Assembly: GCF_017301635.1 (NCBI RefSeq) | Contig: NZ_CP071091.1 | Location: forward strand, 5,034,001-5,098,000 | Reading direction: 5' to 3' | Length of the DNA stretch: 64,000 nucleotides | Origin: Myxococcus landrumus | GTDB lineage: Bacteria > Myxococcota > Myxococcia > Myxococcales > Myxococcaceae | Shown: one piece after another, positions 1 through 64,000 of the stretch | Numbering within the stretch: position 1 is the first letter of the stretch | Layout: each line of letters opens with the position of its first letter | Translations under genes and position numbers: made by a program | Notes under the pieces: generated by a model | Told to the model about the DNA's origin: nothing | The model's database searches: none | Seen by the model: the letters and a program-made list of their open reading frames with translations, nothing else

Positions 1-2415
1 GCTGGCGCCCACGCGGGTGTTCGCGATGAGCTCGTACTCCGCACCGACCACGATTTCATCGGACGACTGCGGCTTGATGTCCGGGTCGATCGGCTCGTTC
101 TCGACCTTACCACCCGTGTAGAGGCGGTTCGGGTTGCGGCTGCCCTCAGGGAGGTTGACCACGTAGTTCGGGTTGCGGCAGTCCGTCTCCTGGCTCTCGC
201 GACGCGACGGGTCGCAGCCACCGGACTCACCCGGCTCCACGAGCGCGCGGCGCGCCTCGTAGCGGCGCTCGCCCGGGAACGCGCGGTCCAGCATGTTCAG
301 CGGAACCTGCTCGTAGTAGCGAGCGTAGTTCACGAAGAACTTCGTGCGGCCGTTGGCGAACGGGTCGACGATGGCGCCGAGGCGAGGCGACCACTGGTTG
401 CCCAGGATGAGCGCCAGCTCGCCGTCACCGCCGTACATCGCCTGCACGTCGTAGCGAACACCCAGGTTCAGGGTGACGCGGTTGGCAATCGACCAGGAGT
501 CCTGCAGGAAGCCACCGATCGTGGTGCTGGTGGTCTTCGACTGCTGGGTCAGCTGGGTGATGGCGCTGTCAGGGGACGCCTGGTAGCCGTAGCGACGGAA
601 GTCCTGAACGATGAAGTCGCTCTCGTAGGGCTGTCCGTTGTTGTACGTCGGGCCACCGCCCACTGCCGCGGCGTAGGCCGGGCCTTCGGCGAAGAACACG
701 CCGCCGCCGTACGCCTTGGTCTGGTCGTAGGACAGGAACTCCGCGTCCACGCCCGCCTTCAGCACGTGGGTGCCGATGGCGTTCAGCAGGTACGTGGCCT
801 TGGCGTTGATCTGGTAGCGATCAAGCTTCGAGTCGTTCATGTAGCCCGGACCACCCACGGAGTAGCCCGTCACGGGGCAACGCTCGTGGACGACCTGCTC
901 ACCCGTGTCCGGATCCGTCGTGATGACCGGGTCGCACGCGGCCTCCTGCCCGGCGGGCAGGCCCTCGAACACCGTCAGCCGACGGGGGTTGTCGTAGGAC
1001 ATGCGGGAGTAGCCCGCGAGGCCCTGCGTGGTGCCCAGCTTGCTGCCGTCGACCGGCAGGCTGGACGCCGTCTGGTGGAACCAGCCGAGGTTCGCGTCGA
1101 CCAGGACCTTCTTGTCCATGAACGCGCCCGCGTACTTCAGGCCCATGGCCGTGGCGTTCGCGTTGTTCTCGGTCAGGCCGAAGTCGCCCGGACGAGCCGC
1201 CTGGGGAGCAGGCAGACCACCCGACTGCGGGTTGATGGTCAGCTTGCCACGACCGCCAGCCGTCGTCGGGGTGCCGTTGATGGCGAACGAGACGTTGTGG
1301 TCCTGGTTGATGAGGTACGTCAGCTTACCCATGTACTGAATCGTACGGGAGTCAGCGAAGTACTTCCGATCCGAGCCCTGGATGGGGTTGGTGACGGAGA
1401 AGCCGGAGCTGTCCGTGACCGTCTCACCCGTGACCGGATCCAGCTGCAGCGCGTTGAGCGTGCGGGTGTGCTGGTAGCGCGTGAAGGACGGCGTGAAACC
1501 AGCGAAGAACCACAGCTTGTCCTTGATGATCGGACCGCCGAGGGTCGCGCCGAAGTCGCCCAGGTTCTGCAGCTCGTTCAGGCCGCTGATGACCGTGCCT
1601 TCGGTCCGGATGACCTTGCGGTCGCCTTCCAGAGCGCCGGGGGTCCAGTTCGCGAAGACGCTCCCGTGGAACTCGTTGGAGCCCGACCGCGTCACCGCGT
1701 TGATGACACCGCCCGTGGAGCGACCGAACTCCGGCATGTAACCGCCGGTGATGATGTTCACGTCCTGCACGAACTCGATGCTCATCGGGCTGGCGTTCAC
1801 GCCGTAGGCCGGGTCGTTCGTGGACAGACCGTCCACCACGTAGCCGTTCTCAGGCGAGGTCGCACCGTTGATGGAGACACCGAACTGGTCGTTCTGGGCG
1901 CCAGGCGCCAGCTCGGCCAGGGACTCGAACGAGCGAGCCGCGCCGCTCTTGCCGCCCGGGCGGGCGACCGCGATGCGCTTGATGAACTCCTGATCCACGT
2001 TGACGCCCGTGGTCGTGGAGCCCACGTCGATGGTCGGCGGGGCGCCGACGATCTCGACCACTTCACCGAGGGACTCGGGGAGCAGTTCGACGTTGACGCG
2101 GATGGTGCGGTTCAGACGCAGCTGGACGTCAGAACGCGCGTAGGGCTTGTACTGCTCCTTCTCGAACCGCAGGGTGTACGTACCCGGCGGAAGCTGGGGA
2201 ATACGGTAGTTGCCCTGAGCGTCAGTAACCACCATCTGCTCACCCTGAAGGTTGGGCGAGGTTGCGGTCACTACCACATCAGCGACAGGCTGCCGGCTCT
2301 GTGAGTCGATGACCGTACCGATCATCGTGCTCGACTGCGCGAAAGCCGCCGATCCATAAAGCAGACCTGCGGCCAGGACAACTCCGGTTTCCCGGAGCAC
2401 TCGGTTCAAGTGCAT
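1..2415 (-). CDS. oar: Oar-type TonB-dependent outer-membrane receptor (3' end beyond window)
   Basis: About 805 codons are visible; the C-terminal end of the barrel lies outside the window. The start ATG at 2415 follows a GGAGGGG ribosome site. Residues 1-26 are a signal peptide ending AAFA|QSS. Next comes a carboxypeptidase-regulatory-like beta-sandwich (about 30-105, GTVIDSQSRQPVADV, PGTYTLRFEKE), then a plug domain (VNVDQEFIK, GGYMPEFGRSTGGVIN) and a long beta-barrel. This is the plan of Oar of Myxococcus xanthus, and the N-terminus agrees with my memory of it. Oar with a TonB/Exb system is reported to be needed for secretion of the protease PopC, an unusual outward role for this receptor class. 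The divergent tonB-exb operon fits. The Oar name is by recall, not by a search. Confidence 0.88.
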   Translation of the reverse strand, partial: MHLNRVLRETGVVLAAGLLYGSAAFAQSSTMIGTVIDSQSRQPVADVVVTATSPNLQGEQMVVTDAQGNYRIPQLPPGTYTLRFEKEQYKPYARSDVQLRLNRTIRVNVELLPESLGEVVEIVGAPPTIDVGSTTTGVNVDQEFIKRIAVARPGGKSGAARSFESLAELAPGAQNDQFGVSINGATSPENGYVVDGLSTNDPAYGVNASPMSIEFVQDVNIITGGYMPEFGRSTGGVINAVTRSGSNEFHGSVFANWTPGALEGDRKVIRTEGTVISGLNELQNLGDFGATLGGPIIKDKLWFFAGFTPSFTRYQHTRTLNALQLDPVTGETVTDSSGFSVTNPIQGSDRKYFADSRTIQYMGKLTYLINQDHNVSFAINGTPTTAGGRGKLTINPQSGGLPAPQAARPGDFGLTENNANATAMGLKYAGAFMDKKVLVDANLGWFHQTASSLPVDGSKLGTTQGLAGYSRMSYDNPRRLTVFEGLPAGQEAACDPVITTDPDTGEQVVHERCPVTGYSVGGPGYMNDSKLDRYQINAKATYLLNAIGTHVLKAGVDAEFLSYDQTKAYGGGVFFAEGPAYAAAVGGGPTYNNGQPYESDFIVQDFRRYGYQASPDSAITQLTQQSKTTSTTIGGFLQDSWSIANRVTLNLGVRYDVQAMYGGDGELALILGNQWSPRLGAIVDPFANGRTKFFVNYARYYEQVPLNMLDRAFPGERRYEARRALVEPGESGGCDPSRRESQETDCRNPNYVVNLPEGSRNPNRLYTGGKVENEPIDPDIKPQSSDEIVVGAEYELIANTRVGAS

Positions 2416-2458
2416 ACCAGACCCCTCCAAGGTGGGCTGCAACCGAAAATGACTGGGG

Positions 2459-2486
2459 AAAATATCCGAGGTCAAGCAGTTGTCAA
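2459..2486 (-). promoter_or_regulatory. Sigma70-like promoter for oar
   Basis: On the minus strand a perfect -35 TTGACA (2481-2486) is separated by 16 bp from a -10 TATTTT (2459-2464). Transcription would begin near 2452 and leave a leader of about 37 nt before the oar start. It is one of the few AT-rich spots nearby. No operator was recognised. Confidence 0.6.
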
Positions 2487-2556
2487 TAGACCGTTGCTTT
2501 TTGGTTACCAGTGGGGCAACTGCGCGATCAGGTCAGTTCTCCTTGACCGCGCTCGC

Positions 2557-2584
2557 TTGAACCCGGAACCCGTTTCTGTATGGT
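2557..2584 (+). promoter_or_regulatory. Sigma70-like promoter for the tonB-exb operon
   Basis: TTGAAC (2557-2562), a 16-bp spacer and TATGGT (2579-2584) lie about 60 nt before the tonB start. Together with the oar promoter this places two divergent promoters in a 231-bp gap. The match is moderate. Confidence 0.4.
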
Positions 2585-2646
2585 AGCGCGCCCTTTCATC
2601 GGGGCGGGGCGTGGTGGGTGTCCACTGGTGAAGAGGAGTACAGTAC

Positions 2647-3402
2647 ATGTTTGATTCAGTCCTTGACCGCGGTCAGACGCCGAAAGCGCGTTTCGGAGTG
2701 GGAACCACCATCTCGGTGATCCTACACGTCGCACTGTTCGTCGTGGCCTACGTCCTGTCCACGAGGCCACCGGTCGAGGAGGAGAAGGAGATCGAGGTGA
2801 CGCTGAAGGCCACCATGGCCCCACCGCCGCCTCCGCCTCCGCCGCCCCCTCCCCCCGCGGCGACCTCCAAGCCCAAGACGACGCCGAAGAAGCCCAAGAA
2901 GCCGGACGCCATCGTCCAGCCCAAGGAGATCCCGAAAGAGGTCCCCAAGGAGGTCGAGCCGACCGAGCAGCCTGAAGAGGCCGCCGAGGAGCCGACCGAA
3001 GAGGCCGTCGAGGGCGGTGTTGAAGGTGGCGTCGCCGGCGGTGTCGTGGGCGGCGTCGTCGGTGGCGTGATTGGCGGCGTGGTCGGCGGCCAGTTGGGCG
3101 GCACCGGAACCGAAGTGCTGCCGTTCGGCGCGGGCATGACCCGCCCCGAGAAGGTCTCGGGCCCTTCGCCCGAGTACACGCGTGAAGCGCTCGAGTCGCG
3201 CGTGCAGGGAACGATGATCGTCAAGTGCGTCATCACCGTGGAAGGTCGAGTGGAGCGCTGCCGAGTCATCAAGCCCCTTCCCCACATGGAGCAGGCCGTC
3301 ATGGACGCACTGACTTCGTCACGCTACAAGCCCGTGACGTTCCAGGGACGTCCAGTCCAGGTGGATTACACCTTCACCCTGAACCTGAAGCTGCCGCGCT
3401 GA
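2647..3402 (+). CDS. tonB: TonB-family energy transducer
   Basis: 251 residues. An N-terminal membrane helix (about 20-38) is followed by a pure proline run near residues 59-70, a Lys/Pro- and Glu/Pro-rich stretch that would span the periplasm, a Gly-Val repeat (GGVx about eight times, residues 122-150) and a C-terminal TonB domain (about 165-251, ending in TFTLNLKLPR) that would contact TonB boxes of receptors such as Oar. GAGGAG lies 8 nt before the ATG. It is the first gene of tonB-exbB-exbD-exbD. The Gly-Val segment is unlike enterobacterial TonB and may act as a flexible spacer. AgmX/PglI-type C-terminal domains are related, so the exact subfamily is open. Confidence 0.88.
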   Translation: MFDSVLDRGQTPKARFGVGTTISVILHVALFVVAYVLSTRPPVEEEKEIEVTLKATMAPPPPPPPPPPPPAATSKPKTTPKKPKKPDAIVQPKEIPKEVPKEVEPTEQPEEAAEEPTEEAVEGGVEGGVAGGVVGGVVGGVIGGVVGGQLGGTGTEVLPFGAGMTRPEKVSGPSPEYTREALESRVQGTMIVKCVITVEGRVERCRVIKPLPHMEQAVMDALTSSRYKPVTFQGRPVQVDYTFTLNLKLPR

Positions 3403-3470
3403 TCCGGGCGCGTTGTAGAGAAGCACCGCCGACCACATCGCGCTCGTGAGGAGGAGCGCTAAATCAAGCC

Positions 3471-4154
3471 ATGCAATTCACTCTCATCGATATCTGGCAC
3501 CACACGGGCACGTTCGCCCGTATGATCATCTTCACCCTGGCCATCATGTCGGTGGCGTCCCTGGTCGTGATGGCGGAGCGGATGATCGTCTTCCGGAAGA
3601 CCCGGTCCGACAGCCGCAACTTCGCGGCCAAGATGGGCGCCATCCTGGCGAAGGGCGACCTGACCACCGCGGCCAACACGAACCTGGGCAAGGACGTCGG
3701 TCACCTGGGCCGCGTGATCAACTCCGGCCTCACCGCGTACCGCATCAGCCCCAACAACAAGGACATCGCGGTGGAGTCCGTGGCTCGCGCCCTGGAGCGT
3801 CAGGCGCAGCGCGAGGTGCAGAGCATGAAGCGCGGCCTGGGCCTGCTGGCCACGGTCGGTTCGACGGCGCCGTTCGTCGGTCTGCTCGGCACGACGATGG
3901 GTATCGTCAACGCGTTCCAGCTCATGGCGGCGGCCGGCTCCGGCGGTCTGGGCACCATCTCCGCGGGTATCGCCGAGGCGCTCATCACCACCGCCTTCGG
4001 TCTGCTCGTGGCCATCCCCGCCGTGATGGCGTACAACTTCCTGCAGGGCTGGGTGGATGCTCGCTCGGTGGACATCAGCGAGTCCTCCAACGAGTTCCTC
4101 GACGTGGTGGCCCGCCACATGGGCGGCGGCGCGAGCTCCTCGCACGCGGCCTGA
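3471..4154 (+). CDS. exbB: ExbB/TolQ/MotA-family proton channel subunit
   Basis: 227 residues, the usual ExbB length. Three membrane helices are visible: one near residues 15-38 and two after a cytoplasmic helical loop, in the conserved block around VGSTAPFVGLLGTTMGIV and the following GIAEALITTAFGLLVAIPAV. That block is the diagnostic MotA_ExbB segment. With ExbD it forms the proton-driven inner-membrane motor that energises TonB. It lies 68 nt after tonB and 128 nt before the first exbD, in the same direction, and is probably co-transcribed. Confidence 0.92.
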   Translation: MQFTLIDIWHHTGTFARMIIFTLAIMSVASLVVMAERMIVFRKTRSDSRNFAAKMGAILAKGDLTTAANTNLGKDVGHLGRVINSGLTAYRISPNNKDIAVESVARALERQAQREVQSMKRGLGLLATVGSTAPFVGLLGTTMGIVNAFQLMAAAGSGGLGTISAGIAEALITTAFGLLVAIPAVMAYNFLQGWVDARSVDISESSNEFLDVVARHMGGGASSSHAA

Positions 4155-4282
4155 GCAGTCACCGGCGAGCCCGGGGACGACCCGAGGCCCGCCACCCGGC
4201 TTGAACGCGACCCCTGAAGTCCAGGGGTCAGCGGAGCCACTCCGGGCGGCGGGCTTCCACCACCAGGAAGCAGGATAAACGC

Positions 4283-4696
4283 ATGGGAATGTCAGCTGGC
4301 CCCAAGGGGGGCATCAAGAGCGAGATCAACGTCACGCCGCTGGTGGACGTGGTGCTGGTGCTCCTCATCATCTTCATGGTCGTCACCCCCATGCTCCAGC
4401 GCGGCAAGTCCGTGGAGCTGCCGAAGGCCACCGAAATCGAGAAGGAGAAGGGGAAGGACTCGGATCCTCTCTACGTCTCCATCACCCCGGACAAGAAGGT
4501 GTTCGTGGAGAACGACCAGGTGGACGAGCAGGCCCTGCAGGACCGCATCGCGCAGGAGCTGGTGAAGGATCCGGGCAAGAAGATCCTGCTCAAGGGTGAC
4601 AACACCGTGAACGTGGGCGACGTGCGCAAGGTGCTGGACGTGGCCCGCAAGGCCAAGGCCAAGCAGATCGCGCTCGGCGTCGAGGAGAAGAAGTAA
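4283..4696 (+). CDS. exbD: ExbD/TolR-family protein, first copy
   Basis: 137 residues: a short cytoplasmic N-terminus, one membrane helix (about 22-42) containing the conserved Asp of NVTPLVDVVLVLLIIF, and a periplasmic domain. This Asp is the proton-path residue of the family. The stop codon overlaps the next start as TAATG, so the two exbD genes are translationally coupled. Over the membrane helix its DNA is identical for 65 nt to the second copy, while the periplasmic domains differ clearly. Confidence 0.92.
   Translation: MGMSAGPKGGIKSEINVTPLVDVVLVLLIIFMVVTPMLQRGKSVELPKATEIEKEKGKDSDPLYVSITPDKKVFVENDQVDEQALQDRIAQELVKDPGKKILLKGDNTVNVGDVRKVLDVARKAKAKQIALGVEEKK
4322..4386 (+). repeat. 65-nt perfect direct repeat, copy 1 (exbD helix)
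   Basis: This stretch encodes the membrane helix and functional Asp of the first exbD. It is identical base for base to 4750-4814, synonymous positions included, while flanking sequence has diverged. The two copies lie 428 nt apart in direct orientation. Confidence 0.95.
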
Positions 4697-5196
4697 TGGC
4701 CGGCCACAAGCAGCGACAGTGGGTGAAGCCGCAGACGCCGCCCAACTCGGAGATCAACGTCACGCCGCTGGTGGACGTGGTGCTGGTGCTCCTCATCATC
4801 TTCATGGTCGTCACGCCCCTCCTGGAGAAGGACATCCTGGTGCGCGTGCCGGACACCGAGGTGGAGGAGAATCAGCCTCCGCCGGATCCGAATGATCAGC
4901 AGCTCGTGGTCCTGCTGGACAAGGACGGCGGCTACTCCATCAACACGGAGAAGATCTCCGCGGCCGACTACGTCACCCGGTTGACCCGGATGCTGGCGGC
5001 GAAGAAGCCGGACGAGAAGGTCGTCTTCTTCATGGCGGACGACGCGACCAACTACGGTCGGCTCATCGCGGCCCTGGACGGCGCGAAGGCGGCGGGTGCC
5101 AAGGTCCTCGGCATGGCCACCGAGCTGCCGTCGAACGCCATCATCCAGGGAACGCAGGTCGACACCGGCACGCCGGCGCCTACCCCGGCTCCCTGA
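4696..5196 (+). CDS. exbD: ExbD/TolR-family protein, second copy
   Basis: 166 residues, starting at the ATG that overlaps the preceding stop. It has the same single membrane helix with NVTPLVDVVLVLLIIF as the upstream copy, then a longer periplasmic domain (about 45-150) and a Pro/Thr-rich tail ending TPAPTPAP. ExbB with two ExbD paralogs is common in deltaproteobacteria, where the two may form mixed dimers or serve different receptors. It is the last gene of the operon; the next gene starts 80 nt later. Confidence 0.92.
   Translation: MAGHKQRQWVKPQTPPNSEINVTPLVDVVLVLLIIFMVVTPLLEKDILVRVPDTEVEENQPPPDPNDQQLVVLLDKDGGYSINTEKISAADYVTRLTRMLAAKKPDEKVVFFMADDATNYGRLIAALDGAKAAGAKVLGMATELPSNAIIQGTQVDTGTPAPTPAP
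4750..4814 (+). repeat. 65-nt perfect direct repeat, copy 2 (exbD helix)
   Basis: Second copy of the repeat described at 4322-4386, in the other exbD gene. Identity ends abruptly at both sides: c versus g before it, and c versus g after it. Confidence 0.95.
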
Positions 5197-5246
5197 GCCT
5201 CTCCTCCCGGGGTCCTACGCTCCGGGTTGGAGTCGCGGTTCACAAT

Positions 5247-5294
5247 GAGAAGCTCGTCGGCTAGAGTTCACACCTCATGGCTGACGAGCTTCTC
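5247..5294 (+). promoter_or_regulatory. Inverted repeat spanning the DUF2378 start codon
   Basis: Two perfect 12-nt arms, GAGAAGCTCGTC (5247-5258) and GACGAGCTTCTC (5283-5294), flank a 24-nt loop that holds the ATG at 5277. In mRNA this would place the initiation region in the loop of a stable hairpin. No clear Shine-Dalgarno sequence precedes the ATG, so the structure may govern start access. Confidence 0.5.
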
Positions 5295-5900
5295 GTCTTT
5301 GAGCAGACCATCGAAGCCCTCTTCCTCCGCGCGCTGCAGGGGCGGCTAACGCCTGCCTGCAAGGAGCGCCTGAGGCAGGCGGGGCTCGATGTGGACCAGA
5401 AACTCCGTCCCGCCTACTCCTTTGAGTCCTGGATGGCCTTCCTGCGGATCGCCGCGGAGGAGCTGTTCCCTCGGGACTCCGTCGCCCAGGGCACGTGGAA
5501 GCTGGGCGAGGCCTACATCGAGGGCTTCCGGGAGACGATGCTGGGCCGCGCGGTGCTGTCGCTGCTGCGCGTGCTGGGCCCCCGCAGGACGCTGATGAGG
5601 GCCACGCAGAACTTCCGGGCGGGCAACAACTACACGGAGTCCAAGCTCTCGGAACTCTCCCCCACCCAGTTCGAGCTGTGGATGAACGAAGTGGGGGCCT
5701 ACCCTGATTTCACCGCCGGCATCATCCATGCGGGGCTCCGGGTGGCCGGAGCCCAGGAAGTGCGCGTGGAGCCGTCCAACTACGACGGCCACGCCTGCAC
5801 CTACCGCATCAGCTGGAAGGAGGCCTCGGTCTCCTCGGGCGTGGCGGGAAGCGGAGACTCCAAGGCCGCCATCAGGTCCGGGTCCATCAGCTCCCTGTAG
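5277..5900 (+). CDS. DUF2378 (TIGR02265) family protein
   Basis: 207 residues. It matches the paralogous Myxococcus family TIGR02265/DUF2378: an N-terminal helical half with ERLRQAGLD, the central GRAVLSLLRVLGPRRTLMRA and NFRAGNNYTE segments, and a C-terminal half ending in ACTYRISW near residue 175. Function of the family is unknown. No membrane segment or signal is seen, so it is probably cytoplasmic. The roughly 30 residues after ISW (Ser/Gly-rich) are not family-like and are antisense to the end of the next gene, a convergent overlap of 100 nt. The start codon sits inside an inverted repeat. Confidence 0.85.
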   Translation: MADELLVFEQTIEALFLRALQGRLTPACKERLRQAGLDVDQKLRPAYSFESWMAFLRIAAEELFPRDSVAQGTWKLGEAYIEGFRETMLGRAVLSLLRVLGPRRTLMRATQNFRAGNNYTESKLSELSPTQFELWMNEVGAYPDFTAGIIHAGLRVAGAQEVRVEPSNYDGHACTYRISWKEASVSSGVAGSGDSKAAIRSGSISSL

Positions 5901-6442
5901 ATGAACTCGGCGATGAGCCCGGTCAGCATCCAGATGGGCAGGATGTAGAGCGACGTCATCTGCCCGAAGATGGCGCCCGCGTCCGCGTAGTACCAGATGC
6001 GGTAGCCGGTCAGCCGCTCGAGCACGAGGCCGCTGAAGGCCTCGAAGAGCAGGATGCCAATTCCATACACGGCCGCCCGGAGGCTGGCGTGTTGATAGAG
6101 CATCCGCCTGAAAACAGGCTCCACGAAGAAGAAGCATGCGACGCCGTAGATGAGGAACATCCACAGCGAGCACTGGCCGTAGGCGGTGACGACCGGCGTA
6201 TGCCAGATGTCGTTGAGCCCCAGCCGGTCATCCACCTGCCATTGAAACTGAAACAGCGCCCCCAGATAGGGGACATCCCGGGCGATACGCACCAGGTTGT
6301 AGAAGAAGATTTCCGAGCTGAGGCCCACCATGCCGTAGAGGCAGAAGCGGAACACCCCAAAGGCCACCTTCATCCGCTGGCTTCGCTTCATGTCGGCCCT
6401 GCGAATGCGGACCGGACGTCGACGGCTCCCCTGCAACCCCAT
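5801..6442 (-). CDS. Integral membrane protein, CmpB-like
   Basis: 213 residues. The ATG at 6442 is preceded by GGGGGAG at good spacing, better than the internal Met at 6391. At least four hydrophobic helices are visible (FRFCLYGMVGL, CSLWMFLIYGVACFFF, AVYGIGILLFEAFSGL, SLYILPIWMLTGLIAEF). The pattern of SLWMF..YG, a glutamate-containing helix, WYY and P-W-GL-AE recalls the putative ABC-transporter type IV (CmpB) membrane family, whose function is not established. It converges on the DUF2378 gene and overlaps its last 100 nt. No partner ATPase is nearby. Confidence 0.75.
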   Translation of the reverse strand: MGLQGSRRRPVRIRRADMKRSQRMKVAFGVFRFCLYGMVGLSSEIFFYNLVRIARDVPYLGALFQFQWQVDDRLGLNDIWHTPVVTAYGQCSLWMFLIYGVACFFFVEPVFRRMLYQHASLRAAVYGIGILLFEAFSGLVLERLTGYRIWYYADAGAIFGQMTSLYILPIWMLTGLIAEFIYRELMDPDLMAALESPLPATPEETEASFQLMR

Positions 6443-6665
6443 TGATTCATCTCCCCCGATTCATCCCCAGATACCCGCCAAGGTACCCAACAGCCACCCG
6501 CCCTGGCTAGGGGCCCCTTCACTAATCCAGTGAGCCTGGAAGCCTCGAGCCCCTGCCCTTGGATGGGCATCCGCTCCAGGGGATTGGGTGAAACAGGCTC
6601 GTGCAGGGGAAGGCGCCGGTACGCGGGTTGCTGCATGCGGCACGGGACGGCGGAGGGAGGGCGAG

Positions 6666-8489
6666 ATGCTGGCGCGAGTGCGGTCGGGGGCGTTGATGGG
6701 AATCGACGCGGTGGTGGTGGAGTGCGAGGTCGACATGGCGCTCGGGCTCCCCTACTTCAATGTGGTGGGGTTGCCGGAAGGCGCGGTGCGGGAGTCGAAG
6801 GTGCGGGTCGTCTCCGCGCTCAAGAACACGGGCTTCGAGCTTCCACAGAAGCGCGTCACCGTGAATCTGGCTCCCGCGGACCTGCGCAAGGATGGAGTGG
6901 CGTTCGAGCTGCCCATCGCCCTGGGCGTGCTCGCGGCCGCCAGGCTGCTCGAGGACAGTGCCCTGGGCCGCTATCTCTTCGGAGGTGAGCTGTCCTTGGA
7001 TGGCTCACTCAAGCCCATCAAGGGCGTCCTGCCGCTGGCGGTGGCGGCACGGGACAAGGGCTTCGAGGGGGTCATGGTGCCCGCGGCCAATGCCGCCGAG
7101 GCGGCGCTCGTCGAGGGATTGACGGTGCTCCCCGTCGCGAGCCTGCGCGACGCGGTGGACCACCTCAAGGGCGAGCGGCTCATCCCGCCATTCCAGCGAG
7201 GCAGTCCCTCCGGGGTGACGTCTCGTCAGGGCGCCGCGCCCGACATGGCGGACGTCCGAGGCCAGCCAGAGCTCAAGCTCGCCTTGGAGCTGGCGGCCGC
7301 AGGAGGCCACAACCTGTTGATGTGCGGCCCTCCTGGGTCCGGCAAGACGATGCTGGCGCGCCGGCTCCCCAGCATCCTCCCAGCGATGACCTTCTCCGAA
7401 TCGCTCGAGGTGACGAAGGTCTACTCCGTGCTGGGCCTGCTGAACGACGGACATGCATTGGTGCGAGAACGCCCCTTTCGAGCGCCCCACCACACGCTCT
7501 CCGACGCGGGGCTCGTTGGAGGAGGTCCCACGGCACGCCCTGGTGAGCTGTCCCTGGCACACCATGGAGTGTTGTTCCTCGATGAGCTGCCGGAGTTCCG
7601 TCGCAACGTACTCGAGGTCCTGCGGCAGCCCCTGGAGGAAGGCGTCATCCACCTCGCACGGGCCAACCAGAATCTCAGCTATCCGTGCCGGGTGATGCTG
7701 GTGGCGGCGATGAACCCCTGCCCCTGTGGCTACTTCAACGTGCCGGGACACACCTGCACCTGTCCGGAGCACCGCGTGTTCGACTACCACGCGCGCGTCA
7801 GCGGGCCCTTGTTGGACCGTGTCGACATCACCCTGCAGACACGTCCCGTGGAGTACCACCACCTGGCACGTGCACAACCGCAGGAGTCCACCAGTCGCCA
7901 CCATCGGGAACGCGTGGAAGCCGCGAGGCAACGCCAGCGGGAGCGCTACGCCGGCGAGCCACAGGTGCATTGCAACGCACAGCTTCCGTCACACCTGCTG
8001 CGACGCCACTGCGTGTTGAGCCCCCGCGCGGAGCGGATGCTGGAGCTGGCGGTGCGGCACCATGGGCTGTCGGCACGCGCGCATGACCGGCTCCTCAAGC
8101 TGGCACTGACTCGAGCGGACCTGGAAGGACATGGCCGCATCGAGGAGACAGACATGCAGTTGGCCATCGACTGCCGGGCATTGGACCGGCGTGGATGGCT
8201 TCATTCCAACACCCACGGCGGCGCCCCACCCTCGCGAACAGGAGCCGGCTCGCGAGGCTTCGCATCCTTCCCTCCACGGCACGCCTTTCGAGCACCCGCG
8301 GAAACACTTCAGCGCGACGAGGGCGCCAGCTCCCGCGACGACGACGCGGCCAGCTGCGCCGAAGGCGTGGGTGTATCGCTCGGAAGCACCGCCGCGCCCT
8401 CCGAAGAGGTGAAACGAGGGAGTTCATCCAACCTGGGCGCGGGCCCGGTGATGATGCGCGCCGACTTGCCGAACGTCAGGTACGAGTAG
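6666..8489 (+). CDS. comM: ComM/YifB-type Mg-chelatase-like AAA+ ATPase
   Basis: 607 residues from the ATG at 6666, which follows a strong GGAGGGAGGGCGAG. Domains in order: N-terminal Lon-protease-like fold (residues 1-180, VRSGALMGIDAVVVECEVD), AAA+ core with Walker A GPPGSGKTMLA near 220 and Walker B LDELPEF near 304, a cysteine cluster CPCGYFNVPGHTCTC, and the C-terminal helical domain ending around AIDCRALDRRGW. ComM homologs are helicases that promote branch migration during natural transformation. Family members end soon after that motif (about 505-510 residues). Here roughly 100 extra Ser/Ala/Arg-rich residues follow, and their last 181 nt run antisense through the ndh gene. Confidence 0.9.
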   Translation: MLARVRSGALMGIDAVVVECEVDMALGLPYFNVVGLPEGAVRESKVRVVSALKNTGFELPQKRVTVNLAPADLRKDGVAFELPIALGVLAAARLLEDSALGRYLFGGELSLDGSLKPIKGVLPLAVAARDKGFEGVMVPAANAAEAALVEGLTVLPVASLRDAVDHLKGERLIPPFQRGSPSGVTSRQGAAPDMADVRGQPELKLALELAAAGGHNLLMCGPPGSGKTMLARRLPSILPAMTFSESLEVTKVYSVLGLLNDGHALVRERPFRAPHHTLSDAGLVGGGPTARPGELSLAHHGVLFLDELPEFRRNVLEVLRQPLEEGVIHLARANQNLSYPCRVMLVAAMNPCPCGYFNVPGHTCTCPEHRVFDYHARVSGPLLDRVDITLQTRPVEYHHLARAQPQESTSRHHRERVEAARQRQRERYAGEPQVHCNAQLPSHLLRRHCVLSPRAERMLELAVRHHGLSARAHDRLLKLALTRADLEGHGRIEETDMQLAIDCRALDRRGWLHSNTHGGAPPSRTGAGSRGFASFPPRHAFRAPAETLQRDEGASSRDDDAASCAEGVGVSLGSTAAPSEEVKRGSSSNLGAGPVMMRADLPNVRYE

Positions 8490-9670
8490 GCCCAGTCGAG
8501 CATCACCGCCAGCTTGCTGCGGAAGCCAATGAGGAACATCAGGTGGATGAAGAGCCAGGCCATCCAGGCGGAAAAACCTGACTGTTTGAAGCGGCGGAAG
8601 GCGATGCCCACCGCGTGTCCGCGACCAATCACCGCATAGGAGCCTCTGTCCCAGTACTCGAACGGAACCATCGGCTGTCCCCGCAACCGGTGCAGGATGT
8701 TTCGAGCCGCGTGTTTGCCTTCTTGCATCGCCGCGGGGGCGAGGCCGGGCACGGGCGTTCCATCCGATTGTTTCAGCGAGGCCAGGTCTCCCACGACGAA
8801 GATGTCCTCACGGCCCGGCACGGTCAGCTCGGGCGTCACGGTGACCCGGCCCGCGCGGTCCAGCGGAACGCCCAACGAGCGAGCCACCGGCGACGCGGCG
8901 ACGCCCGCGGCCCAAATCACGGTGCGAGCCTCGATGTACTCATCACCGATGTAGACGCCCGTCGCATCGATGTTCGTTACTCGAGCACCGGTGCGGACCT
9001 CGACTCCCAGCTTCTCCAGCGTGCGCCTGGCCTTGACGGTGAGGTCATCGGGATAGACAGGAAGCACCTTGTCCATTCCCTCGATGAGGATGATGCGGGC
9101 ATCGCGCGTGTCGATGTTCTTGAAGTCCCCTGGAAGGGAGCTGCGGCTGATCTCCGCCAGCGAACCCGCCATCTCCACTCCCGTGGGCCCTGCACCAATG
9201 ATGACGAAGTTGAGGAGCGAGCGGCGAATGCGGGGGTCCGTCTCCCGCTCCGCCAGTTCGTAGGCGACCAGGACACGTCGCCGAATCTCCACGGCATCCT
9301 CGATGGACTTGAGCCCCGGCGCGAACGGTGCCCAGTGGTCATTGCCAAAGTACGAGTGCGTCGCCCCCGTCGCGATGATGAGGTAGTCGTACTTCAGCTC
9401 TCCGTCCGACAGCAGCACCCGCTTGTGCTCGGGGTCCACGCCCGTCACATCCGCCAGCAGCACCGATACGCCATGAGGCCCTAGCAGTGACCGCAGGGGC
9501 GCGGCGATTTCACTGGGGCTCAGCGTCGCCGTGGCCACCTGGTACAGCAGCGGTTGGAACAAGTGGTGGTTGTGCCGGTCCACCAGGGTGAGACGGACTG
9601 GCGCCTTGACGAGCTGTTGTGCGGCTCGGAGCCCGGCGAACCCTCCGCCGAGGATGACCACATGGGGCAT
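8309..9670 (-). CDS. ndh: Type II NADH:quinone oxidoreductase (NDH-2)
   Basis: 453 residues from the ATG at 9670 (MPHVVILGGGFAG). The first GxGxxG (residues 8-13) binds FAD. A second, VIIGAGPTGVEMAGSLAE near residue 165, binds NADH, and a third FAD contact is VFVVGDLAS. Near the C-terminus a hydrophobic amphipathic stretch (AWLFIHLMFLIGFRSKL) fits membrane attachment, and an AYSYLTF block follows, as in NDH-2 enzymes. It would pass electrons from NADH to quinone without pumping protons. The last 30 or so residues are Ser/Pro/Ala-rich. The gene converges with comM and overlaps it by 181 nt. An in-frame extension upstream to 9796 lacks family character. Confidence 0.9.
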   Translation of the reverse strand: MPHVVILGGGFAGLRAAQQLVKAPVRLTLVDRHNHHLFQPLLYQVATATLSPSEIAAPLRSLLGPHGVSVLLADVTGVDPEHKRVLLSDGELKYDYLIIATGATHSYFGNDHWAPFAPGLKSIEDAVEIRRRVLVAYELAERETDPRIRRSLLNFVIIGAGPTGVEMAGSLAEISRSSLPGDFKNIDTRDARIILIEGMDKVLPVYPDDLTVKARRTLEKLGVEVRTGARVTNIDATGVYIGDEYIEARTVIWAAGVAASPVARSLGVPLDRAGRVTVTPELTVPGREDIFVVGDLASLKQSDGTPVPGLAPAAMQEGKHAARNILHRLRGQPMVPFEYWDRGSYAVIGRGHAVGIAFRRFKQSGFSAWMAWLFIHLMFLIGFRSKLAVMLDWAYSYLTFGKSARIITGPAPRLDELPRFTSSEGAAVLPSDTPTPSAQLAASSSRELAPSSR

Positions 9671-10404
9671 GTCTTCGCGTTGGGTTTTCACGCCCGAAAG
9701 GTCATGCCGTCGCCTCCAAACTTCAACGCAAAGCGCCGGAGCTCGGCCGGGCAGGTGACCGCCCTCTTGCCCGCAGCAAAGGGCATGACAGCGCACTGCA
9801 TCAAGTGAAAGACTCGGAGTTTCCTCCTCGTCTTTCGCAGGAAGGTCCCGCGGTTCCCCCGCACCGGCCTTCAGGCCGCCTTGCCCCTCACATAAGGGGC
9901 TTCTGGGTCACTGACGATGTTGCCCACCCGGAACGAGGACGCGCGGCGCTGGTGATGCCGTGGCGAGCTTGAAACGCACGGGTGAGCGCATTCACGCGGG
10001 GGCCAGCATCCTGCCCTTCACGAAAGGCACCTTCATGCTCGAACAAGGGCCATGCCTATCGTGCCGTTGGCCATCGAGGGCTCGCGGCAGGTGCTTCACG
10101 TCAACGCATCCCAGCGCAAACGCCATCCGAGGTCGGTCCTCCCATCCCGCTGCAAGGGCACACCACCGAGGACCATGGCGCCATCGCTGTCCGCACTGGC
10201 GCCACAGCCCGACCGAGCTCCACACACGAGCGTGGCCCTCCATCATCTGGACACCCCGCCGCCTCCGCGGACGCTCCATCTCGATTCCTCGAGAGGAGGC
10301 CGCCTCGGCATGTCCGTTGCTCATCCCCATGTCGATGCGCGCGTCACCTTCACGAAGGCAGCGTGTCGCAGCACGGTCTCACGGACAGGGCGGCGAGGGA
10401 GTCG
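9671..10404. other. 734-bp gap between divergent ndh and recA1
   Basis: No supported gene. Open frames on both strands give Arg/Pro/Ser/His-rich translations without a recognisable domain, including an in-frame extension upstream of recA1. Two small hairpins lie at 9865-9900. I could not find a LexA-type box (CTGAAC/GTTCAG half-sites) here. Confidence 0.6.
9865..9900. promoter_or_regulatory. Two adjacent perfect hairpins
   Basis: CGGCC-TTCA-GGCCG (9865-9878) is followed four bases later by GCCCCT-CACATA-AGGGGC (9883-9900). They could be a terminator, a leader structure or part of a small RNA. There is no clear U tract on either strand. Confidence 0.4.
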
Positions 10405-11433
10405 ATGAGCAAGTTGACGGAGAAGCTGAAGGCAGTCGCGGCGGCGGTGGCGTCCATCGAGAAGCAGTTCGGGAAGGGCTCGGTCATGACACTGGGGGGT
10501 GACACCCGCGAGCAGAAGGTCGCGGTGATTCCCTCCGGCTCGGTGGGGCTGGACCGAGCGCTTGGCGTGGGAGGTTATCCCCGCGGTCGCGTGGTGGAGG
10601 TGTTTGGCAACGAGTCGTCAGGCAAGACGACCCTCACGCTGCATGCGATTGCGCAGGTGCAAGCAGCCGGCGGGGTGGCGGCCTTCATCGACGCGGAACA
10701 CGCGCTCGACCTGTCCTATGCGCGCAAGCTCGGCGTGAAGGTGGAGGAGCTCCTGGTGTCCCAGCCTGATACGGGAGAACAGGCACTGGAAATCACGGAG
10801 CAACTCGTTCGCTCCGGAGCGGTGGACCTCATCATCGTGGACTCGGTGGCAGCGCTGGTGCCTCGCGCGGAAATCGAGGGCGAGATGGGGGACGCACACA
10901 TGGGAGTGCAGGCCCGGTTGATGAGTCAGGCCCTGCGCAAGCTCACGGGCGCGGTGAGCCGCTCGGGCACCTGCATCGTTTTCATCAATCAGATTCGAAT
11001 GAAGATTGGCGTGATGTTCGGCAACCCGGAGACGACGACTGGAGGCAACGCACTGAAGTTCTACTCCTCGGTGCGCCTGGAGATTCGCCGCACGGGGAAC
11101 CTCAAGGAGGGGGACAGCGTGGTGGGCTCTCGCGCCCGCGTGAAGGTGGTGAAGAACAAGGTCGCCCCACCGTTCCAGGAAGCCGAGTTCGACCTGCTCT
11201 ATGGCTCTGGAGTCCATCGCGCAGGCGAGGTGCTCGACCTGGGCGTGGCCTCGGGACTCATCGACAAGTCGGGGAGTCACTTCAGCCTGCGTGGCGAACG
11301 CATCGGCCAGGGCCGGGAGCGCGCCGTCGAGTGGCTGCGCGAGCATCCCGACACCATGGAGGCTCTGGCCCGGGAGCTGGCGGGTGCGCCTCCCCTCCCC
11401 TGCCCCGTCGCGCCCGTGGAAGCCGCAGCCTAG
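10405..11433 (+). CDS. recA1: Recombinase RecA, RecA1-like
   Basis: 342 residues. The start is fixed by [20 protein letters not shown] and a GGCGAGGGA site just before it. Key parts: Walker A GNESSGKT (68-75), FIDAEHALD, the Walker B hydrophobic strand [17 protein letters not shown], loop 1/2 residues around [18 protein letters not shown] and [28 protein letters not shown]. The usual Walker A is GPESSGKT; here Pro is Asn. The acidic C-terminal tail of most RecA proteins is replaced by a short Pro/Ala tail. M. xanthus has two recA genes and this one resembles the shorter, RecA1. No SOS box was seen upstream. Its stop abuts the convergent DUF1285 gene with no spacer. Confidence 0.95.
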
Positions 11434-11943
11434 CTAATCAGAGGCCGACAGCCCGTCCAAGGACAGCGCCACGGGATACCGCCGAGAACCCGCGCACAGC
11501 TGAAGTCCACCATCGGGAGCTGGCTCCAGGAGCTGGCCGAGCTGGTACTGGGCATCCCGTGAGAAACGAGCCTTGGACCGTCCCTGCTTCACGCGGCAGG
11601 TCAGGACGCCATCACCTTCCAGACACAGGCTGGGGAGTTCCAGCGCCTCGGCGGTGCGGTCGCTGAGTCGGATGGACACGCGCTCATCCGGCGTGACGTC
11701 CACGGTCCGCACCTCGAAGGCGGCGTCCGCGACCTGCACGTAGCACCAGTCACTTCCGATGCGGAGCTGGTAGCGCCCCGCGTCGTCCAGAACGAGGGAG
11801 ATGTTGAAGAGCTCGATGATTTTCGGGTGCTCGACGGGTTCGTCGTCGTGCCACCAGCGCAGGCTTGCATCGAGGCGGATGCCGCTGTCCTCGCGGGTAT
11901 GCCAGCGCTTGCCGGCAGGGGGCTGTCCGGAGGGAGGTTCCAT
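11434..11943 (-). CDS. DUF1285 family protein
   Basis: 169 residues from the ATG at 11943; a GTG two codons upstream (11949) is possible. The signature is in the first half: IRLDASLRWWHDDEPVEHPK, IIELFNISL, YQLRIGSDWCYVQVADAAFE, VRTVDV. This is the DUF1285 pattern, where solved structures show a small beta fold of unknown function. No signal peptide, so probably cytoplasmic. It converges exactly on recA1: its TAG begins at the base after the recA1 stop. Confidence 0.8.
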   Translation of the reverse strand: MEPPSGQPPAGKRWHTREDSGIRLDASLRWWHDDEPVEHPKIIELFNISLVLDDAGRYQLRIGSDWCYVQVADAAFEVRTVDVTPDERVSIRLSDRTAEALELPSLCLEGDGVLTCRVKQGRSKARFSRDAQYQLGQLLEPAPDGGLQLCAGSRRYPVALSLDGLSASD

Positions 11944-12001
11944 GGTCACTTTCTATCTGCGCGCGGAGCCCGGGGGATTCAAGCCCTCGAGCGCCACCGC
12001 C

Positions 12002-13444
12002 CTACCAGTTCCGGACAAGCTCCGTGTAGCCCCGGAAGGCGACGGCGCCCCAAAAGTTCACCAGCACGCCCAGCACCAAGGCGGCCATCACCGCGCGCTG
12101 ACGCACGGACCAGCCTCCAATGGCGAAGAGCAACAAGAGGTAGGGCGTGTAGTCGAGGCTGAACCGGAAGCCGAACTGCATGTAACCCGTGTTCTGGTAG
12201 AAGAGCCCCGGCAGCGCGCAGATGGCCACGGTGAGCCACAAGGGCCAGTGCAACCGCGGACGCAAGCGGGGCATGAGCAGGAAGACCAGCAGCGGCAGCG
12301 TCAGCAGCAGCGTGAGCCCGTGAGGGTCATAGCCAAGCTTGAGCGGCGAGAACGACAGGGTTGGCCACTTGAGGAAGGCCGCGGCCACGTTCCGGCCCAG
12401 GTACTCCCAGTGGAACAAGCCCCAGCGGTCGATGTCCACGTTGACGCGGTTGTTGAAGAGAAAGGCGTGGCCGAACTCGCTCAAGCGGCCGAAGCGGTAC
12501 ACGTTGTACCCGGCGGCGAGCAGCCCCAAGGGCGCGGCCCCCAAGGCGAACAGGCCCAGCTTGCGCGCCGCGGGCTTCCAGTTCTTGCCCAGGGCCTTGA
12601 GCTGCTCGAGGCGCGGCTCCGGTCCGGGACACAGCGCCTCCAACACGAAGAAGAGACCCGCGAAGAACAGCGGCGTGCGCGTGAGCGTCGCCATGGAGAA
12701 GAACACGCCCGCGAGGACTGGCCGACGAGCTCGCACCGCGTTGCGCACGTAGAGACAGGTGAGGGCCACACCCATGACCTCGGCGCTGAACCACACTTCA
12801 CCGCGGATAGCGCAGTAGAAGAACAGGGTGCCGAAGGCGAGCGTGAGCGCGAGCACGACATTCTCATCCCGCGTGCGCTCCGTCTCTCCTTCCCGCGCGA
12901 GGAAGCGCAGCAACGAATAGAAGAGCGCCACCGCCAGCGCACCCACGATGACGCCGAACGAGGTGTCGTTGAACTGATACCCGTGCAGCGCGACGAAGGG
13001 CAGCATCGCCACGGCGGGAAAGGACGGAAAGCTCACGAACCAGCGGTCATCCGAAAGCGGCCGGCCCTCGCAGCGGACCTTCTCGCCATTCACCTGCCGC
13101 ACACAGGCCCAGTCCTCCAGGTTGGGGAGGACCTGGGGGTCGACGTCCAGGCGCCCCTCCAGCCACGACTGTGCCTGGTAGATGAAGTGCGGCGCGGCGC
13201 TCTGTCGCAAGAAGCGCTGCGAGCTGAAGCTCGCGAGCACCACGAACGCCACCGCGAACAACACCACCTCCACGCGATAGGCGGCGAACCACACCCACAA
13301 CATGGCGCCAGGCGTACCGCCGCGCGATTCGACGGGGACGGACACAGGAGGGACGGCCGCGTTGAGTGGCTCCTCGGGAGCTGGTGCCGCAGGGCCTGGC
13401 TCGGAGGCGGACGCAGAGGGATGCTTGGACTTGGAGCGACTCAT
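12002..13444 (-). CDS. Polytopic membrane protein, GT-C glycosyltransferase-like
   Basis: 480 residues. A Pro/Ala/Ser-rich cytoplasmic tail of about 45 residues precedes roughly ten membrane helices. Between the first two helices lies a periplasmic loop with DPQVLPNLEDWACVRQ and CEGRPLSDDRWFVSFPSFPA, the region where GT-C (PMT/ArnT-like) enzymes carry acidic catalytic residues. Use of a lipid-linked sugar donor is therefore plausible but unproven. The start ATG overlaps the cinA stop (ATGA), so the two genes are translationally coupled, an odd pairing. The end lies 58 nt from the DUF1285 start. Confidence 0.7.
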   Translation of the reverse strand: MSRSKSKHPSASASEPGPAAPAPEEPLNAAVPPVSVPVESRGGTPGAMLWVWFAAYRVEVVLFAVAFVVLASFSSQRFLRQSAAPHFIYQAQSWLEGRLDVDPQVLPNLEDWACVRQVNGEKVRCEGRPLSDDRWFVSFPSFPAVAMLPFVALHGYQFNDTSFGVIVGALAVALFYSLLRFLAREGETERTRDENVVLALTLAFGTLFFYCAIRGEVWFSAEVMGVALTCLYVRNAVRARRPVLAGVFFSMATLTRTPLFFAGLFFVLEALCPGPEPRLEQLKALGKNWKPAARKLGLFALGAAPLGLLAAGYNVYRFGRLSEFGHAFLFNNRVNVDIDRWGLFHWEYLGRNVAAAFLKWPTLSFSPLKLGYDPHGLTLLLTLPLLVFLLMPRLRPRLHWPLWLTVAICALPGLFYQNTGYMQFGFRFSLDYTPYLLLLFAIGGWSVRQRAVMAALVLGVLVNFWGAVAFRGYTELVRNW

Positions 13445-14703
13445 GATTGGGGCGCGGTCAGCAGGTGCTGCCGCAGCATCTCCAGCGTGTGGGAGGCAGC
13501 AAAGAGCCGCACGCGCTCCCTGTCTCCAGAAAAGGACAGGCGCTCACAGCGCGTGGGCATGTTCGGCCCCGCGAGCGCGCAGTACACCGTACCGACTGGG
13601 TCCTCGGGGGTTCCGCCTCCCGGGCCCGCATACCCCGTCACCGAGAGGCCATACGTGGTGCCGCAGGCGGCACGCACGCCCTCGGCCATGGCCACCGCCG
13701 TCTGGGGGGACACCGCAGAATGACGCTCGAGCACCTCGGGCGGCACGCCCACCCATGCGGACTTCATCTTCTCCGCGTACACCACCGCGCCCCCCAGGAA
13801 GGTCGCGCTGGCACCCGCGACCGCGGTGAGCTGTTGGGAGATGAGTCCCCCCGTACAACTCTCCGCGACCGAAAGCGTGGCCCGCGCGCGCGCCAACAGG
13901 TTCAACACCACGGGCGCGTACTCCTCGGTGTCGGAGCCGAAGACTCGCGACCCCAGCACTCGCCGGCTGTCCGCTTCCACCGCGGCCAGTGCCGCGTCGG
14001 CCTCCGCCTGGGAGGGCGCCTCCGCCATCAGCTTGAGGTGGTTCTCCGGTGCGTGCGTGCGGAAACCAAACACCACCTGGGGATGACTCGCGACCAGCGG
14101 TGCCACGGCCAGGTCCAGCTCCGACTCGGGGATGCCCACGGTGCGCAACAGGCGGAAGGCTCGAAACACCCGGACCGACCTCGACTCGAGCGCCTGCTGG
14201 ATGCGCGGCAACACCTCGCCATCCAAGAGGGCTCGGTACTCGCGCGGAACGCCGGGCAGGAAGAACAGCTGGCACCTGCCCAGGGTGAGCATGACGAGTG
14301 GCGCGGAGCCCGCAGGGTTTCGGATGGGCTGGGAACCCTGTGGAATCCGAGCCATGCGGAGCGCACTCGGATTGATGGGGACACCCCGCGCCGCATAACG
14401 CTCGCGCAGCCAGCCGAGCACCCGCGCATCCTCCTCCAGCGCAACTCCCGCGACGGCCGCGGCGCACTCGAGGGTGAAGTCGTCCGTCGTCGGTCCCAAC
14501 CCGCCAGAGACCACCACGACGTCTGCCCGGGCAGAGGCCTCTCGCAGCGCCTGGATGATGTCCGACCGGACATCCCCCACCAGCACCACTCGCTCCACCT
14601 TCACGCCCAGGTCGAAGAGACGGGCCTCCAGGTAGGGGCTGTTCGTATCCGTGATGAGGCCGGTGACCAGCTCGTCACCCGTGCAGAGCAACTCGACGCG
14701 CAT
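13441..14703 (-). CDS. cinA: CinA family protein with NMN-amidohydrolase-like C-terminal domain
   Basis: 420 residues, full length for the two-domain family. N-terminal COG1058/MoCF-like domain (about 1-170: GDELVTGLITDTN, VVVSGGLGPTTDDFT, LPGVPREYRALL), a middle linker domain, and a C-terminal CinA domain (about 255-415: LSVAESCTGGLISQQLTAV, FLGGAVVYAEKMKSAWVGV, SVTGYAGPGGGTPEDPVGTVY). Proteins of this family hydrolyse NMN to nicotinate mononucleotide and ADP-ribose-type pyrophosphates, recycling pyridine nucleotides. ESCTGG holds the catalytic Ser of the amidohydrolase. AGGA lies somewhat far (about 11 nt) from the ATG. It is coupled to the downstream GT-C-like gene. Confidence 0.9.
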   Translation of the reverse strand: MRVELLCTGDELVTGLITDTNSPYLEARLFDLGVKVERVVLVGDVRSDIIQALREASARADVVVVSGGLGPTTDDFTLECAAAVAGVALEEDARVLGWLRERYAARGVPINPSALRMARIPQGSQPIRNPAGSAPLVMLTLGRCQLFFLPGVPREYRALLDGEVLPRIQQALESRSVRVFRAFRLLRTVGIPESELDLAVAPLVASHPQVVFGFRTHAPENHLKLMAEAPSQAEADAALAAVEADSRRVLGSRVFGSDTEEYAPVVLNLLARARATLSVAESCTGGLISQQLTAVAGASATFLGGAVVYAEKMKSAWVGVPPEVLERHSAVSPQTAVAMAEGVRAACGTTYGLSVTGYAGPGGGTPEDPVGTVYCALAGPNMPTRCERLSFSGDRERVRLFAASHTLEMLRQHLLTAPQS

Positions 14704-14864
14704 GGGGCGCGCATCCTAGCGGCAGCCGCCGGCCTCGGCACGGACGGAAGTACCTCCCTGCTTCCTCCTCGGCCAGCCACCACCCCCGCCAGCCCGGAGG
14801 CCCCGCCTTGAGCCGGACCGCTCTCGTGGAATCGGGGCGGGACTCCGCGCCAACGCGTGCCTGC

Positions 14865-15722
14865 TCAGCTGAACGCGGGACCGTCGTTCCGGGGGCCCTC
14901 GCCGTCCTCGGACTCCTCGTCGTCCTCATCGTCGATGACGGCGGCGGCGGCCACGGAGCCCGCGGCGACCTTGCGCGCCGCCAGGTGGCTGCGCACCTGC
15001 ATCGCCGACTCGACCAGCCCCAAGGCGAGGTATGCGCCGCAGAACGCCACCAGCAACCACGCCGGGTGGTACTGCGTCGCGATGCCCACACCCCCCAGCA
15101 CCATCAGCATGAACACCGCGGCGCTCTTCCGGCTGGGGCGCGTGTCCTTGAACGTGCGGTAGCGCACGGTCGACACCATCAACAGCGACAAGCCCGCAAC
15201 CGCCACGGCGACTGGCACAAAGGCCGACTCGCGCAGCGGCTCACCCTGGGACGCCGCATGGTGCGAGATGATGATGGACACGAGCATGCCCGCGGCCAGG
15301 GGAATCGGAAGGCCCACGAAGAAGCGTCCCCCGCCTCCGTGCGGATTGCGTGCCGCCAACACGTTGAAGCGCGCCAACCGCAGCGCACCACACGCGGCGA
15401 ACGCGAAGGAGATGAACAGCCCCACGAAGCCCAACGGCGCCAGTGCCCACTTGTAGACCAGCAGCGCCGGGGCCGCTCCGAAGGAGACCACATCCGCCAG
15501 GCTGTCGAGCTGAACGCCGAAGTCGCTCTGCGTCTTCGTCAGCCGCGCGACGCGGCCATCGAATCCGTCGAAGAACATCGCGAAGAAGATGGCCAATGCC
15601 GCCTGGTAGAGCTGGACCGGCCCTGCTTCCCCGGCGCACAACGTGAGGGCGTAGAAGCCACAGAAGATGGACGTGACAGTGAAGAGGTTCGGCAGCACGA
15701 ACATCAATTTCCGTAACTTCAT
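14865..15722 (-). CDS. pssA: CDP-diacylglycerol--serine O-phosphatidyltransferase
   Basis: 285 residues. The CDP-alcohol phosphotransferase motif DGxxARx8Gx3Dx3D is complete: D55, G56, A59, R60, G69, D73, D77. Helix 1 begins at MLFVLPNLFT-like MFVLPNLFTVTSIFCGFYAL, typical of the type II (Bacillus-like) enzyme, followed by about six to seven further helices. It makes phosphatidylserine, the precursor of phosphatidylethanolamine, in the inner membrane. The C-terminal 25 residues are acidic (DDEDDEESEDGEGP). No psd gene is adjacent. It diverges from the hydrolase gene. Confidence 0.9.
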   Translation of the reverse strand: MKLRKLMFVLPNLFTVTSIFCGFYALTLCAGEAGPVQLYQAALAIFFAMFFDGFDGRVARLTKTQSDFGVQLDSLADVVSFGAAPALLVYKWALAPLGFVGLFISFAFAACGALRLARFNVLAARNPHGGGGRFFVGLPIPLAAGMLVSIIISHHAASQGEPLRESAFVPVAVAVAGLSLLMVSTVRYRTFKDTRPSRKSAAVFMLMVLGGVGIATQYHPAWLLVAFCGAYLALGLVESAMQVRSHLAARKVAAGSVAAAAVIDDEDDEESEDGEGPRNDGPAFS

Positions 15723-15823
15723 TGCTCCCTCGACTTCCTCTGATGCCCGTGAGTTCCTGGCAGCAGGACGGCGGGTGGACGAACCTTAGCAGGGTTTATT
15801 CGACGACGAAGAGGAGCATGCGG

Positions 15824-16945
15824 ATGGAGGACTGGCGCTGGGTCGTGTGGGTGCTGGTCGCTGGCCTCGTGGCCGTGCTGGGGAATGTCCTCTGGGTCGT
15901 CCTGGTTCGGCGCTGGTACCGGCTGAGAACACCCCTGCCCCAGGCCCTGAAGGCTCGGTGCGCGGACGGGTGGGAGTTGACGGTTCATGCCCGGCGAGCA
16001 CCGGTGCGGCGCTTCGAGGAACCCGTGCTGCTGTGCCACGGACTCGCGGCCAACCGGTACACCTTCGACTTCGAGCCGCCCTACTCCGTGGCCCACTACC
16101 TGGCCGAGGCGGGCTTCGACTGCTTCAGCGTCGAGTGGCGTGGCACGGGCCACTCACGCATTCCGCCGCGCGGTCGGCGATACACGGACTTCAGCATCGA
16201 TGACCATGTCTTCCAAGATGCCCCCGCGCTGCTGGAACTGGCGCTGAAGGAGACAGGCGCGAAGCGGGCCTTCTGGCTGGGCCACTCCCTGGGCGGACTG
16301 GTGGGGTATGCGATGGCGCAAGGCCCCGAGGGCGCGAAGCTCGCGGGGTTGATGGCGCTCGGCTCTCCGGTGCACTTCAAGTCGGAGCCCTTCTTGCGCA
16401 TGCTCATCTCCATGGGCGTCCGTGCCGCATGGCCCGCGCGCTTCCGACAGGAGTGGATGAGCGCCAGCCTGGCGCCATTCCTGGGCTACGTGACACTTCC
16501 CCTGTCGGACCTGATTGTGAACCCCCAGCACATCCCGCCGCGCATCCAGCGGCAGGTGTACGCGAACATGATGTCGTCCATGAGCCGCAAGGTTCTCCTC
16601 CAGTTCCAGGACTGGATTGAGCACGACGCGTTCCGCTCGTTCGACCGCACTCAGGACTGGCGCGCCGGCATCGCACGCCTCGAGCTTCCCGTCCTCGTCA
16701 TGGGCGGCAGCGCGGACCGGCTCGCCACCTCGGAGAATCTGCAGAGCCAGTTCGCGCTCATCACGGCCAAGGACCGCGCCCTTCATGTGTTCGGCAAGGA
16801 CCGGGGAGACGCGCAGGACTATGGGCACGGAGACCTCATGTTCGGCAGCGGCGCTCCCACGGAGGTGTATCCCGTCATCCGTGAGTGGCTGGTGACACAC
16901 GCGACCGCATGGACTCCCGATGCGGAGTCCGATGCGTCCCGGTGA
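15824..16945 (+). CDS. Alpha/beta-fold hydrolase, membrane-anchored
   Basis: 373 residues from the ATG at 15824, which has AGGAG at 7 nt; an ATG at 15818 is too close to it. An N-terminal helix (WRWVVWVLVAGLVAVLGNVL) anchors the protein. The hydrolase core follows: VLLCHGLAANRYTFD (oxyanion HG), a nucleophile elbow FWLGHSLGGLVGYAM with the Ser near residue 155, a lid region, then PVLVMGGSADRLAT with the likely acid and the final GHGDLMFG with the His. The layout recalls lipases and PHA-related hydrolases. Substrate unknown; acyl esters are likely. Confidence 0.82.
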   Translation: MEDWRWVVWVLVAGLVAVLGNVLWVVLVRRWYRLRTPLPQALKARCADGWELTVHARRAPVRRFEEPVLLCHGLAANRYTFDFEPPYSVAHYLAEAGFDCFSVEWRGTGHSRIPPRGRRYTDFSIDDHVFQDAPALLELALKETGAKRAFWLGHSLGGLVGYAMAQGPEGAKLAGLMALGSPVHFKSEPFLRMLISMGVRAAWPARFRQEWMSASLAPFLGYVTLPLSDLIVNPQHIPPRIQRQVYANMMSSMSRKVLLQFQDWIEHDAFRSFDRTQDWRAGIARLELPVLVMGGSADRLATSENLQSQFALITAKDRALHVFGKDRGDAQDYGHGDLMFGSGAPTEVYPVIREWLVTHATAWTPDAESDASR

Positions 16946-16966
16946 GGCTTCGGCGCAGGGGCCGAG

Positions 16967-19294
16967 TCAACGAGGACCAGGCACGGCTTCGGTCGCGAAT
17001 CGCTCCACGCACGGGGCATCCACGCCTCGGTCATCGTCCGTGCGCACGCGCCCCAACTTCACTCGTGTGTCTTCCGTGCACTCGGCCGAGACGAGGCCCC
17101 TCCGGGCCCCTCGCGCGATGAGCGCATCCACTCGCAGCTCGCCTCCCTCCATCGCCGCGAGCACGGATTCCTGCGCGGCTCGTGATTCAACACCTGTCGC
17201 GTCCAGGCTCGCGCGGGTCTCCACCGAGAGCGCTGACTGACCGCAGCGGTCGAGCTCCGCGTCCCTCAAGACCACTCGCGCATTCTGCGCCGCGAAGACA
17301 CAGGCGCCCGAGGTCTCTCGCACAACCGCGCCCTCCACTTCCGCGCGGACCTGACGCAGGTGAAGTCCCTCGCCGGTGATGCCGTCGTTCGAGCGCACTC
17401 GCGCCACGGTGATACCCCGCAGCGCCAAGCTGCCACCCACGGCGACGACGCCGTACTCCGCAGCGCCATCCACGCGCAGGCGCCGTGCCCGCACCTCCGA
17501 ACCCGTGAAGTGGAATGCTCCGTGGCTGCCGCTGTCGCGCACCACCACGTCTTCAAGCAGGACACCCGTCGAGGCACCGACGCTCAGGCCCGCACGCGTG
17601 GCGCCCACCGAAAGGAAGCCGCGAACCTCGAGCCGAGACACACGCATGGCGGAGACACTCACCTCGTGTCCTCTCGCCCGCACGTCCTCCAAGACCAGGA
17701 CGCCCTCCACTACCGAGAAGGCCGCGCCTCGGCTCCCTTCCGCCACCGCGTGGCGAATCTCGGCGTGGCCGCCATCCATCCCTACCGCGGTCACCGCGCC
17801 CAGGAAGCGGACGTCCTCCAGCGTTGCTCGAGCCTCGGCCCCTCGGACGCGCACCGCACGCCGGAAGGGGCCCGTGAAGGTCGCACCCGACAACCAGGCT
17901 TCCTGGCGAGGTGACCCGGAGGGCTTCGCCGCGCCCATGCCCGCGTCCTGCCTCGGGGCCACGCCTTCTGTCGGGCCTCGCGTGGATACGGTTCGCAACG
18001 CAACGCCCCGAGGCACTGAGCCCCCCACCACCGCGTTCGTCGGCGGCAACAGTCGCGCATTCCTTGGCCAGAGAGCCACGGCCGGCGGCCGAGTCCCCGC
18101 TCCCGCCCCTCCTGCATACACGGCCGGCTGCTGAGCCCCAGTTCGCACTCCTCCCTCATTCACTGCCACTTGCTGAGTTCGCTCGCGCGCGCCTCCCGCA
18201 TCCACGGCAGTCTGCTGAGGCCCCGCTCTCGCCGCATCCACGACCGTCCGATGAGGCTCCGCTCGCGCCGCATCCACGACCGTCTGGTGAGGCTCCGCTC
18301 GCGCCGCATCCACGACCGTCTGATGAGGCTCCGCTCTCGCCGCATCCACGGCCGTCTGCTGCGGCCCCGCTCTCGCCGCATCCACGACCGTCTGATGAGG
18401 CTTCGCTCGCGCCGCATCCACGGCCGTCTGCTGAGGCCCCGCTCGCGCAGCATCCACGACCGTCTGCAGAGGCTCCGCTCGCGCAGCATCCGCATCCACA
18501 GTCGTCTGCCGCGCCCCTCCCGCATCCACGGCCGACTGCTGAGGCCCCGCTCGCGCCTCATCCACGACCGTCTGATGAGGCTCCGCTCTCGTCGCATCCA
18601 CGGTCGTCTGCCGTGCCCCTCCCGCATCCAGGGCCATCTGCCGCGTCCGCACCGCCCCTACCTCCACGGCGCCCTCCAGCAGGACCCCCACGGTCTCCCC
18701 CGAGGTCTCGAAGTGCGCTTGCGTCGCCTCGAACCTTCCGGACGTCACCCGCACCGCCCCTTGGTGCTGCCCCACAAAGCCCACCCGCTCCACACGAACC
18801 CTTCCACCGCCCGACACCTCGACCCCCCACGCACCTCCCCGCACGGACAGGTTCCGAAGCACCACGCCGCCCTCCCCGGCCACCCTCACCCCCTCGCCGT
18901 CCTGCCCACCCCCATCGAGCACCGTGGCGTCCCCCTGCCCCTCCAACCGGATGTCACCGGAGACCTCGATAGGCCCCCGGTACTCTCCGGCCGCCAGGTA
19001 CACCGTCAGCGGGCCCGGGCGCGCCAGCGCCTCGTCCAGCGAACGCAGGGGGCTTTCCCGCGTCCCCACCCCTTCCCGCGCCGCCGCCGCATCCACCCAG
19101 ACCTCGGCCCGGGGGACCTCAGGCCGCGTCACGGCAACGGATTCCCGGGAAGCCCCACCACTCCGGCAAGCCCCCAGCAGGAGGATCAGCAGCGTCGGAA
19201 ACGTTCGGAAGCGCACGGGAGCGGGAATCGTAGTCCATCTCCGCCGGGCCGCGCCGCGCGCGATCAGCCACACACGCCAAATGATCGAAATCAC
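16967..19294 (-). CDS. Lipoprotein with right-handed beta-helix split by a 12-residue repeat array
   Basis: 775 residues from a GTG at 19294; a GTG at 19216 (VRFRTFPTLLILLLGAC) would give a compact lipoprotein signal, so the start is uncertain. The lipobox LLLGAC predicts lipidation. Then come a DUF1565-like opening (WVDAAAAREGVGTRESPLRS, LTVYLAAGEYRGPI) and beta-helix coils (about 100-215). Residues 218-395 are tandem copies of a 12-residue unit (VDAARAEPHQTV). A second beta-helix block follows (about 440-750), rich in V-x-V-x and G turns. Such solenoids bind polysaccharide or decorate the envelope; the role here is unknown. Codon period is kept through the repeat. Confidence 0.8.
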   Translation of the reverse strand: MISIIWRVWLIARGAARRRWTTIPAPVRFRTFPTLLILLLGACRSGGASRESVAVTRPEVPRAEVWVDAAAAREGVGTRESPLRSLDEALARPGPLTVYLAAGEYRGPIEVSGDIRLEGQGDATVLDGGGQDGEGVRVAGEGGVVLRNLSVRGGAWGVEVSGGGRVRVERVGFVGQHQGAVRVTSGRFEATQAHFETSGETVGVLLEGAVEVGAVRTRQMALDAGGARQTTVDATRAEPHQTVVDEARAGPQQSAVDAGGARQTTVDADAARAEPLQTVVDAARAGPQQTAVDAARAKPHQTVVDAARAGPQQTAVDAARAEPHQTVVDAARAEPHQTVVDAARAEPHRTVVDAARAGPQQTAVDAGGARERTQQVAVNEGGVRTGAQQPAVYAGGAGAGTRPPAVALWPRNARLLPPTNAVVGGSVPRGVALRTVSTRGPTEGVAPRQDAGMGAAKPSGSPRQEAWLSGATFTGPFRRAVRVRGAEARATLEDVRFLGAVTAVGMDGGHAEIRHAVAEGSRGAAFSVVEGVLVLEDVRARGHEVSVSAMRVSRLEVRGFLSVGATRAGLSVGASTGVLLEDVVVRDSGSHGAFHFTGSEVRARRLRVDGAAEYGVVAVGGSLALRGITVARVRSNDGITGEGLHLRQVRAEVEGAVVRETSGACVFAAQNARVVLRDAELDRCGQSALSVETRASLDATGVESRAAQESVLAAMEGGELRVDALIARGARRGLVSAECTEDTRVKLGRVRTDDDRGVDAPCVERFATEAVPGPR
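18110..18640 (-). repeat. 36-bp minisatellite inside the beta-helix lipoprotein
   Basis: About 14 copies of a 36-bp unit, with 33- and 39-bp variants and more diverged copies at 18110-18180. The unit reads CGCATCCACGACCGTCTG on the plus strand followed by ATGAGGCTCCGCTCGCGC. Two subtypes alternate, giving EPHQTVVDAARA and GPQQTAVDAARA in the protein. All variants keep the frame. Confidence 0.9.
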
Positions 19295-19461
19295 AAAGAC
19301 TTTCTTTCAATGACGATCAGCCAGAATGCTTTCGCCGCGATGTTTCCGCTTGCCGTCCCCGTGTCTCGAGCGCGGATTTCTCCCTCTGTCTACGCCCGGT
19401 GTTTCACCGAGCCAACTTTTCGTCCGGAGGCCGATTTTCCGGCCTCGGAACGCACTCAGCA

Positions 19462-19490
19462 TTGACAGGGAAAAGAGCGATTTGTTACCA
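19462..19490 (+). promoter_or_regulatory. Sigma70-like promoter for the HU gene
   Basis: A perfect TTGACA (19462-19467) stands 17 bp before TTACCA (19485-19490), in an AT-rich stretch about 55 nt upstream of the HU start. The -10 match is partial. Confidence 0.45.
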
Positions 19491-19542
19491 CCGGTTGGCT
19501 TTCGCGCAATCAAGGCCAGACAACGCAGGACGGAGGGGCGTA

Positions 19543-19812
19543 ATGACCAAGGCAGAGCTCGTCGAGGTGGTGGCGGCGCAGACACGTCTCACCAAGAAGT
19601 CAGCGGCGCAGATCCTCGACATCGTCTTCACCAACATCGGCAAGGCCGTGAAGAAGGATGCGCGCTTCAGCTACCCCGGCTTCGGCACCTGGTCCGTGCG
19701 CTCCCGCAAGGCCCGGAAGATTCGCAACCCGCAGACGAACGAGATGATGAAGCTCAAGGCGTCGAAGACCATCGGCTTCCGCCCGGCCAAGGAACTGAAG
19801 AACTCGCTGTAG
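19543..19812 (+). CDS. HU-type DNA-binding protein
   Basis: 89 residues, standard HU length. Helical N-terminal half (MTKAELVEVVAAQTRLTKKS, AAQILDIVFTNIGKAVKK), then GFGTWSVRSRKARKIRNPQT, where GFGxF is read as GFGTW and the DNA-intercalating beta-arm carries RNPQTNE (usual RNPQTGE). It ends with KTIGFRPAKELKN, the canonical closing motif. The start at 19543 has GGAGGGGCGTA upstream. HU dimers bend and compact DNA. It stands alone between two transcription-control elements, as expected of an abundant protein. Confidence 0.95.
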   Translation: MTKAELVEVVAAQTRLTKKSAAQILDIVFTNIGKAVKKDARFSYPGFGTWSVRSRKARKIRNPQTNEMMKLKASKTIGFRPAKELKNSL

Positions 19813-19827
19813 TCAGCAGACCCCTCG

Positions 19828-19863
19828 GTCCACGCCGCGGCGTCCCAGGGACGCGCCGTGGAC
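19828..19863 (+). terminator. Hairpin after the HU gene (first)
   Basis: GTCCACG at 19828 pairs with CGTGGAC ending at 19863, and an inner GCGTCCC/GGGACGC continues the stem with a small internal loop. It lies 16 nt after the HU stop. No U tract follows. Confidence 0.5.
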
Positions 19864-19874
19864 CTTGAGCCCTT

Positions 19875-19906
19875 CAGGGGCGCTACCTCCTCGGGTGGCG
19901 CCCCTG
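19875..19906. terminator. Strong hairpin between convergent HU and M23 genes
   Basis: CAGGGGCGCTACC pairs with GGTGGCGCCCCTG (one G-U pair) around a short loop, giving a 13-bp stem. It is 15 nt from the stop of the M23 gene on the other strand, so it could serve both directions. Confidence 0.6.
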
Positions 19907-19920
19907 ATGCGTTGCGGGCC

Positions 19921-20898
19921 TCATGTCCCCGTCACACCCCGAGCCACGGGCGGCATCGCGGGCCGAGCCTCCCCTTCGTCGCCCAGCGCGTCCAAGGGGT
20001 CCACCACCTGCCCATCCCGCCACAGCTCGAAGTGCAGGTGGACGCCCGTCGCGAGCCCCGTCTCCCCGGCCAGGCCGACCGCGTGGCCCTGCTCCAGGAT
20101 TTCCCCCGGCTCCACCAACACCCGGGACAGGTGGCTGTAGCGCGTCAGCCAGCGACCATCGTGCTGCACCTCCACCTGGAGGCCATGGTCGCCATTCCAG
20201 CCCGCCCGCAGCACCACGCCCTTCGCGGCGGTGTAGACGACCTGCCCCTGCCTCGCCGCCAGGTCCACGCCCAGGTGCCGCCGCTGCTCGCCTCGAATCG
20301 GGTGCCAGCGCTGACCGAAGACGCTGGTGATGGTCACCGGGTCCACCGGCCAGGACAACCGGGGCAGGCCGTCCAAGTCCTCGGGATGCTCCAGGCGGCG
20401 CAGCTCCGACATGCGGACCGCCAACCGCCCCACCCGCAACACCACCGCCTCCGCCAGCGCGCCGGGCATGTCGCCGTAGGTCCTGCCGTCCTTCTCCAGC
20501 TCGGCCTCCAGGACGGTCCGCGCCCGCTCCACATCGCGCGGGTCCGTGCGCTCCCCCCCCCGCGCCAGGAACGCGTCCAGCACGCCGTTCATCGCCTCCC
20601 AGCCCTCCACCTGACCTAGCGGCATGGGCCCGCCTCGAGCCACCTTCCGGCGATGCGCCTTCGAGCGCTGCGAGAACGACACCAGCGCGTCTCGCAGCTC
20701 ATCCGAGGGCTCCGGCGCGGCCACTCGCACACGCCGCCGAGGAGGCGGCTGCTCACTCTCGCGTGCAGGCGGAGGACGCGCTTCGAAGGTGGCGGGCTCC
20801 GACGTGTCGTAGACCTCGTCGAAGCTCATCTTCCGCTCCGACCGGGTCGAGGAGCAGGCACAAACACTGACGAGGGCAAGAAGGGAAAGTCGACGCAC
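19921..20898 (-). CDS. M23 family metallopeptidase, lipoprotein
   Basis: 325 residues from a GTG at 20898 that follows GGGGG; a longer frame to 20973 lacks a signal. The N-terminus RRLSLLALVSVCACSS is a lipoprotein signal with Cys near residue 16. A Pro/Arg-rich and helical middle is followed by the LytM/M23 domain (about 195-310): FGQRWHPIRGEQRRHLGVDL carries the first His and Asp zinc ligands, and HLHFELW the last HxH. It is predicted to cut or bind peptidoglycan cross-links from the membrane. The catalytic set looks complete, unlike EnvC/NlpD-type activators. Confidence 0.88.
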   Translation of the reverse strand: MRRLSLLALVSVCACSSTRSERKMSFDEVYDTSEPATFEARPPPARESEQPPPRRRVRVAAPEPSDELRDALVSFSQRSKAHRRKVARGGPMPLGQVEGWEAMNGVLDAFLARGGERTDPRDVERARTVLEAELEKDGRTYGDMPGALAEAVVLRVGRLAVRMSELRRLEHPEDLDGLPRLSWPVDPVTITSVFGQRWHPIRGEQRRHLGVDLAARQGQVVYTAAKGVVLRAGWNGDHGLQVEVQHDGRWLTRYSHLSRVLVEPGEILEQGHAVGLAGETGLATGVHLHFELWRDGQVVDPLDALGDEGEARPAMPPVARGVTGT

Positions 20899-21018
20899 GG
20901 CGCCCCCGAGCCTACCACGCCCCGGCGGGTGCCTCGGCGCACCCGCACCGCGCGGCGACAACCCGCGCTCCATCCGTCTCCACCGCCACGGACAGCGTGG
21001 CGGCCCGTCCTCGACGCG

Positions 21019-22044
21019 CTACGCCAGCGCCTGTCGGATGCGAGACACCGCCTCGTCGATATCCGCCGAGGAGAGGTCCAGGTGCGTCACCAACCTCAAC
21101 GAGCGCGGTCCCCCCGCGGGGTTCGTGAGCACCCCGTGCTTCCTCAAGAGTTCCACCATCTCCAAGGCCGGGCGGGAGAACTCGGCGAACACCATGTTCG
21201 TCTCCACGCGCGCCGCCTCCACCTTCACCCCGGGGACTTCCGCCAGGCCCGCCGCGAGCCGCCGCGCATTCGCGTGGTCCTCCGCGAGCCGCTCCACGTG
21301 GTGCTCCAGCGCATACAGCGCCGCCGCGGCGAGGATGCCCGCCTGACGCATGGCACCGCCCAGGCGCTTGCGCAGCCGACGCGCCTCGCGAATGGGGTCC
21401 GCCCGGCCCGCCAGCACCGAGCCCACCGGTGCCCCCAGCCCCTTGGAGAAACACACCGACGTCGTGTCCGTCAGCTTCGCCCACGTCGACGCTGGCACTC
21501 CCGCGGCCACCTCCGCGTTGAACAGCCGCGCGCCATCCAGGTGCACCGCCAGCCCCGCCTTGCGCGCCACGTCCACCACCGCGCGGAAACGCTCCACCGG
21601 CCACACCGCGCCGCAGCCTCGGTTGTGCGTGTTCTCCAACGACAACAACCGCGTGCGCGGATAGTGGATGTTGTCCTCTCGTACCGCCGCGGCGACGACC
21701 TCGGGCGTCAGCAGGCCTCGCTCGCCGGGCAGGGGCTGCGGCTGCACGCCCCACAGCGCCGGCACCGCGCCGCCCTCGTAGTGGAGGATGTGACTGCCCG
21801 CCTCGGTCAGGACCTCGTCGCCCTGCCGGCAGTGCACGCCGATGGCCACCTGGTTGGCTTGCGTGCCAGAGGGCACGAAGAGCGCGGCCTCGAGGCCGAG
21901 CCGCTCGGCCACTCGCGCCTCCAGGCGCAGCACCGTGGGGTCCTCGCCGTAGACGTCGTCACCTACCTCCGCGTCCGCGATGGCTCTGCGCATTCCGGGA
22001 GTGGGCTTCGTCACGGTGTCTGAGCGAAAGTCGATAGGCTTCAT
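21019..22044 (-). CDS. ltaE: Low-specificity L-threonine aldolase
   Basis: 341 residues with GGGAGAACC before the ATG at 22044. PLP fold type [17 protein letters not shown] at the N-terminus, [12 protein letters not shown] (phosphate site), [18 protein letters not shown] with D170, and [14 protein letters not shown] with the Schiff-base Lys at 201. It cleaves L-threonine and allo-threonine to glycine and acetaldehyde. It starts 48 nt from the divergent nth gene and stands apart from the M23 gene by 120 nt. Confidence 0.92.
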
Positions 22045-22092
22045 GGTTCTCCCACGAGGTGGTGACAGCCAGGACTTGGGGGCACGGCAGGG

Positions 22093-22806
22093 GTGACATA
22101 CAACGGCCGCGTGCCAGGACGTGAGACTGCAGCAGCCAGGCGAGAACGCGCGGTGAAGGTCATGGAGCGGCTGGAAGCCTCCATGCCCGATGCCCGCATC
22201 GAGCTGGACTACCAATCCCCCTTGCAACTGCTGGTCGCGGTGATGCTCTCCGCCCAGTGCACGGACAAGCGGGTCAACATGGTCACCCCCGCCTTGTTCC
22301 AGCGCTTCCCCACCGCGCGGGACTACGCGGCGGTCCAAGCCTCGGACGTCGAGCCCTTCATCCGCACCTGCGGACTGTACCGCGCCAAGGCGAAGAACAT
22401 CGTCGCGACCGCGAAAATCCTGGTGGAGCAACACGCGGGAGAAGTGCCCCTCCAGCGCGAGTTGCTCGCCGAGCTCCCCGGCGTCGGCCGCAAGACGGCG
22501 GGCGTCGTGTGCATCCACCTGGGCGGCGACAACGCCTTCCCCGTCGACACCCACGTGAAGCGACTGGCCTATCGACTCGGCTTCACCACGCAGGAGGACC
22601 CGGACAAGGTCGAGAAGGACATGCAGGCCGTCCTGCCTCCGGAGCGGTGGATGATGGGACACCAGCTCCTGGTGTGGCATGGGCGGAGGACGTGCTTCGC
22701 CCGCTCGCCCGAGTGCCAACACTGCGTCGTCGCGGACCTGTGCCCCAAGAAGGGCGTGACGTCGTCTAGCGCGAAGCCGAAGGCGTCTGCTCGCGCGAAG
22801 CCTTGA
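22093..22806 (+). CDS. nth: Endonuclease III (DNA glycosylase/AP lyase)
   Basis: 237 residues from a GTG at 22093; a GTG at 22111 is an alternative and would shorten it by six residues. The helix-hairpin-helix [12 protein letters not shown] contains the catalytic Lys, VDTHVKR carries the catalytic Asp, and the C-terminal [4Fe-4S] cluster is complete as C-x6-C-x2-C-x5-C ([17 protein letters not shown]). It removes oxidised pyrimidines. A Lys/Ala/Ser tail follows the cluster. The gene converges with def and overlaps it by 41 nt. Confidence 0.93.
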
Positions 22807-23293
22807 GGCGCTTCATCCGCTTGCGGATGAACTCGCGCTTCAGCGTGGAGACGTGGTCCACGAAGACGGTGCCATTCAGGTGGTCCGTCTCGTGCTGCAC
22901 GGCGATGGCCAGCAGCTCGTCACAGCGCAGCGTCTGCTCGTTGCCGTCCACGTCCAGGTACTTCACCGTGACGACGGCCGCGCGGTCCACGTCCTCCGAC
23001 TCACCAGGGATGGAGAGGCAGCCCTCGGTGTAGGTCGTCTCACCCTCGAGCGCGATGAGCTCCGGGTTGATCATCGCCAGGGGCTTGGCGTCGGGCTGGC
23101 GCGGCGTGGTGTCCAGGACGATGACGCGCTGGAGCACACCCACCTGCGGCGCCGCGAGGCCCACGCCGTCGGCGGCGTACATCGTCTCGAACATGTCCTT
23201 CACCAGTGCGCGGATGGAGTCATCCACCTTCGTCACTGGCTTGGCCTTCTGCTTCAGGATGGGGTCGGGCCAGATAAGAATGTCGCGGACCAT
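22766..23293 (-). CDS. def: Peptide deformylase
   Basis: 175 residues from the ATG at 23293. All three motifs are present: [10 protein letters not shown] (43-52), EGCLS with metal ligand Cys92, and QHETDHLNG with His134, catalytic Glu135 and His138. It removes the formyl group from nascent proteins. The C-terminus adds a basic Lys/Arg helix and a short tail. It lies 56 nt downstream of the 2312-residue gene on the same strand and may be its operon partner. No fmt gene is present beside it. Confidence 0.95.
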
Positions 23294-23349
23294 GGGTGCC
23301 CTCTTAACTCCCCACGCGCGGAGGGGCAACCCCGCCTGAGCCCCCTCTT

Positions 23350-26300
23350 TCAGTCGAGCAGACTGCGCGCGTACTCGGCCCGCAACCTGTCGTCGCCGAG
23401 CGCCTGTGCCGCCTCGGACAACACGCTGCGAATCTGCTGCGCGCGGTGCTGGAGCGCGGGGTCTGGATGACCCGCGAAGCGCAGCGGGTGGAACTCGGCG
23501 GCGAGCAGCTCGTAGGCCCGCTTGACCTCCTCGCCACCCGCCGTGCGTGCAAGCCCCAGCACGGTGAAGTAGTCCGCGTCCTGAATCTCCTCGAACTTCG
23601 ACTCGAGCCGACGCACATCCAGCTCGGGAGGAAACGCGTCCGGGTCCTCGACGTTGGAGGGCTGGAGCGTGATGAGCCCCAGCGTCCTCGCCACCGAGAG
23701 CGCCTTCAGGGCCGCGTCCTGCGGAACCCCCGCTCCCAACAACAGCGCCTCCAGCGTGTGCTCGCCATCCACCTGGGACAGCAACTGGAGGTCTCGCGAC
23801 GGCAAGCCGAAGTCATCGGGTGACAGATGCAGCTCACCTCGCGTGACGCGTGCCCGGAGGCTTCCCGCGGCCTCCAGCAGCGACTCTCCCGTCAGCGTGT
23901 TGCGCAGGGCCTCCGCCAGCAGATACAGCGGCGGACGCGTGGCGGCGGCGAGGGCCACCTCGTGCGGCGCCGGCTCCTGCACCAGCCGGTACAGCGTGGA
24001 GGGCTCCGACAAGGCGTCGAGGAAGACCTGCTCCGTGTAGCGCTGCACCAGGGGCACGGACTCGGACTCGCGCAGGTAGCCTCGACCTCGGAGCGCGTCG
24101 AGCAAGGCCCCCGTGGTGGCGCTGCGCACGAGCCGGAGTTCGCCCTCCTGCCTCGCGTCGATGAGGCCATCCGCTCGGGCTCGGTCGACGAGCGACTCGC
24201 CCGAGGCGGACGAGACGGCTCCCACCAGCGAGCCATCCCGCAGCCACAGGACCCGCAGCGCGTTCATCACCTTCAGCTCGAGGCGCACCTCCATGCGCGC
24301 CTCGCAGAGCCGGAGCACCAGACGGGCAAGGCCCTCCTGCGTCACGCTGCCACTGCGCGAGACGGCCAGCTCGGGACGGCCCGGTGGGGCCTCCAGCGGG
24401 AGCAGCGCGGCCCTCGCCTGTGCGGCGGCCTCTTCCGCTTCCCGACGCCCACGCTCCTCGAGTTCCTGGCGCTCCCGCTCCGCACGGACTCGCTCCTCCG
24501 CGGAGTCTGCTTCCAGCTTCGACTTCTCCGCGTGCAGCGACTCCAGGGACTTCCGTGCCTCGTCGTGCTCCGCGCGCAGGTGGGCGAGCTCCGCCTCGGT
24601 CCGCTGAAGCTGGGATTGGAGCTGCGTGAGCTGCTCCGTGAAGCGCGTGGATTCCGACAGGAGGCGGGACTCCGCGTCGCTTCGCGCCTGGGCTTGCTCG
24701 GCGATGCGGGACTCGGCTTCGGCTCGCTGACGGGCTTCCACGTCCAGGCGGACTTCCAGCGCCGTGCGATGACGACCTTCCGTCTTCGCCCTGGCCTCCG
24801 CTTCGGACTGCGCCTGCTGGGCCTTCTGGACTCGGGCCTCCGCTTCCGCGCGGACCGCGGCCTCGGCCTGGGCCCGCGCTTCCGCCGTCTCGGACCGCTT
24901 CGACTCCGACTCCGCTTTCGCTTCCGCTGCGATGCGCTGCTGCTCGTTCGACTCCGCTTTCGCTTCGGCCTCGGCTCGCAGCTTCGCCTCGGAGTCGGCC
25001 CTCGCTTCGGCTTCCGCGCGTCGCCTCGACTCGGACTCCGTCTGCTCGTCTGCCTCGGCCCTCGCCTGCGACTCCAGCTCCGCCTTCGCTTCGGCTTCGG
25101 CTCTCAGCTTCGACTCGGCTTCCGCTCTCGCTTCGGCTTCGGCTCGCTGCTTGGACTCGGCTTCGGCTCGCGCCTCGGCTTCTGCTCGCAACTTGGCTTC
25201 GGCCTCGGCTCTTGCTTCCGCCTCCTCGCCCTCGCTGGCGGTGAGCTCCGCGCGCGTCTCCGAGGCCGTGCGCTGCTTTGCCTCGGACGCTGCTTTTGCC
25301 TCGGCTTCGACTCGCAGCGCTGCTTCTGCCTCCGCCCGCTCCTCGGCCTCGGCCCTGGCCAGCGACTCCAGCTCCGCTTTCGCTTCGGCCTCCGCTCGCA
25401 GCTTCGCCTCGGACTTCGCCGTCTCCTCGGCCTCGGCCCTGGCCAGCGACTCCAGCTCCGCTTTCGCTTCGGCCTCGGCTCGGTGCTTCGCCTCGGTCTT
25501 TGCTTTTTCCTCGGCCTCCGCTCGGGCCTCCGCCTCCAGCTCCGCGAGCAACTCCGCTTCCGCGCGCAGCTTGGACTCGGACTCCGCTCGGGCTTCGGCC
25601 TCCGCTCGGGCCTGGGCGACCGCGTCCAATCGCGCGCGCGCTTCCGAAGCGGCCTGTGACTCCAGCTCCGCGAGCGCGTGAACCTCGGCCTTGGCTCGCG
25701 ACTCCGCCGCCTCGCGGGCTCGGCCCTCGGACTCCGCTCGAGCCTCGGCTTCCACTCGCGCGCGCGACTCCAACTCCAACTGAGCTTCCGCCTCCACCCT
25801 CGCGCGCGACTCCATCTTCACGCGCGACTCCATCTCGAGCCGAGCCGCCTCCACCGCCGCAGCACGCGCCTCTACCTCCGCTCGCGCCAGCGCCTCCGCC
25901 CCCGCCCTCGCCTCCGCTTCGACCAGCGCCACTTCCACGGACTTCACTCGCGCTTCCAAGCCTCGGCGCTCCTGCACCTCCGACTCGGCTCGGGCCTCCG
26001 CATCGACTCGCCCAGCCGCCTCGGACTCGAAGCGGAGCTCGATTTCCTTCAGCGCCTGCGTCGCCGCGGCAGCCCGCGTCTCGGACTCTTCCTTCTCCAA
26101 CTCCAACTGCTGGAGCTTCGACTCCAACTCCACCAGTCGCGACTGTGCCTGCGAACGCGCCAGTCCCTCCTGGTCCGCGCGCTCCTGCGCATCATCTCTC
26201 GCGATGAGCGCGTCCTTCGCTTGAAGCTCGCCCTTCGCCAGCGCCTCCGCTCGCTCGCGCCCCAGCTCCGTCGCCTCCGCCTTCACCGCTTCCAACAGGC

Positions 26301-29300
26301 GTCTCAGCTCGACGAAGTCCTGCTCTCGCGCCTCGAGGCGCTCCAACGTCGCCTTCGCGGCGGCCTCCACCGTGGCCCGCGCACGAGTCTCGGCTTCCGC
26401 TCGGGACTCGGCTTCGTCGAGCCTCGACTGGAGACTGCTCAGCTCTTCGCGCAGCACTCCCACTTCCGTGCCACTGCGCAGGTCCAAGTCGGCTTCACGC
26501 CGCCTCGCCATCTCCAGCTCGGCGTCGAACTCGCGGCGCTGGCGCTCCGCCTTGACTCGCGCATCCTCGAGCTGATGCTCCACCTCCGCGCGCAGCGTCG
26601 CCTCTCGCGAGTGTTCCTCCTCCAGCGCATCGAGACGCGACTGGAGGGATTGGACTTGGGCGGCTTCGCGGTCCAGTCCACCTCGCAGCGACTCGTTCAG
26701 CGCTCGCGCCTCTTCGATTCGACGCTCGGCGTCCTGGCGAAGCTCGACCTCCTGCTCCAGCGAGGCCTTCAGCGTGTGGACTCGCTCGTGGGCTTCCTCG
26801 AGCTGACGCTCGAACTCTTCCTGGCGCGCCGTGCTCTCCGCGGGCGGGGGCTCGGTGCTGGTGACGGCCGTCGTCGCGTCGGACTCGCTGGATTCGTGCC
26901 CTTGCTCGGTGGGCTCCTCCATCAGGGTCAACGAACCCGCCCGCGATGACTCCTCTTCGGTGGAGCCTTCCGCGTTCGAATCGAACCAGCCCTCGCTCGC
27001 GGACGGTTGGACTGGCAGGGCGGCTTCGGGCTCGGCGTCGAACCATCCCGCCGAGACATCCATCCCGGCGGAGGCGGTCGCTGTTCTCTCGACGGCGGGG
27101 GGCGTAGTGCCTCTGCGCGAGTCCTCGCTGCCGTCGTCCAAGAAGGCAACGGGGGCGGGCGACTCGGGCTCCGCTTCTTGCACCACGCCGCTCGAGGCCA
27201 ACGCATGCTGAATCGAGTCCGTACCGGCTTCGGTCAAGACCATGCCGAAGGCGGGCGTCTCACGACTCTGCTTCAGGTTTGCCCAGGGCGCGGCTTCGCC
27301 TGGCGTGGAGTCCTCTTCTTCCGCGCGCGGCGCTTCATCGGCGCTCTCGGGCGGTTCCTCGCCATCCTCCTGGCGCACCTTCGCTTGCAGCTCCGCCTCC
27401 AGGACATCCCAGGGCGAAGCGGGGAGCGACTCTTCTTCTGCTGGCGCGTCAGGCTCGGATTCCGCAGCGCGCGGTGCCTCGGGAGCGGCGGATGCTTCGC
27501 GTGCCTCGGAGCCCCCCGCGCCTTCGCTCGGGCCTCCACTCAGCGCGGTCTCAATCTCGGGGTCTGGTGGCAACTCCGTCCATGCCCCGGAGTCCAGGGG
27601 TGCCGCCACCCGAGGACCATCGCCGCGCATCGCCGCCAGCTCCGCTTCGGCCGCGGAGAGCGCATCGTCGTGCGAGGGCTCAGGTGCATCGACGTCGAAG
27701 AAGCCCTCCTCCCCAAGCCGAGGCGCCAAGGCCACGGGCCGCGAGACAGGCACGGAGACAGGCTCCTCCGTCCACGCGAGCTTCCCCACGGGCAGCGGTT
27801 CCGGCACCGCTTCAGCCTCCGAGGATGCGGCCTTCCACTCCGCCAGCGCCGCGACCTCGGGAGAGTTCACGCCGTAGAGGACAGTCGACGGACCGGTCGT
27901 GCCACCACCTTCCGTCATCGCGCTCGAGAACCCCTCCGAGAACACGTCACCGGGACCACCGGTGGCACTCCCGAAAGAGTCCGCTGCGCCATACGCGGCA
28001 TCCACTGCCGCCGCGTCCAACGCATCCGCGGTGCTGCCGTCTCCGCGCGGGTCTTGTGAGCCCACGGTCTCGAAGGCGTCCGGCGCCGGATGGGTCCAGG
28101 GGTCTGATGCGAAGGCTTCGTTCCCTTCTGGGCCGACGCCAGCGTATCCGGAGGATGCATCTACGCCATGGCTGCTCGCGCCTGCGCTCTCGGCACCCCA
28201 AGCCTGTTCACTCGCGTCGCCGATGTGCTCGCTCGCGGCTTCGCTTTCGTGGCTCCAGGTCTGATGGGTCGTGTCTCCTGGTGACGCGTCCGCGCCATCA
28301 CCACTTCCTGGGTGACCTGCTGAGTCCCAGGTCTGCGCTTCCGATGAAGCTTGAGTGACGGCGGAAGCATCCGCACCGTACTCACTCGCGCGGTGGCTCT
28401 CCGCGCTCCAGGCTTGGGCGTCTGTCGAGGCATCCGTGCCGGAGGCATCGCCGTCCGCGCCCCATCCTTGCGAACCTTCTGGCGCATCCGCGCCATCACT
28501 GCTCGCGGGGCTGCCTTCCGGACTCCAGGCTTGAGTGCTCGCAGATACAGCCGCGCCGTACTCATTCGCGGGATTGGTCTCGGCGCCCCAGCCTTGCGCG
28601 TCCGCCGAAGCATCCGTGCCGTGCATGCCATCGGCATTGGCCTCGGCACTCCAGCTGTGCGTGCCGGAAACATGGGCCTCCGCACCCCAGGATTGTGCGT
28701 CACCTGCGGCATCCACGCCCGGCGTGCCTGAGGCAGAGCTCCCAGCCTCCCAGCCCTGCGCGTTCCCTGAATCATCCGCAGGATACGTGCCGGTGGCAGT
28801 GCTCTCGCCGCCCCAGTTCTGCGCGGCCGCTGAGACATCTCCACCTTGAGAGCCAGAGGTATTGCCCTCAGCCCCCCACGCTTGTGCATTCCCTTCAGCA
28901 TCCACGCCTGGCGTGCCTGAGGCAGCGCTCGCAGCATCCCAGCCCTGCGCGTTTCCTGAGGCGTCTACGCCTGATTCGCCGACGGCAGTGCTCTCACTGC
29001 CCCAGCCCCGCGCGTTCTCCGCGGCCTCTTCGCCTGACACGCCGACGGCAGTGCTCTCAGCATCCCAGCCCTGCGCGGTCCCTGAATCATCCACGCCTGA
29101 CGTGCCGACGGCAGTCCGCTCACCGCCCCAGTCCTGTGCGTTTCCTGAGGAATCCCCCCCTTGAGAGTCAGAGGCATTGCCCTCAGCACCCCAGGATTGA
29201 GCGGTCCCGGAGGCGTCTACTCCTTCCGAGCCTGCGGCATTGACGTCCGTAGTCCAGGCTTGCGCATCGGCCGCGGCATCCGCGCCGTACTCGCTCCCCG

Positions 29301-30288
29301 GGCTGCCCTCAGCACTCCAGGCTTGAGTATCGCCCGCAGCATCCGCGCCGTACTCGCTCCCCGGGCTGCCCTCGGCATTCCAGGATTGCGCATCGGCCGC
29401 AGCATCCGCGCCGTACTCACTACCTGCGCTGCCCTCAGTACCCCAGGCTTGCGCCTCCGCCGCTGTATCCGCGCCCTCCTCGCCCACTCCCCCTGGCGGA
29501 ACATCTCCGCCGGGGTCGCCCTCTGCCCGGAACACCTCTCCCGCTGGCAGCGCGCTCCCGTCGAAAGCCTCGCTCCCTCCGCCCACCGCCGCCGCGCCCC
29601 AGTCCTCCCCGCCCCCCGCCAACGCCGACTGGCTGGAGGCCATCGCCGCGGCCTCCGCCTCCTGATTCGCCTGCGCCAGCGCCGCCGGCACGTCCAACGT
29701 CGAGCGGAGCTGCTGCTCTTCCGCCCTCGCCGTGCGCTCCTCGCGCGTCATCGCCGCGAGTTCCCAGTCCGTCTGATGCAACGGGGCCAAATCCCCGAAC
29801 AGCGCGTTCGCCAGCGTGGGGTCCCCCGCCACCGCTCCCGGCGCCGTCGCATGCCACGCCTCCGTCTCCTCCCCACCCTGCCCCGCGTCCCCGCCCACCC
29901 CCACCAGTGTCCGGTTCTCCAGGACATGCCAGGCGTCCGACTCGGACGGTGCCCGAAGCAGCGAGTCCACCAACGCCACGAAGTTCGTTCCATCCAGCGG
30001 CAGCGGCGCCACCGGCGCACTGAACCCCGCGATGGACTCGCCCAACAGCAACACCCGCGCCGTCTTGCCGTCCGGATGCTGGAGCAATTCCTCCAGCACC
30101 AGCCGGCCTCGGCCGCTCTCGACGCCTGGCGCCAACACAATCAGCGCCGGCAGGTAGTGCCCGTAGGCAATCAGCGCATCCGCGGCCGAGGTCGCGAGGA
30201 TGACCTCGTGCCCTTCGCGGGTGAGCAGGCGCCGCACTGCGGCGATGGTGGCGATGTCGTCGTGGACGAGGAGGACCGGTGCGCCCAT
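23350..30288 (-). CDS. Giant pseudo-receiver / Trp-repeat / coiled-coil / DUF4388-like / J-like protein
   Basis: 2312 residues. In order: a receiver-like domain (4-115) where the phospho-acceptor position is Ala53 ([10 protein letters not shown]) although the acid pair HDD is kept; a linker; about 20 copies of a 21-residue repeat with a fixed Trp (about 276-719); an acidic disordered stretch to about 1150; a coiled coil of about 810 residues rich in Ala/Glu/Arg with 14-residue repeats; a DUF4388-like region (about 1970-2200, [28 protein letters not shown]); and a C-terminal J-like domain ([20 protein letters not shown]) whose HPD is HPL. No signal or membrane segment, so cytoplasmic. It begins 15 nt after priA. 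Function unknown; a scaffold is likely. Confidence 0.9.
24700..25760 (-). repeat. 42-bp repeats encoding the coiled coil
   Basis: The densest part of the coiled coil is built from a 14-residue (two-heptad, 42-bp) unit such as [14 protein letters not shown] with many variants. On the plus strand it reads as monotonous TCGGCTTCGGCTCGC-type sequence, which also opens long false frames on that strand. Confidence 0.85.
28130..29470 (-). repeat. 63-bp tandem array encoding 21-residue Trp repeats
   Basis: About 20 units of the form A-Q-x-W-x-A-E-x(4)-G-x(2)-G-x-D-A-x-G-x, for example [20 protein letters not shown]-type copies. Most units are 21 residues; a few are 18-22. The Trp is conserved in almost every unit and negative charge dominates. 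The three copies nearest 29400 are the most alike, which points to recent expansion at the N-terminal end. Confidence 0.9.
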
Positions 30289-30303
30289 GGGGGGCCACCG
30301 AGT

Positions 30304-32697
30304 CTACAGCATGGCCCCCGGATCCACGTCGATCACGACCTTCACCGCCGACGGAACGTCCACCAGGGCCGCTTCGACCCTGGCGAGCAGCGGGGCAAGC
30401 GCCACATGTGTCGGCCCCTTCAAGAGCAACTGCCAGCGCGTCTTGCCCCGGATTTTGGCGATGGGCGCCACCGCCGGCCCCAACAACCGCACCCCCACCG
30501 ACGCCGGGGGCATGTTCCGGGAGATGATGTTCCCCAGGTGCCGAGCCACGCTGGCCGTCTGCTCCGGATGCTCCCCCTCCAACCGGATGGAGGCCATCCG
30601 CGCGAAGGGCGGATACGCCAGCGCCTTGCGCCACTCCAGTTCCTGCTGGGCGAAGCCATCGAAATCATGGGCCAACACCCGCTTCACCGGCTCCGCGTCC
30701 GGGTTGTACGTCTGCACCAACACCCGGCCCGGGTCCTTGCCACGCCCCGCCCGCCCCGCCACCTGGGTCAACAGGTGGAAGGTCCGCTCCGCCGCCCGGA
30801 AGTCCGGTATCGCCAGCGAGGTGTCCGCCATCACGACGCACACCAGCGTCACCCCCGGGAAGTCGTGCCCCTTGGCCACCATCTGCGTGCCCACCAGCAC
30901 GTCCAGCTCCCGCCGGGCGAACGCCGCCAGCATCTCCGTCAACTTCTCCGCGCTCGTCGCCGAGTCCCTGTCCAGCCGCGCCACCCGCGCCGTCGGGATG
31001 CGCTCCAGGACCTCCGCCTCCACCCGCTCCGTGCCGATGCCCAGCTTCAACATCGGCCCCGTACACTCCAGGCACCGGTCCGGCACCGGCATCGCCAGCC
31101 CGCAGTAGTGGCACACCACCCGGTTCTGCGAGCGGTGGTGCGTCATGCACACGTCACACGAGGTGCACTTCAGCGACACCCCGCACACCTCGCACAGCAA
31201 CACCGTGCTGTGCCCCCGGCGGTTGAGGAAGAGGATGACCTGCTGGCCCTTCCCCAGCGTCTGCTCCATCGCCGCCAGCAAGGGTGGACTGAGGATGGGC
31301 GCCTCGTCCGTCATCATGCCGTCGCGAGGACGCTCCTGCCGCAGGTCCACCATCTCGATGGTGGGCATGGGCCTGTCGTCCACCCGCCGCTTGAGCTCCA
31401 GGAGCCGGTAGCGGCCCTTCTTCACGTTCTCCAGCGTCTCGAGCGCGGGCGTCGCGGAGCCCAGCACCACCACCGCCCCCGCCTGCTTGCCACGCACCAC
31501 CGCCAGGTCCCGGGCCTGGTAGCGCAAGCTGTCGTCCTGCTTGAAGGACGGGTCGTGCTCCTCGTCCACGACGATGAGCCCCAGGTTCTCCACCGGCGCG
31601 AACACCGCCGAGCGCACCCCCACGGCAATCTTCACCTCGCCCTTGCGAAGGGCCTGCCAGTGGAACAGCCGCTCCCGGTCCTTCAGCGCCGAGTGCAGCA
31701 CCGCCACCTCCGAGCCGAACCGGCTGCGGAAGCGGCCCACGAGCTGCGGCGTGAGCGCGATTTCCGGCACGAGGATGAGGCTGCCCTTGCCCAGCGACAG
31801 CGCATGCTCCGCCGCGCGCAGGTACACCTCCGTCTTCCCGCTGCCCGTGACGCCATGGAGCAGGAACGGCTGGAAGGCGCCCGTGTCCAACGCCTCGCGC
31901 AGCGTCCCGCCCGCGACGTCCTGCTCTGGAGTGAGGCGGTCCGGCCGGCCTTGAATCAGGCCCTCCTTCACCCCGGCCTCCAGCTTCTTCTCCTCGACGC
32001 GGACCAGGCCCTTCGAGGCCAGGCTCTTGAGGTGCGCCCGAGCCCCCGGAATGGCGTGGCTCACCTCCTCCAGCGGCGCGCTTCCGCCCACGGCCAACAG
32101 GTAGGCCAGCGCCGCGGACTGCGCATGCGCTCGCGCCAGCGAGGGTGGCACCTCGTTCACCAGCGCCACCGCGAAGTGCTGGACGTCGGGCTTCGCTTCC
32201 TTCTCGTCCACCGGCTTCGACAAACCTGGAGGCAGAGAGCCTCGGATGACCTCACCCAAGGGGTAGCGATAGTGCTCGGCCGCGAAGCGCAGCAGCGCGA
32301 TGAGGTCCTTGGGCAGTGAGGGCGAATCCTCCAGCACGCGCTGGATGGGCTTGAGCCGGACGTTCTCTCCGGGAGGCCGGGCCGCCGGGCCCAGGTAGAA
32401 GCCCAGGGCGGTGCCTCGGCCGAAGGGCACCAGGACACGCTGCCCCGGCGCGAGCTGGCTCGCGAGGGACTCCGGCACGGAGTAGGTGAACTCACCCCGG
32501 ACGGGGCGAGCCACGGCGATGGAGGCCAGGACAGGAGGGCTCGCACTCACGGCGGGAGCCACTGTAGCGGCCTGTTCCTGGAGCGACAGTTCCCGGCCAG
32601 GTCTCGCACGCGAGGTGCGCTCCCCCGTGGAACCCGAGGTGGGGGCCTCCTCCGCGGAACCCTGCGCCGGCTCGTCCCACAACGCTCGCTGCTCCAT
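30304..32697 (-). CDS. priA: Primosomal helicase PriA
   Basis: 797 residues from the ATG at 32697 with AAGGGAG at good spacing. The N-terminal DNA-binding part (about 70-250) follows a variable Ser/Ala/Pro leader. Helicase motif I is GVTGSGKTEVYLR, motif II DEEHD, and the zinc-binding Cys pairs are CEVCGVSLKCTSC, VCMTHH, VCHYCG and RCLEC. C-terminal helicase motifs include ATQ-like VGTQMVAKGHDFPGVTLV and QVAGRAGRG. It reloads the replisome at stalled forks. It heads a minus-strand row priA, giant, def. In many bacteria priA sits near def and fmt, so the giant occupies an unusual slot. Confidence 0.95.
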   Translation of the reverse strand: MEQRALWDEPAQGSAEEAPTSGSTGERTSRARPGRELSLQEQAATVAPAVSASPPVLASIAVARPVRGEFTYSVPESLASQLAPGQRVLVPFGRGTALGFYLGPAARPPGENVRLKPIQRVLEDSPSLPKDLIALLRFAAEHYRYPLGEVIRGSLPPGLSKPVDEKEAKPDVQHFAVALVNEVPPSLARAHAQSAALAYLLAVGGSAPLEEVSHAIPGARAHLKSLASKGLVRVEEKKLEAGVKEGLIQGRPDRLTPEQDVAGGTLREALDTGAFQPFLLHGVTGSGKTEVYLRAAEHALSLGKGSLILVPEIALTPQLVGRFRSRFGSEVAVLHSALKDRERLFHWQALRKGEVKIAVGVRSAVFAPVENLGLIVVDEEHDPSFKQDDSLRYQARDLAVVRGKQAGAVVVLGSATPALETLENVKKGRYRLLELKRRVDDRPMPTIEMVDLRQERPRDGMMTDEAPILSPPLLAAMEQTLGKGQQVILFLNRRGHSTVLLCEVCGVSLKCTSCDVCMTHHRSQNRVVCHYCGLAMPVPDRCLECTGPMLKLGIGTERVEAEVLERIPTARVARLDRDSATSAEKLTEMLAAFARRELDVLVGTQMVAKGHDFPGVTLVCVVMADTSLAIPDFRAAERTFHLLTQVAGRAGRGKDPGRVLVQTYNPDAEPVKRVLAHDFDGFAQQELEWRKALAYPPFARMASIRLEGEHPEQTASVARHLGNIISRNMPPASVGVRLLGPAVAPIAKIRGKTRWQLLLKGPTHVALAPLLARVEAALVDVPSAVKVVIDVDPGAML

Positions 32698-32870
32698 GGC
32701 ACTCCCTTCGACCGCCACCCCTACCCCTTCCGTCCTGCCGCCATGGCCACAGTGCCAGGGGCCTCTGACACAGGCCGGGCCCCGGACGCCAGCACCACAT
32801 GCTGGGAGCATGCTCGAAGCCCCACGCCCAGCACCGGCCAGGGGCCGTTCCCGACAGGGCGCCCAGCGGT

Positions 32871-33416
32871 TCAGTCCGCCAGCACGCCCGGATTCAGCGA
32901 CAGTGCGCAGCGGCGCTCACGCGGAAGCCCCGCCTGCGCCTCCTTCGCCAGCACCTCGCGGAGCCGGTCATCCAGCGCGTCCTCCGGAATGCGAGTGAAG
33001 CCGAGCCCCGCGTAGAACGGCTCGTTCCACGGCACCTCGAGGAACGTCGTCAACGTGATGGCCTCCAGGTCCGCGTCGCGCGCGAACACGGCGGCGGCTC
33101 GGAGCAGCGCGCGTCCCAGGCCACGCCGCTGATGCGAGGGACTCACCGCCATCTGCCAGACATGCAGCACCCGGCCCACACGCTGCGCCGAGAGGAAGCC
33201 CACGACGCCCGCCTTCTCATCACGCGCGACCCACACGGTGCCCGCCGCTATCAACGGGCGATGGGCCGCCTCCGCCATGACGTCGTCATCCGCAATCCAC
33301 GCCAGCTCCTCGAGCTGACGAAACAGCTCCCCCGAAGCCCGCTCGATGTCGGGGAAGAACGCGGCGTCCCCGAGGGTCGCACGGTGGATGGAGACAGGGG
33401 AATCCATGGTCGGCAC
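32871..33416 (-). CDS. GNAT family N-acetyltransferase
   Basis: 181 residues from a GTG at 33416 with GAGGTG upstream; an ATG three codons later is possible. Motif A is clear: VWQMAVSPSHQRRGLGRALL, where Q-x-x-G-x-G/A binds acetyl-CoA, followed by EAITLTTFLEVPWNEPFYAGLGF (motif B). The N-terminus resembles polyamine or small-molecule acetyltransferases. Substrate unknown. It lies 173 nt upstream of priA on the same strand and is divergent from the next GNAT gene. Confidence 0.85.
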   Translation of the reverse strand: MPTMDSPVSIHRATLGDAAFFPDIERASGELFRQLEELAWIADDDVMAEAAHRPLIAAGTVWVARDEKAGVVGFLSAQRVGRVLHVWQMAVSPSHQRRGLGRALLRAAAVFARDADLEAITLTTFLEVPWNEPFYAGLGFTRIPEDALDDRLREVLAKEAQAGLPRERRCALSLNPGVLAD

Positions 33417-33454
33417 AGGTGAACACCTCGAGACCGGACTACATTCACCGCACC

Positions 33455-34132
33455 ATGACGGTGAACGTCCAGGACTTCGAACCCGCGTTGATGAACCAGG
33501 TGGGCCCGCTGTGCGCGCGGGCCTTCGATGACTACCCCTTCCTCGCGGAGCTGTTCCCGGGCTCCTCCGAGAAGCGGGCGCAGGTGTCCTCGGCGTTCTA
33601 CATCGGCTGCGTGAAGGACTCGCTGAAGCACGGCGTGGTGCACGTCACCGTCGAGGACGGACGACTCACGGGCCTCGCATCGTGGCTGCGGCCCGGGTGC
33701 TACCCACCGTCGCTCCGCAGGCAGGCGGTCTACCTGCCCACCCTCTGGGCGGGGCTTCGTCACTTCCCAGGCCGCGCGCGGCTGGCCCTCCAGGCCCTGG
33801 CGCGATTGGACCGCTACCACCCGCCCACGCCGCCCCACTGGTACCTGGACGTCATCGCCGTGGACCCGGCCTATCAAGGGCGCGGACTGGGGGCGCGGTT
33901 GATGCGCGCGGGCTTGGAGCTGGCCGAGCAGACTCGCGCGCCGTGCTTCCTGGAGACCGCGAAGGCCTCCAATCGCGACTGGTACCAGGGCTTCGGCTTC
34001 GAGCTCCAGCGCACCGAGCCCTGCTTCGACGGGGGACCGCCCCAGTGGTTCATGTGGCGGCCCTCGTCATCGAGCGGCGCGGGGCATCCGGGAACCTCGG
34101 AGACACCCGAGCCTCGGCTCCGCTCGGTGTAG
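33455..34132 (+). CDS. GNAT family N-acetyltransferase
   Basis: 225 residues from the ATG at 33455; a GTG at 33419 would add 12 residues and nearly touch the divergent gene. The acetyl-CoA motif is HWYLDVIAVDPAYQGRGLGA followed by RLMRAGLELA, then CFLETAKASNRDWYQGFGF. This order is typical of the puromycin-acetyltransferase-like branch. The last 25 residues are a Ser/Pro/Gly tail. Substrate unknown. Two unrelated GNAT genes back to back may share a control region. Confidence 0.85.
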   Translation: MTVNVQDFEPALMNQVGPLCARAFDDYPFLAELFPGSSEKRAQVSSAFYIGCVKDSLKHGVVHVTVEDGRLTGLASWLRPGCYPPSLRRQAVYLPTLWAGLRHFPGRARLALQALARLDRYHPPTPPHWYLDVIAVDPAYQGRGLGARLMRAGLELAEQTRAPCFLETAKASNRDWYQGFGFELQRTEPCFDGGPPQWFMWRPSSSSGAGHPGTSETPEPRLRSV

Positions 34133-34193
34133 CGACCTCCGGCGCGGGGCTTCGCGTGCGGCGGCGGGCCCCGGCCTCGAGCCTCGAGAATGG

Positions 34194-34820
34194 CTATTCG
34201 CCGACGGCCTTGCGCCACGCGGGACGGCCGCTCGTGCGCTCCCACCACGCGGCCACGTTCTTGTACCGGGCCACGGTGTCCGCCTCTCCCGCCGGGAACA
34301 GGTACGCCATGAACGGCATCCACGTCACGTCGGCGAGCGAGAGCGAGTCGCCCGCGAGGAACGGCTGCCGCCCCAGCGTCGGGTCGATGAGGCTGAACAC
34401 CTTCTCCATCCCCTGGCGCCCCGCCAGCACCACGGCCTCGTCCACGGCGCCACCGCCCATGAACTGCTTCAAGAACTTCTCCCAGATGACACTGAAGGCG
34501 TTCGGAGCGAAGTAGTTCAACCCCACGCTGATGGACTGCTCCATCACCGCGCAGGCGCGCGGCTGGGACGGCGTCAGCGACGGCCCCGCCAGCTTGCGGT
34601 CCAGATAGCGGATGATGGCCTGCGACTCGTAGAGCGCGAAGCCGTCGTCATCCTCGAACGCGGGGACCACACCGAACGGATGGCGCGTCAGGTGCTCCGG
34701 CAGCTTGTGCGCACCCGTCGGAAGGTCGACGAGGACGAACTCCGCCTCATGGCCCTTCTCCGCCAGGGTGGCGAGGACCATGCGCGTGTAGATGCTGCCC
34801 GGGTGGCCGTAGACTTTCAT
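34194..34820 (-). CDS. Glutathione S-transferase family protein (copy 1)
   Basis: 208 residues. N-terminal thioredoxin-like GSH domain (MKVYGHPGSIYTRMVLATLA, FGVVPAFEDDDGFALYESQA with the cis-Pro and Glu-Ser GSH contacts) and a C-terminal helical domain (FLAGDSLSLADVTWMPFMAY, the N-capping box). Phi/theta-like. It is closely related to the next gene downstream in coordinate order: the two share most of the first domain and a conserved promoter segment, so they are tandem duplicates. Likely detoxification; substrate unknown. Confidence 0.9.
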   Translation of the reverse strand: MKVYGHPGSIYTRMVLATLAEKGHEAEFVLVDLPTGAHKLPEHLTRHPFGVVPAFEDDDGFALYESQAIIRYLDRKLAGPSLTPSQPRACAVMEQSISVGLNYFAPNAFSVIWEKFLKQFMGGGAVDEAVVLAGRQGMEKVFSLIDPTLGRQPFLAGDSLSLADVTWMPFMAYLFPAGEADTVARYKNVAAWWERTSGRPAWRKAVGE

Positions 34821-34847
34821 CGACGTCGCTCTTCCGTGAACGTGCGG

Positions 34848-34864
34848 GCCGGAGAGAGTCCGGC
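34848..34864. promoter_or_regulatory. Dyad upstream of GST copy 1
   Basis: GCCGGA-GAGAG-TCCGGC, followed by AGGCGGCGCGACTCTTCA-type sequence. The same arrangement occurs before GST copy 2. It lies about 28 nt upstream of the start. Confidence 0.5.
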
Positions 34865-35054
34865 CAGGCGGCGCGACTCTTCACCACGTCCCCGAGCACC
34901 ACAAGGACATCCCAACGCGACGCCCCTCGGCGCGCCGGAGCACTTCCGCGTCTGGCACGCCTGAGAGCGGATGGGAGGGCCACCGAGCGTGGCGCGCACC
35001 GTGGCTCAGGTGGCTTCGCCCTTCAGCAACGCGGTGAAGCACACCCGCCTCGCG

Positions 35055-35672
35055 CTACCCGGCGACCTTCCTCCACGAGGGGCGAGCGCTGATGCGATTC
35101 CACCACGCGCTCACGTTCGGGTACTTGCCGACGAGGTCCTTCGCGGACGTCGCGCCCAGGTACCCGAGGTACGGCATCCACGTCACGTCGGCGAGCGAGA
35201 ACGCGTCGCCCGCGAGGAACTGCTGACGCCCCAGCACCGGCTCGATGACGCTGAACGCCTTCTCCACGCCCTGCCGTCCGTCCGCCACGCGGGCCGCGGC
35301 CTCGCTCCCCTCGCCCCGATGGAAGAGCTCCACCATGACGATTTTCATGGCCGCGGGGCTGAAGTAGCTCTGCTCCACGCCGATGAACTGCTCCATCAAC
35401 CCATAGGACTTCGACTGCGACGGAGTGAGCGAGCCCCCCGAGAGCACGCGGTCCAGATAACGGATGATGGCGCGCGACTCGTACAGGAGGGTGCCGTCAT
35501 CGGCCTCGAAGGCGGGGACCACCCCGAACGGCTGACGCGCGAGGTGCGCGGGCAACTTCTGCTCGCCCTTCATCAGGTCGACGAGGACGAACTCCGCCTC
35601 GTGCCCCTTCTCCGCCAGCGTGGTGAGGACCTTGCGCGTACAGGTGCTCATCGGATGGCCATAGACCTTCAT
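35055..35672 (-). CDS. Glutathione S-transferase family protein (copy 2)
   Basis: 205 residues from the ATG at 35672. The first domain is nearly the same as copy 1 (MKVYGHPMSTCTRKVLTTLA, FGVVPAFEADDGTLLYESRA), and the second has FLAGDAFSLADVTWMPYLGY. Residue 11 is Cys here and Tyr in copy 1, close to the catalytic Ser9, so activities may differ. The C-terminal domains diverge more than the N-terminal ones. It has its own promoter region with the shared dyad. Confidence 0.9.
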   Translation of the reverse strand: MKVYGHPMSTCTRKVLTTLAEKGHEAEFVLVDLMKGEQKLPAHLARQPFGVVPAFEADDGTLLYESRAIIRYLDRVLSGGSLTPSQSKSYGLMEQFIGVEQSYFSPAAMKIVMVELFHRGEGSEAAARVADGRQGVEKAFSVIEPVLGRQQFLAGDAFSLADVTWMPYLGYLGATSAKDLVGKYPNVSAWWNRISARPSWRKVAG

Positions 35673-35698
35673 GTGCGGCGCTCCTCGATGACATGCGA

Positions 35699-35714
35699 GC
35701 CGGAGAAGTCCGGC
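35699..35714. promoter_or_regulatory. Dyad upstream of GST copy 2
   Basis: GCCGGA-GAAG-TCCGGC with the same flank (CGCGACTCTTCA) as in front of copy 1, about 27 nt upstream of the start. A shared repressor site is plausible. Confidence 0.5.
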
Positions 35715-35788
35715 CGGGCGACGCGACTCTTCAACGCGCCACCCCACGTCACAAGCGCCTCGGGACAGACCGGTCAAAACTCATCAAT

Positions 35789-35814
35789 GTGCCGGTGCCA
35801 TGGCACACCGGCAC
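35789..35814 (-). terminator. Terminator of the galU operon
   Basis: A 9-bp perfect stem, GTGCCGGTG (35789-35797) with CACCGGCAC (35806-35814), encloses TGCCATGG-type loop sequence. On the minus strand it is followed by ATTGATGAGTTTT. It lies 21 nt after the stop of the 251-residue gene. Confidence 0.65.
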
Positions 35815-35835
35815 GACCAGGTCACCGCACGCGAG

Positions 35836-36591
35836 CTACGGCGTGAAGAGCTTGTCGGGCACCGTGGCCCGCGTGTCGCCCTTCAAGCCGGTGAAGCGCA
35901 CCACCCGCTGGCCACCGCGCCACACCTCGATGGTGCGCGGCATGGCCTCTCCCGTCGCGGGCGAGGTGTAGTCCAGGAAGCGCAGGTCCCACGCGTTCTT
36001 GGCGGCGTCCGTGTAGCGCAGCCGCGCGGGCCGGAAGCCGTCCTTGTAGACCCAGAACTGCGGACGCCCCTCGGCCATGTCGCCGAGCACGTACGCCACC
36101 TCGCCTCCGAAGCGCGCCAGCCCCGTGCGCGTCGTGTCGATGCCCAACCCCTGGAGGTACTGCTGCACCGACTCCTTCAGCGTCTGGATGGGCCCGCCGC
36201 CCGCGGCGAACAGCGGGCACACCTGCGTGACGAGCACCGACAGCGGCGCAATCTCATGGCCCTCCACCTTGCGGCGTCCGGCCACCTGCACCACGGCGCT
36301 GCGCGCGTTGCCATCCGGCACCGAGGCCTCGAAGCGGCAGCGCCCCGGCACCTTCACGTACAGCACCCCGTCGCCTTGCACGTCGGGGCGGTCCGTCGCC
36401 GCGCCCAGCGCAGCGCCCGCCTCCTTCACCGCGGGACCACTGAAGCTGAGCGAGCCCTCCACCCGGATTCCGGAGAGCTTGAGCTCCTCTCGCTCGGTCA
36501 CCATGCGCCGGAGGATGGAGCCCCCCGGCAACACGTAGGCCACGGCGGTGAAGGACAGCAGGACTGCGACGAGTGCGACGATGCGCTTCAC
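35836..36591 (-). CDS. Exported protein of unknown function, LolA-like
   Basis: 251 residues from a GTG at 36591 that overlaps the galU stop (GTGA). An N-terminal hydrophobic helix (RIVALVAVLLSFTAVAYVL) could be a signal peptide or an anchor. The mature part reads as a beta-rich sheet: RVEGSLSFSGPA, VLYVKVPGRCRFEASV, PQFWVYKDGFRPARLRY, MPRTIEVWRGGQRVVRFTGL, ending VPDKLFTP. This resembles LolA/LppX-type lipid-binding folds but no motif proves it. Coupling to galU suggests a role in the envelope. Confidence 0.6.
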   Translation of the reverse strand: MKRIVALVAVLLSFTAVAYVLPGGSILRRMVTEREELKLSGIRVEGSLSFSGPAVKEAGAALGAATDRPDVQGDGVLYVKVPGRCRFEASVPDGNARSAVVQVAGRRKVEGHEIAPLSVLVTQVCPLFAAGGGPIQTLKESVQQYLQGLGIDTTRTGLARFGGEVAYVLGDMAEGRPQFWVYKDGFRPARLRYTDAAKNAWDLRFLDYTSPATGEAMPRTIEVWRGGQRVVRFTGLKGDTRATVPDKLFTP

Positions 36592-37490
36592 GGCTTCTCC
36601 GTCTTCACGACCTCACGCATGTACTCGAGCAGCCCGCCCCGCAGCTCGGGGCGCTTGAGCGCGTAGGCGATGTTCGCCTTGAGGTACCCCACCTTGTCGC
36701 CCGCGTCATAGCGATGTCCCTTGAATTTGTAGCCCAAGAGACCGTGCGACTGCTGCAGCGTGGCAAGACCATCCGTGAGCTGGATTTCACCGCCCACACC
36801 CGGCGTCTGCTTCTCCAGGATGGGGAAGATTTCCGGCGGCAACACGTAGCGGCCGATGACGGCGAGGTTCGACGGCGCGGTGCCCTTCTTGGGCTTCTCC
36901 ACCACGCGGTCGATGCGGATGACGCCATCGCCCAGGTCCGTGCCGGCGGCGATGCCGTACATGTGCGTCTCGTCATCGGGCACTTCCATGAGCGCGATGA
37001 CGGCCTGGTTGTACTGGCGGTACACCCGGGCGAGCTGACGGATGCCCGGCTCCTCGGCATCAATCATGTCGTCGCCGAGGAGGACGCCGAAGGGCTCGTT
37101 GCCGATGGCGCTCTTCGCGCACAACACGGCGTGGCCGAGGCCCTTGGGCTCCTTCTGGCGGATGGAGACGACGCGGACCAGGTCGGCGATGGCGCGCAGC
37201 TTGTCCGCGTCCGCCGTCTTGCCGCGGGCGCGCAGGGTCGTCTCCAGCTCGAAGCCGATGTCGAAGTGGTCTTCGATGGCGCCCTTGCCGCGGCCGTTGA
37301 TGAGGACGACGTCCTCGATGCCAGCGGCCACCGCCTCCTCCACGATGTACTGGAGGGTGGGTGTGTCGACGATGGGCAACATCTCCTTGGGCACGGACTT
37401 CGTGGCGGGAAGAAAGCGCGTGCCGAGCCCGGCTGCCGGGATGACACACTTACGGATAAGGGGCTCTGCCTTCGGTGTGTGGGCGGACAT
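36588..37490 (-). CDS. galU: UTP--glucose-1-phosphate uridylyltransferase
   Basis: 300 residues from the ATG at 37490. The nucleotide-binding signature is VIPAAGLGTRFLPATKSVPK followed by EMLPIVDTPTLQYIVEEA, with FGVLLGDDMIDAEEPGI and VGYLKANIAYALKRPELR later. It supplies UDP-glucose for polysaccharide, LPS and trehalose. First gene of a two-gene operon with the 251-residue exported protein; its divergent neighbour is an outer-membrane protein 60 bp away. Confidence 0.95.
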   Translation of the reverse strand: MSAHTPKAEPLIRKCVIPAAGLGTRFLPATKSVPKEMLPIVDTPTLQYIVEEAVAAGIEDVVLINGRGKGAIEDHFDIGFELETTLRARGKTADADKLRAIADLVRVVSIRQKEPKGLGHAVLCAKSAIGNEPFGVLLGDDMIDAEEPGIRQLARVYRQYNQAVIALMEVPDDETHMYGIAAGTDLGDGVIRIDRVVEKPKKGTAPSNLAVIGRYVLPPEIFPILEKQTPGVGGEIQLTDGLATLQQSHGLLGYKFKGHRYDAGDKVGYLKANIAYALKRPELRGGLLEYMREVVKTEKP

Positions 37491-37550
37491 GAGGCCAGGG
37501 AATCTATTGGCGCCCCCTGACCCCATCAAGCTGGTTAGGATGGCACCCCC

Positions 37551-38402
37551 ATGTCGCTCCGTCCCGCTGTCCTGCTGTTCGCCGTGTGTGTCTCCACCGC
37601 CGCCCTGGCTCAACCTCATGAGGATTTGAGGGACGTCATGACGGCGCGCGCCTACGCCATGGGTGGGGCCTTCCGCGCCCTGGGCCTGGGCACGGAGGCC
37701 GTGCTGGGCAATCCCGCCGCCATGGCGATGTACCCCTCGTACCGTGTCGAATCGACGGGCGCCTGGGACACGCGCATCAAGGAAGGAATGCTCGGCGTCT
37801 CCATCATCGACGCGGCGACCAGCAAGCTGGCCATGGGGATTGACTACCACTGGGTCAGCCTGGGTCGTGGAGGGGCTCGTACCTCCGCGCATCTGAGCTC
37901 GATGGGCGTGGGGTTCGCGCTGACCCCGGGGATTCTGATTGGTGGGGTGGCGCGCTACCTGCGCATGAGCGGCATGGGGCGCTATGCGAACTCGGTGACA
38001 ATGGACACGGGGCTGCTGTTCCGGCTGTCGGACTCACTGACGGCGGGCCTGTCCGGGCACAACCTCATCAACACCGAGAACGTGGAGCTGTCCCGGTACT
38101 ACTCGGGCCACCTGGGCTACAGCTCCGGCGCGTTGACCCTGGCGGGCGACGTGCGCGCGGACTTCGAGACCGAGGACAAGACGACGATGACGTACAGCGG
38201 CGGGCTCGAGTACCTCGCCGGCATGCAGCTCCCGCTGCGCATGGGCTACATGTACGACGGCGTGACGCGCACGTCGAAGCTGAGCGGGGGCCTGGGCTTC
38301 ATGAGCGAGACGGGCAGCGGCCTGGACCTGGCGTACCGGCATGAGCTGGGCGGGCTGAAGAGCCGGATGCTGGCGCTCACCCTGCGCATGCAGATGAACT
38401 GA
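37551..38402 (+). CDS. Outer-membrane beta-barrel protein, PorV/FadL-like
   Basis: 283 residues. Signal peptide LRPAVLLFAVCVSTAALAQP (cleavage near 21). The N-terminal mature part AMGGAFRALGLGTEAVLGNP with AAMAM matches the start of PorV/OmpP1-type barrels (GGAF...NPA). Alternating strands follow, with an aromatic belt, and the last residue is Asn after LALTLRMQM, close to the usual terminal aromatic. Role unknown; such barrels carry hydrophobic compounds or help secretion. It converges with the TPR giant, 4 nt apart. Confidence 0.75.
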   Translation: MSLRPAVLLFAVCVSTAALAQPHEDLRDVMTARAYAMGGAFRALGLGTEAVLGNPAAMAMYPSYRVESTGAWDTRIKEGMLGVSIIDAATSKLAMGIDYHWVSLGRGGARTSAHLSSMGVGFALTPGILIGGVARYLRMSGMGRYANSVTMDTGLLFRLSDSLTAGLSGHNLINTENVELSRYYSGHLGYSSGALTLAGDVRADFETEDKTTMTYSGGLEYLAGMQLPLRMGYMYDGVTRTSKLSGGLGFMSETGSGLDLAYRHELGGLKSRMLALTLRMQMN

Positions 38403-38406
38403 GACG

Positions 38407-41400
38407 TCAGCGCGGCGCGCGCAGGGCGAGGTATCGCTCGGACGCGGCGAAGCGCAGGAGTTCCACCAGCTCCGCATCCTGCGAGCGGCGGGCTCGAATC
38501 ACCGTCACCGCGGGGCCCACGGCTCCGCAGGCCACCAGGCCCGCGCGATTGGCGGAGTCTCGCGCGGCGTCCACGAGGGATGAGGCCTTGAAGTCGCGCG
38601 TGCCGGGCTCGAGGAGCTCCAGGGTCCGCTCCAGGGCCCGCGGCGAGAGGGTGTCGCGCACGAGCTTCGCATCGGCGCTGGAGTCCTTCGGGTCCTTGAG
38701 GACGGTGGACAGCAGGGCCAGGGCGCGCAGGAGCTGAGCGCCCTTCATCGCGCGCAGGGCGAGCAGGTCCGGGGAGAGCGAGAGCAGGGCTCGGCCCGCG
38801 TGGAAGCGCAGCTCGGCGGCGGAGAGCGCCTGGCGGATGATGGCGCGGCCGACGAGCAGGCGCGGCTTGTCGGTGTGGGCGGCGGCGAAAGGGGGGCTGT
38901 CGTCGTCGGCGAGGACGAGCTCGGGCAGGTTGACGGAGAGGATTCGCGCCGAGGAGTGGAGCGCGTCGAGGACCGCGGGGGCACCTGGGCCGGCGACGGC
39001 TCGCAGAGGCTCGGAGGCGTCCGCGGCCCGACCCTGGGCGGGGAACAGCCGACACAGGGCGATTCCCGCGCACGCGAGCAGTTCACCAGCGGGGGTTCTC
39101 AGACCGGGGTGGCGCAGGCCGGCGCGCTCGTCGGCGGTGAGCGGTGGATGCTGGAGGCGCGGGGCGGGGCCTTCGCGTCCGGCGAGGGCTTCGACGATTT
39201 CCCGCATGAGGGCCGCGCGCGCGGTGTCGCCTCGGGTGTCGAAGAAGTCGGCGAGCTGTTCGTAGGTGGCGGTGTCGAGCGGGCGCTCTCGCAGTTGGCG
39301 GAAGACCTCGGGCTCGGTGTCCGAGGAAGGAGCGGGCGCTGGAGGGATGGGGTTTTCGCGCGTCTCCGTTGCTCCGACGGAGAGCGGCGGTGGCGGCTTG
39401 GAGATGAAGGAGCGGCCCTGGGCGGGGCTGGCTTCAGGGCGGCCGCCACGGACGACTCGGCGCACGGGGTCCATGCGGCCTGGAGGCGCTTCCCAGGAGA
39501 TGACCCGCGTCTCTGGGACGGGCGCGGCATCGAGGTCCACGGCGCTTCCCGTGATGAGGTCGATGGCCTTTCCGCCTCGGGGGTTCTCGGGGGGATTGGC
39601 GGGACGCGATGGGCCTTTGGCTCGTGCTGGCGCGCTCTCCGTGGGCGGGGCGGAGATGGGTGCGCTCTCGGCGGCGGGTGCACGCGGGGGTTCGCCGCGT
39701 GATGCGGGAGCGCGCGGGCTTGGGGCTGGCGCATTGTCGGCGGCAGCGGATGCGCGAGCGGGTTCTCCTCGCGACGCCGATGCACGCGGCTGGACGGGCG
39801 CTGGCGAGGGTTCGGTGGCGGGTGCGGCGCGAGATGCCGGGTTGCGCTGACCTGGTGCTGGTGCACTTTCCGCGGCGGATGAAGCGCGAGACGGCTCTCC
39901 GTGAGCCGCCGATGTTCGCTGACCCGACGGAACAGGCCCCTCGCTGGCAGGGGCCGTACGCGACTGCGCACCACGCCCGGCAGCACCACGCGGACCTGGC
40001 GCGGCTCCGCTCTCGTCAACAACTGGAGCACGAGATGGTTCGCCACGAGGAGCCGATGCACGCGGGCCCGACTTGGGTGTGGCGGGGTTCTCTGTCGCGG
40101 GTGGAGGCCGAGCTGAATCTCCGCGCGATTGCGGGCTGCGCTGGCCTGGCGGTGACGAACTCTCAGCGACGGGTGAGAGCCGCGGGGGCTCACCGCGAGA
40201 CACGGGAGCGCGCGCGTTCAACGCGGGCGCGTTCTCCGCGACAGGTGAAAGCCTCGGTGGCTCACCACGAGCTTCGGATGCACGCGGACTCGGCGAGGGC
40301 GCACTCGCCGCCGAGGGCGATGGCCGGGCTGATTCGCCGTGAGGCGATGAAGATCTCTGCCCCGGTGCGGCTGTGGCCTCAGCAGCAGCGCGAGCGCGAG
40401 GAGATTCTCCACGAGATGCGGCTGCGGCCTCCGAGGCAGCACGAGTGCGAGGAGATTCTCCACGAGATGCGGCTGCCCCCTGCCCCGGCGCCGATGTGGA
40501 CTCGGCAGCCACTTGCGTACGCGCAGGTTCGGCACGCGACGCTGATGCGCGCTGATTCGACGCGGGCGCTGACGGTCCCTTCTCCTCGGTGCGTGACGCG
40601 AACTTGTCCGCACTAGACTGCGCAACGTGGGTCCCGAAGACAACGGTCGACCCCGAGAGGACAGGCTGTTCCAGCGCTGGCCCCAAGGGTCCAAGCGCGT
40701 CCATGCCGGACTCAGCAGCGAAACCGGACGGGTTCGTGGATTCCTCGGCAGGAGGCGCAACAGCTCCCTTCGATGGGATGAGCGTCTCGGCTCCGGTGCC
40801 CCGCGGCGCCAGCATCTTCCGCACTGGCTCTTCATCCGCGCCGCGAGGGCCTCGTCCTCCTCGCGGACCTCCAGATGATGCATCGCTCGATGCCGCATCG
40901 GGCCCTGCGGATGACGTGACCTCATCGGACAGGTCGCCCCCCGCCGCCACGAGCGACGAGGTCGCCACCGGCAATGGCGCCAGCGGAGACTTCGGACCAC
41001 TCGGCTCTCGACGAGGTATCGCACTGCGTGGAGGCTCGGGAGGCGCGGGCTCCCGCTCCTCGAGCGCCTGCTTCAATCCCTCCGCGCGACGCGCGTAGAC
41101 CCTCGCACGGTCAGGATTGCCGAGAGACTCACGCCACAAGTGCGCCAGCCGCTCCCACGCTCGAATCCGCTCGACTTCGTCCTCCGTCGCCGTGGCCGCA
41201 TGCTCAAGCGCCCACGCCGCTTCCCCAGTGTTGCCGCGCGCCAGCAGGCGCTCCACGAGCATCAGCCACGCGTCCTTGTGACCCGGCTCGAAGCGCACCG
41301 CCTGACGCAGCTCGTTCAGCGCCCCCTCTGCGTCACCCGACGACTCGAGCGTCGCCACCCACTCCAGACGCGCCTGACGCGCGGCCGGCCCACGTGGCTC

Positions 41401-44184
41401 CCTCGCGAGCTGCGCCCGCAAGAGCTGACCCAACGCCGCCGTGTCTCCCAGCTCCCTCGCGAGCCAGAGAAGCCTCTCGAGTGCCTGTTCGCTCTCGGGG
41501 CTCTCGATGAGCACCTCACCCCATGCCCACTGCGCGAGGCGCGAATCCCCCAGGGCGTCCTCGGCGGTGCGCGCAAGCACTCGCAACGCCTCCGCCCGGT
41601 CAGGAGCCCTGCGCGGCGCCGTGGCAAGCATGGTCCGCAACCGCGATGCAACAGTCCCTCGCGCCTCACCCTCCACGCAGAGGAGCAGCCCCGCGAGCGC
41701 GGGCAACAACCCAGGCACGAGCGACTCCGCCGCCTCGAAGTCCACGCGCGCCTTCTGTGGCTCCCCCATGTGGAGCCAGCGCTCGCCTCGAGTCAGCAGC
41801 GCGGTCGCACGCGCATGCCCCGTCCGCGCCCTTTGGATGGCCTCATCGAGCGCTCGCCGGACCAGGGAGGCATCGCCTCGGGAGGACAGCAGACGGACCT
41901 GCTCTCGCAGCGCGGAGCGGTCCCCCGTCAGCTCGACAATCTCCCCGTACATGCGCGCGGCCCCCGCGGGGTCCTGGAGCTCGGTCTCCATCACCTCCGC
42001 GAGACGCGTCAGTGCTTCCGCACGAGCGGCCGGGTCCTTCGCGCGGTCCGCACGCTTGAGATAGAGCTGGGCCAGCTCCCGCCACGCACGACGCGCGATG
42101 AGCTGTGCCTCGAGCTTCTGTGAGCGCGCCCATTCCTCGGCGGACTCTCCCTTGCCAGCGACCGACGCTCCGGGCTTCTCCGTGCTCGCGGGTGGCACGG
42201 AGTCTGGTCGCGGAGTGGAGGGAACACTCGCGGCGGGCCGGGCACTCAGCGCGGCGAGGAGGTCCGCGAGAGGCATCTCCATGGTCTCCGAACGAGGCGC
42301 CTCATTCGCGAGGCTCGGAGTCGCCGCGGGGATGACCTGAGTCCTCGCACGAGAGGGCTCCACGGTCGCCGGGAGTTTGACCGGAGGCTCCTCCGCCTTC
42401 GTCGCGACGTTGCGCTCAGGCACGGGCTGCGTCGCGCGAGGTGCCTCGGGCACGACAGGCTCGCTCCATGGGACGGAGAGCACCTCTGGCGCCACACCTG
42501 GCATTTCGACCAGGGTCTTCGTACGGAGGTCGGCTTCTGACTCCGACTCTTTCGAGAGGGACGGCGTGGCTCCGTGGCTCGCATCCGTGGGCTCGGCCGA
42601 AGGCGCGGACTCCGCCGGGAACACTCCCGGAGCAGCCAAGGACCGCTCCTCTGCGCCTTGTGACACCAACGCCTTTGGCGCCTCTCCGGTCGAGGACGTC
42701 TTGTCCTCCGAATGAGGGACGGACTCCTTGGCCTCGCCAGTCCGAACCTCATTCGAGGTCGCCGCGATGGCGGTGTCCGTCAGGCCTGAGCGACTCACGC
42801 CTTCAGGCGTTTCCGCCTGGAGAGACACCGCATCGGACTGTTGTGACGCGCCGGGTGCCTCACCCACTTGAGATGTCGCGGCATCAGCTGGTTCCGTGCT
42901 CGACACCAGAGCTGCTTCGCCGCCACTGCTCGCGTTGGACGCCTCAGTTGCCAACGCACCAGCCTCGTTCGTGGAAGCTCCACGCTCCGGAGATGGCGAC
43001 GCCCCCTGGCTCCGCTCATCGACTGGCGAAGACGTCGAATCCGCCTGCACGTCGACGCGCTCATCACCAGCAGACGACGGGGACACCGCTCCGTTCGCAG
43101 CCGCCTCATCCGCGCTGGGCACAGCCGTCACGGCGGACTCGAGTCCACCGTGTTCGTCAGCAGCAGGTGACGGAGGCACATCAGGCCCACTCGACACCTG
43201 CTCCTCGGGCGGAGCCTCAGTGGCCGCATTGCTTTCGCTCCGCACATCACCCAGAGGCAATTGCTGCCCGTCCGGCTCCGCGCCCACAGGTCGAGCCGCC
43301 GCAGCTTGCAGGCTCACGCTCGACTCAGCCGAGGTCCGCGCAGGCGCAGCGCGACCATGACTCCCACTCGACGGGCTCTCCACCGAAGCCACATCCCACG
43401 GAACCAGCAGCGCCTGCGCTCCATCCCCCTTCGACTCTTGCGCAGTCGCCTCGACGCCCACGGGCGCATCCGCGCCCTCCGTGTCCAATCCCAGCGGGGG
43501 ACCCTCGACCTGGAACTGGGCCCACGACAACTCCATCGTCAGCGAGCGGCGCGGCGGCGACACCGTCGGGGCGACCGAGGCCACCCCCACCGCATCCACC
43601 ACGGTGGCCATGTGAGAGTCCGCGTCCTCCCAGACAGACACGCCCCTCACCCCTGACTTCAGGGCCGGCAAGCTCCCGAGAACCCCCCTCGACGCCACCG
43701 GCTCGCGGCCTTCCTGCCTCGCCCGAAGCACCTCGAGCACCCGCCGCGCACGCCGGTCCTCCGGAAACTCCTCCACCAACCCCTCGAGCACCAACATCGC
43801 GCGAGGCACCTGCCCCGTCTTGCGCAACACCCGCGCGAGCTGCCTGCGCACCGCGCGCCGCACCTCCACGGGCGCCGTCGCCGGCACCGAGCCCAGCAAC
43901 TCAATGGCAACAGTCTCAGCCCCCGCCAGACGCGAGAAGCGTCCGAGCGCGGCGGCCAACCGTGGCGACATGGGCAACGTGCGGCCCGCGTTCGCCAACT
44001 CCTCGAATGCTCGCGACGAGGACCCTTCGCGCAGCCACCGCACGGCGGACCGGAAGTGGCGAGCCACCCCCTCTACTGCTTCAGCCGTCGGCCCGACGTC
44101 GAGCATGCCGGTTCGGGGCACCTCCTGTCGGACGGCCCCAGACTCCGGCGTGCCGGCGCCCTTGCCGTTTCTCACGCCACCCAT
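38407..44184 (-). CDS. Giant TPR protein with disordered repeats
   Basis: 1925 residues from the ATG at 44184. A perfect AGGAGGT lies 14 nt before Met27, so the true start is uncertain. Order: helical TPR-like start (35-150, AVRWLREGSSSRAFEELANA); Ser/Glu/Pro-rich disorder to about 680; a TPR block (about 690-1045, RAWRELAQLYLKRADRAKDP, ALNELRQAVRFEPGHKDAWL); a Pro/Ser/Arg region (1195-1530) of loose 24-residue repeats around SRGEPPR; and a conserved helical end (about 1620-1925: EVFRQLRERPLDTATYEQLA, AELRFHAGRALLSLSP). No signal or membrane helix. The end faintly resembles an M48-like fold without HExxH. Function unknown. Confidence 0.85.
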   Translation of the reverse strand: MGGVRNGKGAGTPESGAVRQEVPRTGMLDVGPTAEAVEGVARHFRSAVRWLREGSSSRAFEELANAGRTLPMSPRLAAALGRFSRLAGAETVAIELLGSVPATAPVEVRRAVRRQLARVLRKTGQVPRAMLVLEGLVEEFPEDRRARRVLEVLRARQEGREPVASRGVLGSLPALKSGVRGVSVWEDADSHMATVVDAVGVASVAPTVSPPRRSLTMELSWAQFQVEGPPLGLDTEGADAPVGVEATAQESKGDGAQALLVPWDVASVESPSSGSHGRAAPARTSAESSVSLQAAAARPVGAEPDGQQLPLGDVRSESNAATEAPPEEQVSSGPDVPPSPAADEHGGLESAVTAVPSADEAAANGAVSPSSAGDERVDVQADSTSSPVDERSQGASPSPERGASTNEAGALATEASNASSGGEAALVSSTEPADAATSQVGEAPGASQQSDAVSLQAETPEGVSRSGLTDTAIAATSNEVRTGEAKESVPHSEDKTSSTGEAPKALVSQGAEERSLAAPGVFPAESAPSAEPTDASHGATPSLSKESESEADLRTKTLVEMPGVAPEVLSVPWSEPVVPEAPRATQPVPERNVATKAEEPPVKLPATVEPSRARTQVIPAATPSLANEAPRSETMEMPLADLLAALSARPAASVPSTPRPDSVPPASTEKPGASVAGKGESAEEWARSQKLEAQLIARRAWRELAQLYLKRADRAKDPAARAEALTRLAEVMETELQDPAGAARMYGEIVELTGDRSALREQVRLLSSRGDASLVRRALDEAIQRARTGHARATALLTRGERWLHMGEPQKARVDFEAAESLVPGLLPALAGLLLCVEGEARGTVASRLRTMLATAPRRAPDRAEALRVLARTAEDALGDSRLAQWAWGEVLIESPESEQALERLLWLARELGDTAALGQLLRAQLAREPRGPAARQARLEWVATLESSGDAEGALNELRQAVRFEPGHKDAWLMLVERLLARGNTGEAAWALEHAATATEDEVERIRAWERLAHLWRESLGNPDRARVYARRAEGLKQALEEREPAPPEPPRSAIPRREPSGPKSPLAPLPVATSSLVAAGGDLSDEVTSSAGPDAASSDASSGGPRGGRGPRGADEEPVRKMLAPRGTGAETLIPSKGAVAPPAEESTNPSGFAAESGMDALGPLGPALEQPVLSGSTVVFGTHVAQSSADKFASRTEEKGPSAPASNQRASASRAEPARTQVAAESTSAPGQGAAASRGESPRTRAASEAAAASRGESPRARAAAEATAAPGQRSSSPHGESARPSPSAASAPSPSPRASEARGEPPRLSPVAENAPALNARAPVSRGEPPRLSPVAESSSPPGQRSPQSRGDSARPPPATENPATPKSGPRASAPRGEPSRAPVVDESGAAPGPRGAAGRGAQSRTAPASEGPVPSGQRTSAAHGEPSRASSAAESAPAPGQRNPASRAAPATEPSPAPVQPRASASRGEPARASAAADNAPAPSPRAPASRGEPPRAPAAESAPISAPPTESAPARAKGPSRPANPPENPRGGKAIDLITGSAVDLDAAPVPETRVISWEAPPGRMDPVRRVVRGGRPEASPAQGRSFISKPPPPLSVGATETRENPIPPAPAPSSDTEPEVFRQLRERPLDTATYEQLADFFDTRGDTARAALMREIVEALAGREGPAPRLQHPPLTADERAGLRHPGLRTPAGELLACAGIALCRLFPAQGRAADASEPLRAVAGPGAPAVLDALHSSARILSVNLPELVLADDDSPPFAAAHTDKPRLLVGRAIIRQALSAAELRFHAGRALLSLSPDLLALRAMKGAQLLRALALLSTVLKDPKDSSADAKLVRDTLSPRALERTLELLEPGTRDFKASSLVDAARDSANRAGLVACGAVGPAVTVIRARRSQDAELVELLRFAASERYLALRAPR
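39590..40600 (-). repeat. Loose 24-residue Pro/Ser/Arg repeats in the TPR giant
   Basis: About 12-14 degenerate units of the type ASRGEPPRxxPxAExAPxPG-QR. Period drifts between 20 and 28 residues, and the core SRGE(P/S)xR is the best-kept element. Basic and proline-rich, it contrasts with the acidic disorder further upstream in the protein. Confidence 0.75.
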
Positions 44185-44728
44185 GGGCGCAGCAGTCTAC
44201 ACAACGATGGCCATCGCGGTTGTCGCCGTCCTTCGTCCTGTCCGAAATGCCCAGCCCACCGAGGCCCGTGCGGTGGACAGCCACCCCGAAGGCAGCCTCC
44301 AGGACCTCCGCATCCTCGCCGCCGATGACGGCCTGACGGGCCGGACCCGCGCCATCCCCGAGCAACAAGCGGCAAGCGACCCACGTCTGGCGAAACTTGA
44401 CGGCGAAGGCCAAGGCCTCGTGCCCCCTACCGAGCCCTCCCGAAGGTCACCTCTCCCTACGTGGCCCGGGTGGACCGACGACGACGAAGCCCCCCGCCGG
44501 CTGCGCCGCCCTCGAGGCCACGCCCCACCTCGCCGGCGTGGGAACGGCCATGCAGGAGGGACAGCCCCCGCAGGCTCACTCGCACGGACTCGCGCTACAG
44601 CGTCGCGCGGTGCTTCGTGGACCAAGGCCCGCCAGGCAAAGACCCGCCTCCACGGCGGCGTGCGCCGCGCCCACGCGCAACCCCAAGCGGAACGCACCAA
44701 GGCCGCGACTCCACCTGCGTCGCCGGAG
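44185..44728. other. 544-bp stretch without a supported gene
   Basis: It lies between the start of the TPR giant and the end of the RluA gene, so it should hold the giant's promoter. Short open frames on both strands give Arg/Gly/Pro-rich translations with no domain. I see no convincing promoter, RNA or repeat. Confidence 0.5.
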
Positions 44729-45664
44729 CTACTTCAAGGGCACGGCCCCAGTGGGAACCTCGACCCCCGCGAGCGTGAAGAAGCGCAGCAGGTCCTCGGG
44801 CACCGGAGCCTCCATGCGCAGCAGCCGCTCCCAGCGAGGATGCAGCAGCTCCAACGCCTGCGCATGCAACAAGCAACGCGCCGCGTCCACCCCACCCGCC
44901 TTCGCCGCGCCGCCATAACGCGAGTCGCCCAGAATCGGCGCCCCCAGCGCCGTCAGGTGCGCCCGCAGCTGGTGCGTGCGCCCTGTCTGAGGCAGCAGCT
45001 CCACCACGCAGAACTCCGCCCCCGCATACAGCGTGCGGAAGTGCGTCAGCGCGGGCACGCCATTGGCGGCACGCGTCGCGCGCCACCGCCCCGGACGCGA
45101 AGGGTCCCTCGACAGCGGCAGGTCCACCGTCCCCGAGGCAGGCAGTCCGGGCCCCGTCGCCGCCACATAGCGCTTGCGCGCACGCCCATGCCGGAACTCC
45201 GCCGCCAGCGCGGACGTCGCCCGCGGCTCCTTCCCGAACACCGTCACCCCCGACGTCTCCCGGTCCAACCGGTGCACCAGCCCCGCCTCGCGTCCCAGGT
45301 ACGCACTCACCTGGTCCACCAGACTGCCACCCACCCGAGCCTCCGTCGGCTGCGCGGGGAGCCCCGCGGGCTTGTCCACCGCGAGCACCTCCTCGTCCTC
45401 ATGCAGCACCCGGAACGAAGGGGCCGGCGGCGCCTCCGCCAGCGGGCTGTGGCCGCCTTCCTCCAGCACCACCCCCACCACCTGGCCCAGCACCAGCCGC
45501 GTCTTCGCGTCCCGGCAGCGACGCCCGGCCACGTACACCGCGCCCACGTCCACCAACCCGCGCGCCTGCTCCACGGGCAGGCCGAGCTCCTGGGCCACCG
45601 CGTCCGCCACGGCCCGCCCCACGCCCGCGCCTTCCACCCGGAATGTCCGACGCTTCACGGCCAC
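44729..45664 (-). CDS. RluA-family pseudouridine synthase
   Basis: 311 residues from a GTG at 45664; a second GTG two codons later has the better spacing to GGAG. An S4-like RNA-binding domain (about 20-65) precedes the catalytic domain with GLVHRLDRETSGVTVFGKEP, where Asp134 is the nucleophile, and LLPQTGRTHQLRAHLTALGA plus PILGDSRYGG downstream. The RluC/RluD branch is likely, acting on 23S rRNA, but the target position cannot be read from sequence. Divergent from the peptidase gene by 159 bp. Confidence 0.9.
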   Translation of the reverse strand: MAVKRRTFRVEGAGVGRAVADAVAQELGLPVEQARGLVDVGAVYVAGRRCRDAKTRLVLGQVVGVVLEEGGHSPLAEAPPAPSFRVLHEDEEVLAVDKPAGLPAQPTEARVGGSLVDQVSAYLGREAGLVHRLDRETSGVTVFGKEPRATSALAAEFRHGRARKRYVAATGPGLPASGTVDLPLSRDPSRPGRWRATRAANGVPALTHFRTLYAGAEFCVVELLPQTGRTHQLRAHLTALGAPILGDSRYGGAAKAGGVDAARCLLHAQALELLHPRWERLLRMEAPVPEDLLRFFTLAGVEVPTGAVPLK

Positions 45665-45823
45665 ACCTCTCCACGTCCCGTTCGCAGTCGCTCGCTACAG
45701 AAAGGCGCGCGGAACCACAAGCCAGCCCTCCGGAGATTCCGCTGGCTAACAGCTCCCACAAGACACCGAGCTCCCCACCTCGCCTCCCTCACGCGCGCCG
45801 CCCCTGGTAGCTTGCGCGCCCCC

Positions 45824-47344
45824 ATGGACCGCCCCCTGCACTCCGTGCGCACGCGGCTGGACGACTTCCTCGCGGAGTTGGCCACGCTGCAGTACCGGCA
45901 CGGCGCCGGACTGTCGCGAGACCTCCCGCTCGCAAGCCTCCACGCCTCCTTCCCGGAGCTCTCCGCCCCGGACACCTTCGCCGCCGCCAACGAGGCGCTC
46001 TCCAAGGCCCGCGCCAAGGAAGACGCTCTCGCCGTCCGCCGCATCCAGCTCCTGCGCGAGCTGGTGGCCACCCACGTGGAAGAGGCCCTCGCCGCGCGCC
46101 CGGCCCAGGCCGTGGCCGACGCAGAGTCCCGCGCGGTGCTCACCGTCGACGACCAGTCCTTCTCCTTCAGCGAGGCCCTCGGACGGCTGCCCCACGAGCC
46201 CGTTCGCGCCCGCCGCGCCAAGATGGAGCGCGCCCTGGGCAACTTCCTCTGGGAGCAGCGCGGCCCGCATGGCGACCGCCGCGAAGCCGCCCTCCACACC
46301 GTCGAGAAGCTGGGGGCAACGGACTACCCCGCCCTGCGCGAGGACGTCACGGGCATCGCCTACGCCAAGCTCGCCGAGGCCGCCGCCCAGACGCTCAAGC
46401 AGACCGAGGACGCCTACCGCGACGTGCTCGCCTACGCGCTCAAGAAGGTGGACCCGCTGCTGCGCCCGCTGCCCGGAGGCGACGCGCGCCGGCACGACGT
46501 CCAGGCCGCGCTCCAGGCCCCCTGGTTCGATGAGCACTTCCGCCGCGAGGATGGCTGGCCCGCGGTGGTGCGCTGGCTCGGCGAGTGGGGCTTCACGCCC
46601 AACGCCACGGGGCGCATCCGCCTGGACGAAGAGGACCGCCCCGGAAAGTCGCCGCGCCCCTTCGCCGTCGCCATCCGCGTGCCGGGAGATATCCGCCTGG
46701 TGCTACAGCCTCGCGGAGGGCTCGACGCGCTGGGCAGCCTGCTCCATGAGATGGGCCACGCGCAGCACCGCGCCCACGTCTCGGACACGCTGCCCATGGA
46801 GCTGCGCCGCCTGGGCGACGCTGGCATCACCGAGGCCCACGCCTCCGTCTTCGAGCGTCTCCTCCTGTCCCCCGAATGGCTCAAGCGCTACCTGGGCCTC
46901 GGCACGGTGCTCGCGCGGGACACGGTGCGGTTCGCCGCCTTCCAGTCCCTGGCCGTGCTGCGCCGCCACTGCGCCAAGCTGTCCTACGAGCTGTCCCTCT
47001 ACACGAAGGGCCCGTCCGCGGACCGCGCCGACGAATACGCCGACGGCCAGCGCCGCGCGCTGTTCGCGGAACCTCATCCCGGCTTCTTCCTGCACGACGT
47101 GGATCCTCAGCTGTACGTGGCGCACTACCTGCGAGCGTGGGCCCTGGAGACCCGGCTCACCGCGCGCCTCACCGAACGCTTCAACGAGGATTTCTGGAGG
47201 AACCCACACGCGGCCGCCTGGCTGAAGGGGCTGTACGCGCGAGGGGGGACGGATGACGCGGAAGGACTGGCCACGGAGGTCTCGGGCACGCCACTGGCCT
47301 TGCCCGAGGCGGGAGTGCGCCTCGTGGCCATCCTCAACCGGTAG
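45824..47344 (+). CDS. M3-like zinc metallopeptidase
   Basis: 506 residues. The gluzincin motif is HEMGHAQH (308-315), with the third zinc ligand Glu337 in ITEAHASVFE, 25 residues after the second His, as in M3 thimet/oligoendopeptidases. A long helical N-terminal region (about 1-230) matches the helical bowl of that fold. The C-terminal helices include LSYELSLYTKGPSADRADEY, near the M3 substrate region. No signal peptide, so a cytoplasmic oligopeptidase is likely. Total length is shorter than PepF (about 600), so it is a divergent branch. Confidence 0.8.
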   Translation: MDRPLHSVRTRLDDFLAELATLQYRHGAGLSRDLPLASLHASFPELSAPDTFAAANEALSKARAKEDALAVRRIQLLRELVATHVEEALAARPAQAVADAESRAVLTVDDQSFSFSEALGRLPHEPVRARRAKMERALGNFLWEQRGPHGDRREAALHTVEKLGATDYPALREDVTGIAYAKLAEAAAQTLKQTEDAYRDVLAYALKKVDPLLRPLPGGDARRHDVQAALQAPWFDEHFRREDGWPAVVRWLGEWGFTPNATGRIRLDEEDRPGKSPRPFAVAIRVPGDIRLVLQPRGGLDALGSLLHEMGHAQHRAHVSDTLPMELRRLGDAGITEAHASVFERLLLSPEWLKRYLGLGTVLARDTVRFAAFQSLAVLRRHCAKLSYELSLYTKGPSADRADEYADGQRRALFAEPHPGFFLHDVDPQLYVAHYLRAWALETRLTARLTERFNEDFWRNPHAAAWLKGLYARGGTDDAEGLATEVSGTPLALPEAGVRLVAILNR

Positions 47345-47362
47345 TAGGCGCCGCGCGGGCGA

Positions 47363-47698
47363 CTACTTCTTCTTGCGGAGGGCGCGGACGATCTTGTCCT
47401 TCGTCGGATTGGCGGCCGTCTCACGGGTCCGGGGCGCCGCCGCCTTGGGAGCCTGCGTCTTGGCCGCCGCGCGCGCGCGCATCGCCTTCATCAACTGCAT
47501 CTCGATGACAAGAAGCTCGTCCGCCAGTTCCGCGTTGTCGCCCGCGGCGCGGGGGAGCGGGGCCTGCGTGCTGGAAGCGCCGGCGCCGTGCCGCATCCGC
47601 AGCACCTTCTCCTCCTCGGCCGACAGCGTGCGCGTCTTCTCCAGCGCCGCCTTGACCTCCTTGGCCGTCACCGTGCTACTCCCGACCTTGCGCTCCAT
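47363..47698 (-). CDS. Small protein resembling a sigma70 region 4 without HTH
   Basis: 111 residues, GGGAGCGGAG directly before the ATG at 47698. The segment LSAEEEKVLRMRHGAG aligns with region 4.1 of RpoD (LTxREAKVLRMRFGI), and IEMQLMKAMRARA aligns with the closing helix IEAKALRKLR. The distance between the two blocks is 32 residues against 31 in E. coli RpoD. The helix-turn-helix between them (LEEVGKQFDVTRERIRQ in RpoD) is replaced by unrelated residues. A Lys/Arg/Ala-rich tail follows. It may bind core RNA polymerase or anti-sigma partners without DNA contact. Function unknown. Confidence 0.65.
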   Translation of the reverse strand: MERKVGSSTVTAKEVKAALEKTRTLSAEEEKVLRMRHGAGASSTQAPLPRAAGDNAELADELLVIEMQLMKAMRARAAAKTQAPKAAAPRTRETAANPTKDKIVRALRKKK

Positions 47699-47842
47699 CT
47701 CCGCTCCCTTGTTGTGCAGCTACTGAACATCCGACCATGTCGGATGCGTCCGGGCCGCAACCGTCGAGGATTGTAGAGGACGCAAGGGATGACGCAAATT
47801 TTCTTCCAACAGGTCGCTGCCGAGCTGTAGCGGCCGGGACGT

Positions 47843-48361
47843 CTACAGGTGAACCCCTAGGCCCAGGAAAGCGGAGGAGAGCTCCTGGCGCTCCCCGGCG
47901 AAGGGGGAGCCGTTGGAGGAGAAGTTCTGGTAGCGCAGCTCGCCGGAGACGAAGAGCTTGCGGCTCAGCTCCACCGTCACGCCCCCGCACAACTCCATCC
48001 CCAGTTGGAGGGTGCGCGCCACTTCCTCGTCGTGGGCCATCATCAGGCTCAGGCCCAGCCCCAGGTACGGACGGACCCTCCGGGGCCCCGCGGGCGTGAG
48101 GCGCAGGGACATGGGCGTCGCCTCCGTGAGCTGGCGGTTGGAGGCCACGTGCCCGCCGACCTCCAACACGGACAGCTCCCGCCGGTAGCTCCAGGCCAGT
48201 CCCGCGCTGTAGCCCACCCCGCGCTCCCCTTCCGCGTCCTTCAGGACGTAGGCGCCCACCGGAAAGACGGTGACGCCCAGGCTGCGCGCGGGAGGCTCCG
48301 CCCAGGCCTGGGTGGCCAGCAAGACGGACAGACTGGCCATGGGGATGCGGAGGTGGCGCAT
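47843..48361 (-). CDS. Small outer-membrane beta-barrel protein
   Basis: 172 residues from the ATG at 48361 (alternative TTG at 48379). Signal peptide RIPMASLSVLLATQAWA then EPP. The mature part has eight or so amphipathic strands (GVTVFPVGAYVLKD, VGYSAGLAWSYRRELSVLEV, RVRPYLGLGLSLMMA, CGGVTVELSRKLFVSGELRY) and ends LGLGVHL, consistent with an OmpA/OmpW-like 8-stranded barrel. Function unknown. A 143-bp gap with an AT-rich part separates it from the start of the sigma-region-4-like gene. Confidence 0.7.
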   Translation of the reverse strand: MRHLRIPMASLSVLLATQAWAEPPARSLGVTVFPVGAYVLKDAEGERGVGYSAGLAWSYRRELSVLEVGGHVASNRQLTEATPMSLRLTPAGPRRVRPYLGLGLSLMMAHDEEVARTLQLGMELCGGVTVELSRKLFVSGELRYQNFSSNGSPFAGERQELSSAFLGLGVHL

Positions 48362-48536
48362 GGCGCGCCTGGAGAGCAAGGCATACGCCAGTCAAAATCC
48401 ACTGCAAATCCAGCCACTTGGAGACACACCTGGCGGGACTGACGGCGGTGTCCGGGCAAGGCCGTCAGGGCAGGCAGCCCACCGTGGATGGACCCGGGCC
48501 CGCGCCACCCATGACGCGGGTGTCCGGGCCCCGAGG

Positions 48537-49574
48537 CTACTCGCCGGACGCCTCGTCCTCGGGCTCGGGCGGGGCATCGGTGGTCGTCGAGCCCTTGGCG
48601 CCCTCGGGCTTCGCGCGCTCGATGCCGAAGCGGTCCAGCGCGTCGGCGATGCCCTGGGGCTTGTCGGCGTCCGGGAGGAACTGCTCGGGAGGCGCCAGCT
48701 TCTGGTCCTTGCCCAGCTCCGACAGGGCCGCCTCCAGCGTCATGCGCAGCTCCGCCGCCTCCGGCGTCTTGTCCGCCGGCACGCCGATGCGCCCGTCCAG
48801 CCGCGCCTTGAGGACCACCGACGTGGCAGCGTCCACCAGCACCTCGCCATCCAACGAGCGAGGCACCCGGTGGGCGAAGAAGCCCGCGCGCCGCTTCGTC
48901 GTCTCATCCGCGCCGTTCCTGGGCTGCAGCAGCGTGGGCAGCGAACGGGACGTGTCCCCCGAGGCGGCCGGCGCCAGCGTCACCACGTAGCGCCACGCCG
49001 TACGGCCCTCATAGGTGACGGTCCCCTGCGGGGACAGCTTGAGCCGCCCCTGGAAGAGGCTGTCGAAGTCGCGAATGGCGCCGGTGAGCTCCGTGCGGGT
49101 GCGCTCGGCCATGCCCCGGTCGCGCAGACGCTGGCGGAAGGGCCCGTAGCGGTTCCGGGCGAACACCTGCCCGCCCACGCGCATCACCTCCAAGCCCTGG
49201 TCCCTCGAGTTCTCCAGAACACCGTGGAAGTCGCCGCTGACTCCCCCGGCCCCCGCGCGGAAGGTGCGAGTCTCGGTGAGCTTCACCGGGTTGGAGTCCG
49301 AGGCGGTCCACTCGTAGCCGAGGGTGGCCTGGTAGCGGTGGGGCCCCAGCCGCTCAGTGATTTCGGCGGCGTCCATGCCGAGGATTCGCCGGGCCACTTG
49401 AGGGTTATCCGCGACATCCTCGGGCGGGAGCTTCTGCTGGGCGGAGGCCACCACCTTGGGCGGGTCCTCCGGGGAGAAGATGCGAGCCTTGGCCGCCTTG
49501 TCGACCGGGTCCGAGCAGCCCGTGGCGGACAGAGCCACGGCAAGGGTGACGGCGGACTTCATCAAACGGCTCAC
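48537..49574 (-). CDS. Lipoprotein of unknown function
   Basis: 345 residues from a GTG at 49574 with GGAGGAGCC before it; an ATG at 49562 is possible. Signal KSAVTLAVALSATGC gives a lipidated Cys, although -3 is Ala rather than Leu. The mature part alternates helices and strands (YQATLGYEWTAS, VKLTETRTFRAGAGG, FQGRLKLSPQGTVTYEGRTA WRYVVTLAP in two runs), and the tail is acidic (PPEPEDEASGE). No motif identified. Divergent from the DUF2058 gene with about 107 bp between starts. Confidence 0.65.
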   Translation of the reverse strand: MSRLMKSAVTLAVALSATGCSDPVDKAAKARIFSPEDPPKVVASAQQKLPPEDVADNPQVARRILGMDAAEITERLGPHRYQATLGYEWTASDSNPVKLTETRTFRAGAGGVSGDFHGVLENSRDQGLEVMRVGGQVFARNRYGPFRQRLRDRGMAERTRTELTGAIRDFDSLFQGRLKLSPQGTVTYEGRTAWRYVVTLAPAASGDTSRSLPTLLQPRNGADETTKRRAGFFAHRVPRSLDGEVLVDAATSVVLKARLDGRIGVPADKTPEAAELRMTLEAALSELGKDQKLAPPEQFLPDADKPQGIADALDRFGIERAKPEGAKGSTTTDAPPEPEDEASGE

Positions 49575-49681
49575 GGCTCCTCCGGAGGGGGGTACCACGG
49601 GGGCGGCAAGTTACGTGGCGCGTACAGGAGCGGCAAGCTGCGGCTTGCGTGCGGCCGTGCAAGGGATAGAACGCCCAACTC

Positions 49682-50554
49682 ATGCAGAACCTGCGCGACA
49701 AGTTGTTGAAGGCGGGCCTCGTCACCGAGGAACAATCCAAGAAGGCCACCGATGCGGCCGCCAGCCAGGCGGAAGCGCGGAGGGCCCCATCCCAGGAGGG
49801 CGGCCGCTCCGGCGGTAGCCGTCCCCCGCCTCGGCGTGATGACAACCGGACATCCGGTGGCCCTCCGCCCCGAGGCGAGGACCGAGGCCCCCGCGAGGGC
49901 GGTGCTCGCCCCAGCGGTGGCCGTCCCGGTGGCGGTGGACCTCGCCATGGCGGTGGCTCCTTCCGGCCGAGCGGCGGCGGCGGTGCGAGCGGCGTTGGCG
50001 GCGGTGCGCCCCACCACGGACGCCCGGCGCCCACCGAGCGGCCCATTCCCAAGCTGCCCCCCATGCCCGGCTCCAAGGCCTACCAGCGCGCGGAGTCCAA
50101 GCGGCAGGTGGAGCTGGACAAGGCGCTGCGAGAGCTCGTGATGGGCGCGCAGGTGCCCCAGGAGGCGGGTGAGACGGCGTTCTACTTCATGACCCGCAAG
50201 GGCAAGCTGCGCCGGCTGGAGCTGACGCCGGAGCAGGCCAAGCGGCTGGAGGACGGCGAGCTCGCGGTGGTGGAGCGTCCGGACCCCGCTCAAATCGAGC
50301 ACGCGCTGGTGCCCTCTTCGGCGGCGGAGCAGATGTTCGCGCTCTCGAAGAAGGCGGTGCGCTTCCTCAACCGGAAGGACAGCCCCATCGGCTTCATGAA
50401 CGACGAGGAGCTCAAGGCGCAGCAGGCGGCGGAGGCCGCTGGCACCGCGCCGGAGCTGCCCGACGAGCCCGAGACGGACGGCGGCGAAGAGGCTCCGGCC
50501 GAGGCGGCTTCCGGCGAGGAGCCGAAGCCCGAGGGCGGCGAGAACCAGGGCTGA
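49682..50554 (+). CDS. DUF2058 (YaiL-like) protein with RGG-like insert
   Basis: 290 residues. The N-terminus MQNLRDKLLKAGLVTEEQSK and the C-terminal FYFMTRKGKLRRLELTPEQA, KRLEDGELAVV and EHALVPSSAAEQM match DUF2058 (YaiL, described as nucleoprotein- or polynucleotide-associated). Between them residues 40-125 are a disordered Gly/Arg/Pro stretch (GGSRPPPRRDD, RGEDRGPREGG, GGRPGGGGPRHGG) with RGG-like motifs known to bind RNA in other proteins. An acidic tail follows. Cytoplasmic RNA or ribosome association is the likely role. Confidence 0.8.
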   Translation: MQNLRDKLLKAGLVTEEQSKKATDAAASQAEARRAPSQEGGRSGGSRPPPRRDDNRTSGGPPPRGEDRGPREGGARPSGGRPGGGGPRHGGGSFRPSGGGGASGVGGGAPHHGRPAPTERPIPKLPPMPGSKAYQRAESKRQVELDKALRELVMGAQVPQEAGETAFYFMTRKGKLRRLELTPEQAKRLEDGELAVVERPDPAQIEHALVPSSAAEQMFALSKKAVRFLNRKDSPIGFMNDEELKAQQAAEAAGTAPELPDEPETDGGEEAPAEAASGEEPKPEGGENQG

Positions 50555-50578
50555 ACCCCGATTCACCTTTCACGGTGC

Positions 50579-50614
50579 CCTCCCCTCCTCCCACCACTCG
50601 GGGGCGAGGGGAGG
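50579..50614. terminator. Hairpin between convergent DUF2058 and gcdH
   Basis: CCTCCCCTC (50579-50587) pairs with GAGGGGAGG (50606-50614) around an 18-nt loop, 24 nt after the DUF2058 stop and 31 nt before the gcdH stop. It would act in both directions. Confidence 0.5.
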
Positions 50615-50644
50615 CGCCTGGAGCAACGGCCTCCCCCCTTCGGC

Positions 50645-51826
50645 TCAGTCGAAGGCGTCCAGTCCGGTGATGGCCTTGCCCAACACCAGCGTGTGCACCT
50701 CGTGGGTGCCCTCGTAGGTGAAGACGGATTCAAGATTCAGCATGTGGCGCACGGGCGGATACGCGTCGGTGATGCCATTGGCGCCGTAGATGCTCCGCGC
50801 CACCCGCGCGATATCCAGCGCGCTCTTCACGTTGTTGCGCTTGGCCAGGCTCACCATGACGGGCGTCACCTTGCCCTCGTCCTTGAGCCGCGCCACGCGC
50901 AGGCCGACCAGCTGCGCCTTCACGATGTCCTGGAGCATGTCCGCCAGCTTCTCCTGCGTGAGCTGGTAGCTGGCGACGGACTTGCCGTTGAACGACGCCC
51001 GGGACAGCGCGTACTCGCGCGCGCCCTCGAAGCACGCGATGGCGGCGCCCGTGACGGCGAAGGCGATGCCCAGCCGCGCGTTGTTGAGACAGGACAGCGG
51101 CCCCCGGAGGCCCTTCACGCCGGGCAGCATATTGCGCGCGGGCACGCGCACGTCCTGGAGGGACAGCTCGCTGGTGATGGAGGCGCGCAGGGAGAACTTG
51201 CCGGGAATGTCCCGCGCGGTGAAGCCGGGCATGCCCTTCTCCACCAGGAAGCCCCGGACGGACTCGGGGCCGCCGTCCTCCGTCTTCGCCCACACCACCG
51301 CGACGTCGGCGATGGCGCCGTTGGTAATCCACGTCTTGGTGCCGTTGAGGATGTAGTCGTCCCCGTCCTTGCGCGCGCGGGTGCGCATGCCTCCGGGGTT
51401 GGAGCCGAAGTCGGGCTCCGTGAGGCCGAAGCAGCCGATGACCTGCCCCCTGGCCATGGCCGGCAGGAAGCGCTCCTTCTGCTCCTCGCTGCCGTACGCG
51501 TGGATGGGGAACATGCACAGCGAGCCCTGCACGGAGGCGAAGGAGCGCAGCCCCGAGTCCCCCCGCTCCAGCTCCTGGAGGATGAGGCCATAGCTCACGG
51601 TGTTCAGCCCCGCGCAGCCGTGGCCTTGGAGGTTCGCGCCCAGCACGCCCATCTCCGCGAGCTGGGGGATGAGGTGGCGGGGGAACGTCCCGTCTCGAAA
51701 ATGCCCGCCGATGATGGGCAGCACCTCCCGGTCCACGAAGGCCGCCACCGTGTCGCGCACGGCCTTCTCCTCGGGGGACAGCAAGTCATCGAGCAGGAAC
51801 AGGTCCGTGATGTCCGCGCGTGCCAT
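50645..51826 (-). CDS. gcdH: Glutaryl-CoA dehydrogenase
   Basis: 393 residues. It follows human GCDH closely in order: HGCAGLNTVSYGLILQELER, SGLRSFASVQGSLCMFPIHA, CFGLTEPDFGSNPGGM, LNGTKTWITNGAIADVAVVWA, GKFSLRASITSELSL, LNNARLGIAFAVTGA, and the catalytic base Glu372 in FTYEGTHEVH. It oxidises and decarboxylates glutaryl-CoA to crotonyl-CoA in lysine and tryptophan breakdown. Divergent from an SDR gene 64 bp away, which could serve a later beta-oxidation-type step. Confidence 0.93.
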   Translation of the reverse strand: MARADITDLFLLDDLLSPEEKAVRDTVAAFVDREVLPIIGGHFRDGTFPRHLIPQLAEMGVLGANLQGHGCAGLNTVSYGLILQELERGDSGLRSFASVQGSLCMFPIHAYGSEEQKERFLPAMARGQVIGCFGLTEPDFGSNPGGMRTRARKDGDDYILNGTKTWITNGAIADVAVVWAKTEDGGPESVRGFLVEKGMPGFTARDIPGKFSLRASITSELSLQDVRVPARNMLPGVKGLRGPLSCLNNARLGIAFAVTGAAIACFEGAREYALSRASFNGKSVASYQLTQEKLADMLQDIVKAQLVGLRVARLKDEGKVTPVMVSLAKRNNVKSALDIARVARSIYGANGITDAYPPVRHMLNLESVFTYEGTHEVHTLVLGKAITGLDAFD

Positions 51827-51890
51827 GGCGCCCTCCTAGTACGGCGCGAGGCGCGTGCCCACTCCAGGCCAGGGCGCTAGGCTGCCGCGC

Positions 51891-52652
51891 ATGACGACGA
51901 CCCAGAAGAGCGTGGTGGTAACGGGTGCGAGCCGAGGCATCGGCCGCGCGGTGGCGCTGGCCTTCGCCCGCGAGGGCTATCGCGTCTGGGCGCTGGCCCG
52001 CGCGGCGGAGGCGCTGGAGACACTCGCGAAGGAAGGCGGAGCGTCCATCCACCCGCTCGTCGTGGACGTCGCGGACGAGGCGGCGCTGGTGGCGGCGACG
52101 AAGAAGATTCTCGCGGAGGGGACGCCCCGCGTGCTGGTGAACAACGCGGGCATCACCGTGTCCGCGCCGCTGACCAAGACACGCACCGAGGACCTGGCGC
52201 GGGTGATGGCCGTCAACGTGACGGCGCCCTTCATCCTCTGCCGGGAGCTGATGCCCGCCATGGCCCAGGCCGGAGGCGGCCGGGTCATCAACATCGGCTC
52301 CATGGCCGCGGTCCGCGGCATGAAGTACACGTCCGCCTACTGCGCGTCCAAGCACGCGCTCTTGGGCCTCACCCGGGCGCTCGCGGCGGAGTACGCCAAG
52401 AAGCAGGTGACGGTGAACGCGGTGAATCCGGGCTGGGTGGAGACGGACATGTTCACCCACGCCACGGCGGCCATCTCGAAGACGACGGGCCGCTCCGGAG
52501 AGGAGGCGCGCGAGGCGCTGGCCTCCATGAACGCCATGGGCCGCATCATCCAGCCCGAGGAGGTGGCCGCGCTGTGCCTCTTCCTCGCGTCGGACGCGGC
52601 GGGCGGAATCACCGGCGCCGCGCACGCCATCGACGGCGGCGAGCTGGGCTGA
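51891..52652 (+). CDS. Short-chain dehydrogenase/reductase, FabG-like
   Basis: 253 residues from the ATG at 51891. Cofactor motif VVVTGASRGIGRAVA (TGxxxGxG), NNAG, catalytic Ser in VINIGSMAAV, YCASKHALLG with the Tyr and Lys, and a closing IDGGELG. It is a classical SDR, probably a 3-hydroxyacyl reductase or dehydrogenase. The gene pair with gcdH suggests acyl-CoA metabolism, but the substrate is not readable. It converges with the chemoreceptor, 14 nt apart. Confidence 0.88.
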   Translation: MTTTQKSVVVTGASRGIGRAVALAFAREGYRVWALARAAEALETLAKEGGASIHPLVVDVADEAALVAATKKILAEGTPRVLVNNAGITVSAPLTKTRTEDLARVMAVNVTAPFILCRELMPAMAQAGGGRVINIGSMAAVRGMKYTSAYCASKHALLGLTRALAAEYAKKQVTVNAVNPGWVETDMFTHATAAISKTTGRSGEEAREALASMNAMGRIIQPEEVAALCLFLASDAAGGITGAAHAIDGGELG

Positions 52653-52666
52653 GCGCCCACCCCCGC

Positions 52667-54490
52667 CTAAATCTGGTAGCGCCCCACGATGGCGCTCAGC
52701 TCACCGGAGGCGGCGGAGAGCTGGACGGCGGCCTGCTCACTGGCCGCCATCCGGTCGACAATCTGGTCCGCCACGTCCGCCATGGAGCTGAGCGCGGCGA
52801 ACAGCTCCGCGATGCCCGCGTCCTGCTGCCGCACGGCCTCGGAGATGCTGCGCACCGTCTGGCCATTGCTCTGGATGATGTCCGCCAGCGAGCGGAGGCT
52901 CTCGCCCGCCGCGCGCACCTGGTCCAGGCCGCCCTCCACCTCGCGCGCGCCGCCCTCGCTGATGCGCACGGCGTCGGTGATGGCCCGGCCGATGTCGCCC
53001 AGGATGCCCTGCACCCGCGTCGTCGCGCCCGCTGACTGGTCCGCCAGCGAGCGCATCTGCCGCGCCACCACGGAGAAGGAGCGCCCCTGGTCTCCGCTGC
53101 GCGCCGCCTCGATGGACGCATTCAGCGCCAGCACGTTGGACTGGTCCGCCAGGTCCTTCACCGTGCGGGTGATGTCGCCCACCAGCCGCGTGCGCTGATG
53201 CAGCTCGGTGATGGTGCGGCCAATCTGCTCGACGTGCGAGCGGATGTGCGTGAGCCCGCCCACGCTGCCCCGCACCGCCTCTTCACCCGCCTGGCCGAAG
53301 CCGCTCGCCTTCTCCGCCTCGCGCTGGATGGACTCCACGCGCCGCGCCGCGGACCTCGAGGACTCCTGGAGCTGCTGCGCGGCGATCTGCACCTCGTGCA
53401 GCGCGATGGCCTGCTGTGACACGGCCTCGTTCTGCACGGACGCGGACTCGGTGAGCTGCGTCGCGGCGGACTCCAGCTGCTCCGCGGAGCCCTTGAGCGC
53501 CATCAACAGCGAGCGCAGCCGCGCCATCATCTCCGCGAACGATGCGGCCAGCCGGCCAATCTCGTCCTCCGAGCCCACCTCCAGCGTGCCCCGGAAGTCG
53601 CCCTCGGCCACCACCCGCTCCGCCGCCGCTGTCAACGAGCGCAACGGACGCGTCAGCCGCCGCACCAGCAGGAAGATGGCGCCACCCGCCGCCAGCGCCG
53701 TGAAGAGCCCCACGCCCACGATGATGAGCACCGTGGTGCCGAAGCGCGACGCTTCCTCCTCCTCATCCCGCGCCAGCACCAGCTCCAGCCCCTGGCCCAC
53801 CGGCTGGCTCAGCACCCGAAAGCGCGTGTTCGCCACCTCGACGCGCCCCTCCCGCGCCGTGCGCGCCGCCACCAGCAGCAGCCGCGCGGCCACCGGGTCC
53901 ACCGTCCCCGCCACCATCCGCCCCCCCACGTGCAGGAGCAGCTCCACGCCCCGCTGCCCTCTCAAATCCCGCAAGGGCGCCTCATCGAACCGGCTCCCCA
54001 GCACGAGGTGCCCCATGCCACGCCCCTCCACCTCCACCGGCCGGGACACCACCCAGTAGGGCCAGTCCCCCACGAAGAGCACTCCGGGTGCCCCCGACTT
54101 CACCAGCGCCGGGAGCGAGGGCAACGGCCCCGGAGCGGAGCCCGCGAGCAGCGCCCCTTCCGGATTCGCGACGAGAAAGAGCTCCACCGAGATGAGCGCC
54201 TTCTGCTCGTCGGCGAAGGACTGGAGCGCCCGCGCGTCCACCGCCGCCCCGGAGAGCAACGAGCGGAGCCGCTCATTCGCGGCCGCGCTGCGCAAGAGCA
54301 CCTTCAGCGTCCTCGCCTCCTGGGCGACGAGGCGGCTCCACGCGGCTTCGTCCTGGGTGAGCGATTGCGCCAGCGCCGTGTTCATCCGCGAGCGCAACAC
54401 GACGCCCGTGAAAGTCACGCACAACGCGGTGAGGACCAAGATGACCAGGGTGATGGTCGCGGTCAGACGAGCGGCGAGGCTGTGCGTCAT
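52667..54490 (-). CDS. Methyl-accepting chemotaxis protein
   Basis: 607 residues: membrane helix 1 (about 8-32), a periplasmic sensor domain of about 220 residues with a dCache/sCache-like character, membrane helix 2 (TTVLIIVGVGLFTALAAGGA), a HAMP domain (about 278-330, RRLTRPLRSLTAAAERV), and a cytoplasmic signalling coiled coil with the hairpin tip DQSNVLALNASIEAARSGDQ. No NWETF-type tail for CheR/CheB is present. The ligand is unknown. No che genes lie nearby, so it is an orphan receptor and joins a distant signalling cluster. Confidence 0.92.
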   Translation of the reverse strand: MTHSLAARLTATITLVILVLTALCVTFTGVVLRSRMNTALAQSLTQDEAAWSRLVAQEARTLKVLLRSAAANERLRSLLSGAAVDARALQSFADEQKALISVELFLVANPEGALLAGSAPGPLPSLPALVKSGAPGVLFVGDWPYWVVSRPVEVEGRGMGHLVLGSRFDEAPLRDLRGQRGVELLLHVGGRMVAGTVDPVAARLLLVAARTAREGRVEVANTRFRVLSQPVGQGLELVLARDEEEEASRFGTTVLIIVGVGLFTALAAGGAIFLLVRRLTRPLRSLTAAAERVVAEGDFRGTLEVGSEDEIGRLAASFAEMMARLRSLLMALKGSAEQLESAATQLTESASVQNEAVSQQAIALHEVQIAAQQLQESSRSAARRVESIQREAEKASGFGQAGEEAVRGSVGGLTHIRSHVEQIGRTITELHQRTRLVGDITRTVKDLADQSNVLALNASIEAARSGDQGRSFSVVARQMRSLADQSAGATTRVQGILGDIGRAITDAVRISEGGAREVEGGLDQVRAAGESLRSLADIIQSNGQTVRSISEAVRQQDAGIAELFAALSSMADVADQIVDRMAASEQAAVQLSAASGELSAIVGRYQI

Positions 54491-54607
54491 GCGCTCCGGT
54501 CTCGGAAAATCCTCCGAGACCCACCCTACCCCAAGCTTCTGGGATTGCGCAGTAAGGCGAGGATGACCCGGCTCGCGGGGTTGACCCGCCCACCGCCCTT
54601 CCCGGAC

Positions 54608-55354
54608 CTAGGCCTCGGCGACGCGCAGGACCACGGCGGTGATGTTGTCCTTGCCTCCCGCCTCATAGGCATCCGCCACCAGCGTGTCGCAGACCTCTCG
54701 CGCGGAGGACAGCGACAGGCGCCGGACCAGTCCCTCCAGGCCCAACGGCTCGTAGAGGCCGTCGGAACACAAGAGGAAGACATCCCCTGGCTCGGCATGA
54801 AGTCGCTGGAGCGTGGGCTCCGCGTTGTCCGTCCCCAGCGCGCGGGTGATGAGGTGACGCCAGTTGGAGGCACCTCCTGGCGGCTCCATGCCCACCTCGC
54901 GCAGCTCCTCGATGAAGGAGTGGTCCCGCGTCAGCGACTCCAGTTGTCCCCCTCGCAGCCGGTACAGGCGGCTGTCACCGACGTGGGCGACCGCGGCGCC
55001 GTCCCTGCCCACCGCCAGCGCCACCACGGTGGAGGCCATCTCGCTCAGCCGCCCCACGCGCTGGGCCTGGAGGTTGCGCTGGGCCAGCTGCGAGCAGGCC
55101 GCCAGCAGGTTCTCCTCGCGCGAGCGGCGGGGGTCCGCCACCTCCGGCCACGCCGCCGCATCCTCCTGCTCCCATCGCTGGCCCAGGCCCGCGAACGTAT
55201 CCACCACACAGCGGCTGGCCACCTCGCCGCCTTCCTGTCCACCCAGCCCATCCGCCACCACGTACAGCCCCAGCTCCGGCAGGACACAGTAAGAGTCCTC
55301 GTTGTGGGGCCGACGACCGATATGGGTCTGTCCCGCGCATTCAAAACGCAGCAT
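54608..55354 (-). CDS. PP2C-type serine/threonine phosphatase
   Basis: 248 residues, a bare catalytic domain. Metal and phosphate contacts: GRRPHNEDSY near residue 13, YVVADGLGGQEGG, VAHVGDSRLYRLRG, FLLCSDGLYE and AGGKDNITAVVLRV. All the Asp residues of the bacterial PppL/Stp group are visible. It would reverse the many Ser/Thr kinases of this lineage. No kinase is adjacent. It ends 117 nt upstream of the chemoreceptor gene on the same strand. Confidence 0.93.
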   Translation of the reverse strand: MLRFECAGQTHIGRRPHNEDSYCVLPELGLYVVADGLGGQEGGEVASRCVVDTFAGLGQRWEQEDAAAWPEVADPRRSREENLLAACSQLAQRNLQAQRVGRLSEMASTVVALAVGRDGAAVAHVGDSRLYRLRGGQLESLTRDHSFIEELREVGMEPPGGASNWRHLITRALGTDNAEPTLQRLHAEPGDVFLLCSDGLYEPLGLEGLVRRLSLSSAREVCDTLVADAYEAGGKDNITAVVLRVAEA

Positions 55355-55687
55355 GACACCGCCTCCTCGGGCCTCTCACCAGCAAGCGGAAGGCCAGCAC
55401 CCATCCCCAGGTGGGCACCCTCTACGGATACCTCTCTTTTTGGGGCGTCAGCAGCGTGAGTGCCAGAAGACCTCGGGACGCTCCCCGCACTCGTTGGATG
55501 GAGGACGTTGCAAGTGCCCTCCACCCCGGAACGTCATCCAGCACGAGGGGGGACGACCCCACAGGTGATGGGTGCGCACCCCCTCACCCAGGTGGGGAGG
55601 AGGCCCACGCGGGGCCTCTGGCAACTTCTTCCGTGCCCCTACGACAATCCGGATGCAGCCCGACGTGTAGCCCCAGGAAGGTGACCG
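55355..55687. other. 333-bp divergent gap between PP2C and the next gene
   Basis: No gene. It must hold promoters for both sides. AGGAAGG lies 9 nt before the ATG at 55688. A TGGCAAC..TTCC run near 55620 recalls a sigma54 core but lacks the invariant GC, so I do not call it. Confidence 0.5.
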
Positions 55688-56671
55688 ATGACGACCATTC
55701 GCCGATTGTCCTCGAGCATCATGTCCGCCCTGCGGCGCACCTCGCTGGACACGGACGTGGCCCCGGTGGCCAGCCCCGAGCGGAGCGCCTCGCTCCAGGC
55801 CGTGGAGAAGGTGCGCCGGGGCTTCTCCGACGAGAGCGACTTCGGGGTGGACGGCGCCGACGCGCTGCTCGCCTCGTTCGAGCTGGGTGACGTGGAGGAG
55901 AGCGGCTCCACCCGGGATTTGGAGCACCAGGCGCTGCGCGTCTTCTCCGGCGAGAGCTCGTTCGAGGCCTCGGCGCCTCGCTATGGCCAACTGCTGGGCG
56001 CCCAGCTTCCCTCCTCGCTGGGAGCCCCCCGTGAGTCCGGCATTCCGGCCTCGTCCCGGCGCTCGGGAGCGAGCGCGCCAGATGCCTCCGACATCCTCTC
56101 GCCCGACCAGGCGTCCTGGGAGCTCCAGAACCTGGATGCCTCCTCGACCCAACTGGACTCGCCCGAGGATCTGCTCTCGCTGCTGGGCTCGCCCGGCACC
56201 TCGTCGTCCTCGGTCGGGCCAATGGACCTGGACCTGGACTTCTATGACGACTCGTTGATCCACGGGCTCGATGTCCCGGGAGGCCCGGCCCCCTCCGTGG
56301 AAGGGCCGTCCCAAGCCCGGAACACCTCCGCGTCCGCGTGGAGCGAGGTGTCCGTGGAGCCCGCCGGCCCCCATGAGTTCCTCGCGGACCTGAGCGACCT
56401 GGGCACGATGGTCCCCGACGAGCCTGGCCCCACGGACGCGGCGTTCGCGGGGGTGCTCGGCTCGCTTGCGGCGAACCCCGTCGCGGCCAGCATTCCGGCC
56501 ACCGCGGCGCTCGGCGCGCAGAGCGTGGACGCCGTGGCGGAGACCGTGGAGCCCACGTCGGAGATGAACGCCGCGCGCCCGGAGCACGCGCCGGCGTCCA
56601 TCCAGGACGCGGTCGAAAGCGTCCAGGTGGACCCCTCCCTGCTGATGCCGGAAGAGCCGGGCAAGGCCTGA
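55688..56671 (+). CDS. Acidic, Ser-rich protein of unknown function
   Basis: 327 residues. The basic start TTIRRLSSSIMSALRRTS is followed by long acidic Ser/Ala/Asp-rich stretches (DESDFGVDGADALLASFEL, DLDLDFYDDS) with no predicted domain, signal or helix. It looks mostly disordered. Several short hydrophobic clusters (DALLASFELG, EFLADLSDLGTMV, LLSLLGSP) could be interaction motifs. Codon use and reading-frame length support a real gene. I do not recognise it. Confidence 0.55.
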   Translation: MTTIRRLSSSIMSALRRTSLDTDVAPVASPERSASLQAVEKVRRGFSDESDFGVDGADALLASFELGDVEESGSTRDLEHQALRVFSGESSFEASAPRYGQLLGAQLPSSLGAPRESGIPASSRRSGASAPDASDILSPDQASWELQNLDASSTQLDSPEDLLSLLGSPGTSSSSVGPMDLDLDFYDDSLIHGLDVPGGPAPSVEGPSQARNTSASAWSEVSVEPAGPHEFLADLSDLGTMVPDEPGPTDAAFAGVLGSLAANPVAASIPATAALGAQSVDAVAETVEPTSEMNAARPEHAPASIQDAVESVQVDPSLLMPEEPGKA

Positions 56672-56678
56672 CGCCCGA

Positions 56679-56698
56679 GGCCCCGAGCCACTGGGGCC
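56679..56698. terminator. Hairpin between convergent genes
   Basis: GGCCCC (56679-56684) and GGGGCC (56693-56698) with an 8-nt loop, 7 nt after one stop and 15 nt before the other. Six GC pairs and no U tract. Confidence 0.4.
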
Positions 56699-56713
56699 AC
56701 CGCGCGCGTCACG

Positions 56714-58003
56714 TCACGGAGGCTTGCCGCCCTCGAACGTGGCGTTGAAGTTTCGCTGCGCTTCGTTCAGGTCGCGCGTGTACTCGTCGATGTACCGCTG
56801 ACGCTCCTCGCTCTGCCACTCCGAGGGCGAGAAGGAGGCCGTCGAGTACTCGTTCGTGGTGTGCACATAGCCGCGCAGCGCGGTCATCAGCTCGCGGTCC
56901 GGGTCCCCCGTCTCCTTGAGCAGGAAGCCCTCCACGTCCCGCAGCTTCAGCGGGAAGGTGGGCACCTCGTCGAGGACGAGCTTGCCGAAGACGGTGAGCT
57001 TCACCTCCTGCAGTCCCTCCCTCAGCTCCTCGTTGAAGGACACATGCGCGAAGGGTGCGCCGCTCTCGTCGTCCATCCGCCCGGCCACCACGTACCGCCC
57101 TGCCTTGCGCACGTTGATGCCCAGGTAGAGCAGCAGCGAGCCCTCCGACAGCACCTCGCGCACCCGGCCCGTGAAGGTCGCCGGCACCGCATGCGTGTAG
57201 AGGATGTCCAGGAACGCCATCCCCTCCGCCTTGCCGGAGCGCACCCGCACATTCACCCGAATGGTGCCCGAGTACAGCGGGAAGCCCTGCTTCGAGGGCT
57301 GGAACACCCCGCTGTAGATGCCATCTCCAGCAAGCGTGTCCCCCACCGCGCCGTCATCCGTGAAGGCGACGGGCACGGGAGGCACCGCGCTCCCCATGTG
57401 CTCGGCCTCGTGCGCGGAGGCGGACAACACCTCGCAGGGCCTGGGCGTGCGCTGTCCGTCCTCACACGAGACGAAGAAGCGCACCAGCTCATCTCCCACC
57501 ACGAAGACGCGGTCCTGCTTGAGGCGCAGTTGCACGTCCGGATGCTCCCGGCTCAACGGCCGCGTGCGCTCCGGCTCCGCCATCTCCACCTGGTCCGGAT
57601 GCTCGCGAATGGAGCGCGACTGGGGCGGATACCGCGTGGCCGCCACATAGGACTCCAGCGTCTGCTTCGCCCGCGCCAGCCGCTCACCCCACAGCTCGCG
57701 CAGGGCCAGCCGCTCGCGCTGCTCGGGGCTCACGATGCTCAAGTCCTGGACACTGGGAGCCGGCCCCCGCACCAGCGCCGCGCCCGCGCTCACGGGCCCG
57801 GCCTTGGGCGGAGCCTCTGCCCCGGCGCCACCCGCTCCCTCCTCGATGAGGGGCGAGTCGCTCGGGGCCTGTTCCGCCGCGCCCGCGGCCCCACTCCAGC
57901 TCCACCACCCCACCACGCCCAGCACCAGGGGGATGCACAAGAAGAACCACCCGGCACGACGCGCGCGGGACACAGGAGGAGGAGCGGAGCTATCGGGCGA
58001 CAT
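56714..58003 (-). CDS. Membrane-anchored periplasmic protein, choice-of-anchor-X-like
   Basis: 429 residues. A basic start, then one membrane helix (AGWFFLCIPLVLGVVGWWSW), an Ala/Pro/Glu linker, a helix of about 45 residues (RERLALRELWGERLARAKQT), and a beta-rich domain (from about 150) with FTDDGAVGDTLAGDGIYSGV, the Asp-rich pattern typical of choice-of-anchor-X/Ig-like repeats, then VPATFTGRVREVL and FPLKLRDVEGFLL. The start lies 5 nt after the stop of the esterase gene, so the two are co-translated. A chaperone-like or anchoring role toward that esterase is my inference. Confidence 0.65.
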   Translation of the reverse strand: MSPDSSAPPPVSRARRAGWFFLCIPLVLGVVGWWSWSGAAGAAEQAPSDSPLIEEGAGGAGAEAPPKAGPVSAGAALVRGPAPSVQDLSIVSPEQRERLALRELWGERLARAKQTLESYVAATRYPPQSRSIREHPDQVEMAEPERTRPLSREHPDVQLRLKQDRVFVVGDELVRFFVSCEDGQRTPRPCEVLSASAHEAEHMGSAVPPVPVAFTDDGAVGDTLAGDGIYSGVFQPSKQGFPLYSGTIRVNVRVRSGKAEGMAFLDILYTHAVPATFTGRVREVLSEGSLLLYLGINVRKAGRYVVAGRMDDESGAPFAHVSFNEELREGLQEVKLTVFGKLVLDEVPTFPLKLRDVEGFLLKETGDPDRELMTALRGYVHTTNEYSTASFSPSEWQSEERQRYIDEYTRDLNEAQRNFNATFEGGKPP

Positions 58004-58008
58004 GGGAC

Positions 58009-58893
58009 TCAGTACGCGTACTTGACCACGTCCTCGCGGACCTTGGCGACGATGCCGCCCCAGTTCCCATTGGCGTAGTGGTTGTACGCCTCGCCGTCGT
58101 CACGCAGCGACACCGAGTGGAAGCTCCACTTCGCGCGACCGTCGCTCGTGTTCGCCGTGCCCGTGTTCAGCGTGCCTCCGCAGAACCAGTCACCCGGGTT
58201 GCACTGCGAGCTGCCCGCGCTGCCCGACACGCCGCCCGTCGAGTGGTACGCGAGCGCCTCGTCGTCCTGGCCCGGGAGGATGCCCGAGTACAGCGTGCCC
58301 TTCGCACCCGCGAACATGTAGAACCAGACGTTGCGCGTGGTGTTGTGGTTGTACATGGCGCGCGACGTGGTGGTGACCAGGTCGCTCACCAGCGGCTCGT
58401 TCATCGCCCACTCGCCCACGTCCGCCAGCTCGCTGCCGCCGCCCGCGCCGGACGCCACGTTCACCCACTTGATGTTCCAGCCCGTCTGCGTGGTGCCATC
58501 CGTGTTGCCACACACACCACTCGCGTTGGGCGTCGCGTTCTTCTTGTTCCGCGCCGTGCCGCCATACAGCGACAGCGCATAGCCAATCTGGAGGTTCCCC
58601 GCGCTGTGCGCGGCGATGTAGCACCAGTTGTTTCCGGTGCAGAAGCAGTCCAGGGCATCGCGGACGCGCGCGTTCTGGCCACCAATGCGCTCACGCCCGT
58701 TCCAGTTCACCGCCTTCTTGTTCACCCCCGCCGCCGTGCCCGCCGGTCCCCAGTAGCTGAAGTCGCTGTAGTTACCCGCCTGCGTGGAGCCACCGTTGCG
58801 GCCGTGAATCCACAGCGTGTAGTTGGTGGCGGCCGCCTGTGTACCAATCAACATCGTGGCGGCGGCAACCGCCGTACCCATCAGCTTCTTCAT
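58009..58893 (-). CDS. Secreted alpha/beta-hydrolase-type esterase
   Basis: 294 residues from the ATG at 58893, with GGAGGC 7 nt upstream. Signal peptide of about 22 residues (MGTAVAAATMLIGTQAAA). An oxyanion-type LWIHGRNGG follows, and the nucleophile is Ser97 in YIAAHSAGNLQIG (AHSAG in place of GxSxG). Asp candidates lie at GQDDEALAYHS and the His in the last third (SFHSVSLRDD). Six Cys (DCFCTGNNWC and later ones) could form disulfides outside the cell. Asn and Gly are abundant. Substrate unknown. Translation is coupled to the anchored partner. Confidence 0.7.
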   Translation of the reverse strand: MKKLMGTAVAAATMLIGTQAAATNYTLWIHGRNGGSTQAGNYSDFSYWGPAGTAAGVNKKAVNWNGRERIGGQNARVRDALDCFCTGNNWCYIAAHSAGNLQIGYALSLYGGTARNKKNATPNASGVCGNTDGTTQTGWNIKWVNVASGAGGGSELADVGEWAMNEPLVSDLVTTTSRAMYNHNTTRNVWFYMFAGAKGTLYSGILPGQDDEALAYHSTGGVSGSAGSSQCNPGDWFCGGTLNTGTANTSDGRAKWSFHSVSLRDDGEAYNHYANGNWGGIVAKVREDVVKYAY

Positions 58894-58933
58894 CGTGAAA
58901 GCCTCCGGCTCTGGAGTAGTGGGGGAAGCACCC

Positions 58934-58943
58934 ACTCTAGAGT
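58934..58943. promoter_or_regulatory. Palindrome upstream of the esterase gene
   Basis: ACTCTAGAGT is a perfect 10-bp palindrome about 40 nt before the start. CTAG-containing sites are rare in this GC-rich DNA. Function is not shown. Confidence 0.3.
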
Positions 58944-59060
58944 CTCGGGATGTAAAAGGTCGAGAACACGGAAACCGAGAATCGGCCGCAACCCCTGACG
59001 CAGCGCGTCGCCCTCTGAAACAAGAGGTCCGTGTCTCATCCCTGACGTCTCGGGAGGCCG

Positions 59061-60179
59061 TCACCCTGGGTTGGAGATGAATCGCTCCAGCCGCGAGAGG
59101 GCTTCGGGGAGGTTCGAGCGACCCAGGCCCAGGCGAAAGTGATTGCCGGGGAAGTCATAGACATCCCCTGGCAACAACAACACACCTTCACTTTGGACGA
59201 GCGCGTCGGCGAACCGCGCGACGGGCATCTCCCGCAGCAGGCGTGGGAAGGCGACGCTACCGGCGCGAGGGCGCACCCAGTGGAAGGTGTCCGCGTGGCG
59301 CGCGAAGAAGGCATCCAACAAGCCGAGGTTGGACGCGAGCAACGCGCGGCTTCGCGCCAGCACCCGCTCCTTCGCGCGCAGGCCGATGAGGGCCAGCACC
59401 TCGCTGGGGGCGCTGTTGCAGATGGTCGTGTAGTCCTTGTACGCCATGCACCGGCGCAGCACGTCCGCGTCGCGGCAGACAAGCCACCCCACGCGCAGCC
59501 CCGCGAGCCCGAAGGCCTTGGACATGACAGAGAGGCTGAGGGCGCGCGGCGAGAGCTCCACGGCGGCGGGCAGCAGGTCCTTCGCGTCATTCTCCAGGAG
59601 CCGATACACCTCGTCCGAGAGCAGGTAGATGCCGCGCTCGTCGCAGAGCGCGCACAGGGCCTCGAACGTGGCGCGGTCCGGCAGCGCGCCCGTGGGGTTG
59701 TGCGGGAAGTTCACCACCACCAGGCGCGTCTGGGGCTTGAGCGCGCGGCGCAGCGCATCCACGTCGAACGTCCAGCCGTCCTCCTCGCGCAGGGGCAGCA
59801 GCGTCACCTCCGCGCCCGTGGCCCGCGCCACCTCGTGGAGGGACTGGTAGCCGGGCCAGGTGACGACGGCGTGGTCTCCGGCGCCCAGCAGCACGTTCAT
59901 CAGGACGAAGACGGCCTCCTGCGCTCCGGCGAAGGTGAGCACCTCGTCCGGAGACACGCCCCGGTAGAGCGCGGCAATCTCGTCGCGGAGCGCGGGCAGT
60001 CCCGGAGCCTCGGTGTAGCCGAGCGTCAATCCCTCCCACCGCGCCAGGGCATCCGAGTCGGCGAGCGCCAGCAGCTCCTTCATCTTCCACCCCTCGATGT
60101 CCGAGGAGCACAGGAGGTAGGGCGCGGCGAACTCCCAGCGCGCGAAGTACCGCTCCAGCTTGAAGTCAGGGATGCGCAT
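59061..60179 (-). CDS. Class I/II aminotransferase
   Basis: 372 residues from the ATG at 60179. Fold-type-I markers: LTLGYTEAPGLPALRDEIA, FAGAQEAVFVLMNVLL, VVVNFPHNPTGALPDRATFE (NPTG substrate-PLP contact), YLLSDEVYR, the Schiff-base Lys in VMSKAFGLAGLRVGW, and FRLGLGRSNLPEAL near the end with the carboxylate-binding Arg. Substrate not clear from the sequence; the enzyme resembles the AspC/capreomycidine-synthase neighbourhood. Divergent from the thioredoxin-like gene. Confidence 0.88.
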   Translation of the reverse strand: MRIPDFKLERYFARWEFAAPYLLCSSDIEGWKMKELLALADSDALARWEGLTLGYTEAPGLPALRDEIAALYRGVSPDEVLTFAGAQEAVFVLMNVLLGAGDHAVVTWPGYQSLHEVARATGAEVTLLPLREEDGWTFDVDALRRALKPQTRLVVVNFPHNPTGALPDRATFEALCALCDERGIYLLSDEVYRLLENDAKDLLPAAVELSPRALSLSVMSKAFGLAGLRVGWLVCRDADVLRRCMAYKDYTTICNSAPSEVLALIGLRAKERVLARSRALLASNLGLLDAFFARHADTFHWVRPRAGSVAFPRLLREMPVARFADALVQSEGVLLLPGDVYDFPGNHFRLGLGRSNLPEALSRLERFISNPG

Positions 60180-60350
60180 GGAGCGATTGTCTGCCCTCTC
60201 GCGGGCCCGCCGTCCAGCACCACCCGCCCCGCGCGTCCTCCTCCGGGCAAGCGGACGGCGAGGCGCCAAGAGACACCGAGGCGGATGCATAGCTTGAGGG
60301 GCGTCCTTCAAGAGTCTGCCCACTCGCATTCGTCACTCGATGGAGCTCGC

Positions 60351-60821
60351 ATGCCCACGCACGATATCCCCCTCACGCTGCTGGACCCGGATGGAGGGTG
60401 GATCAACGCCCCCGTCCACGTCTCCGAGCTGGACGAGCTCCCCGTCCTCCTGCACTTCTTCTCGATGGCCAAGGACGCGGACTCCAACGACTTCGCGTCG
60501 CTCAAGCGCTTCCTCGCGGAGCTGGGCCCTCGCGGCTTGCGAGTCATTGGCGTGGACGTCACCCACTCCGCCCGCGAGCTGCGCGACACCAACGCGGTGG
60601 AGGCCTTCGCGCGTGAGCATGGACTCGCCTATCCCATCGCCGTCGATGACGGCTCCATGGCCCAGGCCTACGGCGTCAAGCAGACGCCCGCGTGGCTCGT
60701 CTTCGACGCGGACGGCTGGCTGCGCCATCACCTCACCGGTTCGGACGCGGCCCGGCGCGTGCGCCCGATGCTGGAGCGCTTCACCCAGTACGACACCTCG
60801 GCCGCGGCTCCCGCGCCCTGA
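60351..60821 (+). CDS. Thioredoxin-fold protein lacking the CxxC
   Basis: 156 residues, with GGAGCTCGC before the ATG at 60351. Fold features are AlkA/TlpA-like: PVLLHFFSMAKDADSNDFAS where CxxC should stand, GLRVIGVDVTHSARELRD, GLAYPIAVDDGSMAQAYGVK, QTPAWLVFDADGWL with the cis-Pro. No Cys remains in the active site, so it is not a disulfide oxidoreductase in the usual sense. No signal peptide. It runs 20 nt ahead of the SDR gene and probably shares its transcript. Confidence 0.75.
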   Translation: MPTHDIPLTLLDPDGGWINAPVHVSELDELPVLLHFFSMAKDADSNDFASLKRFLAELGPRGLRVIGVDVTHSARELRDTNAVEAFAREHGLAYPIAVDDGSMAQAYGVKQTPAWLVFDADGWLRHHLTGSDAARRVRPMLERFTQYDTSAAAPAP

Positions 60822-60841
60822 AGTCCCTTGGAGGGTCCCCC

Positions 60842-61891
60842 ATGGCTGACTGGCGAAAGGACAGACAGACCTCGCGCCTCACGTTGAGCACGCTGGTGGC
60901 GGCGGGAGTCGGCGCGGCGTTCGGGCTGCGCAAGGTGCTCACGCGCGAGCGCTACGGCTTCAAGGGGCGCACGGTGCTCATCACCGGTGGCTCTCGAGGT
61001 CTGGGGCTGGTGCTCGCGCGGCGCCTGGCGAAGGAGGACGCGCGGGTGGCCCTGTGCGGGAGGGATTCCGCGTCGCTGGCGCAGGCCCGCGAGGAGCTGG
61101 AGCGCGCCGGAGCCCAGGTGCTCACGCGGCGCTGCGACGTGAGAGACCAGGTGCAAGTGGAGGCCCTCGTCGGCGCGATTCACGAGCGCTGGGGCGCGGT
61201 CGACGTGCTCATCAACAACGCGGGCGTCATCCAGGTGGGGCCGCTGGAGTCCATGACGCTGGAGGACTTCCGAGAGGCCGTGGACACGCACTTCTGGGGG
61301 CCGCTGTACACGACGCTCGCCGTGCTGCCGGAGATGAAGCGGCGAGGACAAGGCCGCATCGTCAACATCACCTCCGTGGGCGGCCGGCTCAGCATCCCGC
61401 ACCTGGCGCCCTACTCGGCCAGCAAGTTCGCGCTGGTGGGCCTCTCCGACGCGCTCCGCGCGGAGCTGCGCCAGGACGGCATCCGTGTCACCACCGTCTG
61501 CCCCGGGCTGATGCGCACGGGCAGCGCGCTCAATGCCCACTTCAAGGGCCAGCACGAGGGCGAGTACGCGTGGTTCGCCATCGGCGACTCCCTGCCGGGC
61601 CTCTCCATGAGCGCCGAGCACGCGGCCCGCCGCATCCTCGAGGCCTGCCGCCGAGGAGACGCGGAAGTCGTCCTGGGGCTGAGCGCGAAGCTGGCCGCGA
61701 TGGGCCGCGCCCTGGCCCCCGAGCTGACCGCCTCGCTCCTCGCCTGGGTCAACCGCCAGTTGCCTCAGGGCAGCAGCCAGGACACCCACGCGGGCTCCGA
61801 CAGCGAAACGCCCCTGACGCGCTCCTGGCTCACGGAGCTGTCACGCCGCGCGGCGGAGCGGAACAACGAAGGCGACGTTCCGCTCCACTGA
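60842..61891 (+). CDS. Short-chain dehydrogenase/reductase with N-terminal extension
   Basis: 349 residues from the ATG at 60842 with TTGGAGGG upstream. An N-terminal hydrophobic helix (LTLSTLVAAGVGAAFGLRKV) could anchor it. VLITGGSRGLGLVLARRLA is the cofactor motif, INNAG, VNITSVGGRL and YSASKFALVG follow. A C-terminal tail of about 80 residues is added after the SDR core (PELTASLLAWVNRQLPQGSS). The substrate is not readable. It forms a pair with the thioredoxin-fold gene. Confidence 0.85.
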   Translation: MADWRKDRQTSRLTLSTLVAAGVGAAFGLRKVLTRERYGFKGRTVLITGGSRGLGLVLARRLAKEDARVALCGRDSASLAQAREELERAGAQVLTRRCDVRDQVQVEALVGAIHERWGAVDVLINNAGVIQVGPLESMTLEDFREAVDTHFWGPLYTTLAVLPEMKRRGQGRIVNITSVGGRLSIPHLAPYSASKFALVGLSDALRAELRQDGIRVTTVCPGLMRTGSALNAHFKGQHEGEYAWFAIGDSLPGLSMSAEHAARRILEACRRGDAEVVLGLSAKLAAMGRALAPELTASLLAWVNRQLPQGSSQDTHAGSDSETPLTRSWLTELSRRAAERNNEGDVPLH

Positions 61892-61909
61892 AGCTGAAGC
61901 GCGGGCGCC

Positions 61910-63007
61910 TCAGTCCTGGGCCATCTCCATGGCCCAGTGGCCGCGGTGCTCGTACGCCAGGCCCAGTTGCTCGCGCAGGCCGGCAATCATCTTCGTGTTG
62001 CCCTCCTGCTCGTAGCCCTTGAGCGCCTCCTCGCAGCGCGGCAGCCGCGAGAGGAACTCCTGGAGCGCCTCCCCCGTCAGCGCCTTCACGTACATCCCGT
62101 ACCCCAGCTTCTCCAGGTACAGGGCGTTGATGATCTGCTCGAACTGGCCCTCCAGCGGGATGCTGAGCATGGGCTTGTGCAGGTACACCGCCTCGCTCAT
62201 CAGCGTGAAGCCGCCGCTGGCCACCACGCCGCGCGACGTGCGCAGGTCGTCGATGAAGCCCTTCTCGCTGAAGGGACGGTAGGTGAGGTTGCCGTCCACC
62301 AGGTCCTCGGTGAGGTCGCGGCGCAGCCCGTACACGCGGCAGGGAATGCCCGCCGCCTTGAGAATCTGCGGCAGCGCGGTGTTCGTCGTCGACGTCTGGT
62401 ACACGAGCAGGTGCTCACCCGGCTCCGACTTCGCCTCCAGAATCTCCGGGCGCAGAATCGACGGGGCCAGCGTGGTGCGGCGCTTGCGCGTGGGCGGATA
62501 GAAGAACGTGGTGACCAGGTAGTGGAAGGCGCCCGGCAGCTTCGCCTTCACGATGGCGCGCGAGGTCTCGAAGCTGTCCTCGTACCCCGACAGCAGCGAC
62601 GCCTCGTGCTGGCAGCGGTTGATGACCTGCATGTTGTCCACGCTGATGACGGGCAGCCGGTGTGTCTTGGCGAACAGATAGCTGAACGTCTCGAAGTCGC
62701 TCACCACGACGTCCGGTTTGAAGTCGGACACCAGCTCGAAGTACTGGCGCACGTTCTGCGGCCAGCCCTTCACCGCGCCGGTGACGTTCTGCAGCACCGT
62801 CTGCCACTTCTTCACCGAGTTGCCTTCGTACGCCAGCGTCAGCCCCCAGATGCCGTGCACGTTCTCGAAGCGCTTGGCCAGGTAGTCCTGGGCCCGGCCC
62901 GAGACGACGATGTGGACCTCGTGCTCCTTCGTGAGCTCCTCGAGCAGCACACGAGAGCGCGTCGCGTGCCCCATGCCTTCGCCGACGACACCGTAGAGGA
63001 TTCGCAT
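61910..63007 (-). CDS. MJ1255/VC2487-type glycosyltransferase
   Basis: 365 residues from the ATG at 63007. GT-B fold: MRILYGVVGEGMGHATRSRV with the Gly-rich loop, SGRAQDYLAKRFENVHGI, VVVSDFETFSYLFA, then the C-terminal half LLVYQTSTTNTALPQILKAA, VVASGGFTLMSEAVYLHKPM and LSIPLEGQFEQIINALYLEK, the UDP-sugar binding GG...E..Q. This matches the TIGR00661 family related to MurG. It probably builds a glycolipid or surface sugar. Convergent with the SDR by 18 nt. Confidence 0.85.
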   Translation of the reverse strand: MRILYGVVGEGMGHATRSRVLLEELTKEHEVHIVVSGRAQDYLAKRFENVHGIWGLTLAYEGNSVKKWQTVLQNVTGAVKGWPQNVRQYFELVSDFKPDVVVSDFETFSYLFAKTHRLPVISVDNMQVINRCQHEASLLSGYEDSFETSRAIVKAKLPGAFHYLVTTFFYPPTRKRRTTLAPSILRPEILEAKSEPGEHLLVYQTSTTNTALPQILKAAGIPCRVYGLRRDLTEDLVDGNLTYRPFSEKGFIDDLRTSRGVVASGGFTLMSEAVYLHKPMLSIPLEGQFEQIINALYLEKLGYGMYVKALTGEALQEFLSRLPRCEEALKGYEQEGNTKMIAGLREQLGLAYEHRGHWAMEMAQD

Positions 63008-63082
63008 GGCCGGGCAGCATACGCGCCCCGGGAGCCCCCGTTGAGCCCGGCCCACGCCCACGGCTATAGCTACCCACCCACC

Positions 63083-63376
63083 ATGCCCTCCGCCCCGCCT
63101 CCGCCTCCCAAGCCGTCCCTCCCGCGCGCCGCGCTGCTGGGGCTCTCCGGCGGCCTGCTCCTGGGCGGACTGGGCCTGCTCGCCCTGGGCGTCCGAGGCG
63201 TCTTCGGCACCCCGGACTGCACGGGCCTGTCCGGCCCCGAATGCGAGCTGGTGCAGCAGGCCGCCCAGGAGATGGGCCGCGTCCAGACGCGCTTCGGAGG
63301 GGCCCTGGTGGCCCTGGGCGCCGCCCTCTTCGTCCTCGTGCGTCGCTGGCGCCCCTCCCCTCCCAGCACGCCCTGA
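63083..63376 (+). CDS. Small membrane protein
   Basis: 97 residues from the ATG at 63083. A Pro-rich start (PSAPPPPPKPSLPR) is followed by a first helix (AALLGLSGGLLLGGLGLLAL), a short loop with a pair of Cys (DCTGLSGPECE) that may form a disulfide, and a second helix (FGGALVALGAALFVLV) before a basic tail. Two-helix topology with the loop outside fits. No family recognised. Confidence 0.6.
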   Translation: MPSAPPPPPKPSLPRAALLGLSGGLLLGGLGLLALGVRGVFGTPDCTGLSGPECELVQQAAQEMGRVQTRFGGALVALGAALFVLVRRWRPSPPSTP

Positions 63377-63453
63377 GAGCCAGGAGGCGCGGCCCCATGG
63401 GTCCATTCCCCTCCTCCGCGCCCGACCGCCGGGCAACCCTTCGGGTTAGACCA

Positions 63454-63483
63454 TTTGGCGGCGCGAGGTAGGCGGGCTAATTA
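63454..63483 (+). promoter_or_regulatory. Promoter and AT-rich operator region for the LysR gene
   Basis: TTTGGC (63454-63459), 18 bp, TAATTA (63478-63483). The following GCTAATTAATAG and CCATTAG repeats near 63477-63512 overlap the expected start of transcription and are the AT-richest bases in this part. They would suit self-repression by the encoded LysR protein. Confidence 0.4.
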
Positions 63484-63524
63484 ATAGTGGCTAGGCCATT
63501 AGGTTTGGGAGTAGGGAGCGGCCC

Positions 63525-64000
63525 ATGCAGCTCGAGTCCCTGAAAATGTTCTGTGACGTGGTGGAGACCGGCTCCTTCTCGCGAGCGGCCCAGCTCAACC
63601 ACGTCACTCAGTCGGCGGTGAGCCAGCAGATTCGCGCGCTGGAGAACCGCTATGAGCAGAAGCTCTTGTCGCGCAGCGCCCGGCAGGTGACGCCGACGCC
63701 CGCGGGTGAGCGGCTGTTCCGTGGGTGCAAGGAAATCCTCGCGCGCTTCGCCGAAGTGGAGCAGGAGATTCGCGAGCAGGCCACGGAGGTGGCCGGCACC
63801 AGCACGGTGTCCACCATCTACACGGTGGGCCTGCACGAGCTCAACAGCGTGCAGAAGCTGCTGCTCAAGGCGCACCCCAAGGTCAACATGCGGCTGAACT
63901 ACCGCCGCAATGACCAGGTCTACGACGACGTGATTCTGGGCGCGGCGGAGATTGGCATCGTCGCGTATCCGCAGCCTCGCGCGGGCGTGGACATCCTCCC
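63525..64000 (+). CDS. LysR-family transcriptional regulator (partial, continues beyond window)
   Basis: 158 residues are visible; the C-terminal part is outside. GGGAG stands 6 nt before the ATG. The winged helix-turn-helix is at about 18-40 (SRAAQLNHVTQSAVSQQIRA), then LSRSARQVTPTPAGERLF, and the effector-binding domain starts at about 92 (STVSTIYTVGLHELNSVQKL, NYRRNDQVYDDVILG, AEIGIVAYPQP). CysB/CbbR-like order. Its target cannot be read, and the gene upstream runs in the same direction. Confidence 0.9.
   Translation, partial: MQLESLKMFCDVVETGSFSRAAQLNHVTQSAVSQQIRALENRYEQKLLSRSARQVTPTPAGERLFRGCKEILARFAEVEQEIREQATEVAGTSTVSTIYTVGLHELNSVQKLLLKAHPKVNMRLNYRRNDQVYDDVILGAAEIGIVAYPQPRAGVDIL

Follow-up and report, generated by a model that had tools for sequence, protein, structure and literature searches.

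What is the function of a 2312-residue protein encoded between priA and def in Myxococcus landrumus? The window analysed here is a stretch of 64,000 nucleotides, and the original prediction, made from its letters, described the protein as a long cytoplasmic scaffold in which a receiver-like start, Trp repeats, a coiled coil, a DUF4388-like segment and a J-like end join signalling inputs at both ends to a rod in the middle. Most work on pseudo-receivers and J-like domains considers individual proteins. In the open-licence PMC literature on DUF4388/PATAN and on Myxococcus domain and priA topics, no title or abstract among the matches listed concerned this protein.

Results

The gene occupies positions 23350..30288 and is a single ATG-initiated open frame of 2312 codons, as had been predicted; we add that it lies on the minus strand. 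Its predicted location also holds, with priA (30304..32811, minus strand) 15 bp upstream and def (22766..23329, minus strand) 20 bp downstream. A promoter scan of the locus found no promoter-like site, and a terminator scan found 2 terminator-like sites against 3.5 in shuffled sequences. A sequencing error or a fusion of two genes was rejected, because in other assemblies, too, a single frame carries both ends. The highest 19-residue Kyte-Doolittle mean of the protein is only 1.58, indicating no clear membrane span, and a long cytoplasmic scaffold remains the best reading.

Orthologues were collected from an order sample of 145 genomes, weighted toward the family of M. landrumus itself, and from the wider phylum. 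Both ends lie in the same frame in all 39 order loci examined; like the other order-set matches made with the receiver profile, this count is partly given by construction, since that profile derives from the order N-termini. Checks outside that profile included Pfam Response_reg on the N-termini and a single-sequence phmmer search with the window N-terminus, which scored at least 37 bits in 37 of the 39 loci and 22 and 14 bits in genomes G125 and G126. We left locus L104 of G006 out of the order counts: the match there is not near priA or def, and the N-terminus gives a score of 0 bits. Among 46 named loci, 36 carry both ends in one frame and the other ten are cut by a contig start. The receiver was detected in 11 of the 20 phylum loci, with four of the remaining nine cut by a contig end; the 11 include locus L225 of G038, which is of the same order, is flanked by neither priA nor def and is probably no orthologue. 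The expected orthologue group of its own, with its ends in the same order, thus exists; by sequence comparison it reaches other classes of the phylum and is far older than a single species. Orthologue lengths within the order range from 526 to 2418 residues: the ends stay while the middle varies. In two genomes the gene that separates priA from def is much shorter, and naturally short versions of about 750–1060 residues occur in genomes of family f3. Of the observations that the original prediction had named as speaking against it, orthologues without the repeats were found, but ends split into separate frames were not, so that the repeats drop out of the definition of the family while the two-ended protein does not.

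The gene order raises the possibility that the protein tethers PriA, the replication-restart helicase, or Def, a ribosome-side enzyme. Of the 39 order loci, 36 have a priA gene no more than 1.5 kb upstream, 36 have def downstream and 33 have both; priA is found at this distance in 27 of 46 named loci and in 12 of 20 phylum loci as well, many of the misses being contig ends. However, def does not adjoin in 13 of the 20 phylum loci. Furthermore, priA stands directly beside def without the gene in 11 of 27 genomes, a subset selected from those whose best profile match was weaker than E 1e-40; adjacency was scored from the PriA 3'BD match to the def match, a span of 2.0–2.65 kb in these 11 genomes, and was seen as open reading frames in two. 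The pair can therefore stand alone, and we regard a functional tie to the neighbours as improbable.

The N-terminus (residues 1–125; 29914..30288, minus strand) is a pseudo-receiver domain that retains D10 and D11 and has Ala (A53) at the phospho-acceptor position. The predicted receiver-like start is weak in Pfam alone (Response_reg at residues 5–81, E 0.07, 13.7 bits against a cut-off of 30.2), but firmer when the family is considered, as all 25 family N-termini match Response_reg at E ≤ 0.01 and the AF2 model adopts a receiver fold with Foldseek matches to DivK, YycF, RR468, CikA and FrzS. The models of both ends indicate folded domains (pLDDT 85.6 for the N-terminal and 88.8 for the C-terminal model). 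The phospho-acceptor Asp is missing in all 40 order sequences, 30 of which have Ala there, and a phosphorylatable response regulator or phospho-relay was rejected on these grounds. Among more distant N-termini, scored for the 14 of 20 phylum sequences above threshold, six have the Asp, suggesting that an ancestral receiver may have been phosphorylated.

At the other end, the predicted DUF4388 (PATAN) domain (residues 1980–2130; 23899..24351, minus strand) is weak in Pfam alone and firmer across the family. Its single match is below the cut-off of 25 bits when searched with the whole protein (E 0.001, 19.5 bits) or the C-terminal fragment (23.5 bits) and reaches 25.2 bits in the genome search, while all 28 C-terminal orthologue fragments match DUF4388 and 26 of them match DnaJ, both at E ≤ 0.01. 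A small unit modelled between PATAN and J (residues 2131–2237; 23578..23898, minus strand) consists mostly of confident helices, with pLDDT under 50 at residues 245–248 of the C-terminal fragment. The J-like end (residues 2239–2306; 23371..23574, minus strand) was correctly foreseen: DnaJ lies above its Pfam cut-off (E 6.9e-7), a PDB profile matches at E 5.9e-12 and Foldseek gives probability 1.00, though at E 8.1e-3. In the PDB fold search with the whole C-terminal module none of 481 matches reached E 0.001, and the listed matches with probabilities close to 1 cover the J-like part.

Sequence comparison places HPL (residues 2267–2269; 23482..23490, minus strand) where J domains carry the HPD tripeptide. 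HPD is absent from 39 of the 40 order sequences and from 19 of the 20 phylum sequences, and one of the two carriers in these counts is the probable non-orthologue of G038. A specialised co-chaperone that recruits Hsp70 to a bound partner would fit the clear J fold and the presence in M. xanthus of PilZ-DnaK chaperones and of 16 proteins with a J domain (PMC10313047). The loss of HPD speaks against it, all the more as the tripeptide is retained in three further J proteins encoded by the M. landrumus genome; an end that drives Hsp70 was rejected on these sequence grounds, and we hold the co-chaperone role to be very improbable. Both ends are conserved across the family despite their lost key residues. 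Since they lack the residues for phospho-signalling and for driving Hsp70, the proposed signalling inputs find no support, and the ends look like binding modules rather than a phospho-switch and a co-chaperone.

The pseudo-receiver is followed by a low-complexity linker (residues 126–274; 29467..29913, minus strand) with single Trp motifs at W145 and W175 ('DWELAA') that are common to related genera, then by the Trp array (residues ~275–735; 28084..29466, minus strand), made up mostly of 21-residue units, and an acidic Pro/Ser-rich linker (residues 736–1153; 26830..28083, minus strand) with further single Trp motifs, including two WFD. The Trp repeats are real: 16 Trp-to-Trp gaps are exactly 21 residues, 15 of them within residues 282–609, and a repeat detector that does not use Trp found 13.0 units of 21 residues. 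The underlying DNA consists of tandem repeats of 63, 126 and 189 bp that are 67–84% alike. Trp is the sole column conserved in every unit (next column 0.92), and in a repeat table of 71 proteins, with some organisms represented twice, only the window protein keeps Trp and no other column in full. Ties in this table are ordered by letter, and Trp in first place denotes a fully kept Trp column, as in 13 rows from 11 organisms.

As a defining part of the family, the Trp repeats were rejected. No Trp column exists in 20 of the 36 rows above the repeat threshold, and many orthologues have few Trp or lack the array, so multivalency through Trp is no general trait of the family. In the window protein the Trp units are 21 residues long; those of G110 measure 18 and 21 and those of M. 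dinghuensis 23 (46), and lengths of 14, 16, 18, 19 and 20 occur elsewhere. The 21-residue array is a species-level feature, with other Trp units in relatives. Across 42 proteins, M. dinghuensis has 14 copies of WFD and each of the remaining Myxococcus, Pyxidicoccus, Corallococcus and Citreicoccus rows has 1–4; W[DE]xLE is present four times in Citreicoccus and 0–1 times elsewhere. At least two Trp arrays are amplified from motifs that are present in few copies in relatives.

Such arrays could also be neutral products of replication slippage with no role of their own, a reading that concerns the repeats only. Copy number differs strongly between sister species (four gaps of 21 in G113, 16 in the window protein), and Trp-free repeats occupy the same stretch in Corallococcus and others. 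Slippage does not readily account for the full conservation of Trp alone across the 13 window units, whose DNA has diverged, nor for at least two arrays copying a motif rare in relatives. We consider neutral slippage a serious possibility, at somewhat less than even chances.

The helix-prone rod (residues 1154–1963; 24400..26829, minus strand) was predicted as a coiled coil of about 810 residues. A custom composition score confirms a helical stretch of 810 residues, but about half of it lacks a hydrophobic core. Taking the best of seven frames per block, without a shuffle control, LIVMF occupy 31–50% of a/d positions in residues 1154–1489 and 56% in residues 1882–1937, where the core is heptad-like, versus 0–25% in the Ala/Glu/Arg stretch between them (residues 1490–1881; 24646..25821, minus strand), which may be single-alpha-helix-like. 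Pairs of E and R/K at i,i+4 are in excess across the whole rod, numbering 78 and 85 where shuffled sequences give about 32. Fourier analysis of the entire rod detected neither a 3.5-residue (z 0.0) nor a 7-residue period (z −0.3), so that one continuous coiled coil is unsupported and the prediction is weakened in this part. NCBIfam matches to MSCRAMM adhesins were low-complexity matches to the Ala/Glu/Arg rod, far below cut-offs, and were discarded. The orthologues in G039, G041 and G124 are nearly without rod, indicating that a long spacer is not required everywhere.

Discussion

The closest parallels are the M. xanthus proteins FrzS and AglZ, to which, on our best reading, the protein is analogous without being a member of their group. 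They share a receiver fold without the phospho-acceptor Asp, replaced by Ala in FrzS, and a long rod, with 1076 residues of coiled coil in AglZ (PMC4546325). The M. landrumus protein differs in its linker of about 1000 residues between receiver and rod, in the PATAN and J-like domains that follow the rod at the C-terminus, and in its gene position between priA and def. Its N-terminus is no closer to FrzS (2gkg, E 0.0021) than to RR468 (4ja2, E 3.3e-8).

These parallels suggest a regulator of type IV pili or polarity, with a pseudo-receiver on a rod and the PATAN domain docking a pilus motor such as PilB. FrzS and AglZ are motility proteins combining a pseudo-receiver with a coiled coil (PMC1974792, PMC4546325), binding to PilB is reported for the PATAN domains of regulators from cyanobacteria (PMC10519157, citing Han 2022), and two M. 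xanthus PATAN proteins surfaced in a co-occurrence search with SgmX (PMC11580455). PilB is above its family cut-off in 167 of 195 phylum genomes; however, it is equally strong in genomes without a strong match to the C-terminal module (e.g. G143, G144, G159 and G160), and being nearly universal its co-occurrence is of no help. The weaker match to FrzS than to other receivers, and the absence of motility family matches in the 10 neighbouring window ORFs scanned, also count against this role, which we consider unlikely, if somewhat likelier than a tie to the neighbours.

The combination of domains had been thought undescribed, yet it is not unique. The M. landrumus genome also encodes a 630-residue protein (G000:C1:197094-198983) with receiver, DUF4388 and J domains in the same order; full-length matches 84–100% identical occur in 13 of 21 genomes searched, and three more at 37–49%. 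It lacks the linker, Trp motifs and rod, adds TPRs, keeps HPD and lies at another locus. Unusual in the 2312-residue protein are its gene position between priA and def, the residues it has lost and the insertion of an elastic middle. The Synechocystis PATAN response regulators PixG, PilG and TaxP2 likewise combine PATAN and receiver in one chain, but their PATAN is N-terminal, and the excerpt of PMC10519157 mentions neither a rod nor a J-like domain. TopJ of Mycoplasma, a long protein of the cytoskeletal terminal organelle, likewise bears a J domain, and its NCBIfam model matches the M. landrumus protein at E 0.026 through the J domain only. TopJ carries an aromatic/Gly-rich box and is not known to have a receiver or PATAN domain; the evidence for common descent does not extend beyond the J domain.

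The gene, its conservation and order, the residues lost at both ends, the elastic middle and the differing Trp arrays are direct observations. With end domains devoid of key residues and a middle that varies freely, the protein probably serves to keep other proteins together and not to relay a chemical signal. We give roughly even chances to an elastic cytoplasmic scaffold in which the end domains act as binding modules, the rod as a spacer and the Trp motifs as putative docking sites. The pseudo-receiver and the PATAN/J-like module would have been retained as binding domains after loss of the residues for phosphorylation and for driving Hsp70, and would hold partner proteins, for which PilB, MglA, SgmX, DnaK, PriA and Def are candidates. 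The rod would set the distance between the ends, 810 residues spanning about 120 nm if fully helical (0.15 nm per residue), and the acidic low-complexity linker would be disordered. The short Trp motifs may form a series of docking sites that bind either a single partner or one another, their number being altered lineage by lineage through tandem duplication. More tentatively, and with slightly less confidence than we give to neutral slippage, both end domains may be pure binding modules and the Trp docking valency of a disordered linker may be reinvented in each lineage by the amplification of different motifs. If this is true, tandem duplication is the means by which evolution adjusts valency in a bacterial scaffold, which may be a condensate or polar cluster.

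The family keeps one operon position in many lineages of the phylum, and the loss of active residues can be read at both of its ends. Comparing its short natural versions with the giants offers a tractable test of pseudo-receiver function, and the M. xanthus orthologue is open to deletion. Together they form a natural series in which to ask whether the number of docking sites in a bacterial linker is under selection.

Gene structure and domains

As originally noted, the 2312-residue giant is encoded by a single uninterrupted gene between priA and def (23350-30288, minus strand; 2312 codons from ATG), which starts 15 bp past priA and ends 20 bp ahead of def. The host genome consists of a single 10.37-Mb contig. 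The nearest named relatives in the scan, judged by the C-terminal module, which comprises DUF4388 (PATAN) and a J-like part, are Myxococcus species (92%), placing the window in Myxococcus or close to it. The minus strand of the window also carries a second very long ORF (38407-44184; 1925 aa) with TPR matches, and a 775-aa ORF (16967-19294) that matches a beta-helix family and also FAM47, the latter probably through low-complexity sequence.

Residues 1-125 adopt a receiver fold, as indicated by Pfam, a family profile and an AlphaFold model. The Pfam Response_reg profile alone matched this N-terminus weakly (E 0.07); it matched 25 of 25 related N-termini at E <= 0.01, the N-terminal family profile found solved receivers at E 3.3e-8, and the model (pLDDT 85.6) gave structural matches to DivK, RR468, the CikA pseudo-receiver and FrzS. 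DUF4388 (residues 1980-2130) scored close to the Pfam cut-off and was matched at E <= 0.01 by all 28 family members. A J domain (residues 2239-2306) was recognized by sequence and by fold, the fold match having a probability of 1.00, yet an E-value of only 8.1e-3; the C-terminal 343 residues gave a good model over their full length (pLDDT 88.8).

Distribution and the priA-def position

The C-terminal module was matched at E <= 0.001 in 145/145 genomes of the order. Strong matches, found in the organism's own family and in parts of families f3, f6, f7 and f8, are orthologues, while the weak hits of f2, f4, f5 and f9 mostly fall on J or PATAN segments that belong to other proteins, with the exception of genomes G006 and G038, in which the match spans nearly the whole module. 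Both ends lay in a single frame at all 39 order loci (L104 left aside), corroborating the expected dedicated ortholog group with the same end order; 36 loci had priA no more than 1.5 kb upstream, 36 had def downstream, and 33 had both. Among 46 named loci, the ends shared a common frame in 36, the remaining 10 being cut at the contig start, and def adjoined in 44 and priA in 27. One such record (L120, BNCN01000002.1), titled Comamonas sp. KCTC 72670, has a C-terminal module 88% identical to the giant's in a myxobacterial gene order, and looks mislabelled.

Beyond the order, profile matches stronger than E 1e-49 occurred in ten more families of the phylum (f10, f11, f14, f15, f24-f28 and f31). 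Of the 20 phylum loci, which include G038, a member of the order and probably no orthologue, 12 had priA upstream, 7 had def downstream and 5 had both, and a same-frame receiver was detected in 11. We also compared 27 genomes chosen for a best profile match weaker than E 1e-40. In 11 of these, priA is directly followed by def (judged by span; confirmed by ORFs in G143 and G024); in 13, the pair was not seen together or priA has no match; and in three (G022, G037 and G191), about 0.75-1.0 kb separates the two genes. The short gene in G022 (L229) matches the receiver at E 4.2e-21 and the J-like domain at E 6e-22; in G191 (L231), the 236-codon frame matches the J-like domain (E 2.7e-9) and begins, as judged by eye, like a receiver. 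Both are very short genes at the giant's position, without PATAN part or rod. No match was seen in the interval of G037. The priA-def pair thus occurs with and without the giant's gene, which, where present, often holds that position.

Active residues missing from the two ends

The phospho-acceptor position is occupied by A in 30, S in 5, Q in 3 and G in 2 of 40 order sequences and by D in none, and on sequence grounds the giant is not counted among the phosphorylatable response regulators. The conserved receiver Lys is likewise absent (0/40), and the first residue of the acidic pair is D in 40/40. Since 6 of 14 alignable distant N-termini retain the phospho-acceptor Asp and 4 the Lys, the loss may have been stepwise. 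The J-domain tripeptide HPD, which reads HPL in the giant, is found in 1/40 order sequences (G041) and 1/20 distant sequences (G038), and on this basis the giant is not counted among the Hsp40 co-chaperones. Three further J proteins encoded in this genome do retain HPD, and the test therefore discriminates.

The receiver-PATAN-J set is not unique to the giant, because a conserved 630-residue receiver-PATAN-J-TPR protein is encoded elsewhere in this genome (L242:595-2487; G000:C1:197094-198986). This compact architectural relative keeps HPD and, on visual inspection, carries Ser as its phospho-acceptor residue. The giant is set apart by where it lies, between priA and def, by having lost the active residues of its two ends, and by an inserted elastic linker and rod. 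The genome holds 16 DUF4388 matches, a large and little-described set. Among its proteins is a DUF4388-J-TPR protein of 1135 aa (L243:326-3733; G000:C1:5471825-5475232) with HPD in its J domain and, in its N-terminal half, many near-copies of an AGPGGVPM-like Gly/Pro unit.

Elastic linker and rod

Trp spacing and repeat detection place a tandem array at residues ~275-735. Trp-to-Trp gaps of exactly 21 number 16 in the whole giant, 15 of them within residues 282-609, and a detector blind to residue identity counted 13.0 repeat units, each 21 residues long, in which Trp is the single fully kept column. The array is, from sequence comparison, recent, because G113, 99% identical to the giant in both ends, has 4 gaps of 21 versus 16. 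Orthologues in the order range from 526 to 2418 residues with both ends alignable. Unit lengths are 23 (46) in M. dinghuensis, 18 and 21 in G110, 20 in M. RHSTA-1-4, 16 in KCTC 72670, 19 in M. qinghaiensis, 18 in M. eversor, 14 in Citreicoccus and 20-22 in Hyalangium and the like. Of 71 scanned proteins, with some organisms represented twice, 36 passed the repeat threshold; the Trp column was fully kept in 13, partly in 3 and absent in 20, making Trp repeats a species-level feature rather than a shared trait.

Some arrays multiply a motif that relatives carry only a few times: among 42 proteins, WFD occurs 14 times in M. dinghuensis versus 1-4 times in other Myxococcus, Pyxidicoccus, Corallococcus and Citreicoccus rows, and W[DE]xLE 4 times in Citreicoccus versus 0-1 times elsewhere. 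With motifs amplified in this way, repeated docking sites are plausible; neutral slippage is a serious rival explanation of the arrays.

An acidic, Pro/Ser-rich stretch (residues 736-1153, by composition) leads to a helix-prone rod (residues 1154-1963, by composition). The predicted receiver, DUF4388, J domain and Trp repeats are present, but one continuous coiled coil of about 810 residues is not supported: LIVMF at the best a/d frame reaches 31-50% in blocks of 1154-1489 and 56% in 1882-1937, but only 0-25% in 1490-1881. A Fourier test found no overall 3.5- or 7-residue periodicity in the rod (z 0.0 and -0.3). E-R/K pairs at i,i+4 over the whole rod number 78 and 85 versus about 32 in shuffles, and those at i,i+3 are below expectation. 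We read the rod's middle as single-alpha-helix-like; it may alternatively be a coiled coil that is rich in alanine and has phase shifts.

Possible role

Reports on M. xanthus describe FrzS and AglZ as polar proteins that couple MglA or SgmX to motility machines (PMC1974792, PMC4546325, PMC11580455, PMC12632262), and they exemplify a pseudo-receiver on a rod at work. Cyanobacterial regulators use their PATAN domains to bind PilB, the motor of the pilus (PMC10519157). Together these parallels lend appeal to a possible role of the giant in type IV pilus function, but a profile search of solved receivers indicated that its N-terminus is not FrzS-like in particular, and PilB is present in genomes with and without the giant's gene. 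Membership of FrzS/AglZ is also rejected on the N-terminus, the C-terminal PATAN and J parts and the different gene position. The proposal of a scaffold joining signalling inputs stands for the scaffold, our best guess, and is not supported for the signalling inputs, given the key residues lost at the ends. We file the giant as a variant of the known pseudo-receiver rod type of scaffold, set outside FrzS/AglZ.
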